A stretch of DNA of 64,000 nucleotides from Hemileia vastatrix (taxonomy: Eukaryota > Basidiomycota > Pucciniomycetes > Pucciniales > Zaghouaniaceae): NCBI GenBank assembly GCA_030280995.1, contig JASXTE010000002.1:34184683-34248682 (forward strand), in the 5' to 3' direction. The notes beneath the pieces were generated by a model. That model ran no database searches. It was not told the DNA's origin and saw only the letters and a program-made list of their open reading frames with translations. Position 1 is the first letter of the stretch; every line of letters starts with the position of its first letter. Below, piece after piece: positions 1 through 64,000 of this stretch. The translations under genes and the position numbers were made by a program.

Positions 1-1656
1 CAACGGTACGTCCTCCTCAGAATCCGAATCATCCTCTGGCATAGGCTCACCATTTAAATCAAACTTGCCATAACTAGGGGGCCCCATATCAGCAATCCCC
101 TTCTGCATTTTATATAATTCGTCCTTAGAGTAAGGGTTCAATTTGTTGGCGGCAGTTTGAGCACTAGAATTCTTGTCCTTAGAGTAAGGGTTCACTTTGT
201 TATTGGCCTTGCCAGGATTAGCCCTCAATTGGCTCTGAATGCTACTTTTCGCCTTAGTAGCAGCTGCTCTTCTAGCAGCATTAACATTGTATTCGCCAGC
301 CATACAGCTGCCCTCCACCTGGGCAACCGTCGCCAGCTCTAAACCACCAAAAGAAGTAGAAAACGTGGCTTTACTGACCTCTTTCTCCTTGCCCTTGTCA
401 GCTTTACCACCATTACCATTACCATTTTTGCCACCCTTGGCATTAACATCTTCATCCGTCACCTCTTCAAATCTGGCTCTCCTTTCAGCCGTTAAACTTC
501 TTCTGACCAAATCAGAAGGAGACTGTCCATCACTGGGCTTGATGAACGAACCATCAGGAAATTTATAAACTTTACCATCAAATAAAACTCGCCCAGCATC
601 CATATCCTTATCAAGAGCAAAACAAACTGTTGCTCTATGACCCCTCCTATTACAATAGGAGCACACCTTTGGCTCATCGTAGCCACCTCTATATCCATTA
701 CTACCACCATTCCCACCATTTCTCCCATTGCCTGGGAAGCGGTTACCGTTATTATTGCCATTATAATTTCGACGTTCATAACCTCTGGACTGATAAGAAG
801 TCGACGTCGACAAAGAAGCGATTGGGGCCTTATTGGCCTTCTGGGTTTCTTGAACAAATATTTTTAATTGTTTAGTTAAATCGGCCAGGTGATCGACCAT
901 CTTATTATCTACATTACCCTCAACTTTAGCAGCAGGTAATCCCATTTGAGCCTTCTTGGCCTCCTGGGCTTTGACCATAATATCGTTGTTTTCGGCCAAA
1001 ACCTCGCTAACCTTGCTAACATATTGAGTGCAAGACTCTTGATATTTGTCCAACGCCAATAACTTGAGATGGGCCTGAATGTTCTCTTTGATAACCTCCA
1101 GAGCCGGCAGTTTCTGCTCACCATTAGGCAGTTCCTTCATCAAATCTTTTCTTGAAAGATCCTTCAAGACGTCCATACGAATATCCCTGCTGCATGCTGA
1201 CCAAAACAAATCTTTTGCTTGGTTCTCATGCACTAACTCGTCCACCAGTATGAGATATTCCACCACTTCATCAAACTGAACACAGAGCTTTTTGAAGTCA
1301 GCCATAGAAGAAACACCACCTTTTGCTTGCCAGTCTCCAACAATTTTATTGAGGTCCATCATAGTAAACCTAACACCCCATCTATCAATCATAGCTTTAG
1401 AAAGCTTAACCCAATCCTTGTCCTTGAATGCCTGCATAGCAATAACCTCTTTTTCCACCTCCCTATCGGCAATAAAAAATCTAACTTGCTTCACCATATC
1501 CACATGGGAAGCACCATCAACAGCAGCAGCAGCTTCATACCTGCTAATGAACCATTTAACCTCCTCCCCATCAAACTTTGGGCCATCCCAAGAAACAATT
1601 CTAACTGAGGGAGTAAGAGGGTTAGAAGATCCAGAAGCAACAGCAGAAGAAGACAT
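1..1656 (-). CDS. Gag(-Pro) polyprotein, copy A, 3'-partial
   Basis: Reading the minus strand from the ATG at 1656-1654 (protein begins MSSSAVASGSSNP), the frame appears open to the window edge, about 552 codons. It matches the Gag of copy B throughout. A Gly/Asn-rich stretch (about 690-780) precedes a retroviral-type zinc knuckle CSYCNRRGHRATVC (C-x2-C-x4-H-x4-C, about 624-665), which would bind the element RNA during packaging. At the two places where copy B has stop codons, A has TGG (near 1411) and CGT (near 1177). The protease part lies beyond the window. The Gag assignment rests on the knuckle, the position after the LTR and primer site, and the B and C alignments. Confidence 0.85.
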   Translation of the reverse strand, partial: MSSSAVASGSSNPLTPSVRIVSWDGPKFDGEEVKWFISRYEAAAAVDGASHVDMVKQVRFFIADREVEKEVIAMQAFKDKDWVKLSKAMIDRWGVRFTMMDLNKIVGDWQAKGGVSSMADFKKLCVQFDEVVEYLILVDELVHENQAKDLFWSACSRDIRMDVLKDLSRKDLMKELPNGEQKLPALEVIKENIQAHLKLLALDKYQESCTQYVSKVSEVLAENNDIMVKAQEAKKAQMGLPAAKVEGNVDNKMVDHLADLTKQLKIFVQETQKANKAPIASLSTSTSYQSRGYERRNYNGNNNGNRFPGNGRNGGNGGSNGYRGGYDEPKVCSYCNRRGHRATVCFALDKDMDAGRVLFDGKVYKFPDGSFIKPSDGQSPSDLVRRSLTAERRARFEEVTDEDVNAKGGKNGNGNGGKADKGKEKEVSKATFSTSFGGLELATVAQVEGSCMAGEYNVNAARRAAATKAKSSIQSQLRANPGKANNKVNPYSKDKNSSAQTAANKLNPYSKDELYKMQKGIADMGPPSYGKFDLNGEPMPEDDSDSEEDVPL

Positions 1657-1812
1657 CCCAATAAGTAAAGAAAAGCGTTAACAATCGATAAAATAACAAG
1701 CCTCTTGAAGGCCAATAACAAAAATCCAATTAGAGTTCCAGAAAATAAGCCTCTTGCAGGCTAATAACGTTCTTGATCCAAGTAAGTCTTTAAAGAAAGC
1801 TAGAGAAATTGA

Positions 1813-1830
1813 ACCCCACGTTGGGCGCCA
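1813..1830 (-). promoter_or_regulatory. Primer-binding site of copy A
   Basis: Four bases after the LTR end (TACCA) the minus strand reads TGGCGCCCAACGTGGGG, as expected for pairing with a tRNA 3' end of the form ...GGCGCCA. I cannot name the tRNA. The equivalent site of copy B (46096-46113) has diverged in its second half. Confidence 0.65.
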
Positions 1831-1834
1831 ACTA

Positions 1835-2967
1835 TGGTAAGGTAAACTCTTACAGTCGCCTTGCTGTAAGCAGAATCCGGAGGAGATATGTGGATTTAGC
1901 TGAAAACCCCGTCCTTCCAATAAAAATAACAAAGTAGGTGTTCTAAATCACTAAGCTAACCAATCTACTTAGATCTGATTGATAAAATAATGAAACTCTA
2001 AAATAATTAACGCTTATCAAGATTTAATGAAAGTAGCTGTTGAGGAAAGAAATACTGATAACAACAATTAAGGTGTACCAGTGAAAGATCTGAAAAGATT
2101 GACTTTTATGTTTTTATAATGATTTGAATTTTTATGAGACAGCAATAATCAAGTCCCAGCGACGAAGACCTTTCTAAAGATACCCTGTTTTGAAGTGTGA
2201 TTTAAATTGTTGAATAGTATTTCTAAAATGTAAGTATATAAAAAATATAAAGTTATAAGGGTATTACAAATTTATTTAATTTGTTGAGTAATAAAAAATG
2301 AGACTGTGGTAGTTAATGATTAAGCTGTATGATGTGTCCCCCCCTCTCAATTTCGAGTTTGAGAAGCGCTTAAGTATTCCTAGTCACGTGCCTAAATTTT
2401 CCCCTCCAGAGCTCTTCCAGAGTCAATCCGGAGCCCGTACGGAGTCCGTACGGAGTCAAAGCGGAGTCCGTACGGAGTCGAAACGGAGTCCGTCCGGACT
2501 TCCGGACTCAATTTAGAACCTTAAAACTATAATAAAAAATCTAGAAAAATTACACATAATAGAGCTACTTCCCCTTTACATACCAAACTAATTTTCGTAG
2601 TCTGCGCAGCTCTAATTACCCCGTGAAAATTCATCAAAGTTAAGTAATTTTTGAAAACGTAAATATTTCTATAAAACTTTAAAATTCATTTAAAAATATA
2701 AGAAAAATAGTAAAAATTCTGGGAAAATTTCCCAAGGTTCTTGAGTGACTTGACTTGATACTTATAAATTTTTAAGACCGTAAAAATAAGTTTTCTCCGT
2801 AAAATAAATTGTATTGTGTAGGCATTTGCTCGTGACCAATTTCTTCATATTTTAAACTCCAATAAATTAAATAAAACCCTTTTATAAAAAATAATAACGC
2901 CAATCTTGCACGCCGTAATAACTCCATTTACGTACTTAGGTGCCGTACTAAACTTTAGGCTACCACA
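1835..2967 (-). repeat. 5' LTR of copy A
   Basis: The LTR begins TGTGGTAGCC and ends TTACCA on the minus strand, about 1133 bp. It aligns with the LTRs of copy B (44999-46091 and 52512-53603). It is about 40 bp longer, mainly because a GC-rich patch at about 2425-2510 has expanded units of the type GGAGTCCGTACGGAGTC. The short open frame across this patch (2316-2516) is not a credible gene. Confidence 0.9.
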
Positions 2968-3304
2968 CTATGAAAGCCATTGCTTGATGAAACTTATCAT
3001 GATTTGAAAGCAAGGAAGGCATGACTCTTATATGGTATAACAATTTAAATGTTGTATGATGTTTTGATTTATAAAGTTTTATGCTGGAAAGTGCTGCATA
3101 TGAATGAGATGATGCTGATAAATCAGTGAAATGGGACTTTATGGAGAAATTGGAGCTTTTGGTTGAGAAAGTGCAGATTTGAGTAAAATAAGTGACTTAT
3201 TTCACTTTTAAAATCCACCAGTGTTGGGGCTAGTGTGTTTTGGAAATCCCCTCTCAGATAAGTGAAGATTTGTAAGTGCCAATTTTCCAGAACTGAAACA
3301 CCCT
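2968..3304 (-). mobile_element. Terminal fragment of a PIF/Harbinger-like transposon
   Basis: This aligns with 17640-17976, the end of the transposon nested in element D. It holds the first codons of a transposase on the minus strand (2968-3022, reading MPSLLSNHDKFHQAMAF), then a 5' untranslated part, then a degenerate terminal inverted repeat ending CCAGAACTGAAACACCCT at 3304, followed by AAT, the target preferred by this family. The rest of the transposon was cut off by retroelement A. Confidence 0.75.
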
Positions 3305-3816
3305 AATATCCTTTCAAGTTAATACTATAGCTGATACCATTAGACTTCTTACCTTCATGAATGTCCCTAAAGCCCAAAAAAATTTGTCACACTGAAAAAG
3401 GGGGTCCCTTTAAGGCCTTCAATTTATCTAATATAAAGTTTAAAAAATGAAACTAATTTTATTTGTAATTTAATAAATTTCAATGATAACATATAATATA
3501 TACATTTTAATTAAGTAGATACCATAAAGATTAATTTGTTAGACTGATCTATAATTTCACACAATTTTGTATACAAAATATTATATATATTAATAGAAAT
3601 TAGATAAAACAATAAAAATAACTGTATTGACTGGTTTTATAGAAGGGTAGGTTGTGCAGGTTGGTCTTAATGGTGGTGAACATTCTCAATGTAAGTAAAA
3701 ATCAGGCTAACACAAAATTTCATATTATAACTAATATTTCCTCCTATTTCATAAGCAGTCAAGGGTCAAAGAAGCACTCTCATATATCTTTACTTTTTTA
3801 TTATGTATATTGTCAT
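3305..3816. other. AT-rich spacer, no gene seen
   Basis: Between two transposon ends. Very AT-rich, with no coding signal I trust. The 61-codon frame at 3652-3837 runs into the next transposon end and has no recognisable content. Confidence 0.6.
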
Positions 3817-3840
3817 AATAGAGGGTATGAATTTTAAGGG

Positions 3841-3865
3841 ATCCACAATTAAATTAATTGTGGAT
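3841..3865. repeat. Subterminal perfect palindrome, element I
   Basis: Arms of 12 bp around a single central A: ATCCACAATTAA-A-TTAATTGTGGAT, about 20 bp inside the left end. A likely binding site for the transposase or its Myb-like partner (inference). Related palindromes with other arm sequences occupy the same place in sister elements (15290-15318, 42071-42087). Confidence 0.75.
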
Positions 3866-4112
3866 AGAAATCATTATAACCCAGGTATTTCTTTTAATAA
3901 TTGGTTTATTAGACCTTATATGTGTCAATGTTCACCTCCATCTGACATTTTTATCCACAAATTTTCATAACAACATCTTGGACAACTTTCTGGATGTTGC
4001 AGGATTCTGCCTTGCTGCACACTCCCATTCTGTCTATTCATTCTATCTGTTCAGGACCTCTCCCCATCCCATCTATTTTCTTCTTCTCCTTTTTATCTTC
4101 AAATATCTCAAC

Positions 4113-5480
4113 ATGTCTTGTTGTCATAGATCTTCTCAAAGGAAGCCTTCCCCCTATTTTTCTTCAAGTCCCACTACTCCCTCTTTTTCCCACTCAACTG
4201 AAAAATCAAAGAACTTTCAACCTAAAAAAGATGATCACCTCATACTTATCAACAGGCTGAAAGCTAAAACTAATAATTATTCTTGCTTTGTTACTTATAA
4301 AGAAACTAAAGTAGGATTCCCCCCTGCATCAAAAGTCAATAAATATCTTCTAATGGCCAATGAATTACAAAGTAAGACAAAGGAAAGGATTGATCTTTTA
4401 CCTAAACAGATTTCTGAAAGCTTCAAGCACTATGAAGCCAAATACAAGAAGGCCAAGACTCCTTCATCTTCCACTGGTTTTGGTATTACTGAACTTGATA
4501 TCAGTAAGGGCATCAAATCCATAGACAATAAACTTGATTCTTTATGTCCTTACTTTAAAGAGATGGATGCTATTTTTGGAGAGCAAGCTGATGTTAATCC
4601 TTCAAACATGTTGGATGGTGAAGATGCTATCTCCAAACATGATGTCAAAAGAAATCTTTTTCCTTCTTCTTCTACTCAAGCCTTGCCTCATTTAACTTCC
4701 ACAAATCAAGATATCTTTTCAATATATCCTTATGGAGATATAGACCAAGCTGATCTCACTCAAGTGAGCTTTTATTTCTTGTCTAGTTGTTTTATTCTTT
4801 TATTTACATCTCTTTTTTTATTTTTAAAAAGGCTTATGAACAAGCCCAGGATCCCCAGGCAAGCAAGTCTGAAGCTAGCATCAATGATGAAGAGGAAAAT
4901 TTTACCTCGAAAAAAAAAGAAAAGACCATAAACTACTCTGAATTTAAACAGTAAAAGAAAAACATCAGAGATAGTTTTTCCTAAACCCCTTTTTCTTTCA
5001 TTGATAATTTTTTGGAGAAGGGAAACACTGGTAAGTGATAACATACCTCTTTATAATTTAGTGAGCTTTTCTTTTTTTAACATTCCTTTTCACTCTAGGT
5101 AAAGTTGATGTTGAAAGAGATAATCTTAAATTTAAAAAGCAACAATAAAAGCTCTCTTTACACAAGGAGAATAGGGAACAAGACTTGGAGAAGAAGAAGT
5201 TGGAGCTCGCTTTTCAGAGGGAAGAGAGGGTACAAGAGTTGGAGGAAAAGAAATTTGAGCTTTTTTTACAAAGGGATGGGAGGGCACATGAGTTGATGGA
5301 GAAGAAATATGAGATAAAGAAAGAGGAGAAGGCTCTTGAGTACAGTTTCCTACTGAATCAGATGAAACTCAATTATCATCTTGAAGATGGTTCAAAAAAG
5401 AAAGTTTTCTTGATATAATTTTTTAAATCTAATAAATCTGTTGATGAAATTGAATGCTTAATGAAAATGTTTGATGAAGT
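4113..5480 (+). pseudogene. Myb/SANT-like transposon accessory protein, element I
   Basis: The likely start is the ATG at 4113 (MSCCHRSSQRKP), matching sister copies. Exon 1 carries a Ser/Pro-rich N-terminus, then a helical Myb/SANT- or trihelix-like domain (KKDDHLILINRLK, PPASKVNKYLLMANELQ, FKHYEAKYKKAK) and an acidic stretch. PIF/Harbinger transposons typically encode such a second DNA-binding protein beside the DDE transposase. A donor near 4764 and an acceptor near 4831 match the intron of the copy at 42394, but exon 2 goes out of frame. The third exon (about 5105-5418) is Lys/Glu-rich coiled coil and meets a stop at 5416, where sister copies continue for about 20 residues. Myb-like is inferred from pattern and context. 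Confidence 0.65.
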
Positions 5481-6659
5481 TTTTTTTTATTTCATTCATA
5501 TTTCATTTGTTCATAACTATTTGTACATGAAGGTTAACTAGTATAATCCTCTTCTCCATCTTATATTTTACCATTTCATAATATTCTCATGTGTTTTTTA
5601 TTTTATATTATTTTACAATATTGAGAATATTGAGAATTGAATGACTTCTGATGATTAAACAATTCCAATTCTTAATCTAATGATTTCATATCTTCATGTG
5701 AGACAGTTCATCAAAAAGTAAATGGATTCCTTTTTTTTGTCTTTTTTTCTTGTGGTAATAACATTTTCCAACAAATGCATGAAAAAACTGAATGAAATTA
5801 CTTTTTCTCAGTGCTAGAGCACCAATGTTACACTTGGGCAATTGAAAATCCATCACAGTTTTGTTAGTAAATGGCTCCCATGCTCTTAACTTGTTGAGAC
5901 CCCACTTGAAAGAAACTAGATGACACCATAAAGCTTGAGGAACAAGAAGAAATAAATTTAGTTTTCTGTAATTTCAAGTACTTCTTAATAGCAATGCAAA
6001 GCACTACTACTCCACCTTGCACTCAACAGAGACTAAATCAAAAATGCTTTAGACATTCCTAGAAGCTGAAAAGAGTGTTGGGACTGCTCAAGAAAGGTAG
6101 AATGATTTATTGGCATCAGCAAGGCAGTCAATGATGCAAACCACTACATAAAAGCAGACTTTATAATCAGCTGGTAAGTTGGCTAGGACATAAGCTTATG
6201 TCCAACATGCATCCTATTTTCTTCTCCAGTCCATCCTCCACAGAGCATTTACTACATAAATGCAATCATTCATTAAATGTGTAAATATTAGCTCAGTGCA
6301 GCCTTATTTTGTTGCAATGCTGAACTAATAAATACACATTTAAAGAAAAACAGTACATACTCTCATCTAAAGGATTTTACACCTTCAACATTCAACTAGT
6401 GTTTTTTTTGGGATTATCATTTGAGCTCTTTCACTTTTTGAATCAAGAAATATGAGAAAAAACTTTAAAATCTTTTATGTAAAGCTAAAAAACAGAATAT
6501 AAAAGCCCTTAGCATGGCTGTAGGCCCCATACAAACTCAGACTAGTGTTATCAAAAATTATTGTTTAGAATTCTCCACAATATCAACTATGTTGGATTTT
6601 TGTTTTATCAAAAAGGTTAGGAAAAATGAAAAAAAATGAAAAAAATGAAGCTCCAATAG
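5481..6659. other. Element I middle, left part: faint decayed coding trace
   Basis: No intact gene. On the minus strand around 6120-6240 one frame reads coherently (for example LANLPADYKVCFYVVV, then DCLADANKSFY) before stops, which looks like a decayed protein. I do not recognise it and it does not resemble the oxygenase of elements 2 and 3. Confidence 0.35.
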
Positions 6660-7080
6660 ACAAGGTCTCATGATTAACAAAAACCTGAAGTTGCTGCAGC
6701 TAGCAGCAACTTCAGTTCTCTCCCAGCCAGGTTCTTCCTGGTTGGGTGAGAACAAAAAAATTAAAAAAAATCAGCACCAAAACTAAAAATGATCAGAAGA
6801 AAACTTGGACTCACCATTAAAAAACAGAAAAGTTTCTACAGCTAGAAGAGACTTTGATTCTCTCCCAGTCAGGCTCTTCCTGACTAGGAGAGAACAAAAA
6901 ATGTAAAAAAAAAGAAAAAAATCAGCACAAAAAATAAATAGCACCAAGATACTAGGACTCACCATTAACAAACAACCAAAGTTGCTGCAACTAGCAGCAA
7001 CTTTTGTTCTCTCTCAGCCAGGTTCTTCATGTCTGAGGCAGAACAAAAAAAATGTAAATAAAAAGAAAAAAATAAGCACC
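6660..7080. repeat. Three tandem units of about 145 bp with hairpins
   Basis: Units begin near 6680, 6825 and 6975. Each contains a version of the palindrome GTTGCTGCAGCTAGCAGCAAC (two well kept) followed by GTTCTCTCCCAGCCAGG ... CCTGGTTGGGTGAGAAC, a stem of about 17 bp with a short TTCTT loop, then an A-rich tail. The stems at 6715, 6856 and 7006 have drifted, partly with compensating changes. A weaker relative of the hairpin is at 41030-41060. Confidence 0.7.
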
Positions 7081-7469
7081 AAATAGAATAAAAAAAATTG
7101 AAAAAAATGGAGGAAAGAAAGATAATGAGTAATTTAAATATCCCCTTGTTTTTGGGGAAGAAAATTTATCTTTTAAACTTACAGATTTCATATATTTCAA
7201 TTTTCAGAACTTTCTAGATTTAATAATTTAAGCTTTTTACCATTTAAATTAATAGAACAAATTCACTTCCTTCAGGTCTGTATGGGGTTTTAAGTGTGGT
7301 TTATTAGCTGTAGCCCCCCCAGAAAAAAATAATTGTTGGAAGATGTCTGTAAGGGTTTTAAGTGGGGTTTTTTAGTTGTATCTTACCCAAGTTTTTTTAA
7401 ATTGAAAGCAGATTTAATATGAAAAGAAGAAATGGACATACAAACAAGAGCTCCTATTTAAGAAGGAAG

Positions 7470-7990
7470 GGGGAGGCCTAGAGCAATGAGATTGGAACTG
7501 ATTTTGAAGAGGTTTGGTACCAAACCTATCTGTTTCAGGAGGGTGTTACATCTCATGGCCCTATCCCTGTTTTCTCTGACTCTTACAACACTGGGACCTA
7601 ATGCATAGCTCATTTCTCACCAGAAATATTAGTAATTCAACCTTCTAATCATGGAATCCATCCAGTGATTAAGAAGTCCTTTCAACTTGAAGAATTTAAG
7701 AGCTTGGAAATGTTGGAAGATACTAGGAAAGTATGCAAATGACTAAGAATTTTGAGGCATAAAATAAAGACTAATTTTTCTCACAAAAATGGGGTGGTGA
7801 GGGTAATATGTATTCTTCTGGAGAAAGAGCTGCCACTCAACATATATTTGAAATCAGATAGTAATTTTTTTTACTTCATTATACTTATTAAATCTCCAGG
7901 TCTTTATATAAATTTAAAAATAGATGGTGAAAAAGTACAGAAGGCTTTAGGATTTGTCTTTTCTTTTTACACCTTTTTTATTTAAGCTTC
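7470..7990 (+). pseudogene. Unrecognised decayed coding stretch
   Basis: From about 7490 one frame reads like protein for more than 100 codons with two stops (DFEEVWYQTYLFQEGV, later HPVIKKSFQLEEFKSLEML), and another frame stays open to 7985. I do not recognise the protein. It lies inside element I where sister elements carry the oxygenase gene, on the strand opposite to that expected for it, so it is either different cargo or a nested insertion. Confidence 0.35.
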
Positions 7991-8084
7991 TTGCTTCAAA
8001 GTACTATCATAACTCTCTAAAACTGTTGAATGAACTATATCTTCCTTGCTATGATGGTGTTAATTCTTTTGGAGGTAAGTAAAC

Positions 8085-8405
8085 TTGGACTTCTTCAGGC
8101 TTCTCCAATGTCCCACACAAATATTTGGATGTCAGTTATCTTATCCTGTGTGTTTGATGGCCAAAAACTTTAGACAGAATTTGGATAAAAATTCTTTGAA
8201 GGAAGGCACACCTAGACAAAATGGTGGCCACTTTATCTTTCAAGAGCTCAAGTATATGGTGGAGTTTGAAAAGCATGATGGTTTATGGGTGGCTATTTGG
8301 CCTGCTAACAAGCTATATCATCAAATAACTCCTGTAAAAAGTCTGGTAACTTTAGAAGGCTACTTTCTTCACTTAAAATTGGTAAAAAACTATCAAAATC
8401 TGTAA
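8085..8405 (+). pseudogene. Unrecognised 106-codon open frame
   Basis: An open frame starting MDFFRLLQCPTQIF, with moderately protein-like composition, preceded by a possible splice donor (GGTAAGT at about 8073). It may be the continuation of the decayed gene at 7470-7990 or chance. No family recognised. Confidence 0.25.
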
Positions 8406-8789
8406 AAACATTAAAAATGCTTATACCAGATGTTTTAATGTCTTAATATATAAAAATGAATGAAAAATAAAAGTTAGAATACTTACATGATATCTTTCTT
8501 CAGAAATAATTGGATAATATTGGTTGGTTAGAAATTGATAATAATAATTATTATTATTATTAAAAGGCATGTATATAATTGTAAAAATACATTTAATTTT
8601 AACAGGCTGGGAAACTTATAAACATTTGGATTGAGGGATAAAAGAGGAGAGGAAGAAAAGGATATGAGAGGTGAAGGAAAAAAATAATGAAAGATAATTT
8701 AAAATTTAAAGGAGTTGTGCTGAGAAATGATGGAGTGTGATTGGAATAAAGATAGAGCATATCCCAGTGAAAATTGAGATTTTTGATTC

Positions 8790-10080
8790 AAGGGGGGAGA
8801 GCTAGTGCAGGTTCAGGATCTTCTTATTGATCAAAATCTTACCACTCATTTTTCAAATCAGCTAGAATATTATGGAGTATTACACAAGTCATTATCCAAT
8901 GACTTGCTGTTTTGAGGTCCAATTTTTTTTGAAATTGAATTCTAAGCTCATGGAGACTTGAAAATCTTCCCTTTAATATCCCAATAGCATATTCAATTTG
9001 CACTCTTGATTCTTCAAGATGATCATTAAAAGATGTTTTTGGGTCATTTTCTAATGTTTCACCTTGGAAAGCAGGTATAATGTATTTTCCACTTGCATAT
9101 TCTTAGTCTGCAAAGAGATACTGAGATTCATCAAAGTATTTGTCAGGATTTTGAGAATTCCTCAGTCTTTGGAACACAGAAGAGTCATGACATGAGCCCT
9201 GGAAGCCACTATGAAAAGCAATAAAAATTTTATTGAAATTGCACACAAGTTGAATGGCAATAGAGTATCTAGAAAGAAGATAAAAAGTTAGTTCATGAAT
9301 GATGAGAAATTTGAGAGCCTTTTGAAGAAACCTTTTTTTGTTATTAAAATAATGGTTTACATCATGAGCAGGCTTTTGACTCAATTGTATAGTTGTACCA
9401 TTAACAAAACCTACACAGCCAGGGAAACCTTCATCTTGCACTACTTGAGAGTAATCAAGTGTCTGTTGTGGAGTTGGCCAAGCAAGTGTTTGAGACTTGA
9501 GAGAAGGATAGAAACCATAAAGCTCTTGGTGTATAATATTATGGTACCATATCCTATTGTAAAGAGATTATCTTAATGTCTTACAGCAGCACCATTTCCA
9601 TTTGAACCAAAGTAACATAGTCCAACAGCAAGTTGAAAGGCAGGATTATTTTTTTGGTTATGGTAATTACTATGAAAGATAGGATGATTGGAGATGAGTT
9701 GAGAAAGTTTGAAAAAAGAATCAGGAGAAGTTCAAAAAGTTGTGTCAAGTTTAAATGAGGAATTTCAAGAATTGAGGCAAGATCATATCTGGGATCATGA
9801 TAAATATTTGGACCCTTGGGATGATTTAATGCTTTTTGCAAAGAAAGACATATAAGCTAAAGTGTCTTCCAAACCCGAGTTTGAATCAGAGTCAGCAGCT
9901 TAAGTTAAAGTGATAGCATTCATAGCTGAGTGAAGTTGCTTCCTAGTAGATAGGTGCTTCATTATTTTTGGTAGAAGGTCTAGGTGATGAGTGGGAAGTG
10001 GGAATTTCCCACCAAATGAGCAGGTATGGTGTGTAGATAGAAAAAAATTTTATGTGTTAGCCACCAAAATTAAGTAGCAT
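8790..10080 (-). pseudogene. PIF/Harbinger DDE transposase, element I
   Basis: The start matches sister copies (ATG at 10080, beginning MLLNFGG). The fold is the HARBI1/DDE_Tnp_4 type. The first catalytic Asp motif reads FVNGTTIQL (Asp changed to Asn, about 9385-9411). The second Asp is kept at LFAD (9103-9114), directly followed by a stop. The third motif, RVQIEYAIGILKGRF (about 8980-9020), keeps the catalytic Glu. An intron with donor AAAAAG|GTTTCTTC (near 9335) and acceptor TTTCTAG (near 9272) interrupts the coding part; this copy keeps the donor that copies 2 and 3 have lost. Several frameshifts and stops elsewhere. Encoded opposite to and converging on the Myb-like gene. Confidence 0.85.
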
Positions 10081-10459
10081 ACACCACACAATATGGGGAA
10101 CAGACTTACTAGAAAGTCTGCAACCATAGACCCAAATTCACCACAGATAAAACACACATTGAGCTCTTGACAAAAGAACCATACAATAAGGGATGAAAAC
10201 TAATCAGATGAACAGTTTTATGTGGGTGTTCAAGTAGAGTTCAGTATGAGTTCAATCTGATTTCAGGTTGGGAACTTGCTACCAAGTCTACCCCCTATAT
10301 TGCGCAGTGAGAGAGTAAAGATAGCAATAAGGATGGTATCTGAAATTATATGTCATGTGACTTTCTGAAAGAACAATCATGGATGTGATGATTTTGGGAT
10401 CAGGAATTAGGAATGGATTTTGGGGTATAGGAGGTGGGATAATGCATTATTGTGCAATC

Positions 10460-10491
10460 CTTATCCACTAGCCCTGGGGCTAGTGAATAAG
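10460..10491. repeat. Subterminal inverted repeat on the transposase side, element I
   Basis: CTTATCCACTAG and CTAGTGAATAAG flank a short GC-rich centre. The same structure sits at the same distance from the transposase-side end in element 3 (11046-11077) and element 2 (38448-38479), which suggests a conserved protein-binding or structural site. Confidence 0.7.
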
Positions 10492-10578
10492 AATCTTATG
10501 CAATTAATAATTTCTGATCCTGGTGAAAACAATTCTTGATCTCTAATTGTGAATCCTTGAGAATCGATACCCCCTAAT

Positions 10579-10959
10579 AATACAATTTTTTATTTTAGCT
10601 AATGTTTTGTAAAAATAAATTTATATATTATTATTATGGAAACAATATTTTACATTATATTTATTCTCAGGCTCCATACAGGTTACTGGGCTCTTGGTAC
10701 ATTCTGGCTGACAACATTCTCCATCATTGATATGTAGCAATATATAATTGAATATTAGTAAGCATAAAACATGGAGAATGTGGAAACACATTAATTTCAT
10801 TTCTAGTCACAAAAAATTACAAGTCCCATTTATATTAGTTCATAAAAAAATGATATTCAGCTGTAAAAATAAATATAAGTGAAATTTTATAATCTATTTT
10901 TGATTGAATAAAATGAGATTTTCTAATGGCTGATTTTCAATGTTTAAGATCCCTATTAT
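10579..10959. other. Spacer between elements I and 3
   Basis: AT-rich sequence outside both transposon boundaries. No gene, repeat or RNA recognised. Confidence 0.5.
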
Positions 10960-11045
10960 ATTAAATGGTATCAAAGATAACCAATCCGCAATTAGGGACC
11001 AGGAATTCTTTTTCCAGGATCAGAAATTATTAATTGCTAAAGATT

Positions 11046-11077
11046 CTTATCCACTAGACTCAGGGCTAGTGGATAAG
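11046..11077. repeat. Subterminal inverted repeat on the transposase side, element 3
   Basis: CTTATCCACTAG ... CTAGTGGATAAG, perfect 12-bp arms with an 8-bp centre, the best preserved of the three copies of this structure. Confidence 0.8.
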
Positions 11078-11225
11078 GAATCCACAATAATGTATTATCC
11101 CGCCTCTTATACCCCAATTTTCATTCCTAATTCCTGATCCCAAACTCATCACATCCATGATGGATTTTTAAGAAAGTCACATGACTTATAATTGCTGATT
11201 CCATCCTTAAGTCTTTCCTCACTCT

Positions 11226-12546
11226 ATGCTACTTAATTTTAGTGGCAAAAAATTAAAGTTTTTTTTCTATCTACACACCCCAACTGCACATTTGCTGGTG
11301 AATTCCCACTTCCCTCATCACATAAGCCTTCCACCAACAACTATGAAACACCTCTCTACTAGGCAGCTACTTCACTCAACTATGAATACTATCACTTTAC
11401 TTTTAGTTCTTTATTATAAATCCAACTCTGATTTGGAAGATGCTTTAGCCTACATGTCTTTTCTTTCCAAAAAGTGTTACATAAACCCAAGGGGGCCAAA
11501 TCTTCATCATGATCCCAGATATGATCTCCACTCCATTCTCAACATTCCTCAACTAAACTTCACTCAACTATTTTGAACTTCTCCTGATTCTTTCTTCAAA
11601 CTTTATCAACTCATCTCCAAACATCCTATCTTTCATAACAATTCTCAAAATAAACAGTGTGATCCTGCTATTCAACTTGCTGTTGCACTATGTTGCTATG
11701 GCTCAAATGGAAATGGTGCTGCTGTAAGATCTTTGGAAAATCTCTTTACCATAGGATATGAGAAGGTGATATTATACACCAAGCGCTGTATGATGTACAT
11801 CTTTTCCCATAGGTCTCAAACACTTTCTTTTCCAAAAACACAACAAGGACTTGAATCCTCTCAAGTAATGCAAGCTGAAGGTTTCCCTGTATGTGTAGGA
11901 TTTGTTGATGGTACAACTATACCTTTGATTAAAAAGACTGCTTATGATGGTAACCATTATTTTGATTTCAAAAAAGATTTATTCAAAATGTTCTCCAATT
12001 TCACATCTTTCATAAACTAGCTTTTTATCTTTTTTGTAGATACTCTATTGCTGTACAACTTGTTTGCAATTTCAAAAAAAAATATATTGCTTTTTGTAGT
12101 GGCTGCCCTGGCTCATGTCATGACTCTTCCCTCTTCCAAAGAATGAGGATTTCTCAAATTCCTGACTCATAATTTGACAAATCTCAGTACCTCCTTGCAG
12201 ACTCAGCATATGCAAGTGGAAAGTACATTATACCTGCTTTCCATTGGCAAATTTAGAAAATGACCCCAAAACCACCTTTAATTATCACCTTGCCCAATCA
12301 AGAGTAAAGATTAAAAATGCTATTGGGATTTTAAAGAGAAGATTTTCTAGTCTCCATGAACTCAGAATCCAATTTCAAAAAAAAATTGAAATAAAAACTG
12401 CAAATCATTGGATCATGACTTGTGTTACACTCCACAATATCCTTGCTAATTTAAAGGATGAGTGGAATTATCTTTATGAAGAAGAGGATCCTGAACTAGA
12501 ACTGGCTCTCTCCTCCCTTAAATCACAAAACATTCATTCAAATTGA
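11226..12546 (+). pseudogene. PIF/Harbinger DDE transposase, element 3
   Basis: Starts at ATG 11226 (MLLNFSGKKLKF). The order matches HARBI1-type DDE transposases: an N-terminal helical region, FVDGTTIPL with the first catalytic Asp (about 11900), YSIAVQLVCNF and GSCHDSS, LLADSAY with the second Asp (about 12200), and RVKIKNAIGILKRRF (about 12300-12345), where the catalytic Glu is Lys. It is broken by a stop at 11574, by loss of the intron donor after the FDFKK segment (near 11973; GATTT instead of GTTT) and by a frameshift near 12250. The enzyme would cut and rejoin the transposon ends; this copy cannot. Confidence 0.88.
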
Positions 12547-13079
12547 ATACACTCTGTCATTATGCCTATTACTCTTCAACATTTCTTGTCACCACCCTTT
12601 TAAATTATTTTTTTGTACTCATCCAATTTTCAACTTCCTTGTTTTTTCACTTGTGTTATTTTCATGTTCCATGTTTTATTCACTTGTGTTGGTTATTTAT
12701 TTTTTTCATAACTACAATTTTGAATTTTCTTTCAATTCTCTTTTCTGGATGTCTCATTTGTTTCATTTCATCAGCTCAAAATGAAATTTCATATTTTCTG
12801 CAATCGCATAATTTTTCACTGTTTCATTTTTTCATTCATCCCTCATATCCATTTCCTCCTCTCCTCAAACATCCCTCAAATATTTTCAATTCTTCTATTT
12901 CTCATCTCATCTCTCCAGGTAAGTCTTTTTTTTTCTTATTTTTGATTCTTTTACTTGCTAATAATTTATTTTTTCTCTTTTTTTTGTCATTTTTTTTTCT
13001 TTTTTTTTGTCCTGTAAGTGCTTTTTTTGGTTTTCAAGGTTAGACTAATTTTGTTTTTTTTGTTTTATCTTTTTTTTCA
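12547..13079. other. T-rich region after the transposase, probable leader of the next gene
   Basis: Pyrimidine-rich, with a splice-site-like CTCTCCAG|GTAAGTC near 12910-12925. The same sequence (reverse complement) occurs in element 2 near 36655 and in each 123-bp repeat at 16491-16930, so it is a conserved part of the family, plausibly the promoter or first exon region of the oxygenase gene. The 166-codon Phe-rich frame at 12543-13043 is a by-product of composition. Confidence 0.4.
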
Positions 13080-13720
13080 CCCTCCATCACCCCTCTTCCC
13101 CCCCCCTTCTCCCCTTTTTGGCCAACTCAAGTCTCCCCCTTTACCCCCTCCATCATCCCCCTTTCCCCCCTCCTATTCGGCCTTTATACCCCCCTTTCTC
13201 CCCTTCTTTACCATCTCAACTCCCCCCTATAATCCCTCCTTTCCCACCTCAACCCTGCCTTTACCCTGCCTTTACCCCCTCTTTGCCCGCCTCAAACCCC
13301 GCTTCACCCCCCTTTACCCCCTCCTTGGCCCCCTCAAGCCCCACCACACACCCCCCAGTACCTACTCATTGAATCATTACCGATTCAATAAGATGGGTGT
13401 AGGGTGTTTGTGCAGGGGTTTGAGGCAGGTTTGAGGGGGTAAAGGGGGGACTTGAGGGGGCCAAGGAGGGGGTAAAGGGGGGGCTGAGGTGGGCAAGGAG
13501 GTGTTAAAGGGGGGATAAAAAGAGGGTAAAAAGAGGGTAAAGGGATGGTAAAGGGGGACTAAAGGGGGGAGGTTGAGGCAGGTAAGGAGGGGTTAAAGGG
13601 GGAGTTTGAGTTGGACAAGGAGGGGTTAAAGGGGGGTTTGAGGCGGGCAAGGAAGGGTTAAAGGGGGGATTGAGGGGGTGAAGGGGGGAATTTTCGGGGG
13701 ACATTTTGAAGCAAGAGAAA
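13080..13720. repeat. Long C-rich/G-rich imperfect inverted repeat, element 3
   Basis: About 300 bp of almost pure pyrimidine, C-rich sequence (units like CCCCCTTTACCCCCTC) is followed, after a centre with the perfect stem ATTGAATC-ATTACC-GATTCAAT (about 13369-13390), by about 320 bp of the complementary G-rich purine sequence. The halves can pair as a very long imperfect hairpin, and the polypurine run could form triplex or G-quadruplex structures. Element 2 has its own version at 36050-36500, so the structure is conserved. Pro-rich open frames on both strands here are artefacts. Confidence 0.8.
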
Positions 13721-14389
13721 AAAGACTAATATCTGCTTTTTAATTTTTTTTTACAGAATTTTTTTTTCTTTTCCTTAGTTTCTGGACATTTCCCCCTGTT
13801 TCCAAAATAAATAAGGTAAATTATTTATTGTTTATTTGTGTTTGTTTTTGCAAATAATCAATTATTCTGAGATTTACTGAATTCAATTTTTTTTAAATTA
13901 TATTTTAATGACTTGGATTTATGGACATCAAGTGGTATTTTTAATAGCAGGTAAGTAATTTTATTTATTTATTTTTTATTTATTTTTTTTGCAATTAAAT
14001 TTACTGAATTTTTTTAAATTTTTTTTTGGTGAGTTTGTTTACTTTTTCAAGAACTTTATCTGGTATTTCAAAAACCATTAAGCATTTATTTTGATTTTAA
14101 TTTTTTTTGCAATTTATTTAACAATTTTATAATTTTTTTTTTTTAGAAATTTTTTTTTCTAGGATATTACCTGGTATTTCAATCAAAATTCAGGTTTTTA
14201 TTTTGAATTTTTATTTTTTTCAAAATTTTTTACTGATTTTTTTGCAATTCTTTTTTGTTTTTTTTTACCAAAATTTTTTTCTTTTCATTTATTTTACTGA
14301 AAATTTTTTATTGTTGATTTTTTTAATATATTTATTTTTAATTTTTTAATTTTTTTTGTTTTATAAATTTTTTTCCAGGACGTTACTAT
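13721..14389 (+). other. T-rich leader of the oxygenase-like gene with repeated exon-like cores
   Basis: Poly-T tracts alternate with short cores of the type GGACATCAAGTGGTATTTT (about 13925), AACTTTATCTGGTATTTCAA (about 14050), AGGATATTACCTGGTATTTC (about 14160) and CCAGGACGTTACTATGG (about 14375), spaced roughly 110-220 bp. The last includes an acceptor-like TTTTTTCCAG and the probable start codon. This looks like a multi-intron or degenerate tandem leader. No protein-coding signal. Confidence 0.35.
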
Positions 14390-15064
14390 GGAAAATTTAA
14401 CTCGCTCATCTTCATTATCATCAATTTCTTCTTAATCATCCTTATCCTCTCTTCCTTCTTTGTCTTCAAACCTTGAAAGCTCCAAGAATAACCATCAAAT
14501 ATATTCAAATTTATCTTCTTTCTCTTTACTTTCTTCTATCTCTTAAATGTCCTTCAATTCTATTACTTCAATATATTCAAATTCTTCTTTATCTTTACTT
14601 TCTTCTATCTCTTCAATGTCCTTCAATTCTATTCCTTCTCCCAATCAATCTGAGCTTTCCTTACCAAAAAATAAAAAGCGGAAAATCCTGGAACCAGCTA
14701 AAGAATCAAGAAATTCAAAGACAAAATTTTATCAAAATAGAAAATTGATTAGGATGAAGATATTTTAGCAAAAAATTCTTTGGACTTTTTGGACAATCTA
14801 AAATTTTATAAGACTTCAATATCAAATCTTAAGAATTTTTTTTTTACAAAAACATCAAAAACCTTACAGAAGGCGGTATAGATCTCATTGTTGCAGTGGT
14901 CAATAATGGATACAAACCTCAATTCATCTTAGAAGTTTATTCATTTAATGGGAAAAAGGATGAAGTTTTTTTCCAACTTTCTGATTTAATTTTTACTCTC
15001 TATCAAATGGCTTTGGTTTGACAACCCTTATAAAATAAAAATCTGATTTCTGGTTTCATGAAAG
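14390..15064 (+). pseudogene. TET/JBP-like 2OG-Fe(II) oxygenase, 5' part, element 3
   Basis: The reading starts MENLTRSSSLSSISS at about 14390, then a Ser-rich N-terminus with nonsense codons, a basic patch (PKNKKRKILEPAKESR) and a conserved block around 14868-15010 (YKPQFILEVYSFNGKKDEVF ... LYQMALV). The same block occurs in element 2 as FKPQFIYENHSFNGSKNEIF ... LYQIALV, so it is a genuine coding remnant. The frame resumes beyond the inserted chromovirus at 26950. Family assignment rests mainly on the 3' part. It carries stops and frameshifts and is interrupted by an 11.9-kb insertion. Confidence 0.6.
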
Positions 15065-15069
15065 GTTTT
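15065..15069. repeat. Target-site duplication of element D, left copy (GTTTT)
   Basis: GTTTT directly before the LTR start TGTCAG and again at 26950-26954 directly after the LTR end CCGACA. Five-base duplications are usual for Ty3/Gypsy integrase. Confidence 0.9.
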
Positions 15070-15289
15070 TGTCAGCCAGGCTATTCCAGGAGTCCAGTAA
15101 AAATGATATGTAACTTATAAAACCTGAAAGAGTGGGTAAGAATTGTATTTAATGAATATAAATTAATATTTTATTGCATAATAAAATTATATAAGTATTT
15201 TATTATATACAAGTGTTATATTAATTTATTGGTTATATAAATTTTTATATACAGTTAAATTGAACATAATAGGGGGTGTCAGTTCTGGC

Positions 15290-15318
15290 AAATCCGCACT
15301 TAAATTAAGTGCGGATTT
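15290..15318. repeat. Subterminal perfect palindrome, nested transposon
   Basis: AAATCCGCACTTAA-A-TTAAGTGCGGATTT: 14-bp arms around one A, placed as in element I (3841-3865) but with a different arm sequence. AAGTGCGGATTT half-sites recur at 17902-17957 near the other end. Confidence 0.85.
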
Positions 15319-15591
15319 CAAACCAAATCAGCACTTACAAATCAGCACTTAAATTTTGCAAAAAAGTCACTTATTTCAAAAAAGGGTGTCAGTTATGACC
15401 TCAAATCAGCACTTTTTTCCCGTTTTTTTTCACAACCACATTTTGGCCACAAAACATCCCTTCCTTTCTTACCCCATCCCTGTCACATGTGACACACTGA
15501 CCTTCCTCGCTACCTACCCATCAATCCTCGGCACACACCCCTTCCTGACATTTTCAATATTTTGACCAGGCATGTTTACATTCTTTTTTAG

Positions 15592-15822
15592 ATGAAGTTT
15601 GATCATATGCTAAGGAAAGATCAGCAAGCCTTAGATTTGGAAGAAAAAAAATTTGAGGTAGAGCAGATGGAAAGAGTAAATGACCGTCAATTTCAAAGAG
15701 AAATGGCTACTTGTGAATTGGAAAAACAAGAGAGTTTTAAAAAAAAAGATTTCATTATGGAATGTGTTAAAAATGGCCAATCTTATGAGGACATTAAAAA
15801 ATTACTTGACCTTTTCAATTGA
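15592..15822 (+). pseudogene. C-terminal coiled coil of a Myb/SANT-like accessory gene
   Basis: 76 codons, beginning MKFDHMLRKDQQALDLEEKK and ending IKKLLDLFN before a stop, matching the last exon of the sister genes (ECVK.NGQSYEDIKKL corresponds to ECVKANKSYEEIQFL at 33400-33500). Rich in Glu, Lys and Gln heptads. A preceding acceptor (TTTTTTAG near 15591) fits a last exon. The DNA-binding exon is missing, so this is a remnant. Confidence 0.65.
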
Positions 15823-16019
15823 TAAATTGTTTTTCTAGTTAATTTAATTTTGGTAATATTTTCTTATATGCTGACTTATAAAAGGAAAAGAATATAGTAC
15901 GTTATTTTTGACAAAAATTTGAATGTATAATAAAAATTTTCTATCTTTACTTTCTAGTCAATAAGTTTGCTTATCTAAATTTTTCTAAGTCATCAATTTC
16001 ACATGTCAGATTTAAAAAA

Positions 16020-16165
16020 TTGGCAATGCCCTCCCCTGCATTTTATTGAAACAAGGGGTGGGTACCACCAAATTTTTCTAAGTCATCAATTTCACATGTC
16101 AGATTTAAAAAATTGGCAATACCCTCCCCTGCATTTTATTGAAGTAAAGGGTGAAAGTCATCAAA
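16020..16165. repeat. TIR-like minisatellite, nested transposon
   Basis: Two direct copies (about 74 bp) of a unit containing CATGTCAGATTTAAAAAATT, GGCAAT.CCCTCCCCTGCA and TTTTATTGAA.; related to the repeat blocks at 28040-28330, 33655-34070 and 43950-44178. Confidence 0.75.
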
Positions 16166-16490
16166 ATACACTATAATTACATAAATTAATTAATATATAA
16201 ATAAGATATGTCAAGTATACTACTTTTAAAGTAATGACAATTCCTTAAGCCAAAATGCAGATCAAGTCTAGAAACTAGGTTCAATGCAAAGTATTTTTTG
16301 AAGCAACTTATTTAAATAATACTTTATTAAATTAAGTTGATCAATAAAGATTGATTGACAATATTGCAATTCTTAAATACAATAATTTTATTAAAAAATT
16401 TCAGATTACATATAAAAAAAATCAGTGACTTTTTCTATTACTTACAACTGTTTTTACAGAATTGAAAACTATGTTTCAGCTAATATTTTA

Positions 16491-16930
16491 TGGAAGTGAA
16501 CTCTGTTCTTCGCCCGAAGAACAGAGTTCATCCTCCTATTTTCACACTCTGTTTAAAAAGAATAAAATGACTTACCTGGAGAGATGAGTTTAGAAAAAAG
16601 AAATATAAGTGAATGGAAGTGAACTCTGTTCTTCGCCCGAAGAACAGAGTTCATCCTCCTATTTTCACACTCTGTTTAAAAAGAATAAAATGACTTACCT
16701 GGAGAGATGAGTTGAGAAAAAAGAACTATAAGTGAATGGAAGTGAACTCTGTTCTTCGCCCGAAGAACAGAGTTCATCCTCCTATTTTCACACTCTGTTT
16801 AAAAAGAATAAAATGACTTACCTGGAGAGATGAGTTGAGAAAAAAGAAATATAAGTGAATGGAAGTGAACTCTGTTCTTCGCCCGAAGAACAGAGTTCAT
16901 CCTCCTATTTTCACACTCTGTTTAAAAAGA
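16491..16930. repeat. Four tandem 123-bp units, each with a 32-nt palindrome
   Basis: Palindromes at 16498-16529, 16621-16652, 16744-16775 and 16867-16898: GAACTCTGTTCTTCG-CC-CGAAGAACAGAGTTC, 15-bp perfect arms. Units are nearly identical, so amplification is recent. Each full unit also contains ACTTACCTGGAGAGATGAG, the reverse complement of the splice-donor-like sequence at about 12910-12925 in element 3. The last unit breaks off into the G-rich arm. Confidence 0.92.
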
Positions 16931-17200
16931 GGGAGTTTTGAGGGGGATAGGAGGGGGGTTTGGAGGGGGGGGTTTGGAGGGGGGGTTTGGAGGGGGGGTT
17001 AGAGGCGGGTTTGGTGGGGATTTGGAGGGAGGATTTGGGGGATTTGGTGGGGGGTGGAGTGGAATGAGGGGAAGATATGAGGAGACCAAGAAGGGGGAGA
17101 AAGGGAGAGATGAGACCAAAGAGGGAGAAAAGGGAGGTTAGAGTGAGCCAAGGAGGGGTGAATGAGGCAGCCAAAGGGGGGAAAAGGGGGATGATTCCAA
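16931..17200. repeat. G-rich arm, remnant of the C/G-rich hairpin
   Basis: Purine-rich sequence of GGAGGGGGG type, equivalent to one half of the inverted repeats of elements 3 and 2; the C-rich half is missing. Open frames with Gly-rich or Pro-rich products here are artefacts. Confidence 0.7.
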
Positions 17201-17668
17201 GGAGTTGATGGCAGTGATACATCGTTTGGTATAAGTGTTAACTGAACCATACCCTAAATCAAAGACATTTTCTAAACGTTTCAAAGCGGCTCCATTACCA
17301 TTTGAACCCAAACGGCATAGTGTGATGGCCAATTGAATTGAAGGATGTCGTTGTTCTTTTTGAGAATTATTGTGAAATATGGGATGATCCTGAATAAGCT
17401 CAAGCAATTTAAGGAAAAATTCCTGAGAAGTCCTGAACAGCTGTCTAAAACTGGGTGTAGATAGGTTAAGAAGTGTTTGGATGGTGTACTTGGGGGTATG
17501 AAGTACTTGAGGCTTTCTGGGAAGAAGGTAACGTTTCCTGGCCATTTTTGATAAAACGACAAAATCTTCTTCTAGATCAGAATCGGAATCAGAGTCCAAG
17601 AGCAGTTCAAGTGCCATGAAAGTCATTGCTTTATGTAATTTATCACGATTTGAAAGTGAGGAAGGCAT
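17138..17668 (-). pseudogene. PIF/Harbinger transposase, N-terminal part, nested transposon
   Basis: 176 codons from ATG 17668 (MPSSLSNRDKLHKAM), with an acidic Asp/Ser stretch and a helical region that aligns with the N-terminal half of the element 2 and 3 transposases (HPIFHNNSQKEQRHPSIQLA, then NGAALKRLENVFDLGYG). The product ends in sequence encoded by the G-rich arm, before any catalytic Asp. Diverged from the elements 1-3 transposases, consistent with its own TIR subfamily. Confidence 0.75.
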
Positions 17669-18917
17669 GACTCTTATATGATATGATATGAAGATGTAAG
17701 TGATGTACGATGTTTTGAGTTATGAAGTGTTATTCTGCGGAGTGCTGCGTATGAATGGGATGATGCTGACAAATCAGTGAAATGGGACTTGATGGTGAAA
17801 TCAGAACTTTTGGTTGAGAAAGTGCGGATTTGAGTGAAATAAGTGACTTATTTCATTTTGAAATCCACCAGTATTGGGGCTAGTGTGTTTTGGAAATCTG
17901 CACTTATTTAAGTGCGGATTTGGTCAAATTTAAGTGCGGATTTGTAAGTGCGGATTTGCCAGAACTGACACCCCCTAATATAATATATTCTACAAATAAT
18001 GGCGCATTTTTATGTATTTAATAATTATAAATTTATATTTAATTAATTGAAAAACATATATTATAATTATAAGTGTAAAATTGACTTATAATATATTTAA
18101 ATTAATTATTTAAATTTATATATTAAATAACACCTTTCATATAATACTAAACAATAATTAATGACGCTTCTTTTGACCCTTAATTGTGTCAGGAAAAACC
18201 AATTAATTAATTTATACTAAATTGAGATTAATTACATGTTTTGTTGTGTCAAAGTATTTTTTTTGTTTCACTTAAAATATCCTTAAATCAGACTGTACCA
18301 TCTGTTTGGAATTATTTTTCTCATAGTCCCTAAGTTCCAATCTTGTTTAGTTATTCTCTATTTTTACTTACTGATTTAGGAATTAATGGCGGGAAAATTG
18401 GACTCTTAATTGGAGTTTTAATTATTTGTTTCATGTTTTTCTCTACATTGTTATGCTTCATATACTCTTTGATATATTTGTTTTATTCTATTCTAACTAT
18501 TGTATTTACAAACATAGTGGCGCTTCAGAGGACCCATTGCCTATAAAAGGGCCTTGGATAATCCCCTGTAGCAGCATCACTTATTATACACTCCATAAAT
18601 TAAATACTATTTTACTACATTTATATTTTTTTATTAGTAATACAATTCTAATTAAAATTCTATATAACAATTTAAAGGTTGCTTTAAGTCTGATAGTAAT
18701 TAAAAGTGTTTGCCGCGCAGAACCCTTACATTAAATAGTACTATTATTAATAAATCCTAAGTTTTTGTCATCTCTCAAAGTTGCTCACCGTTGTTTTCCT
18801 TTTAAATAAATTAAATATTTTATTATAATTTATTTCCTTTATTTTTTCCCTTGTCCTCCTCCTTCTCTCCTCCTTCTCTCCTCTTTTCCTTACCATCTTC
18901 TAGACAACTGACCGACA

Positions 18918-19604
18918 ACTGGGGACCTTTCCAAACGACGACGACAATCGAGCCTGGCGACAAATGACAAAACGCACGGACCACCTAGCAAAAACAAAAC
19001 TTTTGCCGCGACTGTGTTTTGAACTTGGGTTCGATTTCTTAGGTTTATAATATATTAATTCTTATATTATTTTGAAGTGATTTTTTGATCACTATAGTAA
19101 GTTCACCTTTGCACCTCTCACTCATATTACCATATTTTTACTGCAATAACAGTGATTGTGGCTTAATTGCTGATTCACTGAGTGTAAGTGTTCAATTATT
19201 AAATATTTTTTTTCCTAGTTGACCATTATAGAGTGTTAAATCCTCTTAGTCCTAGAAGAATTAACATTTTTTATTAATACAAATTGAATTATTAATTTAA
19301 TTTTATTATTATTATTAATTATTGTTAATTTTGGTTGACTTAAAAGTACATTGTGCTTAGTCCCAAATATATTGCCATATTTAATATTGGTAATCAATTG
19401 GTTGAATTAACTTGATTTTTATTCCCAATTTAACCTTGCAATCCATTTTTTTTAAATTAATTTTTTATAATTATTACTTTATATTGAAAATTTTTTTTTC
19501 TATAATTTAATTAATAAAATTTTTTTTATTATTTGGAGCAATTATTGACTAACTTTTATTATTTTTTTAAAAAATAAGAAGTAAATTAAAATCTTCCCAC
19601 TAGT
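18918..19604 (+). other. Leader of element D
   Basis: After the LTR the sequence reads ACTGGGGACCTTTCC, the position of a primer-binding site; I cannot match it to a tRNA. The remaining leader is AT-rich with no gene. Confidence 0.5.
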
Positions 19605-20286
19605 ATGTCCAACAATTTGGCAGAAAAAATGGATAACATGCAAGTGGATGAAATAGAAATTGACTATGATGCTGACACTGTAAGTTCTTCTAAAGTTGGT
19701 CATAAAAAATCTTATGCTAACACAAAGAATTCACATACTGCAGGATGTGGAAATGACAGGAAATGCAAACAAACCAAACCCCCTTCCCCCAGTACCACAG
19801 AAGGAAGTAAAGCCTCTAGTGCCTCAAGAAGGTCTTCCAAAAGGCTTCAAAATAAAAAAGCTTCCTCTTCCACAACAAATCAGCAACCTATCCAGTCATA
19901 TAAAAGAGTTGAAGACAGAAAATATGACGTACAAAGCAAAGGTAGACACCTTGTGGGATCAGGTCCAAGAACTCAGGAACCAGATTCAGGCCCAGGCCCC
20001 TCCTCAGTTGCCCCCCAATCAGCCTCAGTTTCAGGCTCAACCTTCACAGCCACCCAGCTCAACCATCCAAAATCCAAATACTATGGAAGTAGAGCAATGG
20101 AAATGGGATTATCTAATGAGTCACTACCAACAGAATGTGCAACACCCTCCTCATCATCAGCCTGGCCCATCCAGAACACCCAATTTCCATCCACCTCCTC
20201 ATCCCTACCAACAAGGCAGGAGAAAGAAGGCCCAAGCACAATCCCAAACCCAGTACCAGGGGAAGTTTCCTCCACTGCCATGGTAA
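19605..20286 (+). CDS. Putative spliced ORF0 of element D (exons 19605-19679 and 19744-20286)
   Basis: The segment 19680-19743 has all marks of a fungal intron: GTAAGT donor, CTAAC branch site at 19717-19721, CAG acceptor at 19741-19743, 64 nt. Removing it joins 25 codons (MSNNLAEKMDNMQ...) to a second frame open to the TAA at 20284, about 205 residues. In that frame the sequence is strongly protein-like: a Pro-rich start (PNPLPPVPQKEVKPLVPQEG), a coiled coil (ELKTENMTYKAKVDTLWDQV, then QELRNQIQAQ), a Pro/Gln-rich tail and a basic end. The unspliced frame over the same bases looks like low-complexity out-of-frame text. The stop overlaps the ATG at 20280 (ATGGTAA). Function unknown; splicing is inference. 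Confidence 0.55.
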
Positions 20287-22607
20287 GTAATTTGGTTGAT
20301 AGTCACTTGAGTATGTTTTCTAATAAATCTTCCTCTGCAGGTAATATTATTGAACATGGTGAAAGAACAGTTAAACCTGTTAAAAGACAGCTTCCTGTAA
20401 CTAGTAGCCCTATTGATGTAATTAGCAAATTGTCATTTGATGAACCTTTACATTTAACTTCTACATCTTTAATTAATCCTTCTCTTGCAATTAAAAATGA
20501 TTCTGTTCCCCCTGAAATCTATACCTTAATTGAAAAAACTTCTGAGGAAATATTGAAAGATACCCTTGATTTTAATGTTGTGAAAGACAAACATGTGAGA
20601 GATGTGTTAATCCATGAAAATGATAGATTAAATAACTTACACTTGCAATGTAAAGTGAGTTCTTCTGTACAAGATACAGCTTATTTAAAAATCAAAGAAA
20701 CCTTGAATATTGTTCTTAGTCAACAAAAACAAATAAGAAGTGACCATAGAGCTATCTCAGATAGAAATATCAGTCTACATAAGACCTTGAGTGAATTGAA
20801 ACCCCTTATTGAGGAAAATTATTCATTCAAAAATGAAATACAATCTCTGAAAAATGAGTTTAAGAAGCTAAAAAATGATTTCCATGCACTAAGTACCAAA
20901 CACTCAGTTTCTGAGGACAGAAATGTTCTATCTCTTGCAAAAGTAAATGACCAGATGTCTGAAATTCCAAGAATAAGAAACTATGTGTCTGACCTGCAGG
21001 AAAAGTTCTCAACCTTAACCATCAATAATGAATTAAATGAGATTTCTGTCAATAAGCTGCATAAAAATAAATGGAAAAAACCTGAACAAAGTTCATCCTT
21101 TCTTCCTCATATTTCAACCATTAAACAAACTGATAATGAGTCTGTAAAATCTTTTGCTACTAGCAAAAAATCTTGTGATGGTCATGCACCAGCTGTTTCT
21201 GTAAATAATGAAATTTCTGAACACCTGGCTAAACTTCAGGAATTATTAATAATTAATAATTCAAACCAAAAAGTGGACCATCCCAGTAGTCAGAAAAATC
21301 GGCCTAAGTTAGACCAATATCCTACCTTTGATGGTGATTCTTCCTCTGATTGGCAACACTTTATCCAAAGAATTGATAATTTAAAGAGATCTTATAAACT
21401 ACCTGATGAGGAAATTGTTTCTAAGCTAATTTCTTTATTTTCCAATGTAGCCTTAATGTGGTATGAATCTGTTCTTTTAGATAACAATCATTATACATGG
21501 AATGATTGGAAATCCTTGATTGAGAATCAGTTTGGTGGTTCAAAATTCAGGTTAGCTCAACAGAGACTGTATGAAAATACTGGATATGTATCCTACTCTG
21601 TTGAAAAGCCCATTGTTTTTCTGATGAAAATAACAAAAATCCTTAGAGCAAGTGATCCAAAGATGGATTATGATATTTGGAGAGATAAAATCTTGTATAA
21701 ATTACCAAATTCTCTTAGGGATTTGATTGTGGCTAGAACTGAGCATGTAAGGGAAAATTCTTCTTACATTAATATCTGTAATGTGGTACTGCTCAACCAT
21801 AGATATGAACCAAAGAATTACCTTGGTAAATCTTATAATGATCAGAATAAACCTTCTATAAAGCTCCCAGAAAAATCTGGTAAACCCTCTGCCCCAGTTG
21901 CACCTAAAAAATATGCAACAAACACTTGTTATAAATGTAACAAACTGTGGCAGAAGGGTCATGTTTGTGACAAGAAAATTCATCTTGTTGAACAAAATGA
22001 AGACACTGATGAAGTTGAACTTGATGTCAATAATTCTTCCAGTGACTGTGAAAGTAATATCTCCTATGACAATGAATCTGGTAAAGATGTTTTAATGTTG
22101 GAACATGATGTCCATTATTTAAATAATATATCTGAAGATTGTGTATTGAATTTATCTTCAGTAGAAAATGCTGAGATAATTAAAGATATTACTAACAATT
22201 CTATTCCTATATCCCCTTTAAAGGCACCTGTTATCATTAATGGTAAAAATGTTGATGTAGTTCTTGATTCTGGTGCTGGAGGAAGTGTAGTATCTGAAAA
22301 AGCTTTGGCTTCAGTGGATAAGGAATATTTGAGTAAATTATTACCTATAACTTCTGAAAAATGGAGAGGGTATGGTTCTACATTATTTCCTATTGGCAAA
22401 TACAAAACCTCTGTATTCTTCAAATATAATGGTGGTTTTGTCAGAGCTATTTGTGAGTTTGTTGTCATGAAAAATGATAATTTAAGCAATTGGTTTATTA
22501 TGGGAAATGATATTTTAACCATGTTTGGTGTGAAACTGGACCCAGCAAATAATTGCTTTAACTTAGGAATGAATGGAAAAAGGAAATTCAAAATTTCCTC
22601 TCCTTAA
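19605..22607 (+). CDS. Gag-Pro of element D
   Basis: 1000 codons from ATG 19605. Residues about 1-225 overlap the alternative frame described above, and the ATG at 20280 (MVSNLVDSH) is an alternative start. Then a coiled-coil region (about 330-460) and a retrotransposon Gag capsid domain (about 567-740: PTFDGDSSSDWQHF, then LFSNVALMWYES). A zinc knuckle CYKCNKLWQKGHVC (about 774-787) follows, with spacing like plant and fungal chromoviruses. The aspartic protease has the active site VVLDSGAGGS (about 884-893) and a C-terminal WFIMGNDIL flap-side motif. Ends in TAA at 22605-22607, followed in the same frame by Pol. Confidence 0.92.
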   Translation: MSNNLAEKMDNMQVDEIEIDYDADTVSSSKVGHKKSYANTKNSHTAGCGNDRKCKQTKPPSPSTTEGSKASSASRRSSKRLQNKKASSSTTNQQPIQSYKRVEDRKYDVQSKGRHLVGSGPRTQEPDSGPGPSSVAPQSASVSGSTFTATQLNHPKSKYYGSRAMEMGLSNESLPTECATPSSSSAWPIQNTQFPSTSSSLPTRQEKEGPSTIPNPVPGEVSSTAMVSNLVDSHLSMFSNKSSSAGNIIEHGERTVKPVKRQLPVTSSPIDVISKLSFDEPLHLTSTSLINPSLAIKNDSVPPEIYTLIEKTSEEILKDTLDFNVVKDKHVRDVLIHENDRLNNLHLQCKVSSSVQDTAYLKIKETLNIVLSQQKQIRSDHRAISDRNISLHKTLSELKPLIEENYSFKNEIQSLKNEFKKLKNDFHALSTKHSVSEDRNVLSLAKVNDQMSEIPRIRNYVSDLQEKFSTLTINNELNEISVNKLHKNKWKKPEQSSSFLPHISTIKQTDNESVKSFATSKKSCDGHAPAVSVNNEISEHLAKLQELLIINNSNQKVDHPSSQKNRPKLDQYPTFDGDSSSDWQHFIQRIDNLKRSYKLPDEEIVSKLISLFSNVALMWYESVLLDNNHYTWNDWKSLIENQFGGSKFRLAQQRLYENTGYVSYSVEKPIVFLMKITKILRASDPKMDYDIWRDKILYKLPNSLRDLIVARTEHVRENSSYINICNVVLLNHRYEPKNYLGKSYNDQNKPSIKLPEKSGKPSAPVAPKKYATNTCYKCNKLWQKGHVCDKKIHLVEQNEDTDEVELDVNNSSSDCESNISYDNESGKDVLMLEHDVHYLNNISEDCVLNLSSVENAEIIKDITNNSIPISPLKAPVIINGKNVDVVLDSGAGGSVVSEKALASVDKEYLSKLLPITSEKWRGYGSTLFPIGKYKTSVFFKYNGGFVRAICEFVVMKNDNLSNWFIMGNDILTMFGVKLDPANNCFNLGMNGKRKFKISSP

Positions 22608-25600
22608 AATTCTGGGCATTTGTTGAAATCTTGTAACTCACTGATCCAGTGTAAAGGTAGAACAAAAACTGAAATGGATGATTTATTACATGAAATAAAT
22701 ACCGCTTCTTTTGGTGATCAGTTGGCTAGTGAACAAAAGGATTCTATTGTTGCCTCTATTACCTCTTTCTCTATGGCTTTTGCTCATGGTTCTCATGTCT
22801 TGGGAATTGTTCAGGAAGAGATGAAAATTACCTTATCCTGTAATTTGAGTGATATTCCTCCTACCCTTAAGAAAAAACCATATCCTGCTTCTCCATCAAA
22901 AAGAAAAGATATTGAAGATAATATTGAAACATTATTAAAAATGAATATCATTGAGAAAGTGGATGTCACCCCCAAATATTGTGTCATCTCCCCAGTCTTG
23001 ATTTCTTATGAAAAAGATAAAGCTAGATTATGTGGAGATTACAGAGCTTTAAATACTTATACTGTTGATGATATTTATCCTTTACCCAGAATTACTTCAA
23101 TACATGCTACCTTGCAAGGTGCAAAATTTATTAGTTGTCTGGATGGTAATAAAGGTTATCATCAAGTTCCAGTTGAGAAAAATTCACAAAATTTTTTGCT
23201 TATTGCTACTCATATGGGAATATATAAGTATTTTAGGATGCCATTTGGCCCTAAAAATGCTCCTTCAGTTTTCCAAAAGGTTATGGATAACACTTTCCAT
23301 CAAGAAATTATTGAAGGTTGGCTCATGGTTTATATTGATGATATTATTGTTTTTTCTAAAACTTTTGATGAGAATATGATTCACTTGAATATAGTTTTCC
23401 AAAAAATGGATGATATCAATATGACCTTATCTTTAAAAAAGTGTAAATTTGGTTTTCAATCTTTGAAAGTCCTTGGCCATGTTGTGTCAGGCTTACAAAT
23501 TTGTGTAGACCATAATAAAGTTGCTGCCATTCAAAATGTGAAAGCACCAACTTCTGTAAGAGAAATCCAAAGTTTTTTGGGGATGTGTGGCTATTATAGA
23601 CAATATATTAAAAATTATCAGGTCATAGCCTTGCCTCTTACAAAACTGACCAGAAAAGATGTTGCTTTTCTCTGGAATAATGACTGTCAAAAAGCTTTTG
23701 ATACATTAAAAAGTTGCTTAATGACAGCCCCTATATTGGCTCTTCCAGATTTTAACAAGCCATTTGTCCTTTATACAGATGCTAGCTTTATTGGTCTGGG
23801 TGCTGCCCTTCACCAAAAGCAAATTATTAATGATAAATCCTCAGAGGTTGTAATTTGTTATATTTCAAGAACCTTAAGAAATAATGAATTGAAATATGGT
23901 GCCACTCAATTGGAGTGCTTAGCAGTTGTTTGGGCTCTTGAGAAACTTCATTACTATTTGGATGACCAAAAATTTGAGTTGGTAACTGACTGTAGTGCTG
24001 TGAAATCTCTCTTAAACCTAAAGACACCTAACAGACATATGTTCAGGTGGCAACTTGCTGTTCAAGAATACAGAGGAAGGATGACAATTATCCATAGAGC
24101 TGGAAATGTTCACTCTAATGTTGATATGCTCTTCAGATTGCCTCTGCCAAATAATGACTCCAATCCTGCTTATGTACCTGAAGACGATACTGTTCATATC
24201 CATGGTATATTTATAGTTGATATGGAAGAGGAGTTATTACAGTTAATACTGGATTCATATGATAAAGATTCTGATTTAAATAAATTGGTTACTATCTTAA
24301 ATGATCCTAAGAATGCTTCAATTCAAGCATTAATAAAAACTCTTCCTGCAAAGTACCAAAATGCTTTAAATAAAGGAAAGTTCTCTATTGAAGATGGTTA
24401 TATTTATTATAGAAGGAAGCTTACCAATGTAATTGTTATTCCTCCTTCAATGAAAGAAACTATCCTCAAACTTTGTCATGATGACATATTAGCTGGTCAT
24501 TTTGATCTTGAAAAAACATTGATTAGAATCAAAAACACTGCATGGTGGGCTAATATGTCTGAAGACACAAAATTATATGTTGAATCTTGTGATTCCTGCC
24601 AAAAATCTAAAAGGTTGACAGGTAAGAGAGCAGGGTTATTACAACATATTGAAGCACCTAGTGCTCCCTGGCAAATCATTAATATGGATTTTGTCACTGG
24701 TCTTCCTGTTGCAGGTAAAGACAGCTTTAACTCTTGTTGGGTAATAGTAGATAGATTCACAAAAATGTGCAAATTTATTCCAACCCACAAAGATGTATCC
24801 ACCAAAGAATTAGCTTTCTTATGGTGGTCTTACATGTTTAATATTATTGGTTTTCCAAAAGCCATTATCTCTGATAGGGATCCGAAATTCACTTCTGATT
24901 TTTGGACCTCTTTGATGGATATTTGTGGCTGTGAGTTAAAATTGTCTACAGCTCACCATCCTCAGACTGATGGTCTAGCTGAAAGAATGATTCAAACTCT
25001 GGAAGATATGATTAGAAGGTATTGTGCCTTTGGTTTAGAATATAAAGACAATGACAGATTTACTCATGATTGGGTCACTCTTTTGCCTGGTCTTGAATTT
25101 GCATATAATAGCACTGTTCATTCTGTCACTGAGAAAAAGCCTTTTGAGCTTTGGTTAGGTTATGTCCCAAACACTCCTGCTCAGATTCTCAATAATAAAT
25201 TACCTAAGTTGGAACTACACCCTGGTGTAAAATCTTTTATGCAAATGCAACAGCTATGCAGAAAACATGCTCAGAGTTGTATTGATAAAGCATTTGAATA
25301 TGAAAAGAAAAGATGGGATAAATCCCATAAAGAATACACATTTAACAAGGGTGATGAAGTGTTGATCTCTACTGTCAATTTCAATTTACAAGGTAACCAC
25401 AAATTAAAAGATCCTTTTGTAGGACCATTTGTTGTTAAAAGAATGGTTGGTGATAATGCAGTAGAAGTTGTATTGTATTCTCCATATGATAGGAAACATC
25501 CTGTCTTTCCCATTTCATTGCTTAAGCCTTATACTTCCAACAGTGACTTATTTCCAAAAAGAAGAGGAAGACCTAAGAAAAACCCTCAGGAAGTCACAGA

Positions 25601-25772
25601 AACAGCAGAAATTGATAAAATTCTCAATGATAGAATTATCACTTCTGAGAGAGGTACTGAATATTTATTGAGATATAAGAACAAATCATCTGAACATGAT
25701 GCATGGATACCTGGAAAGGAAATTTCAAATCTGCCTACTCTGTTGAAAAAATACAAAGAGAAAAAATCTTAG
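22608..25772 (+). CDS. Pol of element D (RT, RNase H, integrase, chromodomain)
   Basis: Continues the Gag-Pro frame directly after one UAA; no ATG is near the junction, so readthrough (or a recent nonsense change) is implied. Counting from 22620: reverse transcriptase with VYIDDIIVFSK (about 237-247); RNase H with YTDAS, QLECLAV, VTDCSAV and a final NVDMLFR; integrase zinc finger HDDILAGH ... CDSCQKSK; integrase core with NMDFV, SDRDPKF and LAERM giving D, D, E; a GPY/F-type module (PFVGPFVVKRMV); and a chromodomain at about 990-1045 (EIDKILNDRI, then AWIPGKEISNLPTLLKKY). All catalytic residues are present. About 1050 residues, a usual length. Confidence 0.95.
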   Translation, partial: NSGHLLKSCNSLIQCKGRTKTEMDDLLHEINTASFGDQLASEQKDSIVASITSFSMAFAHGSHVLGIVQEEMKITLSCNLSDIPPTLKKKPYPASPSKRKDIEDNIETLLKMNIIEKVDVTPKYCVISPVLISYEKDKARLCGDYRALNTYTVDDIYPLPRITSIHATLQGAKFISCLDGNKGYHQVPVEKNSQNFLLIATHMGIYKYFRMPFGPKNAPSVFQKVMDNTFHQEIIEGWLMVYIDDIIVFSKTFDENMIHLNIVFQKMDDINMTLSLKKCKFGFQSLKVLGHVVSGLQICVDHNKVAAIQNVKAPTSVREIQSFLGMCGYYRQYIKNYQVIALPLTKLTRKDVAFLWNNDCQKAFDTLKSCLMTAPILALPDFNKPFVLYTDASFIGLGAALHQKQIINDKSSEVVICYISRTLRNNELKYGATQLECLAVVWALEKLHYYLDDQKFELVTDCSAVKSLLNLKTPNRHMFRWQLAVQEYRGRMTIIHRAGNVHSNVDMLFRLPLPNNDSNPAYVPEDDTVHIHGIFIVDMEEELLQLILDSYDKDSDLNKLVTILNDPKNASIQALIKTLPAKYQNALNKGKFSIEDGYIYYRRKLTNVIVIPPSMKETILKLCHDDILAGHFDLEKTLIRIKNTAWWANMSEDTKLYVESCDSCQKSKRLTGKRAGLLQHIEAPSAPWQIINMDFVTGLPVAGKDSFNSCWVIVDRFTKMCKFIPTHKDVSTKELAFLWWSYMFNIIGFPKAIISDRDPKFTSDFWTSLMDICGCELKLSTAHHPQTDGLAERMIQTLEDMIRRYCAFGLEYKDNDRFTHDWVTLLPGLEFAYNSTVHSVTEKKPFELWLGYVPNTPAQILNNKLPKLELHPGVKSFMQMQQLCRKHAQSCIDKAFEYEKKRWDKSHKEYTFNKGDEVLISTVNFNLQGNHKLKDPFVGPFVVKRMVGDNAVEVVLYSPYDRKHPVFPISLLKPYTSNSDLFPKRRGRPKKNPQEVTETAEIDKILNDRIITSERGTEYLLRYKNKSSEHDAWIPGKEISNLPTLLKKYKEKKS

Positions 25773-25793
25773 CATTTTTTTATTATTATTTTT

Positions 25794-25810
25794 TTTTTAG
25801 AGTGAGGGAG
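25794..25810 (+). promoter_or_regulatory. Polypurine tract of element D
   Basis: TTTTAGAGTGAGGGAG immediately before the 3' LTR start TGTCAG; the purine run AGAGTGAGGGAG would prime plus-strand synthesis. Confidence 0.75.
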
Positions 25811-26949
25811 TGTCAGTCAGGCTATTCGAGGAGTCCAGTAAAAATGATACATAACTTATAAAACCTGAAAGAGTGGGTAAGAATTGTATTTAATGAATAT
25901 AAATTAATATTTTATTGCATAATAAAATTATATAAGTATTTTATTATATACAAGTGTTATATTAATTTATTGGTTATATAAATTTTTATATACAGTTAAA
26001 TTGAACATAATATAATATATTCTACAAATAATGGCGCATTTTTATGTATTTAATAATTATAAATTTATATTTAATTAATTGAAAAACATATATTATAATT
26101 ATAAGTGTAAAATTGACTTATAATATATTTAAATTAATTATTTAAATTTATATATTAAATAACACCTTTCATATAATACTAAACAATAATTAATGACGCT
26201 TCTTTTGACCCTTAATTGTGTCAGGAAAAACCAATTAATTAATTTATACTAAATTGAGATTAATTACATGTTTTGTTGTGTCAAAGTATTTTTTTGTTTC
26301 ACTTAAAATATCCTTAAATCAGACTGTACCATCTGTTTGGAATTATTTTTCTCATAGTCTCTATGTTCCAATCTTGTTTAGTTATTCTCTATTTTTACTT
26401 ACTGATTTAGGAATTAATGGCGGGAAAATTGGACTCTTAATTGGGGTTTTAATTATTTGTTTCATGTTTTTCTCTACATTGTTATGTTTCATATACTCTT
26501 TGATATATTTGTTTTATTCTATTCTAACTATTGTATTTACAAACATAGTGGCGCTTCAGAGGACCCATTGCCTATAAAAGGGCCTTGGATAATCCCCTGT
26601 AGCAGCATCACTTATTATACACTCCATAAATTAAATACTATTTTACTACGTTTATATTTTTTTTATTAGTATTACAATTCTAATTAAAATTCTATATAAC
26701 AATTTAAAGGTTGCTTTAAGTCTGATAGTAATTAAAAATGTTTGCCGCGCAGAATCCTTACATTAAATAGTATTATTATTAATAAATCCTAAGTTTTTGT
26801 CATCTCTCAAAGTTGCTCACCGTTGTTTTCCTTTTAAATAAATTAAATATTTTATTATAATTTATTTCCTTTATTTTTTCCCTTGTCCTCCTCCTTCTCT
26901 CCTCCTTTTCTCCTCTTTTCCTTACCATCTTCTAGACAACTGACCGACA
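25811..26949 (+). repeat. 3' LTR of element D
   Basis: 1139 bp, TGTCAGTC ... CCGACA, uninterrupted, followed by the duplicated GTTTT. It preserves the empty site of the nested transposon insertion (near 26006-26020). Confidence 0.95.
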
Positions 26950-27600
26950 GTTTTGGTTGGAAACCAGGATATTATCAAGGAGTTTCTTTTGGTGTGTAAA
27001 TATTTTTTATTATAAGTAATTTTTAATTTTGTCATATATTTCAGGAATTTATTCTGTATTGAAAAATTTGAAACCAGAGAAAATGGAAGAAGATCTGAAA
27101 CAATGGAATTCTTTAGGACCATTTAATATTCTCTTGGCAAATTGATTTAAAAAATTATGTATTCAAGCTTTTCAAAAAAACCATCAACTTGCTTTAAAAT
27201 CTGGTTTACCAAATTGGTCTAATCCTGAATGGGAAGAAGCAATAAATGCTTATTTTTTTGTTCTAATGTTATCATCACTTATAAAGGATTCTAAAATAAT
27301 TTTCATCTAGATAAACATGATAAGAATTGCCTAAAATTTTGAATTTTCTCTTATATTAATCCAGAGACTGGTGTTCCTATTTCATCAACCTCTTCTGATG
27401 AGGGACATGACCTTTATTTTTCTGGCCATAAATTGATTATTGATTTTGGTAGTGCCAGTGGAATAGTTGAGACTATATGAAATTCTTCTCAACATTGGCA
27501 TCAAAAAACTAAAGCACCTCCAACTTTAGTTTATTGTCAAGATTTTACCTATTTTGGCTGTTAATTCCAAATAAATGAAGGTCTTATTAATTTTATTAAT
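26950..27600 (+). pseudogene. TET/JBP-like 2OG-Fe(II) oxygenase, 3' part, element 3
   Basis: Continues the gene broken at 15064: across the GTTTT site the frame reads KGFGWKPGYYQGVSFG, then an intron (donor about 26992, acceptor TTTCAG about 27045), IYSVLKNLKPEKMEEDLKQW, a helical stretch (SGLPNWSNPEWEEAINAYFF), and after a frameshift FHLDKHDKNCLKF with a candidate iron-binding H-x-D (27304-27312). Then come GHDLYFSGHKLIIDFGSASG and SSQHWHQKTKAPP with a candidate second His (about 27488-27500), and FTYFGC. Motif order fits the TET/JBP-like dioxygenases expanded in rust and other basidiomycete genomes, which oxidise methylated bases. At least four stops and a frameshift: dead. The assignment is from pattern memory. 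Confidence 0.62.
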
Positions 27601-28039
27601 AATTAAAAAAAATTTAGATAAAAAAATTGTTCTTAGTAGATCTGTCAAGTATGGTAACTAAAATATTATAAAAAATTTTCAATCATCAAATATTTTCTTC
27701 CATTTTTTTCTTTTTTTTTCTTATTTATTAAATTTTTTTATTTTATTTTATTTTTTATCTTTTTTAATTTTTTTAAATTTTCCTTTTTATTTTCCTTTTT
27801 TTCAATTTTATTTTTCAATTTTAATTTTTTTTTAAATTTTGGATTTGTCTCTTCTAATTATTTTTTAAAGTTAAGTCAAGATAGATTACTGGTTTTATAT
27901 AATGGTGCATCTGGTCTTAGGTTGCTCTACTGGCTATTATACAAAATAGGAAAACTTGATTGGGACTGGTGAAAATAATTGGTTGTAGAAATTTTCATTT
28001 TTAATTTTTTTTCCATTTGTTTTCTTTGATTCAATAAAT
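27601..28039. other. T-rich 3' flank of the oxygenase-like gene
   Basis: Long T-rich tracts, no gene. A decayed coding trace may continue at 27880-27990, but I could not follow it. Confidence 0.4.
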
Positions 28040-28330
28040 TTCAGGGGGGGAGGGTATTGCCAAATTTTCATATCAGAATTTAAAAAAAAAATTGACTTGA
28101 AAATTTGGTGATACCCTTCCCTTAATTCAATAAAATACAGGGGGGGGGTATTTCCAAATTTTCACATGAGACTTGCAAAAAAAAATTGACTTGAAATTTT
28201 GGTGATACCCATCCCTTACTTCAATAAAATTCAGGGGGGAGTATTGACAAAATTTCATATAAGACTTGCCAAATTCTTTACTTCAAAAATTTTTGGTGAT
28301 ACCCACCCCTTAGTTCAATCATAAGCAGGA
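28040..28330. repeat. TIR-like minisatellite, element 3
   Basis: About four units of about 80 bp: CAGGGGGGAGTATTGCCAAA, a TTCATAT.AGACTTG core, AATTTTGGTGATACCC and CCCTTA.TTCAATAAAAT. Each unit is bounded by GGGGGTATT-like and GATACCC-like sequences in opposite directions, resembling the transposon ends (AGGGGGTATC). It lies between the convergent 3' ends of two genes and contains AATAAA-type signals. Confidence 0.75.
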
Positions 28331-28559
28331 GTGGAATTGGGGAATTTTCAAATGTGACTTGAAAGTTTTAACTAAAAAAGAATTTTTACATTAAAAATTC
28401 TTGAAAATTTTATTTAAAAAATATTTATAACATTAAAATATGAAAATTCAACTAATGATGAATAGAGTAAAGAAATACAGGAATTTAAGATAAAGTTTTA
28501 TGTACAATTAATCATGGACAGTTGAAATTTGAGAGAAATAAAACAAACTAGTAATCAAG

Positions 28560-29885
28560 AAATTTCTTTAAACATTCAATTTCCTCAACAGATTTATTAA
28601 CTTTAACACATTCTATCAAGAAATCTTTCTTTTAGGAATTTTCTTCACCATCAAGCTTATATTTCATCTGTTCCATGAGGTTTTGATGCTAGAGTGTTTT
28701 CTCCTCTTTCTTTAATTTTTCAATACTTAGATATCACTCAAATTTCTTCTCCTCCAAGACTTGTGTCCTATCATCCTTCCATAAAGAGAGTTCAAAATTC
28801 TTCTCTTCCAAATCATGTACCCTGTCATCCCTCCTTAAAGAGAGCTTGTATTTTTGTTTTTAAAACTTTAGAGTCTCTTTAGAAACTTCTACTTGTTCTA
28901 GAGTGATAAGAAATATTAACAAAAAGTAGAAGAAAAGCAGAGTAAAGTATTAAAAGGTTTGGTATCACTTACCAGCATCACGTTTCTCCAAAAATTCTTC
29001 AATAGAAGAAAAGGGGTTTGAGATGAAGTATCACTTTTTCTTCTTCTTTGAAAGTGGAAATTTAGACTACTTGAAGCCCTTTGCTTTTTTTTCAGTGTCA
29101 CATTTTCCTCCTTATCATTGTCGCTGGCTTCGACTCAGTTGATTGTGACTCCTGTGTTTGTTCTTCAGCCTATTTATAAATAAGAAAATGTTAATAAAAA
29201 AAAGAATTGGTAATATAAAAGAAAAAAAACATACTTGAGTTAGATCAGGTTGGTTTATATCTCCATAAGGATCTATTGAAAAGATATCTTGATTTGTGGA
29301 AGTTAAATGAGGGGAGGCTTGAGTAGAAGAAGAAGGAAAAAGATTTCTTTTGACATCATGTTTGGAGATAGAATCTTCACCATCCAACATGCTTGAAGGA
29401 TTAAAATAAGCATCCTCTCCAAATATAGAATCCATCTCTTTAAAGTACGGACATAAAGAATCAAGTTTATTGTCTATGGATTTGATGCCCTTACTGATAT
29501 CAAGGTCAGTAATACCAAAACCAGTAGAAGATGAAAGAGTCTTTGTCTTTTTGTATTTGGCTCAATAATGCTTAAAGAATTCAGAAATATGTTTAAGTAA
29601 AATATCTATCCTTCCCTTGATCTTATTCTGTAATTTGTTGGCCATTAGAAGATAACCATTAACTTTTGATGCTGGGGGCAGTCCTACTTTAGTTGCATTT
29701 TTGGTACCAAAACAAGAATCATAGTTAGATTTAGTTTTCAGCCAGTTTATAAGAATGAGATGATCATCTTTTTTTAATTGAACGGACTTTGATTTCTCAG
29801 CTGAGCAGGGGAAAGAGGGAGTAGTGCGATTTGAAGAACAGCTGGTGGAAGGCTGCCTTTGAGAAGATCTATGATGACGGGGCAT
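28560..29885 (-). pseudogene. Myb/SANT-like accessory protein, element 3
   Basis: Start ATG at 29885 (MPRHHRSSQRQP). Exon 1 has the Myb/SANT-like region (KKDDHLILINWLKTKSNYDS, PPASKVNGYLLMANKLQ) interrupted by TGA at 29562 (after FFKHY), where the copy at 42394 has CGA. It continues as GFGITDLDISKGIKSIDNK and MLDGEDS. An intron (about 29238-29170), exon 2 (Ser/Lys-rich) and a second intron follow. The coiled-coil exon (about 28880-28560) is degraded. Nearly identical to the element 2 copy, with which it shares the TGA. Converges on the oxygenase-like gene. Confidence 0.7.
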
Positions 29886-30254
29886 GTTAAGATAAATGAA
29901 GATGAAAAGGAGAAAAAACAAGTAGATTAGAAAGTGAGGTGTCCTAAATGGAGAGAATAGACAGGATGAGATGAGAGTGGGGATGGGAAGCATGGTAGAA
30001 GGCATATCCATAGATCAGTCAATGATTTGGTTACGAATGTAAGTAGGCCAAGATGTGATTATGAAAGAGAGTTGTCCAATATGTGTTTATGAAAAATTGA
30101 GTAGTAAAATGTTGGATAAGAGGTCAACTTTGACATGTAAAATGTCCAATAACCCAATTATTAGCAAAAATAATTGCAGAAGATAATTGGGTTATAAGGA
30201 ATTTTATCCCCAATTAATTTTAATTGCAGATCTGTCAACTTAGATACCCCTATT

Positions 30255-31748
30255 GACTATTAATATTCCTGATATATGCAGTATCTTAAATTATCAGGAC
30301 CTAGAAGCTAACTAATTCAATATTTGTAATTAAAAGCAAAGGACCTTCAGGTATATAAAACCTCCAGCAAATAGGTGACTCATCAGTTGCTACCCTATGC
30401 CAATTCAGTGGAAAGGTATTCTTAACTCTGGCCTGCAATATCAGCTGGTTTTTACTCATGGTAACCAAGGTAATGTTTTTCCCAGCTTCTATCTTACATC
30501 ATTGAGAGAAGCTCCAGCCATTCCTGCACATGTTAAGTGAAAAAAATGCAATTTAAAGCCACCATTGATTACTTGATTGCAATATTCATCATCTGAATGC
30601 AAAAAATTCAACTAAATACTGTTATTTGTAAAAAGCTTACCATGTTTTTGTGTTCAACTACCTGCTCAAAACATGAGTTTAAGCTGCTTTTGATGGGGGA
30701 TGAGGGTAAAAAAAGAGAAAGTTTTTTGCAAATATATGTACAAGTTACATTGAATATAAGTTACTTGCATTTCCATATTCATTAAGTTTTAGGTTGGGGT
30801 ACAGTAGAATTTTTGGTGGTATTTTGGTAATTTCACTTTTTACAGATAATCCAGAAAAGATTTCAGGTTTTTCATCTCCCATCCACTTCCAAAAACATGA
30901 ATTTAGGTCACTTTTGGTAGGGGATAAGAGGCAAGAAAGCTGAAAGCTTTTTTGAACTAGATGTATGTACATACATTTTAACTCACATGTCAAAACAATA
31001 CATGCACATAATAAATTATATTTTAGCTTCATTTGAAATTATGGGGCCATTTTGAGCAAGTAATGCTTTGGAAGGTGTTGGCTAAGGTCACAATGTTATG
31101 ATAAAGTGTATGTTGGTGAATTTTAGAGTTTAATGTAGTATGAAGTGAGAAGGAAAAAATGGATAAGTAAGTAATGAAGTGGGTCTGGGCCCAGTAGATA
31201 ATGGATGGTTTGAAAAAATTGGTGTAAGAAATTTTGACTTACAGAAGCAGGTTGCATAGACTTCAGGAACTTCTCTCATTTGAATTACTAACTACAAAGA
31301 AAATTAGTAAGTAGAGTCTAATTGAAGAATGAATTTGGAATAATTCAGTAAATTATGCATACTGAACAAGTTTACAGACACGGCTGGAAATTCTCTAAGG
31401 TGAAAGTTTAGTAAAAAAACTTACCTTTGTTACCATGAGTGAAAACAGCTGATTTTGTGGTCCAGATTTAAGAATACCTTTCTAGTGCATCAGAATGGGG
31501 TAGTGACTGATGAGTCACCTGTTTTCTTGATGTGCAAGGAGGAGGTTTTTGGCTATTATTCTACATTCTGCTAAATTCATACTTTGATTTTTTCCTCTTA
31601 CTTTCTAAATCTTCAAGCCAAATATTAAGCAGGTATTTTAGTACCCTATAATGAATGACAGGAAAATTTCCCATTCAAGATCTATTTGACTTAACATAAG
31701 CACAGAAAATCTACTTCCTTTTGAGAAAGGGAAAAGCTAGTTGTACAT
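30255..31748. other. Spacer between elements 3 and 2 with its own inverted and direct repeats
   Basis: About 130 bp at 30355-30485 (AGGTGACTCATCAGTTGCTA ... ACTCATGGTAACCAAGG) recur inverted at 31415-31545. Inside, about 95 bp at 30660-30755 recur directly at 30880-30975 (CAAAACATGAGTTTA ... ATATGTAC). This looks like a foldback or an old transposon of another kind. No credible gene. Confidence 0.6.
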
Positions 31749-32117
31749 ATTAGGGGGTAGCAAAGTTGACCAATCTACAATTAAATTAATTTCAGATAAA
31801 AATCCTTATACCCCAATTATCTTCTGCAATTATTTTTGCTAATAATTGGGTTATTGGACATTTTACATGTCAAAGTTGACCTCTTATCCAACATTTTTCT
31901 ACTCAATTTTTCATAGCCACATATCGGACAACTTTCTGTCATAATCACATCTTGGCCTACTTTCATTCATAACCACATCATTGACTGATCTATGGATATG
32001 CCTTCTACCATGCTACCCATCCCCATTCTCATCTCATCCTGTCTATTCTCTTCTTTTAGGACACCTCACTATCTAATCTACTTGTTTTTGCTCCTTTTCA
32101 TCTTCATTTATCTTAAC

Positions 32118-33510
32118 ATGACCCTTCACCATAGATCTTCTCAAAGGCAACCTTCCACCAGTTGTTCTTCAAATAGCACTACTCCCTCTTTCTCTGGCTC
32201 AGCTGAGAAATCAAAGTCCATTCAATTAAAAAAAGATGATCATCTCATTCTTATAAACTGGCTGAAAACTAAATCTAACTATGATTCTTGTTTTGGTACC
32301 AAAAATGCAACTAAAGTAGGACTGCCCCCAGCATCAAAAGTTAATGGTTATCTTCTAATGGCCAACAAATTACAGAATAAGATCAAGGGAAGGATAGATA
32401 TTTTACTTAAACAGATGTCTGAGTTCTTCAAGCATTATTGAGCCAAATACAAAAAGGCAAAGACTCTTTCATCTTCTACTGGTTTTGGTATTACTGACCT
32501 TGATATCAGTAAGGGCATCAAATCCATAGACAATAAACTTGATTCTTTATGTCCTTACTTTAAAGAGATGGATTCTATTTTTGGAGAGGAAGCTTATTTT
32601 AATCCTTTAAGCATGTTGGATGGTGAAGATGCTATCTCCAAATATGATGTCAAAAGAAATCTTTTTCTTTCTTCTTCTACTCAAGCCTCCCCTCATTTAA
32701 CTTCCACAAATCAAGATATCTTTTCAATAGATCCTTATGGAGATATAAACCAACCTGATCTAACTCAAGTATGTTTTTTTTCTTTTATATTAACAATTCT
32801 TTTTTTTATTAACATTTTCTTATTTATAAATAGGCTGAAGAACAAACACAGGAGTCAAAATCAACTGAGTCTGAAGCCAGCGACAATGATAAGGAGGAAA
32901 ATGTGACACTGAAAAAAAAGCAAAGGGCTTCAAGTAGTCTAAATTTCCACTTTCAAAGAAGAAGAAAAAGTGATACTTCATCTCAAACCCCTTTTCTTCT
33001 ATTGAAGAATTTTTGGAGAAACGTGATGCTGGTAAGTGATACCAAACCTTTTAATACTTTACTCTGCTTTTCTTCTACTTTTTGTTAATATTTCTTATCA
33101 CTCTTGAACAAGTAGAAGTTTCTAAAGAGACTCTAAAGTTTTAAAAGCAAAAATACAAGCTCTCTTTAAGGAGGGATGACAGGGTACATGATTTGGAAGA
33201 GAAGAAGTTTGAACTCTCTTTATGGAAGGATGATAGGACACAAGTCTTGGAGGAGAGGAAGTACAAGCTCTCTTTATGGAAGGATGATATAGCACAAGAC
33301 TTGGAGGAGAAGAAACTTGAGCTAACTGTTAGTATTGAAAAATCAACGAAAGAGGAAGAAAAACTTGAGTATCAAAACTTAATGGAAAAGATAAAAATTA
33401 AGCATTATCTTGAAGAAAATTCAAAGAAGAAAAAAATTTTAATTGAATGTGTTAAAGCCAATAAATCTTATGAGGAAATTCAATTTCTAGTGAAAATTTT
33501 TAATGACTAG
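32118..33510 (+). pseudogene. Myb/SANT-like accessory protein, element 2
   Basis: Start ATG 32118 (MTLHHRSSQRQP). Exon 1 runs to about 32769 with the Myb/SANT-like domain and a TGA at 32439-32441 after FFKHY, the same nonsense codon as in element 3. Intron 32770-32833 (GTATGT ... AATAG), exon 2 (AEEQTQESKSTESEASDND), intron from about 33032 (GTAAGTGATACC) to about 33109, then a coiled-coil exon with three degenerate repeats (LEEKKFELSLWKDDR type) ending IQFLVKIFND at 33510. One further stop lies at the start of the last exon (about 33142). Otherwise well preserved. Confidence 0.72.
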
Positions 33511-33654
33511 TGTGTTTAATTTCTTTCATACTTCAACTATTCATAATTATTTGTACATAAAATTTTACAATAATTTCCTTTATTTCATTACTGTATCCAT
33601 CATCAGTTTAATTTTTGTATTTTAATTTTAAAAATTCTTTTTAAATTAAATTTT

Positions 33655-34070
33655 CAAGTATCATTTAAAAATTTGCCAATCCCCCCCTTAAGATTTTTGA
33701 AGTAACAGGTGGGTATAACCAAAATTCTTTCAAGTCAAGAATCTTGAAAGTCTTATGAAAATTTGGCATTAATACCCCCTACATTTTATGGGTATCACCA
33801 AAATTCTTTCAAGGAAAGAATTTTGCAAGTCTTATAAGAACTTTTGGCAATACTCCCCTCTGCATTTTATTGAAGTAAGGGACAGGTATCACCAAAATTT
33901 CAATTCAAAATCTTTAAGTCAGGTTTGAAAATTTGGAAATACCCTTCCTCCCTCCCTGCATCAAATATTTACAAGTCAAAAATTTTACCTGTCAGATTTG
34001 AAAATTTGGCAATACTCCCCCCCCCCCTGCATTTTATTGAAGTAAGGGGTGGGAATCACCAAAATTTAAT
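33655..34070. repeat. TIR-like minisatellite, element 2
   Basis: Four to five units of about 80 bp (CCCTGCATTTTATTGAAGTA, AGGGGTGGGTATCACCAAAA, then TTTGGCAATAC), the complement-strand equivalent of 28040-28330, placed between the Myb-like and oxygenase-like genes. Confidence 0.75.
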
Positions 34071-34347
34071 ATAATTACATAAATTAATATATAAACAACC
34101 AATATAAATCAATATCCCTATTTTAAAGTAATGCCGATTCCTCCTACCAAAATTTGGACCAATTCTAGAAACTAAGTTTGGGACTTTCCATAGGTATAGG
34201 CGAGATAAACCCCATAAAAAAATAAATGTTATCATGATTTCCATTTATACAACATAAGGTCATTGGCCCATTACTTTATTTTATGAATTTAAAATATAAA
34301 AGTTATTTATAAAAAATTTATGAAAAAATATATAATATTTTATGACT
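34071..34347. other. AT-rich stretch, no gene seen
   Basis: Between the minisatellite and the 3' end of the oxygenase-like pseudogene; nothing recognised. Confidence 0.4.
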
Positions 34348-35640
34348 CTACTCATCCCCATACTTTTTTGATCTACATATAGTTTTTTTATATCTGTTAA
34401 TTTTACCTTCTTTTTTTAACTTGTTTATTTGGTGGATTAATTTTTTACTGATTTGAAATGAACATCTGAAATGTGTGAGCTCTTGACAAGATTCCAAGCC
34501 AGGTGGAGCTTTGGCTGTTTGGTGATGATCCTGAGAAGAGTTCCAAATTGTTTGGATCATTCCATTTACCAAAAAAAAACAATCATGCATTGAAGATCTG
34601 GAAAATATAAGCCATGTCCTTTGATTTTAGCTGGAGTTGGTATTTATTAGCCAGTTATCTGATTGATATTTGAGAAAATTCTAAAAGTAAGATAATTTGC
34701 ATCATTTCTATTGATATTAATCTTAATGTTTAATCCTGAATGAGTGATAATAACATTTAAAAATAAAAGATATTTGTTACTTATTTCTCCCCATTCCAGG
34801 TCACACCAATTTGGTGTTCCAACTTTGGTAGAAAGTTGATGATTCTTTTTGAAAGCTTTATTGCAGAGTTTTTTGAGGCAAAGAGCAAAAAAAGTATTAA
34901 AAGTAGGTAAGGTGTTCAATAAGAAAAAATCATCATATTTGTTAGCTTTAGATAATTTTTTAAGTAAAGAATAGATGCCTATGGAAATAAAATGAGTGAC
35001 ATGATTTCAAGAATGATGCATATATTATCAGACATGCCAAAATAATAGCCTTTATCAAATCTAGGTCTCCAATAAAATCCAAGCATAATACCACCCAAAA
35101 AATTTGTTTTCCTTATTGATAAGCAAACCAAAGCAATTTGATATAGTGTTATTATTATATTGGATAGTTGATTAAATATTTCATTTTTTGAACCATTAAA
35201 AGAATGATTTTCATAAATAAATTGAGGTTTAAAAAAATTACTGATAACTGCTTTAATTTCATCTTCTTCTTATTTTGCCAAATATTTTAAATCTTCTGGT
35301 AACTCATTTTGATAAGAATTTTTTTGATCCACTTTATTTTTATTGTACTCAATATTTGATATATGGCCAAATAAACAATCCAAATGAATTTTTTTTGATT
35401 TCTTTTATTCTTCTGAGTTTGATAATCATTTTTTTGATATTTTGGATGATGATTGAAATCAAGTTGAGTTTGAAAAAGATGATAAAGAGGATAAAGAGGA
35501 TGTTGATACAGAAGTAAGAGGTGATTCTGACAAAATAGACATTTTTTTCTCTGAGCAAAAAAAAATTTGTTTCAAAAACCAAAAAAATGGAAAAAAAATA
35601 AAACTCACAAAATTTAGTTTGTTTATTCAACCTTAAAAAT
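34348..35640 (-). pseudogene. TET/JBP-like 2OG-Fe(II) oxygenase, element 2
   Basis: Minus-strand reading: a Ser-rich N-terminus (SPLTSVSTSSLSSLSSFS, about 35530-35460), the block FKPQFIYENHSFNGSKNEIF and LYQIALV (about 35235-35130), then GGIMLGFYWRPRFDKGYYFG (about 35100-35040), NHQLSTKVGTPNWCDLEWGE and DANYLTFRIFSNINQITG, then KGHGLYFPDLQ, NGMIQTIWNSSQDHHQTAKA and ELTHFRCSFQISKKLIHQIN (to about 34420). It aligns block by block with the element 3 gene. The candidate H-x-D iron site is N-I-N here (about 34715), so it would be inactive even without its stops and frameshifts. The family call is by motif order and remains to be tested by profile search. Confidence 0.62.
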
Positions 35641-36049
35641 TTTATTGATAAAAATTAATCCAAAAAAAATTTTTGAAAAGAAATTAATTAATAAAACTGT
35701 CCTTGAAAAAAAAAATTGAAACAAAAAAAATAAAATAAAATAAAAACAAACATCAGTAAAATTATTTTCCAAAAAAATGAGTTTTAAGGAAATTTGGTAT
35801 TAGATATACCACCTAAAGTCCTTGAAAAAAAATGATAAAAAAAATTATAATCAAAAAAACAAACCAGAAAAAAAAAACTTGTACCAGAAAATTTTTTCCC
35901 AAAAATAAAAACCAAAATTATAAACACACAAAATTTATTTTTGATTCAGCTTTAACTGTAAAAAATTATTTTTTAATATTCTGTAAAATATAAACAAAAA
36001 AAATACAAAATAATTTAAATTTTCTTTTACATACACCCATATTACCTCT
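35641..36049 (-). other. A-rich leader of the oxygenase-like gene, element 2
   Basis: Complement of the T-rich leader at 13721-14389, with cores such as ATATACCACCTAAAGTCC. No coding signal. Confidence 0.35.
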
Positions 36050-36500
36050 CCTTGTCTGCCTCATTGACCTCTTTTTGGTGTTCTAAAACCCCCCTCCCCC
36101 TTCTTGATCTCCTCAAAGCCCCCTTCTACCCTCTTTAGGCCATCTCACAATACTTCCCCCCCTCCCCCCCCTCCTCCCTCCCCTCCCCTCTCACCTTGCC
36201 TCCTACCCCCTTTAATAGCTAAATGAATTTCTTGGAGATTCATTATCTAAAAGGTAGAGGGTGGAGGTGAGGTGAGAGTGGAGGGGGGAAGCAGTGGAGG
36301 GGAGAGGGGGATAGTTGAGAGGTGGCCTAAAGGGGGTAAAAGGGGGGAAAGGGGGGGAAAGGGCCTAAAGAGGGAAAAGGGGGGCCTAAAGGGAGGAAAA
36401 AGAGCACCTAAAGGGGGTAAAATGTTAGGAAGAGAATAAGGGGGGAAATAAGGATTGAGGCAGTCAATAAGGGGGGAAAGGAGGGAAAAAGAGCAGGACA
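36050..36500. repeat. Long C-rich/G-rich imperfect inverted repeat, element 2
   Basis: About 150 bp of C-rich pyrimidine sequence, a centre with TGAAT...ATTCA near 36222-36241, then about 255 bp of G-rich purine sequence. Same place and polarity switch as in element 3, but different exact sequence, so structure rather than sequence seems kept. Confidence 0.78.
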
Positions 36501-36972
36501 AGAGAGAAAAGAGGGAGAGAAAAAAACAAAAAAATTAGTTTAACCTTGAAAAAAAATAAATGAAGCACTTACAAAAAAAATAGAAAAAAACAAAAAAAAA
36601 GCATAAAAAATCATGATTAGCAAATAAAAATTCAATAAAAATGAAAGAAATGACTTACCTGGTGAGATAAGTTAAAAAAATTTAACCAAAATATATAAGG
36701 GATTTTTGAGGAGAGGAGGAATAGGATATGAGGGAAGAATGAAAAAAAGAAACACTGAAAAAATATGTGATTTCATGTTGAGATGGTGAAAGAAAACCAA
36801 TGAGCCATCAAAAAGAGAAATTCACAGTAAATTCAAAAAAATGAATATTCAACAAATAAAAATACTAAGCCAAGTGAATAAAGTATACCAAGTGGAAATT
36901 TGGAGAGTATGAAAACATAAATTAAAAGGGTTGTGTGTCAAAATGGTGGAGGGTGATTGGCATAATTAAAGA

Positions 36973-38299
36973 TCATATGCTGGTTGAATAAATATTTTGT
37001 GATTCAAGAGAGGGGAGAGCTGGTGCTGGTTCAGGATCCTCTTCTTCATAAAGATCATTCCACTCATCCTTTAATTCAGCTAGGATATTGTGGAGTATAA
37101 CGCAAGTCATGATCCAATGATTTGCAGTTTTGATCTCCAATTTTCTTAGAAATTGAATTCTGAGCTCCCAGAGACTAGAAAATATTCCCTTTAAAATACC
37201 AATAGCATGTTTAATCTGTACTCTTGATTGGGCAAGGTGATAATAAAGGTGGTTTTGGGGTCATTTTCTAAATTTGCACAATGGAAAGCAGGTATTATGT
37301 ACTTTCCACTTGTATATGCTGAGTCTGCAAGGAGGTACTGAGATTTGTCAAAGTATGAGTCAGGAATTTGAGAAATCCTCATTCTTTGGAAGAGGGAAGA
37401 GTCATGACATGAGCCGGGGCAGCCACTATGAAAAGAAATAAACTTTTTGTTGACATCACAGACAATTTGAATGGCAATAGGGTATCTAAAAAGAAGATGA
37501 AAAGTTATTTTATAAAAGATAAGAAATTGCAGAACATTTTGAAGAAAAATTTTTTGCAATCAAAATAATGGTTTCCATAATGAGCAGGCTTTTGACTCAA
37601 AGGTATATTTTTGCCATCAACAAAACCTACACATCCAGGGAAGCCTTTGGCTTTAATTACTTGAAAGGATTCAAGTTGCTGTTGTGGAGTTGGCCAAGCA
37701 AGTGTTTGAGACTTGAGTGAAAGGATAGCAATCATACAGCTCTTGTTGTATAATATTACCATACCATATCCTATGGTAAAGAGATTATCCAAATATCTTA
37801 CAGCAGCACCATTTCTATATAAGCCAAAGCAACTTAGTGCAAAAGCAAGTTGAATAGAAGGATCACACTGTTTACTTTGAGAATTGTTATGAAAGATAGG
37901 ATGTTTGGAGATGAGTTGATAAAGTTTGAAAAAAGAATTGGGAGAAGTTTGAAATATTTGAGTGAAGTTTAGTTGAGGAATGTTGAGAATGGAGCAGAGA
38001 TCATATCTGGGATCATGATGAAGATTTGGCCCCCTTGGGTTTATGTAATGCTTTTTAAGAATAAATAACATATAGGCTAAAGCATCTTCCAAATCAGAGT
38101 TGGATTTATAGAAAAGAACTAAAAGTAAAGTGATAGTATTCATAGTTGAGTGAAGTAGCTGCCTAGTAGAGAGGTGTTTCCTAGTTGTTGGTGGAAGGCT
38201 TATGTGATGAGGGAAGTGGGATCTCACTGCCAAAATGTGCAGTTGGGGTGTGTAGATAGAAAAAAACTTTAACTGTTTGCTACCAAAATTAAGAAGCAT
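36973..38299 (-). pseudogene. PIF/Harbinger DDE transposase, element 2
   Basis: Start ATG 38299 (MLLNFGSKQLKFF); the first 264 codons are open. FVDGKNIPLSQKPAH (about 37595-37640) holds the first catalytic Asp. The intron donor after FDCKK is lost (TTTT instead of GTTT, about 37550), so the frame reads into the intron to a stop at 37505. The rest resumes with YPIAIQIVCDVNKKF, GSCHDSS, LLADSAYTSGKY (second Asp, about 37300-37335), a frameshift near 37240, then RVQIKHAIGILKGIF, where the catalytic Glu is Lys, as in element 3. The end is near 36973. The most complete transposase in the window but inactive. Confidence 0.88.
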
Positions 38300-38447
38300 A
38301 GAGTGAGGAAAGACTTAAGAATGGCATCAGCAATTATAAGTCATGTGACTTTCTTAAAAATCCATCATGGATTTGATGAGTTTGGGATCAGGAATTAAGA
38401 ATGGAAATTGGGGTATATAAGGCAGGATAATTCATTATTGTGGATTC

Positions 38448-38479
38448 CTTATCCACTAGCCTCAGGGCTAATGGATAAG
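38448..38479. repeat. Subterminal inverted repeat on the transposase side, element 2
   Basis: CTTATCCACTAG ... CTAATGGATAAG, one mismatch between the arms; equivalent to 11046-11077 and 10460-10491. Confidence 0.75.
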
Positions 38480-38675
38480 AATCTTCGGCAATTAATAATG
38501 TCTGATCCTGTGAAAAAAATTCTTTATCCTTAATTTCAGATCCCTTAACTTTGATACCCCGTATTATACACATTAGCAATGTACTATTTTTGGAAAAGAC
38601 AAAGATTATTTCATTCCTTTTATTTAAAATATTTTTTATCTCTTTTTTTCTGCCAGAAAACTTCACCTACAGATT

Positions 38676-39091
38676 AGCGTGTATCAATGTTCAGGGATCC
38701 ACAATTAGGGATCAGCAATTTTTTTCCTGGGATCAGACATTATTAATTGTGGATAAGGAATTAACAATAATGCATTATCCTGCCTCTTATACCCCAATTC
38801 CCATTCTTAATTCCTGATCCCAAACTCATCACATCCATGAGGCATATCCAGAGAGTAGTCCAAGATGTGGTTATGGCAGAAAGTTGTGCAACATGTGGTT
38901 ATGACAGAAATTTTTCCAAGATGTAGTTATGAAAAATTGAGTTTTAAAATGTCAGATAAGAGGTGAACATTGACACGTAAAGTATCTAATAACCCAATTA
39001 TTAGAAAAAATAATAACGGAAGATAATTAGGGTATAAGTATTTTTATCTGAAATTAATTTAATTGTGGATCCCTGAACATTGATACCCCCT
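38676..39091. mobile_element. MITE of the PIF/Harbinger-like family
   Basis: 416 bp flanked by ATT (38673-38675 and 39092-39094). The left 140 bp match transposase-side ends (as at 11000-11150) and the right 250 bp match, inverted, Myb-side ends (as at 42046-42300). All genes are deleted. The terminal repeats are of the TATCAATGTTCAGGGATCCA subtype, like the element at 42046. Confidence 0.85.
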
Positions 39092-41567
39092 ATTTTAATT
39101 AAATACAAATTATACTAGAAGTATTGTTCACTCAAGCAAGTTAGAAGTATTATTCTCTCAAATTATTGATCAGTATTTCTTGCTCAAGAAGCTAGAAATA
39201 TAATGCCATCAGATAATTTAGAATTATCACTATATCGCTCTGATTATTCTTAACAGTTAGGGTTACAATCTCATTATTTTTGTTGCAAATTCTGTCAAGT
39301 AGGTTTGGTATGACTATTTGTTTCCAGTTAGCTTCCCCCAAAAAAATGGTTCATATTTTATAAAAATATAGTAGTCCTTTTGTGTATCATGTGTCCAAAT
39401 ATCTTCTTTCTTTGAATAATTGAAAATCATGTGGATATTTCCAAAGTGCTCATATTACTGTCTGACATTTATGTACAAAGGAAAAATGAAATGATTTTTG
39501 TTTACTTGGAATAGCAGAAACTCAAGGATTATATTTAAATAGGTTGGATCTTCAATATTTTGATATATGATTCTGTTAAAATTGAAACTGGGAAAAGAAA
39601 AATATAAATCTTACTTTCATTGATTGAAGAAAATGTGGTATATATAGAAGTTTTTTAGAAATCAGGTGAGTTCTGGAAAGAAAGGGTGTGTGGAGTGCAT
39701 CAACTACCATACATTGAAAAAGGGTTATTAAAAAACACAAAAAAATATATTAAATGAACAGCCCCATCTTCTAGAATAAAATATTGAGTACATATATTAG
39801 AAGAAAATGGAAGAGCAATTATTAAGCTTATCAATAAGGAGGCATAATTCAACTTTCCCTTTTCACTAAGGTGCAGGAAAAGCATCATGGTGCCCAAATA
39901 AGTAACTTTTAAAAGTATCCTGGATGTTGAATACCCAGTTTTAGAGATTACAGCACCTTTAACCCATTTTGGAAAGCAGAATGAACTTCTTACTTCACAA
40001 GGGGAAACATCACTGAACTAGATGTCTACTTCAGTTTTTGTTTGGAGGGTACAAATTTGGGTCAGATTTGTGGAGGGACCCTGTTTTACCCACATTACTT
40101 TTTTGAATTTCTGAAATTGGAATCTCCTTGGCTCGTGATCTCTCATTTTCAAGGATTAATCCAAAAATTCTATTTGCAACTCCTTTTCCCTTTTCTTACA
40201 AGCATACCCAAATCACACCACCTTAATCCTCTTGAAAAGGCAAAAAATAAGGTGGGCTTAAACAGTTACATTCAATAGTTTTTCAAAAAACTTCACTTAA
40301 GAATGGAATAAGGTCACAAAACTGAGCTAGACATCTAGTTCACCATTTTTCCCCTGTGCTTTGAACTTTCAAATTTTGAAGTTTATGCACTAAATTTATT
40401 CAATTGGTAACTCTTTTGCTTGAAAAAGATTTTAAAGTGATAGTATGATTTTTTTGAAATTCTTTTAGAATATGCACCTCTTTTCACTGCAGTCTCTCTC
40501 TATTTTTTATCTTAATTATTAGAATTGAGTTTGAGGAAGCTCAGAACTTGATGGTGAGATGAGGAGAGTACTTTGTGAAAGTTTAGATATTCCAGAGAGT
40601 GAATGGGCTCAGTAATAGAAAGAGAGAAGCCCAAAAATCAGAGAAAGAACCTGTAGAGGGAAGGGGTGTATTTTCTAAAAAAAAACTTCAAATATTATCA
40701 AGTTACACATTTTTTTAATGGTATGCATTGCCATGTACAACATCCATAATAGGTAAATTTAAAGTAAATATGTCAATTAAGTTTCTAATTTGGGTAAAAT
40801 TTGGTGTGCTTCCTAAAACTGGGTGATCCCCATCCAGGTTACCAATATGAAATTCTCTCTAAAAGCCAAAATGACTTGGTCACAGTTAAAACCAGAACTT
40901 CACATTTAATCCATGTAGAAATCCAAAAAAAGCACTATATTTTTATGTCACACTCTTTTCCAACTGTGAATAAAAGTATTTTATATTTATTATTTATGTT
41001 TAATTTTTAAAAAATTTAAGTGTTTATTCTCACAGCCAGGAAGAGTCTGGCTTAGAGGGTACCAAAAAATTTAAAAAAATATATTTTGGGATGTGGGGAG
41101 TAGATTATGTGCTGTCAAAAATGAAATTTACAAAAACATATTTTGCAATGTGAGAATTGGATGATGTTTTTCCAAAAATGAAAATTTATGAAAAGAAATT
41201 TTGGGATGTGAGGATTGGATGATGTGCTACTAAAAAAGAACATTTACAAGAAGAAATTATATGATGTGGGGAGTGTAAACTGATATTTAAAAGGTGATGA
41301 AATGTAACTTGGAGTTAAAGAAAATTTATTGAATGAGTTCTGGTAAAAGGCTGGCCAAACACTGGCCAAATTCTGATCAAGTGCTGGGAAATTTCTTTGT
41401 GAGTGCTGTTTGCACTGCAGACTTGCATGCAGGCCCCCCCTGATTTTTCCTGGTGACAATCCTTCAATTGAATTGGCTGTCTTGATATGTCATTTGGGAT
41501 CCAATTGTAATCAAGCTTGAAAATTTTGGAAAATGTCTTCTCTTTAGAAAATGGCTTGATTAATAGC
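39092..41567. other. Region without recognised genes
   Basis: AT-rich sequence with short open frames of no recognisable content (for example 40042-40278, 40801-41010). It includes a hairpin near 41030-41060 (GCCAG-GAAGAGT-CTGGC) related to those at 6660-7080 and the short tandem repeats at 41060-41290. Probably old transposon sequence. Confidence 0.45.
41060..41290. repeat. Short tandem repeats of about 65-70 bp
   Basis: Three to four degenerate units of the type TTTTGGGATGTG.GGA, TTGGATGATGTGCT, AAAAATGAAATTTA. Confidence 0.6.
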
Positions 41568-41785
41568 TATAACAAATGATGCATCACTGCTATTCTTTCC
41601 TTATGTTCTCAACTGATTTTTTGGACAACCAAAGAAGAGAAACTTGAATGATCTCATGTTATTTAAGTGGAGGTTTTTGCAGGATGTACTGTTTTTTTCA
41701 ATGGTAAAGCTATTCCATTGAGTAAAAAACCTGATCAATGTGGAAACAATTACATTGACCAAAAAAAGAGGTAGCATTCTTTTTC
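41568..41785 (+). pseudogene. Highly decayed PIF/Harbinger transposase fragment
   Basis: One frame aligns over about 70 codons with the element 2 transposase: ITAILSLCSQL (matching IAILSLKSQT), WTTKEEKLE (WPTPQQQLE), GCTVFFNGKAIPLSKKP (GCVGFVDGKNIPLSQKP) and GNNYIDQKK (GNHYFDCKK). Three stops; the first catalytic Asp is Asn. Flanks show no ends, so this is an isolated ancient remnant, on the plus strand. Confidence 0.7.
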
Positions 41786-42393
41786 CTGGTTAAAAGAGTG
41801 TCAATGCTTTTGCACACCAGATAATTTTTATTCACAAGAATGTTTTATTACTTGGTCATTTTTTTGTTAAAAAATATAATTAAGTGCAATGAAAATATGG
41901 TAAATTTGCAAATTTGTGTTTGTTATTTAAATTGCATCCATCACCATGGGAAATTTGGGGGTGAACTGCTAATGTTTCTCCCTATTTGAACTCAATATTA
42001 ACCCTATTTTATGCAACATGTTGGTTCCACCATAAATACCACATTAGGGGGTATCAATGTTCAGGGATCAGCAATTAAATTAATTGCGGATAAAAATCCT
42101 TATACCCCAGTTATCTTCCGCAATTATTTTTGCTAATAATTGGGTTATTAGACACTTTACGTGTCAATGTTCACCTCTTATCTGACAATTTTTTACTCAA
42201 TTTTTCATAACCACATCTTGGACAACTTTCTGTCATAACCACATCTTGACCTACTTTCTGCCATAACCACATCTTGGACTACTCTCTGGATATGGCTTCT
42301 ACCTTGCTGCACACTCACATTCTATCCGCTCAGAACCCCTCACCATCTCATCTGCTTGTTTCTGCTCCTTTTTATCTTCATTTATATTTTAAC

Positions 42394-43798
42394 ATGCCTT
42401 GTTGTCCTAGATCTTCTCAAAGGCAGCCATCACCCAGTTGTTCTTCAAATCCCACTACTCCCTGTTTCTCCCGCTCAGCTGAGAAATCTAAGACCGTTCA
42501 ATTAAAAAAAGATGATCATCTCATTCTTATCAACTGGCTGAAAACCAAATCTAACAATGATTCTTGTTTTGGTACTGAGTATTCCACTAAAGTAGGACGG
42601 CCCCCTGCATCAAAGGTTAATGGCTATCTTCTAATGGCAAATGAATTACAGAATAAGATCAAGGGAAGGATTGATCTTTTGCCTAAACAGATGTCTGAAC
42701 AATTCAAGCATTACCGAGCAAAATACAAGAAGGCAAAGGCTCTTTCATCTTCCACTGGTTTTGGGGTTACCAACAACGATATAACTAAGGGAATAAAATC
42801 CATAGACAATAAACTTGAAACTTTATGTCCTTACTTTAAAGAGATGGATGCAATTTTTGGAGAGCGAGCAAATGTTAATCCTGTAAACATGTTGGATGGT
42901 GAAGATTCTACCTCCAAACATGATTTTAAAGCAAATTTTTTCCCATCCTCTTCCTCCACTCAAGCCTCCCCTCATTTGAATGAGACATATCTAGATAGAT
43001 TTTCTGTAGATCCTATTGGTGATTTAACCCAACCAAATCTAACTCAGGTCTGTTTCTTTTTTCTTTTATCTTATCTTTTCTATTTTTTATTTACTTATCT
43101 TTTTCTTATTTCTTAAAAGGCTGATGAACAAACCCAGGATTCTCAATCAACTGAGTCTGAAGGTAGTGACAATGATGAGGAGGAAAATATGACCTTGAAC
43201 AAGAAGCCTAGGCCTTCAAGTAGTCTAAATTTACACTCACAAAGAAGACAAAAAAGTGATACTTCATCACAACCCCCTTTTTTGTCTATGGAACAATTTT
43301 TAGAGAAACGTGATGCTGGTAAGTGATACCATACCTCTTATTACTTTACTCTACTTTTCTTCCACTTTATATTAATTTTTATTATCACTCTAGAAAAAGT
43401 AGAAATTTCTAAAGAGACTCTAAACTTTGAAAAGAAGAAATATGAGCTCTCTTTAAGGAGGGATGATAGGCTACAAGATTTGAAAGAGAGGAAGTACGAG
43501 CTCTCTTTATGGAAGGATGATTGGGCCCAAGATTTGGAGGAGAGGAAGTACCAGCTCTCTTTACGGAAGGATGATCAGGCCCAAGATTTGGAGGATAAGA
43601 AGTTTGAGTTAACTTTAAGTATTGAAAAAATTGATAAAAGAGGAGAAAACACTTGAACATCAAAACCTATTAGAGCAGATGAAATATAAGTTTGATCATG
43701 AAGAGAATTCCAAAAAGAAAGATTTCTTGATAAAATGTGTTAAAGCTAATAAATCTGTTGAGGAAATTGAACGTTTAAAGAAATTGTTGGATGACTAG
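42394..43798 (+). pseudogene. Myb/SANT-like accessory protein, best-preserved copy
   Basis: Exons 42394-43047, 43120-43318 and 43394-43798, with introns GTCTGT...AAAG and GTAAGT...CTAG, both in phase. Start MPCCPRSSQRQP. Domains: Ser/Pro-rich N-terminus (about 1-30); Myb/SANT-like helices (about 35-125: DDHLILINWLKTKSNND, CFGTEYSTKVGRPPASKVNG, LLPKQMSEQFKHYRAKYKKA); a conserved GFGVTNNDITKGIKSIDNKL and CPYFKEMDAIFGE block; an acidic linker (exon 2); and a coiled coil with repeated ERKYELSLWKDD units. The only clear lesion is a 1-nt frameshift near 43635, after which the intact frame continues to IERLKKLLDD. It would bind transposon ends and help import or recruit the transposase, as known for PIF/Harbinger Myb-like proteins. 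Confidence 0.7.
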
Positions 43799-43949
43799 TT
43801 TGTTTTATTTCTCTCACACTTCAACTGTTCATATTTATTTGTACATAAAATTTCCAATAATTTCCTTTATTTCATTACTCTATCTATCATTACTTGATTT
43901 TTTGTATTTTAATGTTAAATATTCTTTTTTGAAATAAAATTTTCATGTC

Positions 43950-44178
43950 TCCTTTGAAAATTTGACGATCTCCCACCCCTGGATTTTTTTGAAGTAAGGG
44001 GTGGGTATCACAGAAATTCTTTCATGTCATGAATCTTGAAAGTCTTATATGAAACTTTGGCTTTACTACCCCCTGCATTTTACCGGTATCCCAAAAATTC
44101 TTACATGTCAAGAATTTCACAAGTCTTATAAGAAATTTTGGCAAAACCCCCCATGGATTTTATTGAAGTAAGGGACGG
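43950..44178. repeat. TIR-like minisatellite, truncated
   Basis: Two to three units equivalent to 33655-34070, ending abruptly at AAGTAAGGGACG before the LTR start TGTAGACA. Confidence 0.65.
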
Positions 44179-44998
44179 TGTAGACAATCCTATAGTACTA
44201 GCTATAGGCCTTGACCAAGGGATTTGGAGTAAAACCAGAAAGAATAACCCCTGTCCCTTTAGAAAACAAGTGAGATTTACTTGCTAAAGTAAGTTGGTTC
44301 CTGCTTTGCTAAAGCTCCTGTTTAACACACTTTACTGCTTGATGAGCCAAGAAAGTAGTCCCCAGATAGACTACCAGACCAAAGAACTGAAATGTAGAAC
44401 AAAGTCCACACCAGAGACAGCAAAGATACTTGATGTAGGCTGCAAATCCACACCAGAGACAGCAATAATACTTGCTATAGGTTGCAAGACTATAACAGAG
44501 AAAACAGTTGCCAAAGTTAAGTTAAATGAAGAACTCACTTGCAACAAACACAGCCAAATTGTGGCCAGAAAACAGTGAAAACTGAGTGAGGAACAATGAT
44601 ATCACCTCCGGATGGTTTTATGATGATTAAGGTTGCCCCAAACTGTCTTATTCACTATGTACACACAGACCACTAACTAAGAGCCCCTGGGCACCCACCA
44701 ATCTGGCGCCTGTACCCGCCAAATTGCATAAAAAACCCTCCTGAAGCGCTCCCCAACCTCCTAAAACAGAGGCGGGCGGGCCGCCCGACGTCGGAGATGC
44801 TGCCTGAAGCGGCCCAGCCTCCCTGAAGCCAGAAAAACAATTAAACCCACTAATCTACTTAGAAAAATTAGCTACAACTACTAAAACCTTTAAAACACGG
44901 AATTTCACTATAACAACATTGAGACATAAAATATAGAGAAAAATTAGCTCTATCCAATGGTACTAAGAACTTAACCCTAAGACTTAAGGTTAGCCTGT
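44179..44998 (-). repeat. LTR and adjoining internal end of a C-related element
   Basis: Starts TGTAGACAATCC. It contains a GC-rich patch (44690-44830) and an internal direct repeat (CCACACCAGAGACAGCAA at about 44408 and 44450). Around 44921 it passes into TAAAATATAGAGAAAAATTA, which resembles the sequence next to the C LTR end (53702 onward), so it seems to hold a whole LTR plus about 75 bp of internal sequence before copy B begins. Orientation by that comparison is minus. Confidence 0.6.
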
Positions 44999-46091
44999 TG
45001 TGGTAGCCTAAAGTTTAGTATGGCACCTAAGTACGTAAATGGAGTTATTACGGCATGAAATATTGGTGTTATTATTTTTTTTAAAAAAATGGTTTTATTT
45101 AATTTATTTGAGTTTTAAATATGAAGAAATTGGTCACGAGCGAATGCCTACACAAAAAAACAATTTATTTTACGGAGAAAACTTATTTTTACGGTCTGAA
45201 AAGTTTATTAGTGTCAAGTCGAGTCACTCAAGAACCTTAGGAAATTTTTCCAGAATTTTTACTATTTTTCTTATATTTTTAAATGAATTTTAAAGTTTTA
45301 TAGAAATATTTACGTTTTCAGAAAATTACTTAACTTTGATGAATTTTCACGGGGTAATTTCGAGCTGCGCAGACTACGAAAATTAGTTTTGGATATAAAG
45401 GGGAAGTAGCTCTATTATGTGTAATTTTTCTATATTTTTTATTATAGTTTTTAAGGTTCTAATTGAGTCCGGAAGTCCGGACGGACTCCGTACGGGCTCC
45501 GGATTGACTCTGCGAGAGCTCTGGAGGGGAAAACTTAGGCACATGACTAGGAATACTTAAGCGCCTCTCAAACTCGAAATTGAGAGGGGGGATACATCAT
45601 ACAGCTTAATCTTTAACCACCACGGTCTCATTTTTTATTACTCAACAAATTAAATAAAATTGTAATACCCTTATAACTCTATATTTTATATATAACATTT
45701 TAGAAATACTACTCAACAATTTAAATCACACTTCATACAGGGTATCTTTAGAAAGGTCTTCATCACTGGGACTTGATTATTGCTATCTCATAAAAATTCA
45801 AATTATTATAAAAACATAAAAGTCAATCTTTTCAGATCTTTCACTGGTACACCTTAATTGTTGTTATCAGTATTTCTTTTCTCAACAGCCACTTTCATTA
45901 AATCTCAATAAGCGTTAATTATTTTAGAGTTTCATTATTTTTATCAATCAGATCCAAGAAGACTGGTTAGCTTAGTGATTTAGAATTCTCATTTTGTTAT
46001 TTTTATTGGAAGGACGGGGTTTTCAACTAAATCCACATATCTCCTCCGGATTCTGCTTACAGCAAGGCGACTGTAAGAGTTTACCTTACCA
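44999..46091 (+). repeat. 5' LTR of copy B
   Basis: TGTGGTAGCC ... TTACCA, 1093 bp. It has a GC-rich patch near 45468-45530 with several CCGGA/TCCGG and CCGTACGG elements in an otherwise AT-rich LTR. Confidence 0.93.
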
Positions 46092-46269
46092 TAGTTGGCG
46101 CCCAACATGGTGTTCGATTTCTCTAGCTTTCTTTAAAGACTTACTTGGATCAAGAACGTTCTTAGCCTGCAAGAGGCTTATTTTCTGGAACTCTAATTGG
46201 ATTTTTGTTATTGGCCTGCAAGAGGCTTGTTATTTTATCGATTGTTAACGCTTTTCATTACTTATTGGG
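46092..46269 (+). promoter_or_regulatory. Primer-binding site and leader of copy B
   Basis: TGGCGCCCAACATGG at 46096 is the primer site, drifted from copy A. The leader has two copies of CCTGCAAGAGGCTT (46166-46179 and 46215-46228), which resemble the CTCCAGCAAGAGGTTAAACT repeats inside ORF2. Confidence 0.6.
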
Positions 46270-48879
46270 ATGTCTTCTTCTGCTGTTGCTTCTGGATCAT
46301 CTAACCCTCTTACTCCCTCAGTTAGAATTGTTTCTTGGGATGGCCCAAAGTTTGATGGGGAGGAGGTTAAATGGTTCATTAGCAGGTATGAAGCTGCTGC
46401 TGCTGTTGATGGTGCTTCTCATGTGGACATGGTGAAGCAAGTTATATTTTTTATTGCTGATAGGGAGGTGGAAAAAGAGGTTATTGCTATGCAGGCATTT
46501 AAGGACAAGGATTAGGTTAAGCTTTCTAAAGCTATGGTTGATAGATGGGGTGTTAGGTTTACTATGATGGACCTCAATAAAATTGTTGGAGACTGGCAAG
46601 CAAAAGGTGGTGTTTCTTCTATGGCTGACTTCAAAAAGCTCTGTGTTCAGTTTGATGAAGTGGTGGAATATCTCATATTGGTGGATGAGTTAGTGCATGA
46701 GAATCAAGCAAAAGATTTGTTTTGGACAGCATGCAGTAGGGATATTTGAATGGACGTCTTGAAGGATCTTTCAAGAAAAGATTTGATGAAGGAACTGCCT
46801 AATGGTGAGCAGAAATTGCCGGCTCTGGAGGTTATCAAAGAGAACATTCAGGCCCATCTCAAGTTATTGGCGTTGGACAAATATCAAGAGTCCTGCACTC
46901 AATATGTTAGCAAGGTTAGCCAAGTTTTGGCCGAAAACAACGATATTATGGTCAAAGCCCAGGAGGCCAAGAAGGCTCAAATGGGATTACCTGCTGCTAA
47001 AGTAGAGGGCAATGTAGATAATAAGATGGTTGATCACTTGGCCGATTTAACGAAACAATTAAAAATATTTGTTCAAGAAACTCAGAAGGCCAATAAGGCC
47101 CCAATCGCTTCTTCGTCGACGTCGACTTCTTATCAGTCTAGAGGTTATGAACGTCGAAATTATAATGGCAATAACAATGGTAACCGCCTCCCAGGCAATG
47201 GGAGAAATGGTGGGAATGGTGGTAGTAATTATAGAGGTGGCTATGATGAGCCAAAGGTGTGCTCCTATTGTAATAGGAGGGGGCACAGAGCAACAGTTTG
47301 TTTTGCTCTTGATAAGGATATGGATGCTGGGCGAGTTTTATTTGATGGTAAAGTTTATAAATTTCCTGATGGTTCGTTCATCAAGCTCAGTGATGGACAG
47401 TCTCCTTCTGATTTGGTCAGAAGAAGTTTAACGGCTGAAAGGAGAGCCAGATTTGAAGAGGTGACGGATGAAGATGTTAATGCCAAGAGTGGCAAAAATG
47501 GTAATGGTAATGGTGGTAAAGCTGACAAGGGCAAGGAGAAAGAGGTCAGTAAAGCCACATTTTCTACTTCTTTTGGTGGTTTAGAGCTGGCGACGGTTGC
47601 CCAGGTGGAGGGTAGCTGTATGGCTGGCGAATACGATGTTAATGCTGCTAGAAGAGCAGCTGCTACTAAGGCGAAAAGTAGCATTCAGAGCCAATTGAGG
47701 GCTAATCCTGGCAAGGCCAATAACAAAGTGAACCCTTACTCTAAGGACAAGAATTCTAGTGCTCAAACTGCCGCCAACAAATTGAACCCTTACTCTAAGG
47801 ACAAATTATATAAAATGCAGAAGGGGATTGCTGATATGGGGCCCCCTAGTTATGGCAAGTTTGATTTAAATGGTGAGCCTATGCCAGAGGATGATTCGGA
47901 TTCTGAGGAGGACGTACCGTTGGTGTCTCTACCCAGACCAAGTTTTAGCGGTCCCATCCCAATGGAGGATGTAAGAAGGACTAGCAATGGATCAGGATTA
48001 GTGCAAGAAGTGGGTGACGGAGTTAGGGTTATAGAAAGTGAAGATGTTATAATGGGGGGTGAAGATGGCTCGGTTGGACCTCAAGAGGTACCCAGGGCCA
48101 AGGTTGTTAAATCAAAGGTCCAGTATGAGCGGCCAGTAGTTTCTGGTCAAGCTAATGCAATGGACGCAGTTTTGAATAGGGTGAATCAACTGCAGATTCC
48201 CTTATCTTTGGGGGAGTTATTTATGATTAGTCTGGCGCTTGCTGAAAAGCAAAAGAAGCATTTGACGAGGCGTCGGGTTTCCACTGGAGAGGTGGAATAT
48301 ATTTGTGAAAATGCTGAAAAGCTTGGGGAAGATGTAGATACGCATTTTTCCGCTCCCCTGGGTTACTTGGTGGTAACCCTAAATGGTAAAGAAGTAAAGG
48401 CCTTGGTCAATTAAGGGTCTCAAATTAATTTAATTTCATTGGAGCAAGCGACGAGTATAGGCTTGCCAATTAAAAGTGGAACTGGTGGAAACCTCAGAGG
48501 CATTGGAGGGCATGTAACAGAGCTGATGGGTACAGCTGAGCATGTCAGGTTAGGCATTGGTGGATCTGTTGGTAAGGTTCACTTTTATGTGGCCAGAGGA
48601 GCAGTCAAAACTGTTCTTGGTGGTCCTTTTTTGATGGATTTTGAGGCCAGGATAGGGTATCAAGCTGGCATGGGGATTAGCTTGAAGATCACTGGTGAAG
48701 ATATGCGGAGGTTACATATGCGGTTAGCGCCTCCTGGAGATGAAGGTTGGGAAACACGGCCAGGGATTACTACTCTGTGCCAGTGTTGTGTATGCACCAA
48801 GAAGCGGCATATAAAACGGACGGCTTCTGGTGAATTATGTTTGTTGGAAAGGGATGGATGCCCTCATTTTTTGGGGTAG
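46270..48879 (+). pseudogene. Gag-Pro of copy B
   Basis: One frame from ATG 46270, interrupted by TAG 46513-46515, TGA 46747-46749 and TAA 48412-48414; copy A has sense codons at the first two. Gag zinc knuckle CSYCNRRGHRATVC at about 47260-47301, preceded by a Gly/Asn-rich basic region. A linker rich in Lys/Gly/Asn has two direct copies of NPYSKDK. The protease active site (VDSGSQINLIS in element C) reads VN-stop-GSQINLIS (48406-48432), so both the catalytic Asp and the Ser are lost. Ends CPHFLG at 48879. Confidence 0.88.
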
Positions 48880-50786
48880 CAGGGGCTGATCACTCTAATG
48901 TTGTAATCTCTCCTCAGGATGAGATCCCGGATTGCAATAGGTCAGCTCACTTGGAGATAATTCAAGTGGATTCTCAATTATTTTCTGTTAATATTACTTT
49001 GGAGTGCAAATACGTTATGGACTTTTCTATATGTTTATTGGATTTACCCGGTTTTTCTATTAAATTTAAAAACAGTGAAAAAGGCAAAATGGGCCAAATT
49101 AGGTTGGATAAAAATTGGAAGGGTATGTTTCTGGACCTCCAGCAAGAGGTTAAACTGCAATTATCTCCTTCTATTATGGACCTCCAGCAAGAGGGTAAAC
49201 TGCGAAACTCTTATCAAAACCCGATTAAAAATCTCAGCATAATTAAAACACAAAAAAATAATTTTTGTGAAAATGTTATTCCGGACCTCCAGCAAGAGGT
49301 TAAACTGCAAGTATCTCCTTCTATTATGGACCTCCAGCAAGAGGCTAAACTGCAATTATCTCTTTCTATTATGGACCTCCAGCAAGAGGGTAAACTGCAA
49401 ATTTCACATCAAAATACGATAAAAAATCTCAGTATAAGTAAAACACAAAAAAATAATTTTTGTGAAAATTCAATTCCGGTTCTCCAGCAAGAGGTTAAAC
49501 TGCCAACTTTCTTTACGTGTGATTTACTGTTGGATAAGGGAAGCAAAGGTGTTGGAAAATCTGTTTATAAATTAGACGAGGGAAAGGAGAAAAGGGTAAA
49601 ATTTAAAAATGAAATAAAATATTTATCTAATTTTTCTTATTCTGATTCTGGCGATGAAGAAGATTCATTTGATGAAATATGTAATGGCGATACAAAAGTA
49701 AATGTTTTACCTCAAGTTTATTTAGATGTGGACGCAGCCAAATATAAGAAGGTAGCAAATAAAGTTCGACCTATTAATGAACCGCTACCTGCTGAATTAA
49801 ATCCACCTTTGAGAAGACCAAGGTTATCAAGAGATCCTTATGAAAGTCCCTTGGTAAAGAATCCGCCTGAATTTTTTGAGACGTCAAGAATCACTTTTGA
49901 GAGACTGGGTGTTGTTAATTTTGGACCTGATGGTTGGTTTTCTGGAGAAGAGAAGAAGTTGTTGTTGGATGTGATGGTCAAGCGAGAGAAGGCCATTGCT
50001 TTTGTAGAAGAGGAGAGGGGTGTGTTGAAGCATTCCTATGGGGAGCCTTACAAGATTCCTGTGGTATTTCATGAACTGTGGCAGCAGAAACCTATTCCTA
50101 TTCCGGCTGCATTAAAAGAAGCCTATATTGAAGTTGTCAGAGAACGGATACGCACTGGACTGTATGAGCAATCAACGTCAAGTTATTCTAGTCCGGTATT
50201 TTGTATCAAGAAACCGAATGGCAAGCTTAGAGTTGTTCATGATCTTAGGGAATTAAATAGGGTTACAATAAAGGATGCTGGGATACCGCCTAGTTCTGAG
50301 GAGTTTGTTGAAGCGTTTGCAGGGAGAGTGTGTTATGGTTTGGGAGATATTATGGGTGGATATGATGAGAGAGAGTTACATCCGGACTCAAGGCCTCTCA
50401 CTACATTCGATACGCCACTTGGACGTTTACAGTTAACAAGATTACCTCAAGGAGCAACAAATTCGGTTGCAGTTTATCAAGCTCAGATGGCTTGGATCCT
50501 TCAAGACGAAATTCCACAATATGCTGGAATCTTTATAAATGATGGAGGAATTAAGGGACCAACAACTGACTATGATAACCAGGTGTTGGAAGAGAATCCC
50601 GGGATACGCAAATTCATTTGGGAGTTTGCAATTACTTTAGAAAAAATCTTGTTTCGAATTGAAGAGGCTGGTTTAACTATTTCAGGTTCAAAATTTTCAT
50701 GTTGTGTGCCAGCCTTAGAAATATTAGGCCATGTGGGTATGATGTCGAGGGTACGGCTCATCAAATGGCCAGGGGGCATCTTTTAA
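48837..50786 (+). pseudogene. ORF2 (N-terminal repeat domain and reverse transcriptase) of copy B
   Basis: 649 codons, overlapping Gag-Pro by 43 nt in the -1 frame. Residues about 20-70 (SPQDEIPDCNRSAHLEIIQV) are shared with element C. Residues about 98-225 hold six copies of a DLQQEVKLQ-type repeat; then an acidic linker. RT starts near residue 400 (LKHSYGEPYKIP). The RT has SSPVFCIKKPNGKLRVVHDL, GLGDIMGGYDE and LPQGATNSVAVYQ, and the catalytic box reads FINDGG where element C has FIDDGG. After EILGHVG (about 50733) the sequence jumps to a 3' noncoding segment that matches element C near 57030-57060, so RNase H and integrase are deleted. Confidence 0.85.
49130..49510 (+). repeat. Six in-frame repeats in ORF2 of copy B
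   Basis: Near 49134, 49179, 49285, 49329, 49374 and 49480: GACCTCCAGCAAGAGGTTAA followed by ACTGCAA, coding DLQQEVKLQ. Spacing is about 44 or 106 bp. Two relatives occur on the minus strand of element C near 61690 and 61745 (LQHEDKLH, LQHKVNLQ). Confidence 0.88.
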
Positions 50787-51099
50787 AAATTTATTTTAAA
50801 AATTTTTTTATTACTTTTTTTATCTTTCTTTTCAGATTCGTTTATCTTTCTTTAAAAATTAAATTTTAACTTTTATTTCAAAACTATCTTTTCTAAAATC
50901 TTTTATTTTAAATTTAAAAAAAAAAAAATTAAATTAAAAAATAAATAAAAAAAAAAAAAAATTAATTAATTAAATCAAAATTATTATATTTCTCAGTTTT
51001 ATTTTTCAGTCTTCATTCTTTTTAGTTTAATTTATTTAGTTTAGACAGGAAACAGAGTCTAGGGAAACTCAATACCTATGGGATTTTACTTCAAGATAT
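50787..51099 (+). other. AT-rich stretch after the deletion point
   Basis: A- and T-rich sequence, no gene. Confidence 0.5.
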
Positions 51100-51850
51100 C
51101 TGTTAGTCCTCCAAGACTTTAAACTGGCTACTGCTCAAGACGTTCTTTAAGGTTTATTTTATACGTATTTTGGATCTGTTAGTCCTCCAAGACTTTAAAC
51201 TGGCTATTTTTCAAGAATTTCATTAAGGATAATTTTCTTTATCTTGACATCTGTTAGTCCTCCAAGACTTTAAACTGGCTACTGTTCAAGACTTTCTTTA
51301 AGGTTTTTATATGTATTTTGGATCTGTTAGTCCTCCAAGACTTTAAACTGGCTACTGTTCAAGACGTTCTTTAAGGTCCACCAAGACCTTAAACTGGATT
51401 GTTATCAAGCTGTTGGGTCCACCATGACCTTAAACTGGATTTCTTATCAATCAAATGTTTGGTCCACCATGACTTTAAACTGGTAGTTCATTCATTGTTT
51501 AGTCCACTATGACTTTAAACCAGAAAATTAATATCTGCAGGATAATTCAACATTCATTGGTCCACTATGGCCTTATACTGGATTACTTGTCGATCAAATG
51601 TTTGGTCCACTATGACATTAAACTGGATTATCAAATTTATTCAATCTTTGGTCAAGCCTAGGCCTTACTTAGGAATTTATCAAGTTATTTATGCACCTAA
51701 ATGATCTTTGGTCCACCAAGACCATAAACTGGCAATCGATTATATGTTTGGTCCACTAAGACTATAAACTGGAATGTCAATCTTGTTTGGATAACTCAAT
51801 TCAATCTTTTAATTTATCACTGTCCACTAAGACTCTAAACTGGTTATTCA
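51100..51850 (+). repeat. 3' noncoding repeats of copy B, 13 copies
   Basis: Units such as CTGTTAGTCCTCCAAGACTT + TAAACTGGCTACT (first four, about 70-80 bp apart), then TTGGTCCACCATGACTTTAA + ACTGG-type units (about 40-60 bp apart). The core, GTCC(T/A)CCAAGACTTTAAACTGG, occurs in the same direction relative to pol in element C (10 copies at 54630-55165 and two at 57573 and 57832). Confidence 0.9.
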
Positions 51851-52496
51851 ATTATTTCTGGAATTGGGTGCTGATAAGCTTTAGGAGGTTAAAATTTTAG
51901 GTGGTGATGATGCTAATGAAAGCATAATGGTTAATTAGGTGAAATTTGTGGCGCTTTAACATGGTCTTAAGTTAAAATTATTATTGGAAGCCTGGCAAAA
52001 GTATTTTATGGGTTTGCTGTATAGCAAAGTTTGAAAATTGTGATGAAGGAATCAGAAGTTAGGATGGTAGTTGGATTTTAGGGAATGATTTTTTTAGTGC
52101 CTCATAGTTAGGCCATTTTTTTGGTGTGAAGCTTGGAGGACCTTATGGCGAGATTGGAATCATAGAATTTGGCTCAGTGGGGGGCCCTATGAGGTTGGAA
52201 TCAGGAGTATTCGGCTCATAGGAAGATCCACTCTCTCAATGCTGTGACAAGAAGGAAGACTGGTTAATGGGAGTCTGAAGGGATTCAAACCTTGACCTCA
52301 GTAGTGGAATCATCACAAGATTTATATTATTTTATTTTATGTTCTATCAAGCCAGAGAAGAGGAAACAACCTTTTTATTATAAAGAATTAAAAGAAGACC
52401 AGCTAAAACAAATTTATCAAATTATTTTATTAGAAGAGATAATTCTTTTGGAATTGTTCGACCACTTATGCAAAGTTTTAAGAATGGGGACATTCT
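51851..52496 (+). other. 3' untranslated region of copy B
   Basis: No gene recognised. Two copies of ATTCGGCTCA(T/G) with GGAATCA lie around 52150-52215. Confidence 0.4.
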
Positions 52497-52511
52497 CGAT
52501 TGGAGGGAGGA
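52497..52511 (+). promoter_or_regulatory. Polypurine tract of copy B
   Basis: CGATTGGAGGGAGGA directly before the 3' LTR start TGTGGTAG. Confidence 0.7.
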
Positions 52512-53603
52512 TGTGGTAGCCTAAAGTTTAGTATGGCACCTAAGTACGTAAATGGAGTTATTACGGCATGCAAGATTGGTGTTATTATTTTTTATAAAAA
52601 AATGGTTTTATTTAATTTATTTGAGTTTTAAATATGAAGAAATTGGTCATGAGCGAATGCCTACACAAAAAAACAATTTATTTTACGGAGAAAACTTATT
52701 TTTACGGTCTGAAAAGTTTATTAGTGTCAAGTCGAGTCACTCAAGAACCTTAGGAAATTTTTCCAGAATTTTTACTATTTTTCTTATATTTTTAAATGAA
52801 TTTTAAAGTTTTATAGAAATATTTACGTTTTCAGAAAATTACTTAACTTTGATGAATTTTCACGGGGTAATTAGAGCTGCGCAGACTACGAAAATTAGTT
52901 TTGGATATAAAGGGGAAGTAGCTTTATTATGTGTAATTTTTCTATATTTTTTATTATAGTTTTTAAGGTTCTAATTGAGTCCGGAAGTCCGGACAGACTC
53001 CGTACGGGCTCCGGATTGACTCTGCGAGAGCTCTGGAGGGGAAAACTTAGGCACGTGACTAGGAATACTTAAGCGCCTCTCAAACTCGAAATTGAGAGGG
53101 GGGATACATCATACAGCTTAATCTTTAACCACCACGGTCTCATTTTTTATTACTCAACAAATTAAATAAAATTGTAATACCCTTATAACTTTATATTTTA
53201 TATATAACATTTTAGAAATACTACTCAACAATTTAAATCACACTTCATACAGGGTATCTTTAGAAAGGTCTTCATCACTGGGACTTGATTATTGCTGTCT
53301 CATAAAAATTCAAATTATTATAAAAACATAAAAGTCAATCTTTTCAGATCTTTCACTGGTACACCTTAATTGTTGTTATCAGTATTTCTTTTCTCAACAG
53401 CCACTTTCATTAAATCTCAATAAGCGTTAATTATTTTAGAGTTTCATTATTTTTATCAATCAGATCCAAGAAGACTGGTTAGCTTAGTGATTTAGAATTC
53501 TCATTTTGTTATTTTTATTGGAAGGATGGGGTTTTCAACTAAATCCACATATCTCCTCCAGATTCTGCTTACAGCAAGGCGACTGTAAGAGTTTACCTTA
53601 CCA
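52512..53603 (+). repeat. 3' LTR of copy B
   Basis: 1092 bp, differing from the 5' LTR at only a handful of positions by eye (for example GCATGCAAGATT against GCATGAAATATT near the start), so the copy is relatively young despite its lesions. Confidence 0.93.
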
Positions 53604-53605
53604 TA

Positions 53606-53701
53606 CCGTAAAACACGAAAAACAAAATTAAACAGCAATCTTTTATAAATGAAAAATGAGGAAATGACCCCTTAAAACTCAGAATATAAAAAATGTCTAC
53701 A
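53606..53701 (-). repeat. Terminal piece of the C 3' LTR
   Basis: Ends TGTCTACA at 53694-53701, the inverse of the TGTAGACA that starts the LTR at 44179, as expected for LTR termini. The rest of this LTR is separated or replaced by copy B. Confidence 0.6.
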
Positions 53702-53823
53702 AGATATAAAATATAGAGAAAAACCAGGGCTATCCAATGATAGTACCCACATACCCGCAGACCCAATATCCACGGAATAAAACCAGAAAAATACCCAATT
53801 CCTTAACAGATGTCAATTAAGAC

Positions 53824-54573
53824 ATGCACAAACAGCGCCAAATCACACAACAAAGGCCCCTGCCAATGTTGGAAGACCACATCCTCCCTCCAATTGAGAA
53901 TGTCCGCATTCTTCTTCATCCAACCACCATGTTCAACCTTCTTCCCAAATCTGCCTCTGAAATGGGTCCCTGCCAATACTGCATTGACAATAATTTAATC
54001 TGCACCATGACACCACCTGTCCATCCATACAGAACGTCCTGCGATGTCTGCCAATCTAGAAAGAAGACCTGCCACAGACCTGGTCCACTTTCTTCCGCAA
54101 CAGATTCACCTTCACCTCAACCTGGTCCTTCTTCTGCCAGCACCAAAAGATCTAGGCCATCCATCCTGATACCCAGATTAATCAAAAAACTCCACCCTTC
54201 CCAGAAGAGTGCCACAACCCATAAAACAACTAGTTCCACCATCCCTGGTCCATCTGATGGTAAAGAACATTCTTTTCTTCCTTCAACTTTAAAACTGATG
54301 ACTTCTCAGTTCCTCCATCTTCTGATAGTGATGATAACAATGTAGGATCCATTGCACCACCAACACCAACGCACTTGACCACTATCAAGGCCTAGTTCCA
54401 ACAACACACATCTCAACAGAAACAACTTCTGCTTCACTACTTCCAATCCACTCCTGCTAGAGATCCACAGGACATTGAGAACAGAAGACACCTCATTCAC
54501 CAGTTCAAGGCTAATTCTGAACACTTCATTTCCTCTCTTGATTCCCTATTTAATTCCACTAGTACTTGAGTTT
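53824..54573 (+). pseudogene. Antisense Cys-cluster gene 1 in element C
   Basis: Open from 53824; the Cys block at about 53970-54075 reads GPCQYCIDNNLICTM then TSCDVCQSRKKTCHRPG, that is C-x2-C-x6-C-x12-C-x2-C-x6-C. The second half resembles the first half of a fungal Zn2Cys6 DNA-binding cluster and the first half resembles its second, so the order looks swapped. A Ser/Pro/Lys-rich tail follows. After a frameshift near 54285 the sequence stays protein-like (VPPSSDSDDNN, later SQQKQLLLHYFQST, ending about 54570), with one stop near 54412. It lies antisense between pol and the LTR. Function unknown; DNA or RNA binding is inference. Confidence 0.5.
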
Positions 54574-54629
54574 GATTCAGAAAAGAAAAATTGACCACAC
54601 CCTCTATAGGATGTAACCACAAAACAACC

Positions 54630-55165
54630 CTCAGTTTTAAGTCTTGGGGGACCATCCTCATTTTATAGTCTTGGGGGACCCAAAAACCCTCAGTTTAAAG
54701 TCTTGGGGGACTCAAAAACCTAAATCATAAACCCAGAACCAGAGATCAACCACATTAAGACACAGAGAAAAAACTAACATTCTGGGGTAATTGTAAATAG
54801 AGCTTCCAGCCCATCAATTACCCCCAAACTTGCCTTTGCTAAATTCGGAGGCTCCCCCTGTGGATACCCTCCACCAATCTTTTAAAACCAACTCCAACAA
54901 CAAAACCCTTTTTCCTCAGTTTATAGTCTTGGGGGACTTACAACCCTCAGTTTAAAGTCTTGGGGGACTAAACCAACAACAATCCTCAGTTTAAAGTCTT
55001 GGGGGACTAACACAGTGTTCAGTTTAAAGTCTTGACAGACTAGTCTTAACCAGCCAGTTTAAAGTCTTGGAGGACTAACAGAAATCAGATTTCAGTTTAA
55101 AGTCTTGATGGACTGATCTTGATACCATAGATTTTTCAGTTTAGAGTCTTGATGGACTGACGGAA
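54630..55165 (-). repeat. 3' noncoding repeats of element C, 10 copies
   Basis: On the plus strand CCTCAGTTTAAAGTCTTGGG + GGAC (for example at 54690, 54945, 54982), drifting to CAGTTTAGAGTCTTGATGGA near 55135. These are the reverse complement of the copy B repeats. They lie between the two antisense genes, i.e. also in the upstream region of gene 2. Confidence 0.9.
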
Positions 55166-55309
55166 TTTCGCATAAAATAGATGCAGCCAATTCCATGCAG
55201 AACACCTCTACAGCCAACCTGCTGAACTTCCACCTTCACTTAATCATCTACCCATCACTGACAAAAATCTCCTCCTATCCCTTTTCTTCATCTTTTCTCA
55301 CCACAGATC

Positions 55310-56861
55310 ATGGCTGGATCTCCTGATGTTAACCCTTCTACTCTCCCTTGCTTCACTGCTCCCAAGGACTATGCCTGCAAACAGTGCATCCACATGTGCA
55401 GACCTTGCACATTCACTCTTCCAACTCCTGAAGCCAAATTCTACAACAGGGCTTGTGATTCTTGCTATTCCAAAAAGAAAAGATGTGACAGAGATGCCAA
55501 CTACCCTATTCCTCCGCCTTCTCCTTCTCACAAATACATCTCCAGATCCCCTACCAGATCCCCAGAGATTGGTCCTTCCTCTTCCTCTCTATCTTCTGCT
55601 CCTTCCAGAAGATCCAGAAGCTCAGCTTCCCGCACTCTTCCCAAAAGACCAATCTTAGCTTCCCAAGAAACTGCTTTTATCTCCGCCAAATTAGCTCCAA
55701 AAGCTTCAAGATCAACTCCCAGGCTTCTAGACCAGGTCCAGGCGGCCCGCCCACCTCACCAAACAGTGAAAATCAGGGCCAAAACCTCCAAAAACGGCCA
55801 GAAAACAGCCAAATTCATCCAGACAACAACAACAACTCAACCCAACTACCTCCTACTGCTCCCAGAGCAATGCAATCCACCCTTCCAAAGTCCAAAAGCA
55901 CCAAAATTTCACAGATTTCTAAGATACCTGCCAGAGAACCCCAAGAAGAAACCAGAACACCACACACTGCTCCACAACAACAACTTCGTCCCCAACTAAG
56001 ACAAAGAAACTACACCTCTCCTCTGTCATCCAACTACTCTTCTGACAGTTCCATCTCTTCAAAATCTCCATCCAGAAGAGAGAAGTCTGCTTCCAAATCC
56101 CCCTCTCCTGCTCCATCCTTTAACAACCCTGGTACCCCATCACCAGCACCTCCTCCAGCTGAATCCAACAGAAATAACAACCACAACAAAAACAACAATC
56201 TCACTGCTCCAACTAGGCCTCAGGAACCTCAGCATCCCAGTTCACCTTCTCAGGATCCTTCAGAGGAAGACCATGAGAATCCATATCTTTCCCTGGTTGA
56301 TCCACCCACTATGACCATTACAAAATCGTCAGAGATCCAAATCCCAGCTTCTTACAGATTTGATGAGCTTCCAATCTGTAAGTACCAAATTAATTATTCC
56401 ATTTCTTCAACAAAAATAATTACTGATCCAATTCTTCTTGTCTAGTTGGCACCCCTCCTCCTGAATCTATTATTGGAGTTGGCCAACCTCTTGAAACTTC
56501 TTTGACCCTGGATTATGGAGACATGAAAAAACACCTAGACACCATGTGTTCCAACATGCTAAAAGCCTTTGCCCTCCATGGACCTTTGAATGACTTTGAA
56601 AAATCCCTGAGAAAGCGCCTACTGGACGACCACTGGAAAATGTCTAGGATCATTAAACACACCCTCCAGCACTCCATTCCTGCCTCTTCTTCTTCCTCCT
56701 CTAAACTTCCCTCTAATCCAATTCCTGATCATTACAATCCCTATCATCTCTCCAGCAGGATGCACTTCAAAGAACACAGTGCTACCCACAATCCCAACAA
56801 AAAACAAAAACGTCATCACAATCTGGACCGGCCTCCAGAAGCTTCATCATCCAGACAATGA
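55310..56861 (+). pseudogene. Antisense Cys-cluster gene 2 in element C, intron-containing
   Basis: Start MAGSPDVNPSTLP at 55310. Residues about 24-62 hold YACKQCIHMCRPC and ACDSCYSKKKRCDRD, C-x2-C-x6-C-x16-C-x2-C-x6-C, the same swapped Zn2Cys6-like pattern as gene 1. Then a long Ser/Pro/Asn-rich region with basic patches; the frame changes once near 55730 (from one protein-like frame to another, PGPGGPPTSPNSENQ). Intron 56378-56445 (GTAAGT ... TCTAG) joins FDELPI to FGTPPPESIIGVGQPLETSL; the last exon has a helical segment (DMKKHLDTMCSNMLKAFALH) and a basic, His-rich end (KKQKRHHNLD) with a stop at 56859-56861. About 500 residues. One frameshift at most, so only recently damaged, or the frameshift hides another intron. 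Confidence 0.55.
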
Positions 56862-57560
56862 GCTCCTGCAAAAAGATTAGAAACATAATAATAATATAAA
56901 ACAATTAATAAAAATAATTTCAGAATTTTTTTTTTTTTTAACGTACTAATATATTAAATTAAAAATTTATAAATAAAATGAAATAAAATAAATGAAATAA
57001 AATAAAATATAAAAAAATAATACAAATCCTATCCCCCAGCCAATTGATGAGCTGATCCCCTGATACCTTACCCACATCCAAGTGCACCTTGATGTGGATA
57101 CACAATTAATTCTTTTAAATGGTTAACAGAAAACCAAATTCAAAAAATTTAGAAATTCAGAAAATAATAAAAAATAATGAAATACAGAAACACATGAAAT
57201 AAATAATAAATAAAAATAAAATAGCATTTCCCGGCCAATTGATGAGCCTTTCCCCACCAATGCTTGCCCACATCCAGGTGACCCTGATGTGGTAACACCC
57301 TATATTTTTGATTTTATAATTTTAAACAACCCCCATAAAAAAATTAAAAAAGAAAAAGAGAAAAAAGAAAATAATCTAAAGCTGCTATCTAGCAAAAACA
57401 TAACTGCAAAATCAAAGACAGTCCAGCTCCATAGATGGTCCAATAAGGGAAAGTCCGATCCATAGAAATGATCACTGGGTGGGATCCCTCCAATAAGTAA
57501 AAATGATGGGAGACCACCAGTGATCCACCACCAATCTGAAGGAACCAAAGATAAAGAAGC
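56862..57560. other. AT-rich 3' region of element C
   Basis: Two copies of CCCAGCCAATTGATGAGC / CCCGGCCAATTGATGAGC with CCCACATCCA.GTG and CTTGATGTGG (about 57033-57110 and 57228-57290). One of these is the point to which copy B was deleted. No gene. Confidence 0.55.
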
Positions 57561-58030
57561 CAGTCCCAAACCAGTTTAAAGTCATAGTGGACTTGAAACC
57601 TGAATAATAAACAACAGAACTAGAATTCAACTAGGAAAAACAAAAGACTTGAGACAGACATTCTGGGGTAACTGTTCTACAGAGCAGCCAGCTCATCAGT
57701 TACCCCCACACTTTCCAAAATAAAATCTAGAAGCCCCCCCTGGGTACATTCTAACAAAAACACAAAATCCAACACAATAAACCGAAACCAATAAGAGTGA
57801 AGAGTCCAGCACTTGAAAACCAAAGGAAATTCCAGTTTAAAGTCATAGAGGACTAAAACCTGTGAAAAGAAACCAATACTAGGGTTCTACCAAATTAAGA
57901 AAAAGGGTTGGAAACAGACAATCTGGGGTAACTGTTGATAGAGCAGCCAGCCCATCAGTCACCCCTGCACTTGCCGAGATCAAATCTAGAAGCCCCACCC
58001 ATGGGTACCTTCTAACAAAAAGCTTCCAAC
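57560..58030 (-). repeat. Two about 260-bp repeats downstream of pol
   Basis: CCAGTTTAAAGTCATAG.GGA (57573 and 57832), then CTGGGGTAACTGTT, GCAGCCAGC(T/C)CATCAGT and AAATCTAGAAGCCCC (57660-57760 and 57920-58010). A third relative of the second part is at 54775-54865. The start of each unit is the shared 3' repeat. Confidence 0.75.
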
Positions 58031-58105
58031 ACAAAAGTTGCTCTGCAACACCACAAAAATTTCAAAACAAAAAAGAACGTTCCATAGTTTATCCTCATTG
58101 CGGAG

Positions 58106-61100
58106 TCAATCTTCCTCATGCCTAGTGCCTCTGGGATAAAACCTCTTCACTTGGTCTGCAGCCACCCTCTTTTTCAAGACTGCACCATCCAACTCTTCCA
58201 AAACATAAGAACCTCCAGACACCTGAGATCTGACTCTGTAAGGTCCATTCCATCTGTCAGAAAACATTTTACCCCACTGACTCTCCAAACTTCTATTATA
58301 CACCAAAACCAAACAAACAGGTTTCAAGGGATTCCTGAGTATATGAGCCAACGTTTTGTCCCAGTATCTGACTGATTGATTCCTAATCTTCATCATTCTA
58401 GAGTATGCCTTCTCCTGACATTCCTCTCTACATTTCAACTGTTGCATCCTGGCACAGAGCAAATCTTCTGTTGAGTGCACGTCATCCCAATCAATTCCAA
58501 GATAAGAGACAGCTTCCAAGTCCACTGGTAGAACGGCTTTCTGAACAAACATTAACTCATAGGGAGAATATCCAGTTGTCCTCTTCACAGTGACCCTATC
58601 AGCAAATAACACCAAGGGTAAATAATGCCTCCACTTTTCAGCACTATCTCCACACATCTTCACCAAAGCATTCTTGATAACTTGATGGCCTCTTTCAACC
58701 ATGCCTTCAGCTTCAGGATAATAAGGTGTAGCCACTCTAACTTTAGAACCAACACTAGCCACAGCTTCTTTAAATTCGGCACCAAACTCTGGCCCACCAT
58801 CAACAGTCACCAACTTCATCAACCCATACCTATAAATCCACTCCTTCTTCAAAAACTCTGCCACATTCTTGGCAGTCAAATTAACCAGAGGCACTGCCTC
58901 AACCCAACCAGACAAATCATCCCTAGCAACAATCAAGTATTTAAACCTGCCCTCTTTAATATGGACAGCATCCAGACTGACCCTTCCAAAAACAGTTGAT
59001 TCACCAGTAGCAAGGACCACCTCTTTAGGTTTCAAGTGACTTCTTCTTTGACATTCTTCACAAGATTGAACCCAACCCTGCACATCCAACTTCATACCTG
59101 GCCACCAAAATCTGTCCGCTACTCTTCTATAAGTCTTCCCAAAGCCTCTATGACCAAGGTCTTCATTCAAAGACTTCAAAACCAATTCTTGACCCTTCTT
59201 CTGAGTCACCACCACTTTAGGATTTAGATATCTCCTCCTCATCAACCGCCTTCCTGACACATAAAATCCAGGACTCTTTTTCTTGATTGCCAACCAAGTA
59301 TCATCATCACAACTATCTGGCCTCTCCAAGGTCAACAGATATTCCACCAAAATAAAATAAAACCCAGACTGACCCCAGGTCTCATCTTCAAAATCCAACA
59401 AAACAAAATCCAAAGGTACAATTCTGTCACCAAAATCACCAGTGTGAACATGAGCCAAATGAGCAGCCCAACCAGGACACCAATCTTTAAATTTTGGCAC
59501 GTCCTTCTCTTTCCACTGAACTTTTTGAGAATCCAGTTCACTAACAGAAACACCCTTTTCCAATTTTGAGCTGTCCCAAACAACAACTCCATCTTCATCA
59601 ACAAAAACATCCTGATCACCAGAATCAAGATCAGATCCAGCCAGTTTAGCCTCTTGGGGGAGGTCAGAAAAATCTTCAGCACCCTTTGTGCTGGCCTTAA
59701 CCACTGGAACATCCTCATCAAACTCTTCAGCCTCAGAATCTTCATCTGTAGGTGGCCTCCTTGATAATCCATCAGGCATAGTAAAAGTTTTACCTGGTTT
59801 GTGTACCAGGTCAAAAGAAAAATGTTGAATAAATGCCACCCACCTAGTCATTGGAGCATTTGGAAGACTAGGTGTATTGATCATCTGAACCAAAGATTTT
59901 GCATCCACCTGCAGCTCAAAATGCTGCCCCCACAAAACCGTCTGTAGCTTCTTTAAAATTTTAGCTACACCACACAATTCCAACTTAGGTTGAGAATACC
60001 TAGATTCCACCTCATTAAACACCACAGACTCATATCTTACTGGCCTGACCCTCTCAGTCTTATCCTCCTGAGACAAAACAGCACCAGCAGCAATATAACT
60101 TGAGTCCACTGCCAGATAAATTTTTCCAGCACCAACACCATAATCCAACTTGTGAAGAACAATGTCTTCACCAACAACCTTTTTCAACTTATGAAAAGCC
60201 TCTTCACACTCTTCAGTCCATTCCCAATCTGCATCTTTTCTGGTCAACCTCCTTAAAGTTGAAGCCAACAAAGAAAAATCCTTAATAAAAATCCTGACAT
60301 ATACACATACACCCAAAAATCCCCTGACTTCAGTAGTATTTTTAGGCCTTGGCCATGACTGGATTTTATTAATCTTCTTCTTCGCCATAATCCTTCCTTC
60401 TTTACATACCACATGACCCAGAATTTCCAAAGCAGGAACACAACAACAGAATTTTGACCCTGAAATAGTCAAACCAGCCTCTTCAATCCTAAACAACACT
60501 CTCTCTAGAGTTATTGCATATTCCCACACAAACCTCCGTATGCCAGGGTTCTCCGCTAACACCTCATTACCATAATCAGTGGATGGTCCTTTAATTCCAC
60601 CATCATCAATAAAAATACCAGCATGAGTAGGAACCTCATCCTGAAAAATCCAAGCCATCTGTCCTTGATAAACTGCCACTGAATTAGTTGCTCCTTGAGG
60701 CAACCTAGTGAGCTGAAATCTTCCCAAAGGAGTCTCAAAAGTTGTGAGAGGTCTTGAATCCATATGGAGTTCCCTCTCATCATAACCACCCATAATATCA
60801 CCCAAACCATAACACACCCTTCCAGAAAAAGCTTCAACAAAATCCTCTGCACTTGGTGGCATACCAGCGTCCTTGATAGTGACTCTATTCAAGGCTCTAA
60901 GATCATGAACCACCCTCAACTTTCCATTCTGTTTTTTTACACAGAAAACCGGACTTGAGTAGCTGGAATTTGATTGTTCGTATAACCCAGTCCTGACTTT
61001 TTCCCTAACAATCTCCACAAAATCCTCTCTAATAGCGGCTGGAATTGGAATAGGTTTGATTTGCCAAGGTTCATGGCAAACCACAGGAATCAAGTAAGGT

Positions 61101-61120
61101 TCCCCATAAGAGTGCTTCAA
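58106..61120 (-). pseudogene. Pol of element C (RT, RNase H, integrase)
   Basis: 1004 codons open to the stop at 58106, but the upstream end is a frameshift in the G run near 61128, not a start codon (first residues KHSYGEPYLIP match the middle of B ORF2). RT catalytic box FIDDGG (about 170-175). RNase H with YLAVDSS, KLELCGV, LQVDAKS and MPDGLSRR. Integrase zinc finger with LGHRG ... CEECQRR, in which the usual first His is Asn (LNEDLGHRG). Integrase core with LDAVH, VDGGPEF and GMVERGH (D, D, E). No chromodomain; the C-terminus has WNGPYRVRSQVSGG, a GPY-type module. Confidence 0.88.
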
Positions 61121-61127
61121 TACCCCC

Positions 61128-62288
61128 TTTCCTCCTCAACAAACGCCACATCTTTCTCCCTTAGCACAATAACGTGCAACAACTACTTCTTTTCTTCTTC
61201 AGAAAACCACCCATCAGGACCAAAATTAACAACTTTCAACCTTTCCATGGTCACCCCAGCTGTCTCTACAAATTCTGGAGGATTCTTCACCAAAGGAGTA
61301 CAGTATGGATCTCTCGACAAAGGAGGTCTCTTCAAAGGCGGATTCAAGCCCACAGGCATAGGCTCATTGACAGGCCTAATCTTCTGCGCTACCTTCTTAT
61401 ACTTTGCCGCTCCACCTTCAACTTAAGGTATCTTCAGGAAATCTTCACCACCAGACCTGGAACCAAAACCAAGGGTTTCCCCATTGCTCACATGTGTGGC
61501 CAAGGTAATGTTTTTGAAAGTTGTAGAAGAAACCCTAGCAGTTCACAATTGGGAGGACTTAATTTTACACCCCAATCTCATCACTCCAAAATTTTTCCAC
61601 AATTCCACATCTTCATCCTCACTTCCAACTTCCAAATCTTCAAATCTTGATTCATCTTCAGAATCAACACTTCTAAAATTATGCAGTTTATCCTCATGCT
61701 GGAGGCCCAAAGATTGATCTTGATGATCTTCTTTCTTCATAATTTTCTGCAGGTTAACCTTGTGCTGGAGGCCCAAAAATTGATCTTGACGATCTTCACA
61801 AAAATATTTTGAATCTTCTTTCTTCATTATCTTCAGATTTTTTTCTTGATTTTCTTGATTATCTTGAAATTTTTATCTTCTTTTCTTGAGTTTCCTTCTG
61901 ACCTACAAAAATAACCAGGGGTTCCCCCAATGCTCACAGGTGTGGTCCAGGTAATGTTTTTGAAAGGTGTAGAAAAAACCCTAGTGGTGCACAATTGGGA
62001 GGACTTACTTTTAGACCCCAATCTCACCGCCCCAAAACTTTTCCGCATATCTTTCAATAAAGATATATAACCAATCTTCTTCTTTAAACTTGAATTGAAA
62101 ATAATTAGGAATCTTGAGAGAGAACAGAGACTTGATAAAAAACTTGATGAATACTTGCAGAGAAGAGAAACATTAAAAAGAGAAAGTTGAAAATCCACTT
62201 GGTATATCTCCAAGGGAGCTGACCTACTACGACCTGGGATTTCCTCATCTTGGGGAGAGGTTGTAGCACTAGGGTGATAAGCCCTCAT
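61128..62288 (-). pseudogene. ORF2 N-terminal region of element C
   Basis: ATG at 62288-62286 overlaps the Gag-Pro stop as TAATG. The first 50 codons (SPQDEEIPGRSRSAPLEIYQ) match B ORF2. The frame then stops at 61833; later pieces in other frames match B again: two LQH-type repeats (61690-61760), an acidic stretch (SEDEDVELW), KVAQKIRPVNEP and VNFGPDGWFSEEEKK. At least three frameshifts or stops before RT. A short duplicated segment (AATGTTTTTGAAAG.TGTAGA at 61508 and 61953) suggests an internal duplication. Confidence 0.75.
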
Positions 62289-64000
62289 TACTCTAAAAAA
62301 GACAGACTCTCAATAGAGCCTGAGCTGCACTCCAAAAAACCAGAGGCAGCACCCACTTCCTTCCTTCTCCTGCAGCAGTCCATGCACTGGCACATTGAAG
62401 ATAAACCAGGCCTGGTCTCCCAACCATCCTCTCCAGGGGATGACAACCTCATGTGAAGTCTCCTATCATCTTCACCAGTCAACTCCAAACTGATTCCCAA
62501 ATCAAATTGATAACCAATTCTTGCCTGAAAATCCATCAAGAATGGCCCACCCAAAACTGCTTTTACATTACCTTTAGCAATGTAAAAATGAACCTTCCCT
62601 GAGGCTTGGCCAACATCTAACTTCACAAACTCTGAAGTTCCAACCAATTCAGTGACATGTCCACCAATCCCTCTCAAATTCCCACCAATACCAGTTTTGA
62701 TGGCGAGGCCCATATGAGTTGCCTCAAACAAAGAAATCAGGTTTATCTGAGAGCCTGAATCCACCAATGCCCTTGCCTCCCTGCCATTCAGAGTGACATT
62801 GACATATCCCAGAGGAGCAGAAAGATGAGTTTCCAACCCCTCACCAAACTTTTCAGCAGAATCACAAATGTATTCTACCTCACCAGAAGAAACCCTTCTC
62901 CTGGTCAACAACTTTTTCTGCCTATCAGCCAACCCTGGACTGATAGCATACAATTCCCCATAAGATAGGGAAACCTGACCCTGATTCATCCTTTCCAGGA
63001 CAGAGTCCACAACATTAACTTGACCAGACACTACTGGCCTCTCAAAGTGAGCTCTTTGCTTCACCACCTTGGTCCTAGAAAATTCTTGAGGACCAGCACC
63101 ACCAACAGATTTACCATTAACAGGAACCAAACCAGATCCCTCACCAGAACCTCTAACTCCAGCAGGCTTTGGCAATGAAGCCAAAGGGACATCCTCCTCA
63201 GAGTCAGAATCCACCTCCATTGGAATTGGCTCACCATTCAGGTCCAATGCACCAAAACTAGGGGGGCCCATATCAGCCATACCCTTCTGCATCTTGTACA
63301 GCTCTTCTTTGCTGTACCTCTTCCTAGCTGCACTCAGCTTAGGATCCACCTTTGAAGCATTTGGCTTTGGTTGGGCCTGAGAACTGCTCTTAGGCCTTCC
63401 CACCTTTCCTGCTTCCACATCATAAACACCAGCCAAGCATTCACCACTTGAGTGTCCACCACAAGAATACAACTCCAAACCACCAAAGGAAGTAGAAAAA
63501 GAGACCTTATTGACCTCCTTCCCCTTTCCCTTGACATCCTCATCTACCTTAACAGAAGACTTCCCCTGATCAGGAATCTCCTCAAACCTTGGCCTCCTTT
63601 GATTGAGACCACCCCTTCTCCTGACCAAATCCACAGGAGCCTGCCCCTCACTGTGCTTCACAAAAGAACCATCAGGGAACTTAAAAACCCTGCCATCAAA
63701 CTCCACTTTTCCTTCAGACACATCTCTGTTCAGTGCCCAACAATCATTGGACCTGTGCCCCCTCCAACTGCAATAAGAGCAAACCCAAGGATCACTCCTA
63801 CCAGCCCTCCTTTCAAAATCTCTAGGCTGAGAAGGTGCCTTATTAACCTTCTTGGCCTCCAGGACAAAAATGTGCAGCTGCTTTGTAAGATCAGCCAACT
63901 GCTCCACCATTGGGTCCCTCTCCTGTTTGTGAACCTGCACCAAATTTTTCTCCTCCTTCTTCTCCCTAACTTCCTCTTCAGCCAAAGTCTCACTGACTTT
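62288..64000 (-). CDS. Gag-Pro of element C, 5'-partial
   Basis: Open from the window edge to TAA at 62290-62288. It matches B from KVSETLA onward. Zinc knuckle CSYCSWRGHRSNDC (about 63735-63776). Lys/Ser-rich linker, then the acidic repeat-rich part (MQKGMADMGPPSFG). Protease with intact active site LVDSGSQINLISL (about 62730-62770) and ending VLGGPFLMDFQARIGYQ, then a Cys-rich tail (SMCQCMDCCRRRK, about 62355-62395) not usual for these proteases. The true start lies outside the window. No internal stop. Confidence 0.9.
   Translation of the reverse strand, partial: KVSETLAEEEVREKKEEKNLVQVHKQERDPMVEQLADLTKQLHIFVLEAKKVNKAPSQPRDFERRAGRSDPWVCSYCSWRGHRSNDCWALNRDVSEGKVEFDGRVFKFPDGSFVKHSEGQAPVDLVRRRGGLNQRRPRFEEIPDQGKSSVKVDEDVKGKGKEVNKVSFSTSFGGLELYSCGGHSSGECLAGVYDVEAGKVGRPKSSSQAQPKPNASKVDPKLSAARKRYSKEELYKMQKGMADMGPPSFGALDLNGEPIPMEVDSDSEEDVPLASLPKPAGVRGSGEGSGLVPVNGKSVGGAGPQEFSRTKVVKQRAHFERPVVSGQVNVVDSVLERMNQGQVSLSYGELYAISPGLADRQKKLLTRRRVSSGEVEYICDSAEKFGEGLETHLSAPLGYVNVTLNGREARALVDSGSQINLISLFEATHMGLAIKTGIGGNLRGIGGHVTELVGTSEFVKLDVGQASGKVHFYIAKGNVKAVLGGPFLMDFQARIGYQFDLGISLELTGEDDRRLHMRLSSPGEDGWETRPGLSSMCQCMDCCRRRKEVGAASGFLECSSGSIESLSFLE

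What the first reader, a model, noticed from the sequence alone, without database searches (positions are those of the whole stretch)
31752..38562. A PIF/Harbinger-like transposon that carries a TET/JBP-like oxygenase gene
Element 2 is a complete TIR-to-TIR unit (ATT duplication) with three genes: DDE transposase, Myb/SANT-like protein, and between them a gene whose motif order (GFYWRPRFDKGYYFG, DLEWGE, FRIFSNINQITG, GHGLYF, ELTHFRCSFQIS) reads as a TET/JBP-like 2OG-Fe(II) dioxygenase. Element 3 repeats the same order independently inserted elsewhere, so the third gene is part of the transposon and not a chance capture. Basidiomycete TET/JBP genes are known beside KDZ-type transposons; I do not know of a PIF/Harbinger association. 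It suggests a transposon that brings its own enzyme for oxidising methylated bases, perhaps to escape silencing (inference).
Basis: partly seen in the sequence, partly recalled or inferred. Interest (0 to 1): 0.92.

Follow-up and report, generated by a model that had tools for sequence, protein, structure and literature searches.

The report
Transposon with swappable DNA-oxidising enzyme gene
A cut-and-paste DNA transposon in a fungal genome carries, besides its own moving machinery, a gene for an enzyme of the kind that oxidises methylated DNA; such transposons were described in rust fungi in 2025, but here the enzyme gene appears to have been exchanged between related transposons.

Summary
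31752-38562 (C) is a TIR-bounded PIF/Harbinger element with an ATT duplication, a DDE transposase, a third gene and, between them, a Tet-like 2OG-Fe(II) oxygenase (PF20515, above cut-off). Two other bounded copies in the window (A, B) carry one too. The genome (747.6 Mb) gave 10,849 first-look oxygenase and 18,794 transposase candidates; 7 of 10 oxygenase-anchored stretches hold all three genes in C's arrangement. The association is published: Kojima 2025 (PMC12730594) reports TET+ Harbinger families in rusts. What differs or is added: a 3-bp AWT duplication, not the TA of his PHISTA lineage; an oxygenase cassette whose tree conflicts with the transposase tree (AU p <= 0.004); a different oxygenase, reversed, in A; a sibling with none of the tested types (L051); purifying selection between B and C oxygenases. 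C itself is dead: transposase E reads K, oxygenase HxD reads NxN, frames broken. Protection from methylation silencing is plausible but unproven. Host unnamed, rust-like.

The parts
31752..38562 (.). Element C: PIF/Harbinger transposon, ATT target duplication at 31749-31751 and 38563-38565
31992..33510 (+). C third gene (relatives Myb/SANT-like below cut-off), interrupted by a TGA stop at 32439-32441
34351..35269 (-). C Tet-like 2OG-Fe(II) oxygenase, broken frames, HxD reads NxN; PF20515 on 34650-35006
34002..36500 (.). C cassette: 52-67% identical to B here while the arms are 73-99% identical; 34002-35501 is 67-84% identical to L033 of the F subfamily (arms 45-71%)
33688..34066 (+). Repeat units of about 79-94 bp at one cassette border, related units in B, E and F
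36060..36500 (.). Polypyrimidine/polypurine tract near the other border of the B-C difference (also in B and F)
37191..38299 (-). C DDE transposase; catalytic residues read D, D, K
3820..10575 (.). Element A, AAT/AAT; transposase residues N, D, E; oxygenase on the opposite strand from C's
7476..8502 (+). A-type oxygenase gene (HxD reads HxY by eye); 85-86% nt identical to L054, which lies outside this transposon
10963..30251 (.). Element B, ATT/ATT, inverted relative to C, split by a retrotransposon
14833..15069 (+). B oxygenase, part before the retrotransposon (no Pfam match of its own; similar to C)
26950..27612 (+). B oxygenase, part after the retrotransposon; HxD is HLD; PF20515 below cut-off
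11226..12546 (+). B transposase; catalytic residues D, D, K
15271..17976 (.). Element F, deletion derivative of the second subfamily in the retrotransposon's left LTR; the right LTR shows the empty site and a 3-bp AAT duplication
38676..39091 (.). Element D, 416-bp MITE of the family, ATT/ATT
42046..44176 (+). Element E, truncated copy with an open third-gene exon

Best explanation
C is a decayed member of a high-copy PIF/Harbinger family that moves by a DDE transposase, makes a 3-bp AWT target duplication, and in many full-length copies carries a Tet-like 2OG-Fe(II) oxygenase gene as an optional, exchangeable cassette between transposase and third gene. Shown: structure, target duplication, families, recurrence in the genome, conflict between oxygenase and transposase trees, a signature of past purifying selection on the oxygenase, CpG loss. 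Inferred: the cassette moves between subfamilies by recombination, at one border in shared repeats; the enzyme oxidises 5-methylcytosine on the transposon's DNA and so delays silencing and CpG deamination; C and its neighbours lost that race and are fossils.
For: PF20515 above cut-off in C, A and L033 (E 3e-32); HxD and the distal His invariant in 10 rows from 8 genome copies. Third gene, oxygenase and transposase in C's order and orientation in 7 of 10 oxygenase-anchored and 2 of 5 transposase-anchored stretches. Bounded three-gene copies with equal 3-bp flanks: L033, L034, L044, L048, L053. The transposase tree joins C with B (98/98); the oxygenase tree puts B and C on opposite sides (100/100 and 100/99); AU p 0.0038, 5e-5, 8e-5, 0.001. 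Identity of C to B falls and to the F subfamily rises inside the cassette. B-C oxygenase dS 1.6, dN 0.34-0.43, 0 of 500 column shuffles reach the observed pS-pN; transposase dS 0.18, dN 0.14. CpG 0 observed against 23 and 27 expected in the C and A oxygenase regions.
Against: No activity, expression or methylation was measured. Carrying an oxygenase did not prevent CpG loss in A, B and C, and DNA between the elements is as depleted (0.02-0.03), so the loss is not specific to them. L051 has an open 462-codon transposase with D, D, E and none of the tested oxygenase types, so the enzyme is not needed for movement. Of 25 concordant end pairs sampled, 21 are under 5 kb, too short for the full set. 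L049 and L050 showed neither third gene nor oxygenase in 10 kb. The similarity of C's cassette to L033 ends near 35500, before the polypurine tract, so the second border is unclear. PDB sequence searches found no TET relative.
Confidence: 0.72

Rival explanations
1. The oxygenase is passive cargo: an abundant gene that many elements pick up, without benefit to this transposon.
For: A sibling without it exists (L051); A-type genes are dispersed (2475 candidates, 150 scored) and the one such copy examined sits outside this transposon (L054); A, B and C are dead.
Against: dN/dS near 0.21-0.27 between B and C oxygenases and open frames of 389 and 393 codons in L031 and L033, whose transposase frames are interrupted, point to long constraint; the cassette keeps its slot in 7 of 10 sampled stretches.
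Confidence: 0.3
2. The B-C difference is ancient divergence of the oxygenase, with the arms made alike later by gene conversion; no cassette transfer occurred.
For: The left arms of B and C are 93-100% alike over about 1.5 kb, which is conversion-like.
Against: C's cassette is about 77% identical in DNA to that of the other subfamily, whose transposase and third protein are only 48-52% identical to C's; AU tests reject agreement.
Confidence: 0.12
3. The enzyme modifies DNA in some other way (as JBP or CMD1 do) rather than helping demethylation.
For: Kojima 2025 raises the possibility for the rust type; PF20515 is a family, not an activity.
Against: Strong CpG loss suggests that 5-methylcytosine was common in these elements; inference only.
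Confidence: 0.2

Closest known systems
TET+ Harbinger families ('PHISTA') of rust fungi, Kojima 2025, PMC12730594 (parts 1-5 of 7 and passages read)
   Same: Harbinger transposase, a TET/JBP-like oxygenase and a third gene in one element; oxygenases said to pass between transposons with no signature at the ends; TET+ and TET- families cluster together
   Different: PHISTA is defined by a 2-bp TA duplication and a third protein without Myb/SANT; here the duplication is 3 bp (AWT) and relatives of the third protein give a recurrent but sub-threshold Myb/SANT match. His supplement was not available here, so this family could be one he lists with the duplication read as TA
Nuwa and canonical PIF/Harbinger (as described in Kojima 2025)
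   Same: 3-bp duplication; transposase plus a second protein; L051 has this two-gene layout
   Different: An added oxygenase gene in many copies; Myb/SANT not established
KDZ (Kyakuja-Dileera-Zisupton) transposons with TET/JBP (Iyer et al., not seen; as cited in Kojima 2025)
   Different: Unrelated transposase (recalled), 7-8 bp duplications
HarbingerS of oomycetes with a SET methyltransferase (as cited in Kojima 2025)
   Same: Harbinger carrying a chromatin-modifying enzyme
   Different: A histone methyltransferase, not an oxygenase

Membership tests
PIF/Harbinger superfamily | DDE_Tnp_4-type transposase | tested here: met
   C E 2e-9, A and B, L033 E 8e-25
PIF/Harbinger superfamily | 3-bp target duplication with short TIRs | tested here: met
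   11 of 11 copies whose two ends I paired; empty site; 25 of 27 end pairs
PIF/Harbinger superfamily | Second gene with Myb/SANT domain | tested here: inconclusive
   PF13837 E 0.0013-0.087, never above cut-off; no match for C's own piece; low-confidence models
PHISTA (TET+ Harbinger) | 2-bp TA target duplication | tested here: not met
PHISTA (TET+ Harbinger) | TET/JBP oxygenase inside the element | tested here: met
   absent in L051
PHISTA (TET+ Harbinger) | Third protein without Myb/SANT | tested here: inconclusive
PHISTA (TET+ Harbinger) | Transposase falls in the PHISTA clade | not tested
Nuwa (Harbinger) | Transposase falls in the Nuwa clade | not tested
   no Nuwa sequences at hand
Tet-like 2OG-Fe(II) oxygenase (PF20515) | Profile match above curated cut-off | tested here: met
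   A, C, L033, 150 of 150 scored of 10,849 candidates; B pieces below cut-off
Tet-like 2OG-Fe(II) oxygenase (PF20515) | HxD and distal His | tested here: met
   Invariant in 10 rows from 8 genome copies; HLD in B; lost in C (NxN) and A (HxY). That these residues bind iron is stated in Kojima 2025
TET/JBP enzymes | Oxidation of 5-methylcytosine or thymine in DNA | not testable with these tools
   none

The most novel reading that the evidence does not exclude
In this genome the oxygenase is a swappable module of Harbinger transposons: subfamilies exchange oxygenase cassettes by recombination at repeats beside the cassette, some take an unrelated oxygenase in reverse orientation, some do without, and the enzyme stays under selection for longer than the transposon arms that carry it. 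The transposons would trade anti-silencing tools, as phages trade counter-defence genes.
Probability: 0.45. Interest if true: 0.72.

Novelty: new variant of a known kind. Interest (0 to 1): 0.52.

Why it matters
Transposon-borne TET-like enzymes suggest that mobile elements carry tools against DNA-methylation silencing. A genome with thousands of exact transposon ends, oxygenase-plus and oxygenase-minus siblings, several oxygenase types in the same slot, and strong CpG loss makes that idea testable by comparing copies within one genome.

Tried and rejected
Protein-database searches with the C piece and the A frame found no relatives at E <= 1; the transposase found one metagenome fragment. PDB sequence searches were empty or gave unrelated weak hits. 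NCBIfam added only weak IS5-type hits for the transposase. Two AlphaFold models of the third protein were too uncertain to use (pLDDT 43.8 and 64.8). Inverted repeats framing A's oxygenase as a nested element were looked for; none was convincing. A 2-bp TA duplication was considered, because the ends are flanked by TA, and rejected by the empty site. A 5-bp duplication was rejected because the outer bases disagree in B, D, L033, L044, L051 and L053. One search printed wrong end comparisons for B and F (coordinates off by a base or more); one search has the right ones. Plasmid DNA search: no match. Rfam and tRNA scans: none. The substitution spectrum had too few polarised CpG changes to decide anything. 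The host could not be identified from papers (listings; passages); low GC and CpG depletion resemble Austropuccinia psidii in PMC12774611 (passages), which is no proof.
Full report
It is 34.9% GC with CpG at 0.21 of expectation. The contents look like a rust fungus, but the host is not identified.

Anatomy in the window. Self-comparison and end scans show one transposon family in several copies: A 3820-10575, B 10963-30251, C 31752-38562 (the finding), a 416-bp MITE D 38676-39091, and a truncated copy E from 42046. A related subfamily is represented by F 15271-17976. The ends read AGGGGGTATC or, in F, AGGGGGTGTC, with some changes, and A, B, C, D and F have equal 3-bp flanks, AAT or ATT. B was interrupted by a Ty3/chromodomain retrotransposon (15070-26949; LTR parts 98.0% and 98.9% alike), and F later inserted in that element's left LTR. 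The right LTR keeps the empty site and shows a 3-bp duplication; reading it as TA would leave three extra bases. Genome-wide, the pattern AWT + end matches 8,919 times exactly against 0 for the reversed control. Among the 100 places listed, all on one contig, 27 adjacent convergent same-type pairs lie within 10 kb, and 25 have the same middle base on both flanks (binomial P 3e-6).

Genes of C. The transposase matches DDE_Tnp_4. C's own third-gene piece gave no Myb match; copies A and E and three genome relatives give Myb_DNA-bind_4 below cut-off, and for L034 another family scored slightly better. The middle gene matches PF20515, Tet-like 2OG-Fe(II) oxygenase, above cut-off on one stop-free piece. 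A's piece is above cut-off, the longer A frame just below it; B's clean pieces are below it, but B is 47-57% identical to C in protein. C is dead: the transposase triad reads D, D, K, the third gene has a stop, the oxygenase changes frame, and its HxD reads NxN against HTD in open genome copies. B's transposase reads D, D, K and A's N, D, E.

Genome copies. PF20515 gave 10,849 first-look candidates, of which 150 were scored and all 150 passed the cut-off; 0 of 14 control genomes rang. The C transposase gave 18,794 candidates, 145 scored, all at 73% identity or more. Ten 10-kb stretches around oxygenase hits were taken, chosen by me from the 150 listed, not at random. Seven of 10 (L031-L035, L044, L048) hold third gene, oxygenase and transposase in C's order and orientation. 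L047 holds all three, but its third gene lies in a second element that begins at another TIR; L045 lacks the transposase and L046 the third gene within the stretch. Five stretches around transposase hits, also chosen by me: L052 and L053 hold all three; L051 is a bounded element with an open transposase and third gene and no oxygenase of the tested types; L049 and L050 show neither. L051 also holds the start of a second element with an oxygenase. Bounded three-gene copies are L033, L034, L044, L048 and L053; all 11 copies whose two ends I paired, window included, have equal AWT flanks. In L053 two candidate right ends exist; I took the one of the kind that other copies have on the third-gene side. 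The oxygenase frame is open over 389 and 393 codons in L031 and L033, but their transposase frames are interrupted by a stop.

Cassette exchange. B and C are 71-100% alike in windows over the arms and 46-76%, mostly 50-66%, over the cassette; one shuffled stretch gave 46-47% against 57% real. C's cassette is about 77% identical in DNA over 1.5 kb to the cassette of the F subfamily, whose transposase and third protein are only 48-52% identical to C's. In 250-bp windows C is 67-84% identical to L033 over 34002-35501 and 45-71% over the arms; beyond 35500 there is no excess. Thirteen copies with both genes were put in trees (L045 and the second L051 element left out for want of a transposase row, A for want of an oxygenase row). 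The transposase tree joins C and B (98/98); the oxygenase tree puts B with L032, L035 and L047 (100/100) and C with L052, L053 and the F subfamily (100/99), its exact place being weaker (82/83). AU tests reject agreement: oxygenase data with all same-arm elements as one clade p 0.0038, C plus B p 5e-5; transposase data with the C-type oxygenase carriers as one clade p 8e-5, C plus L052 plus L053 p 0.001; third-protein data p 3e-6. The groups were named after seeing the trees, which weakens the p values, and C has a long branch. One border lies in repeat units with relatives in B, E and F; near the end of the B-C difference lies a polypurine/polypyrimidine tract in B, C and F. Recombination there is an inference. 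A's oxygenase is on the opposite strand from C's and belongs to another group (2475 candidates, 150 scored). The one relative examined, L054, is 85-86% identical over just the gene and has none of this transposon's genes in 9.5 kb.

Selection and decay. Between B and C the oxygenase has dS about 1.6 and dN 0.34-0.43; pS minus pN is 0.33 in the right frame against 0.10 and -0.06 in the other two, and 0 of 500 column shuffles reach it. The transposase has dS 0.18 and dN 0.14. The blocks cover 157-202 codons picked from alignable parts, which lowers dN, and dS is near saturation. CpG is 0 of 23 expected in C's oxygenase region, 0 of 27 in A's, and 3 of 25 over both parts of B's. CpG observed/expected is 0.06 over C and 0.03 over A, and 0.02-0.03 in DNA between elements, against 0.24-0.36 in L031, L033 and L034 and 0.37 in F. 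This fits long methylation and deamination of the whole region, as PMC12774611 reports for Austropuccinia psidii transposons (passages).

Known work. Kojima 2025 (PMC12730594; parts 1-5 of 7 and passages) reports TET/JBP genes in 11 transposon lineages, among them 15 TET+ Harbinger families in six rust species named PHISTA, with TA duplications and a third protein without Myb/SANT, and passive transfer of TET genes between transposons. The finding is therefore a variant of a published kind. It fails PHISTA's TA criterion as tested here. Because the ends here are flanked by TA, a 3-bp AWT duplication can be misread as TA; whether that happened in PHISTA cannot be checked without his sequences.

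Mechanism. Most likely the transposase and third protein move the element and the oxygenase acts on methylated transposon DNA to delay silencing and mutation; the last step is inference. Against it, oxygenase-bearing copies in this window decayed anyway, and a sibling without one has an open transposase.

Noticed in passing
window 44176-44998 with 53606-56743: Sequence on both sides of the 44999-53605 retrotransposon is contiguous in L049 (1909-5708) directly after a Harbinger transposase arm, and its junction recurs in L050 and L032: apparently another mobile element, with weak Zn_clus ORFs, that also truncated E.
   Followed up: partly
window 15070-26949: Ty3 element with chromodomain inside B's oxygenase gene; its flanks share GTTTT.
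   Followed up: partly
window 41511-41768: Fragment of a further Harbinger-like transposase, 45% identical to C's.
   Followed up: no
L054 3694-5512: A-type oxygenase with HxD intact, beside Copia-like ORFs (named by eye) and without Harbinger genes in 9.5 kb: this oxygenase group may travel by another route.
   Followed up: partly
G000:C2:189934-10304702: Of 25 concordant end pairs, 21 are 1.5-4.6 kb, so short derivatives outnumber full-length elements in this sample.
   Followed up: partly
window 16490-16930: Near-perfect tandem repeat of a 123-bp unit (99% alike) inside F.
   Followed up: no
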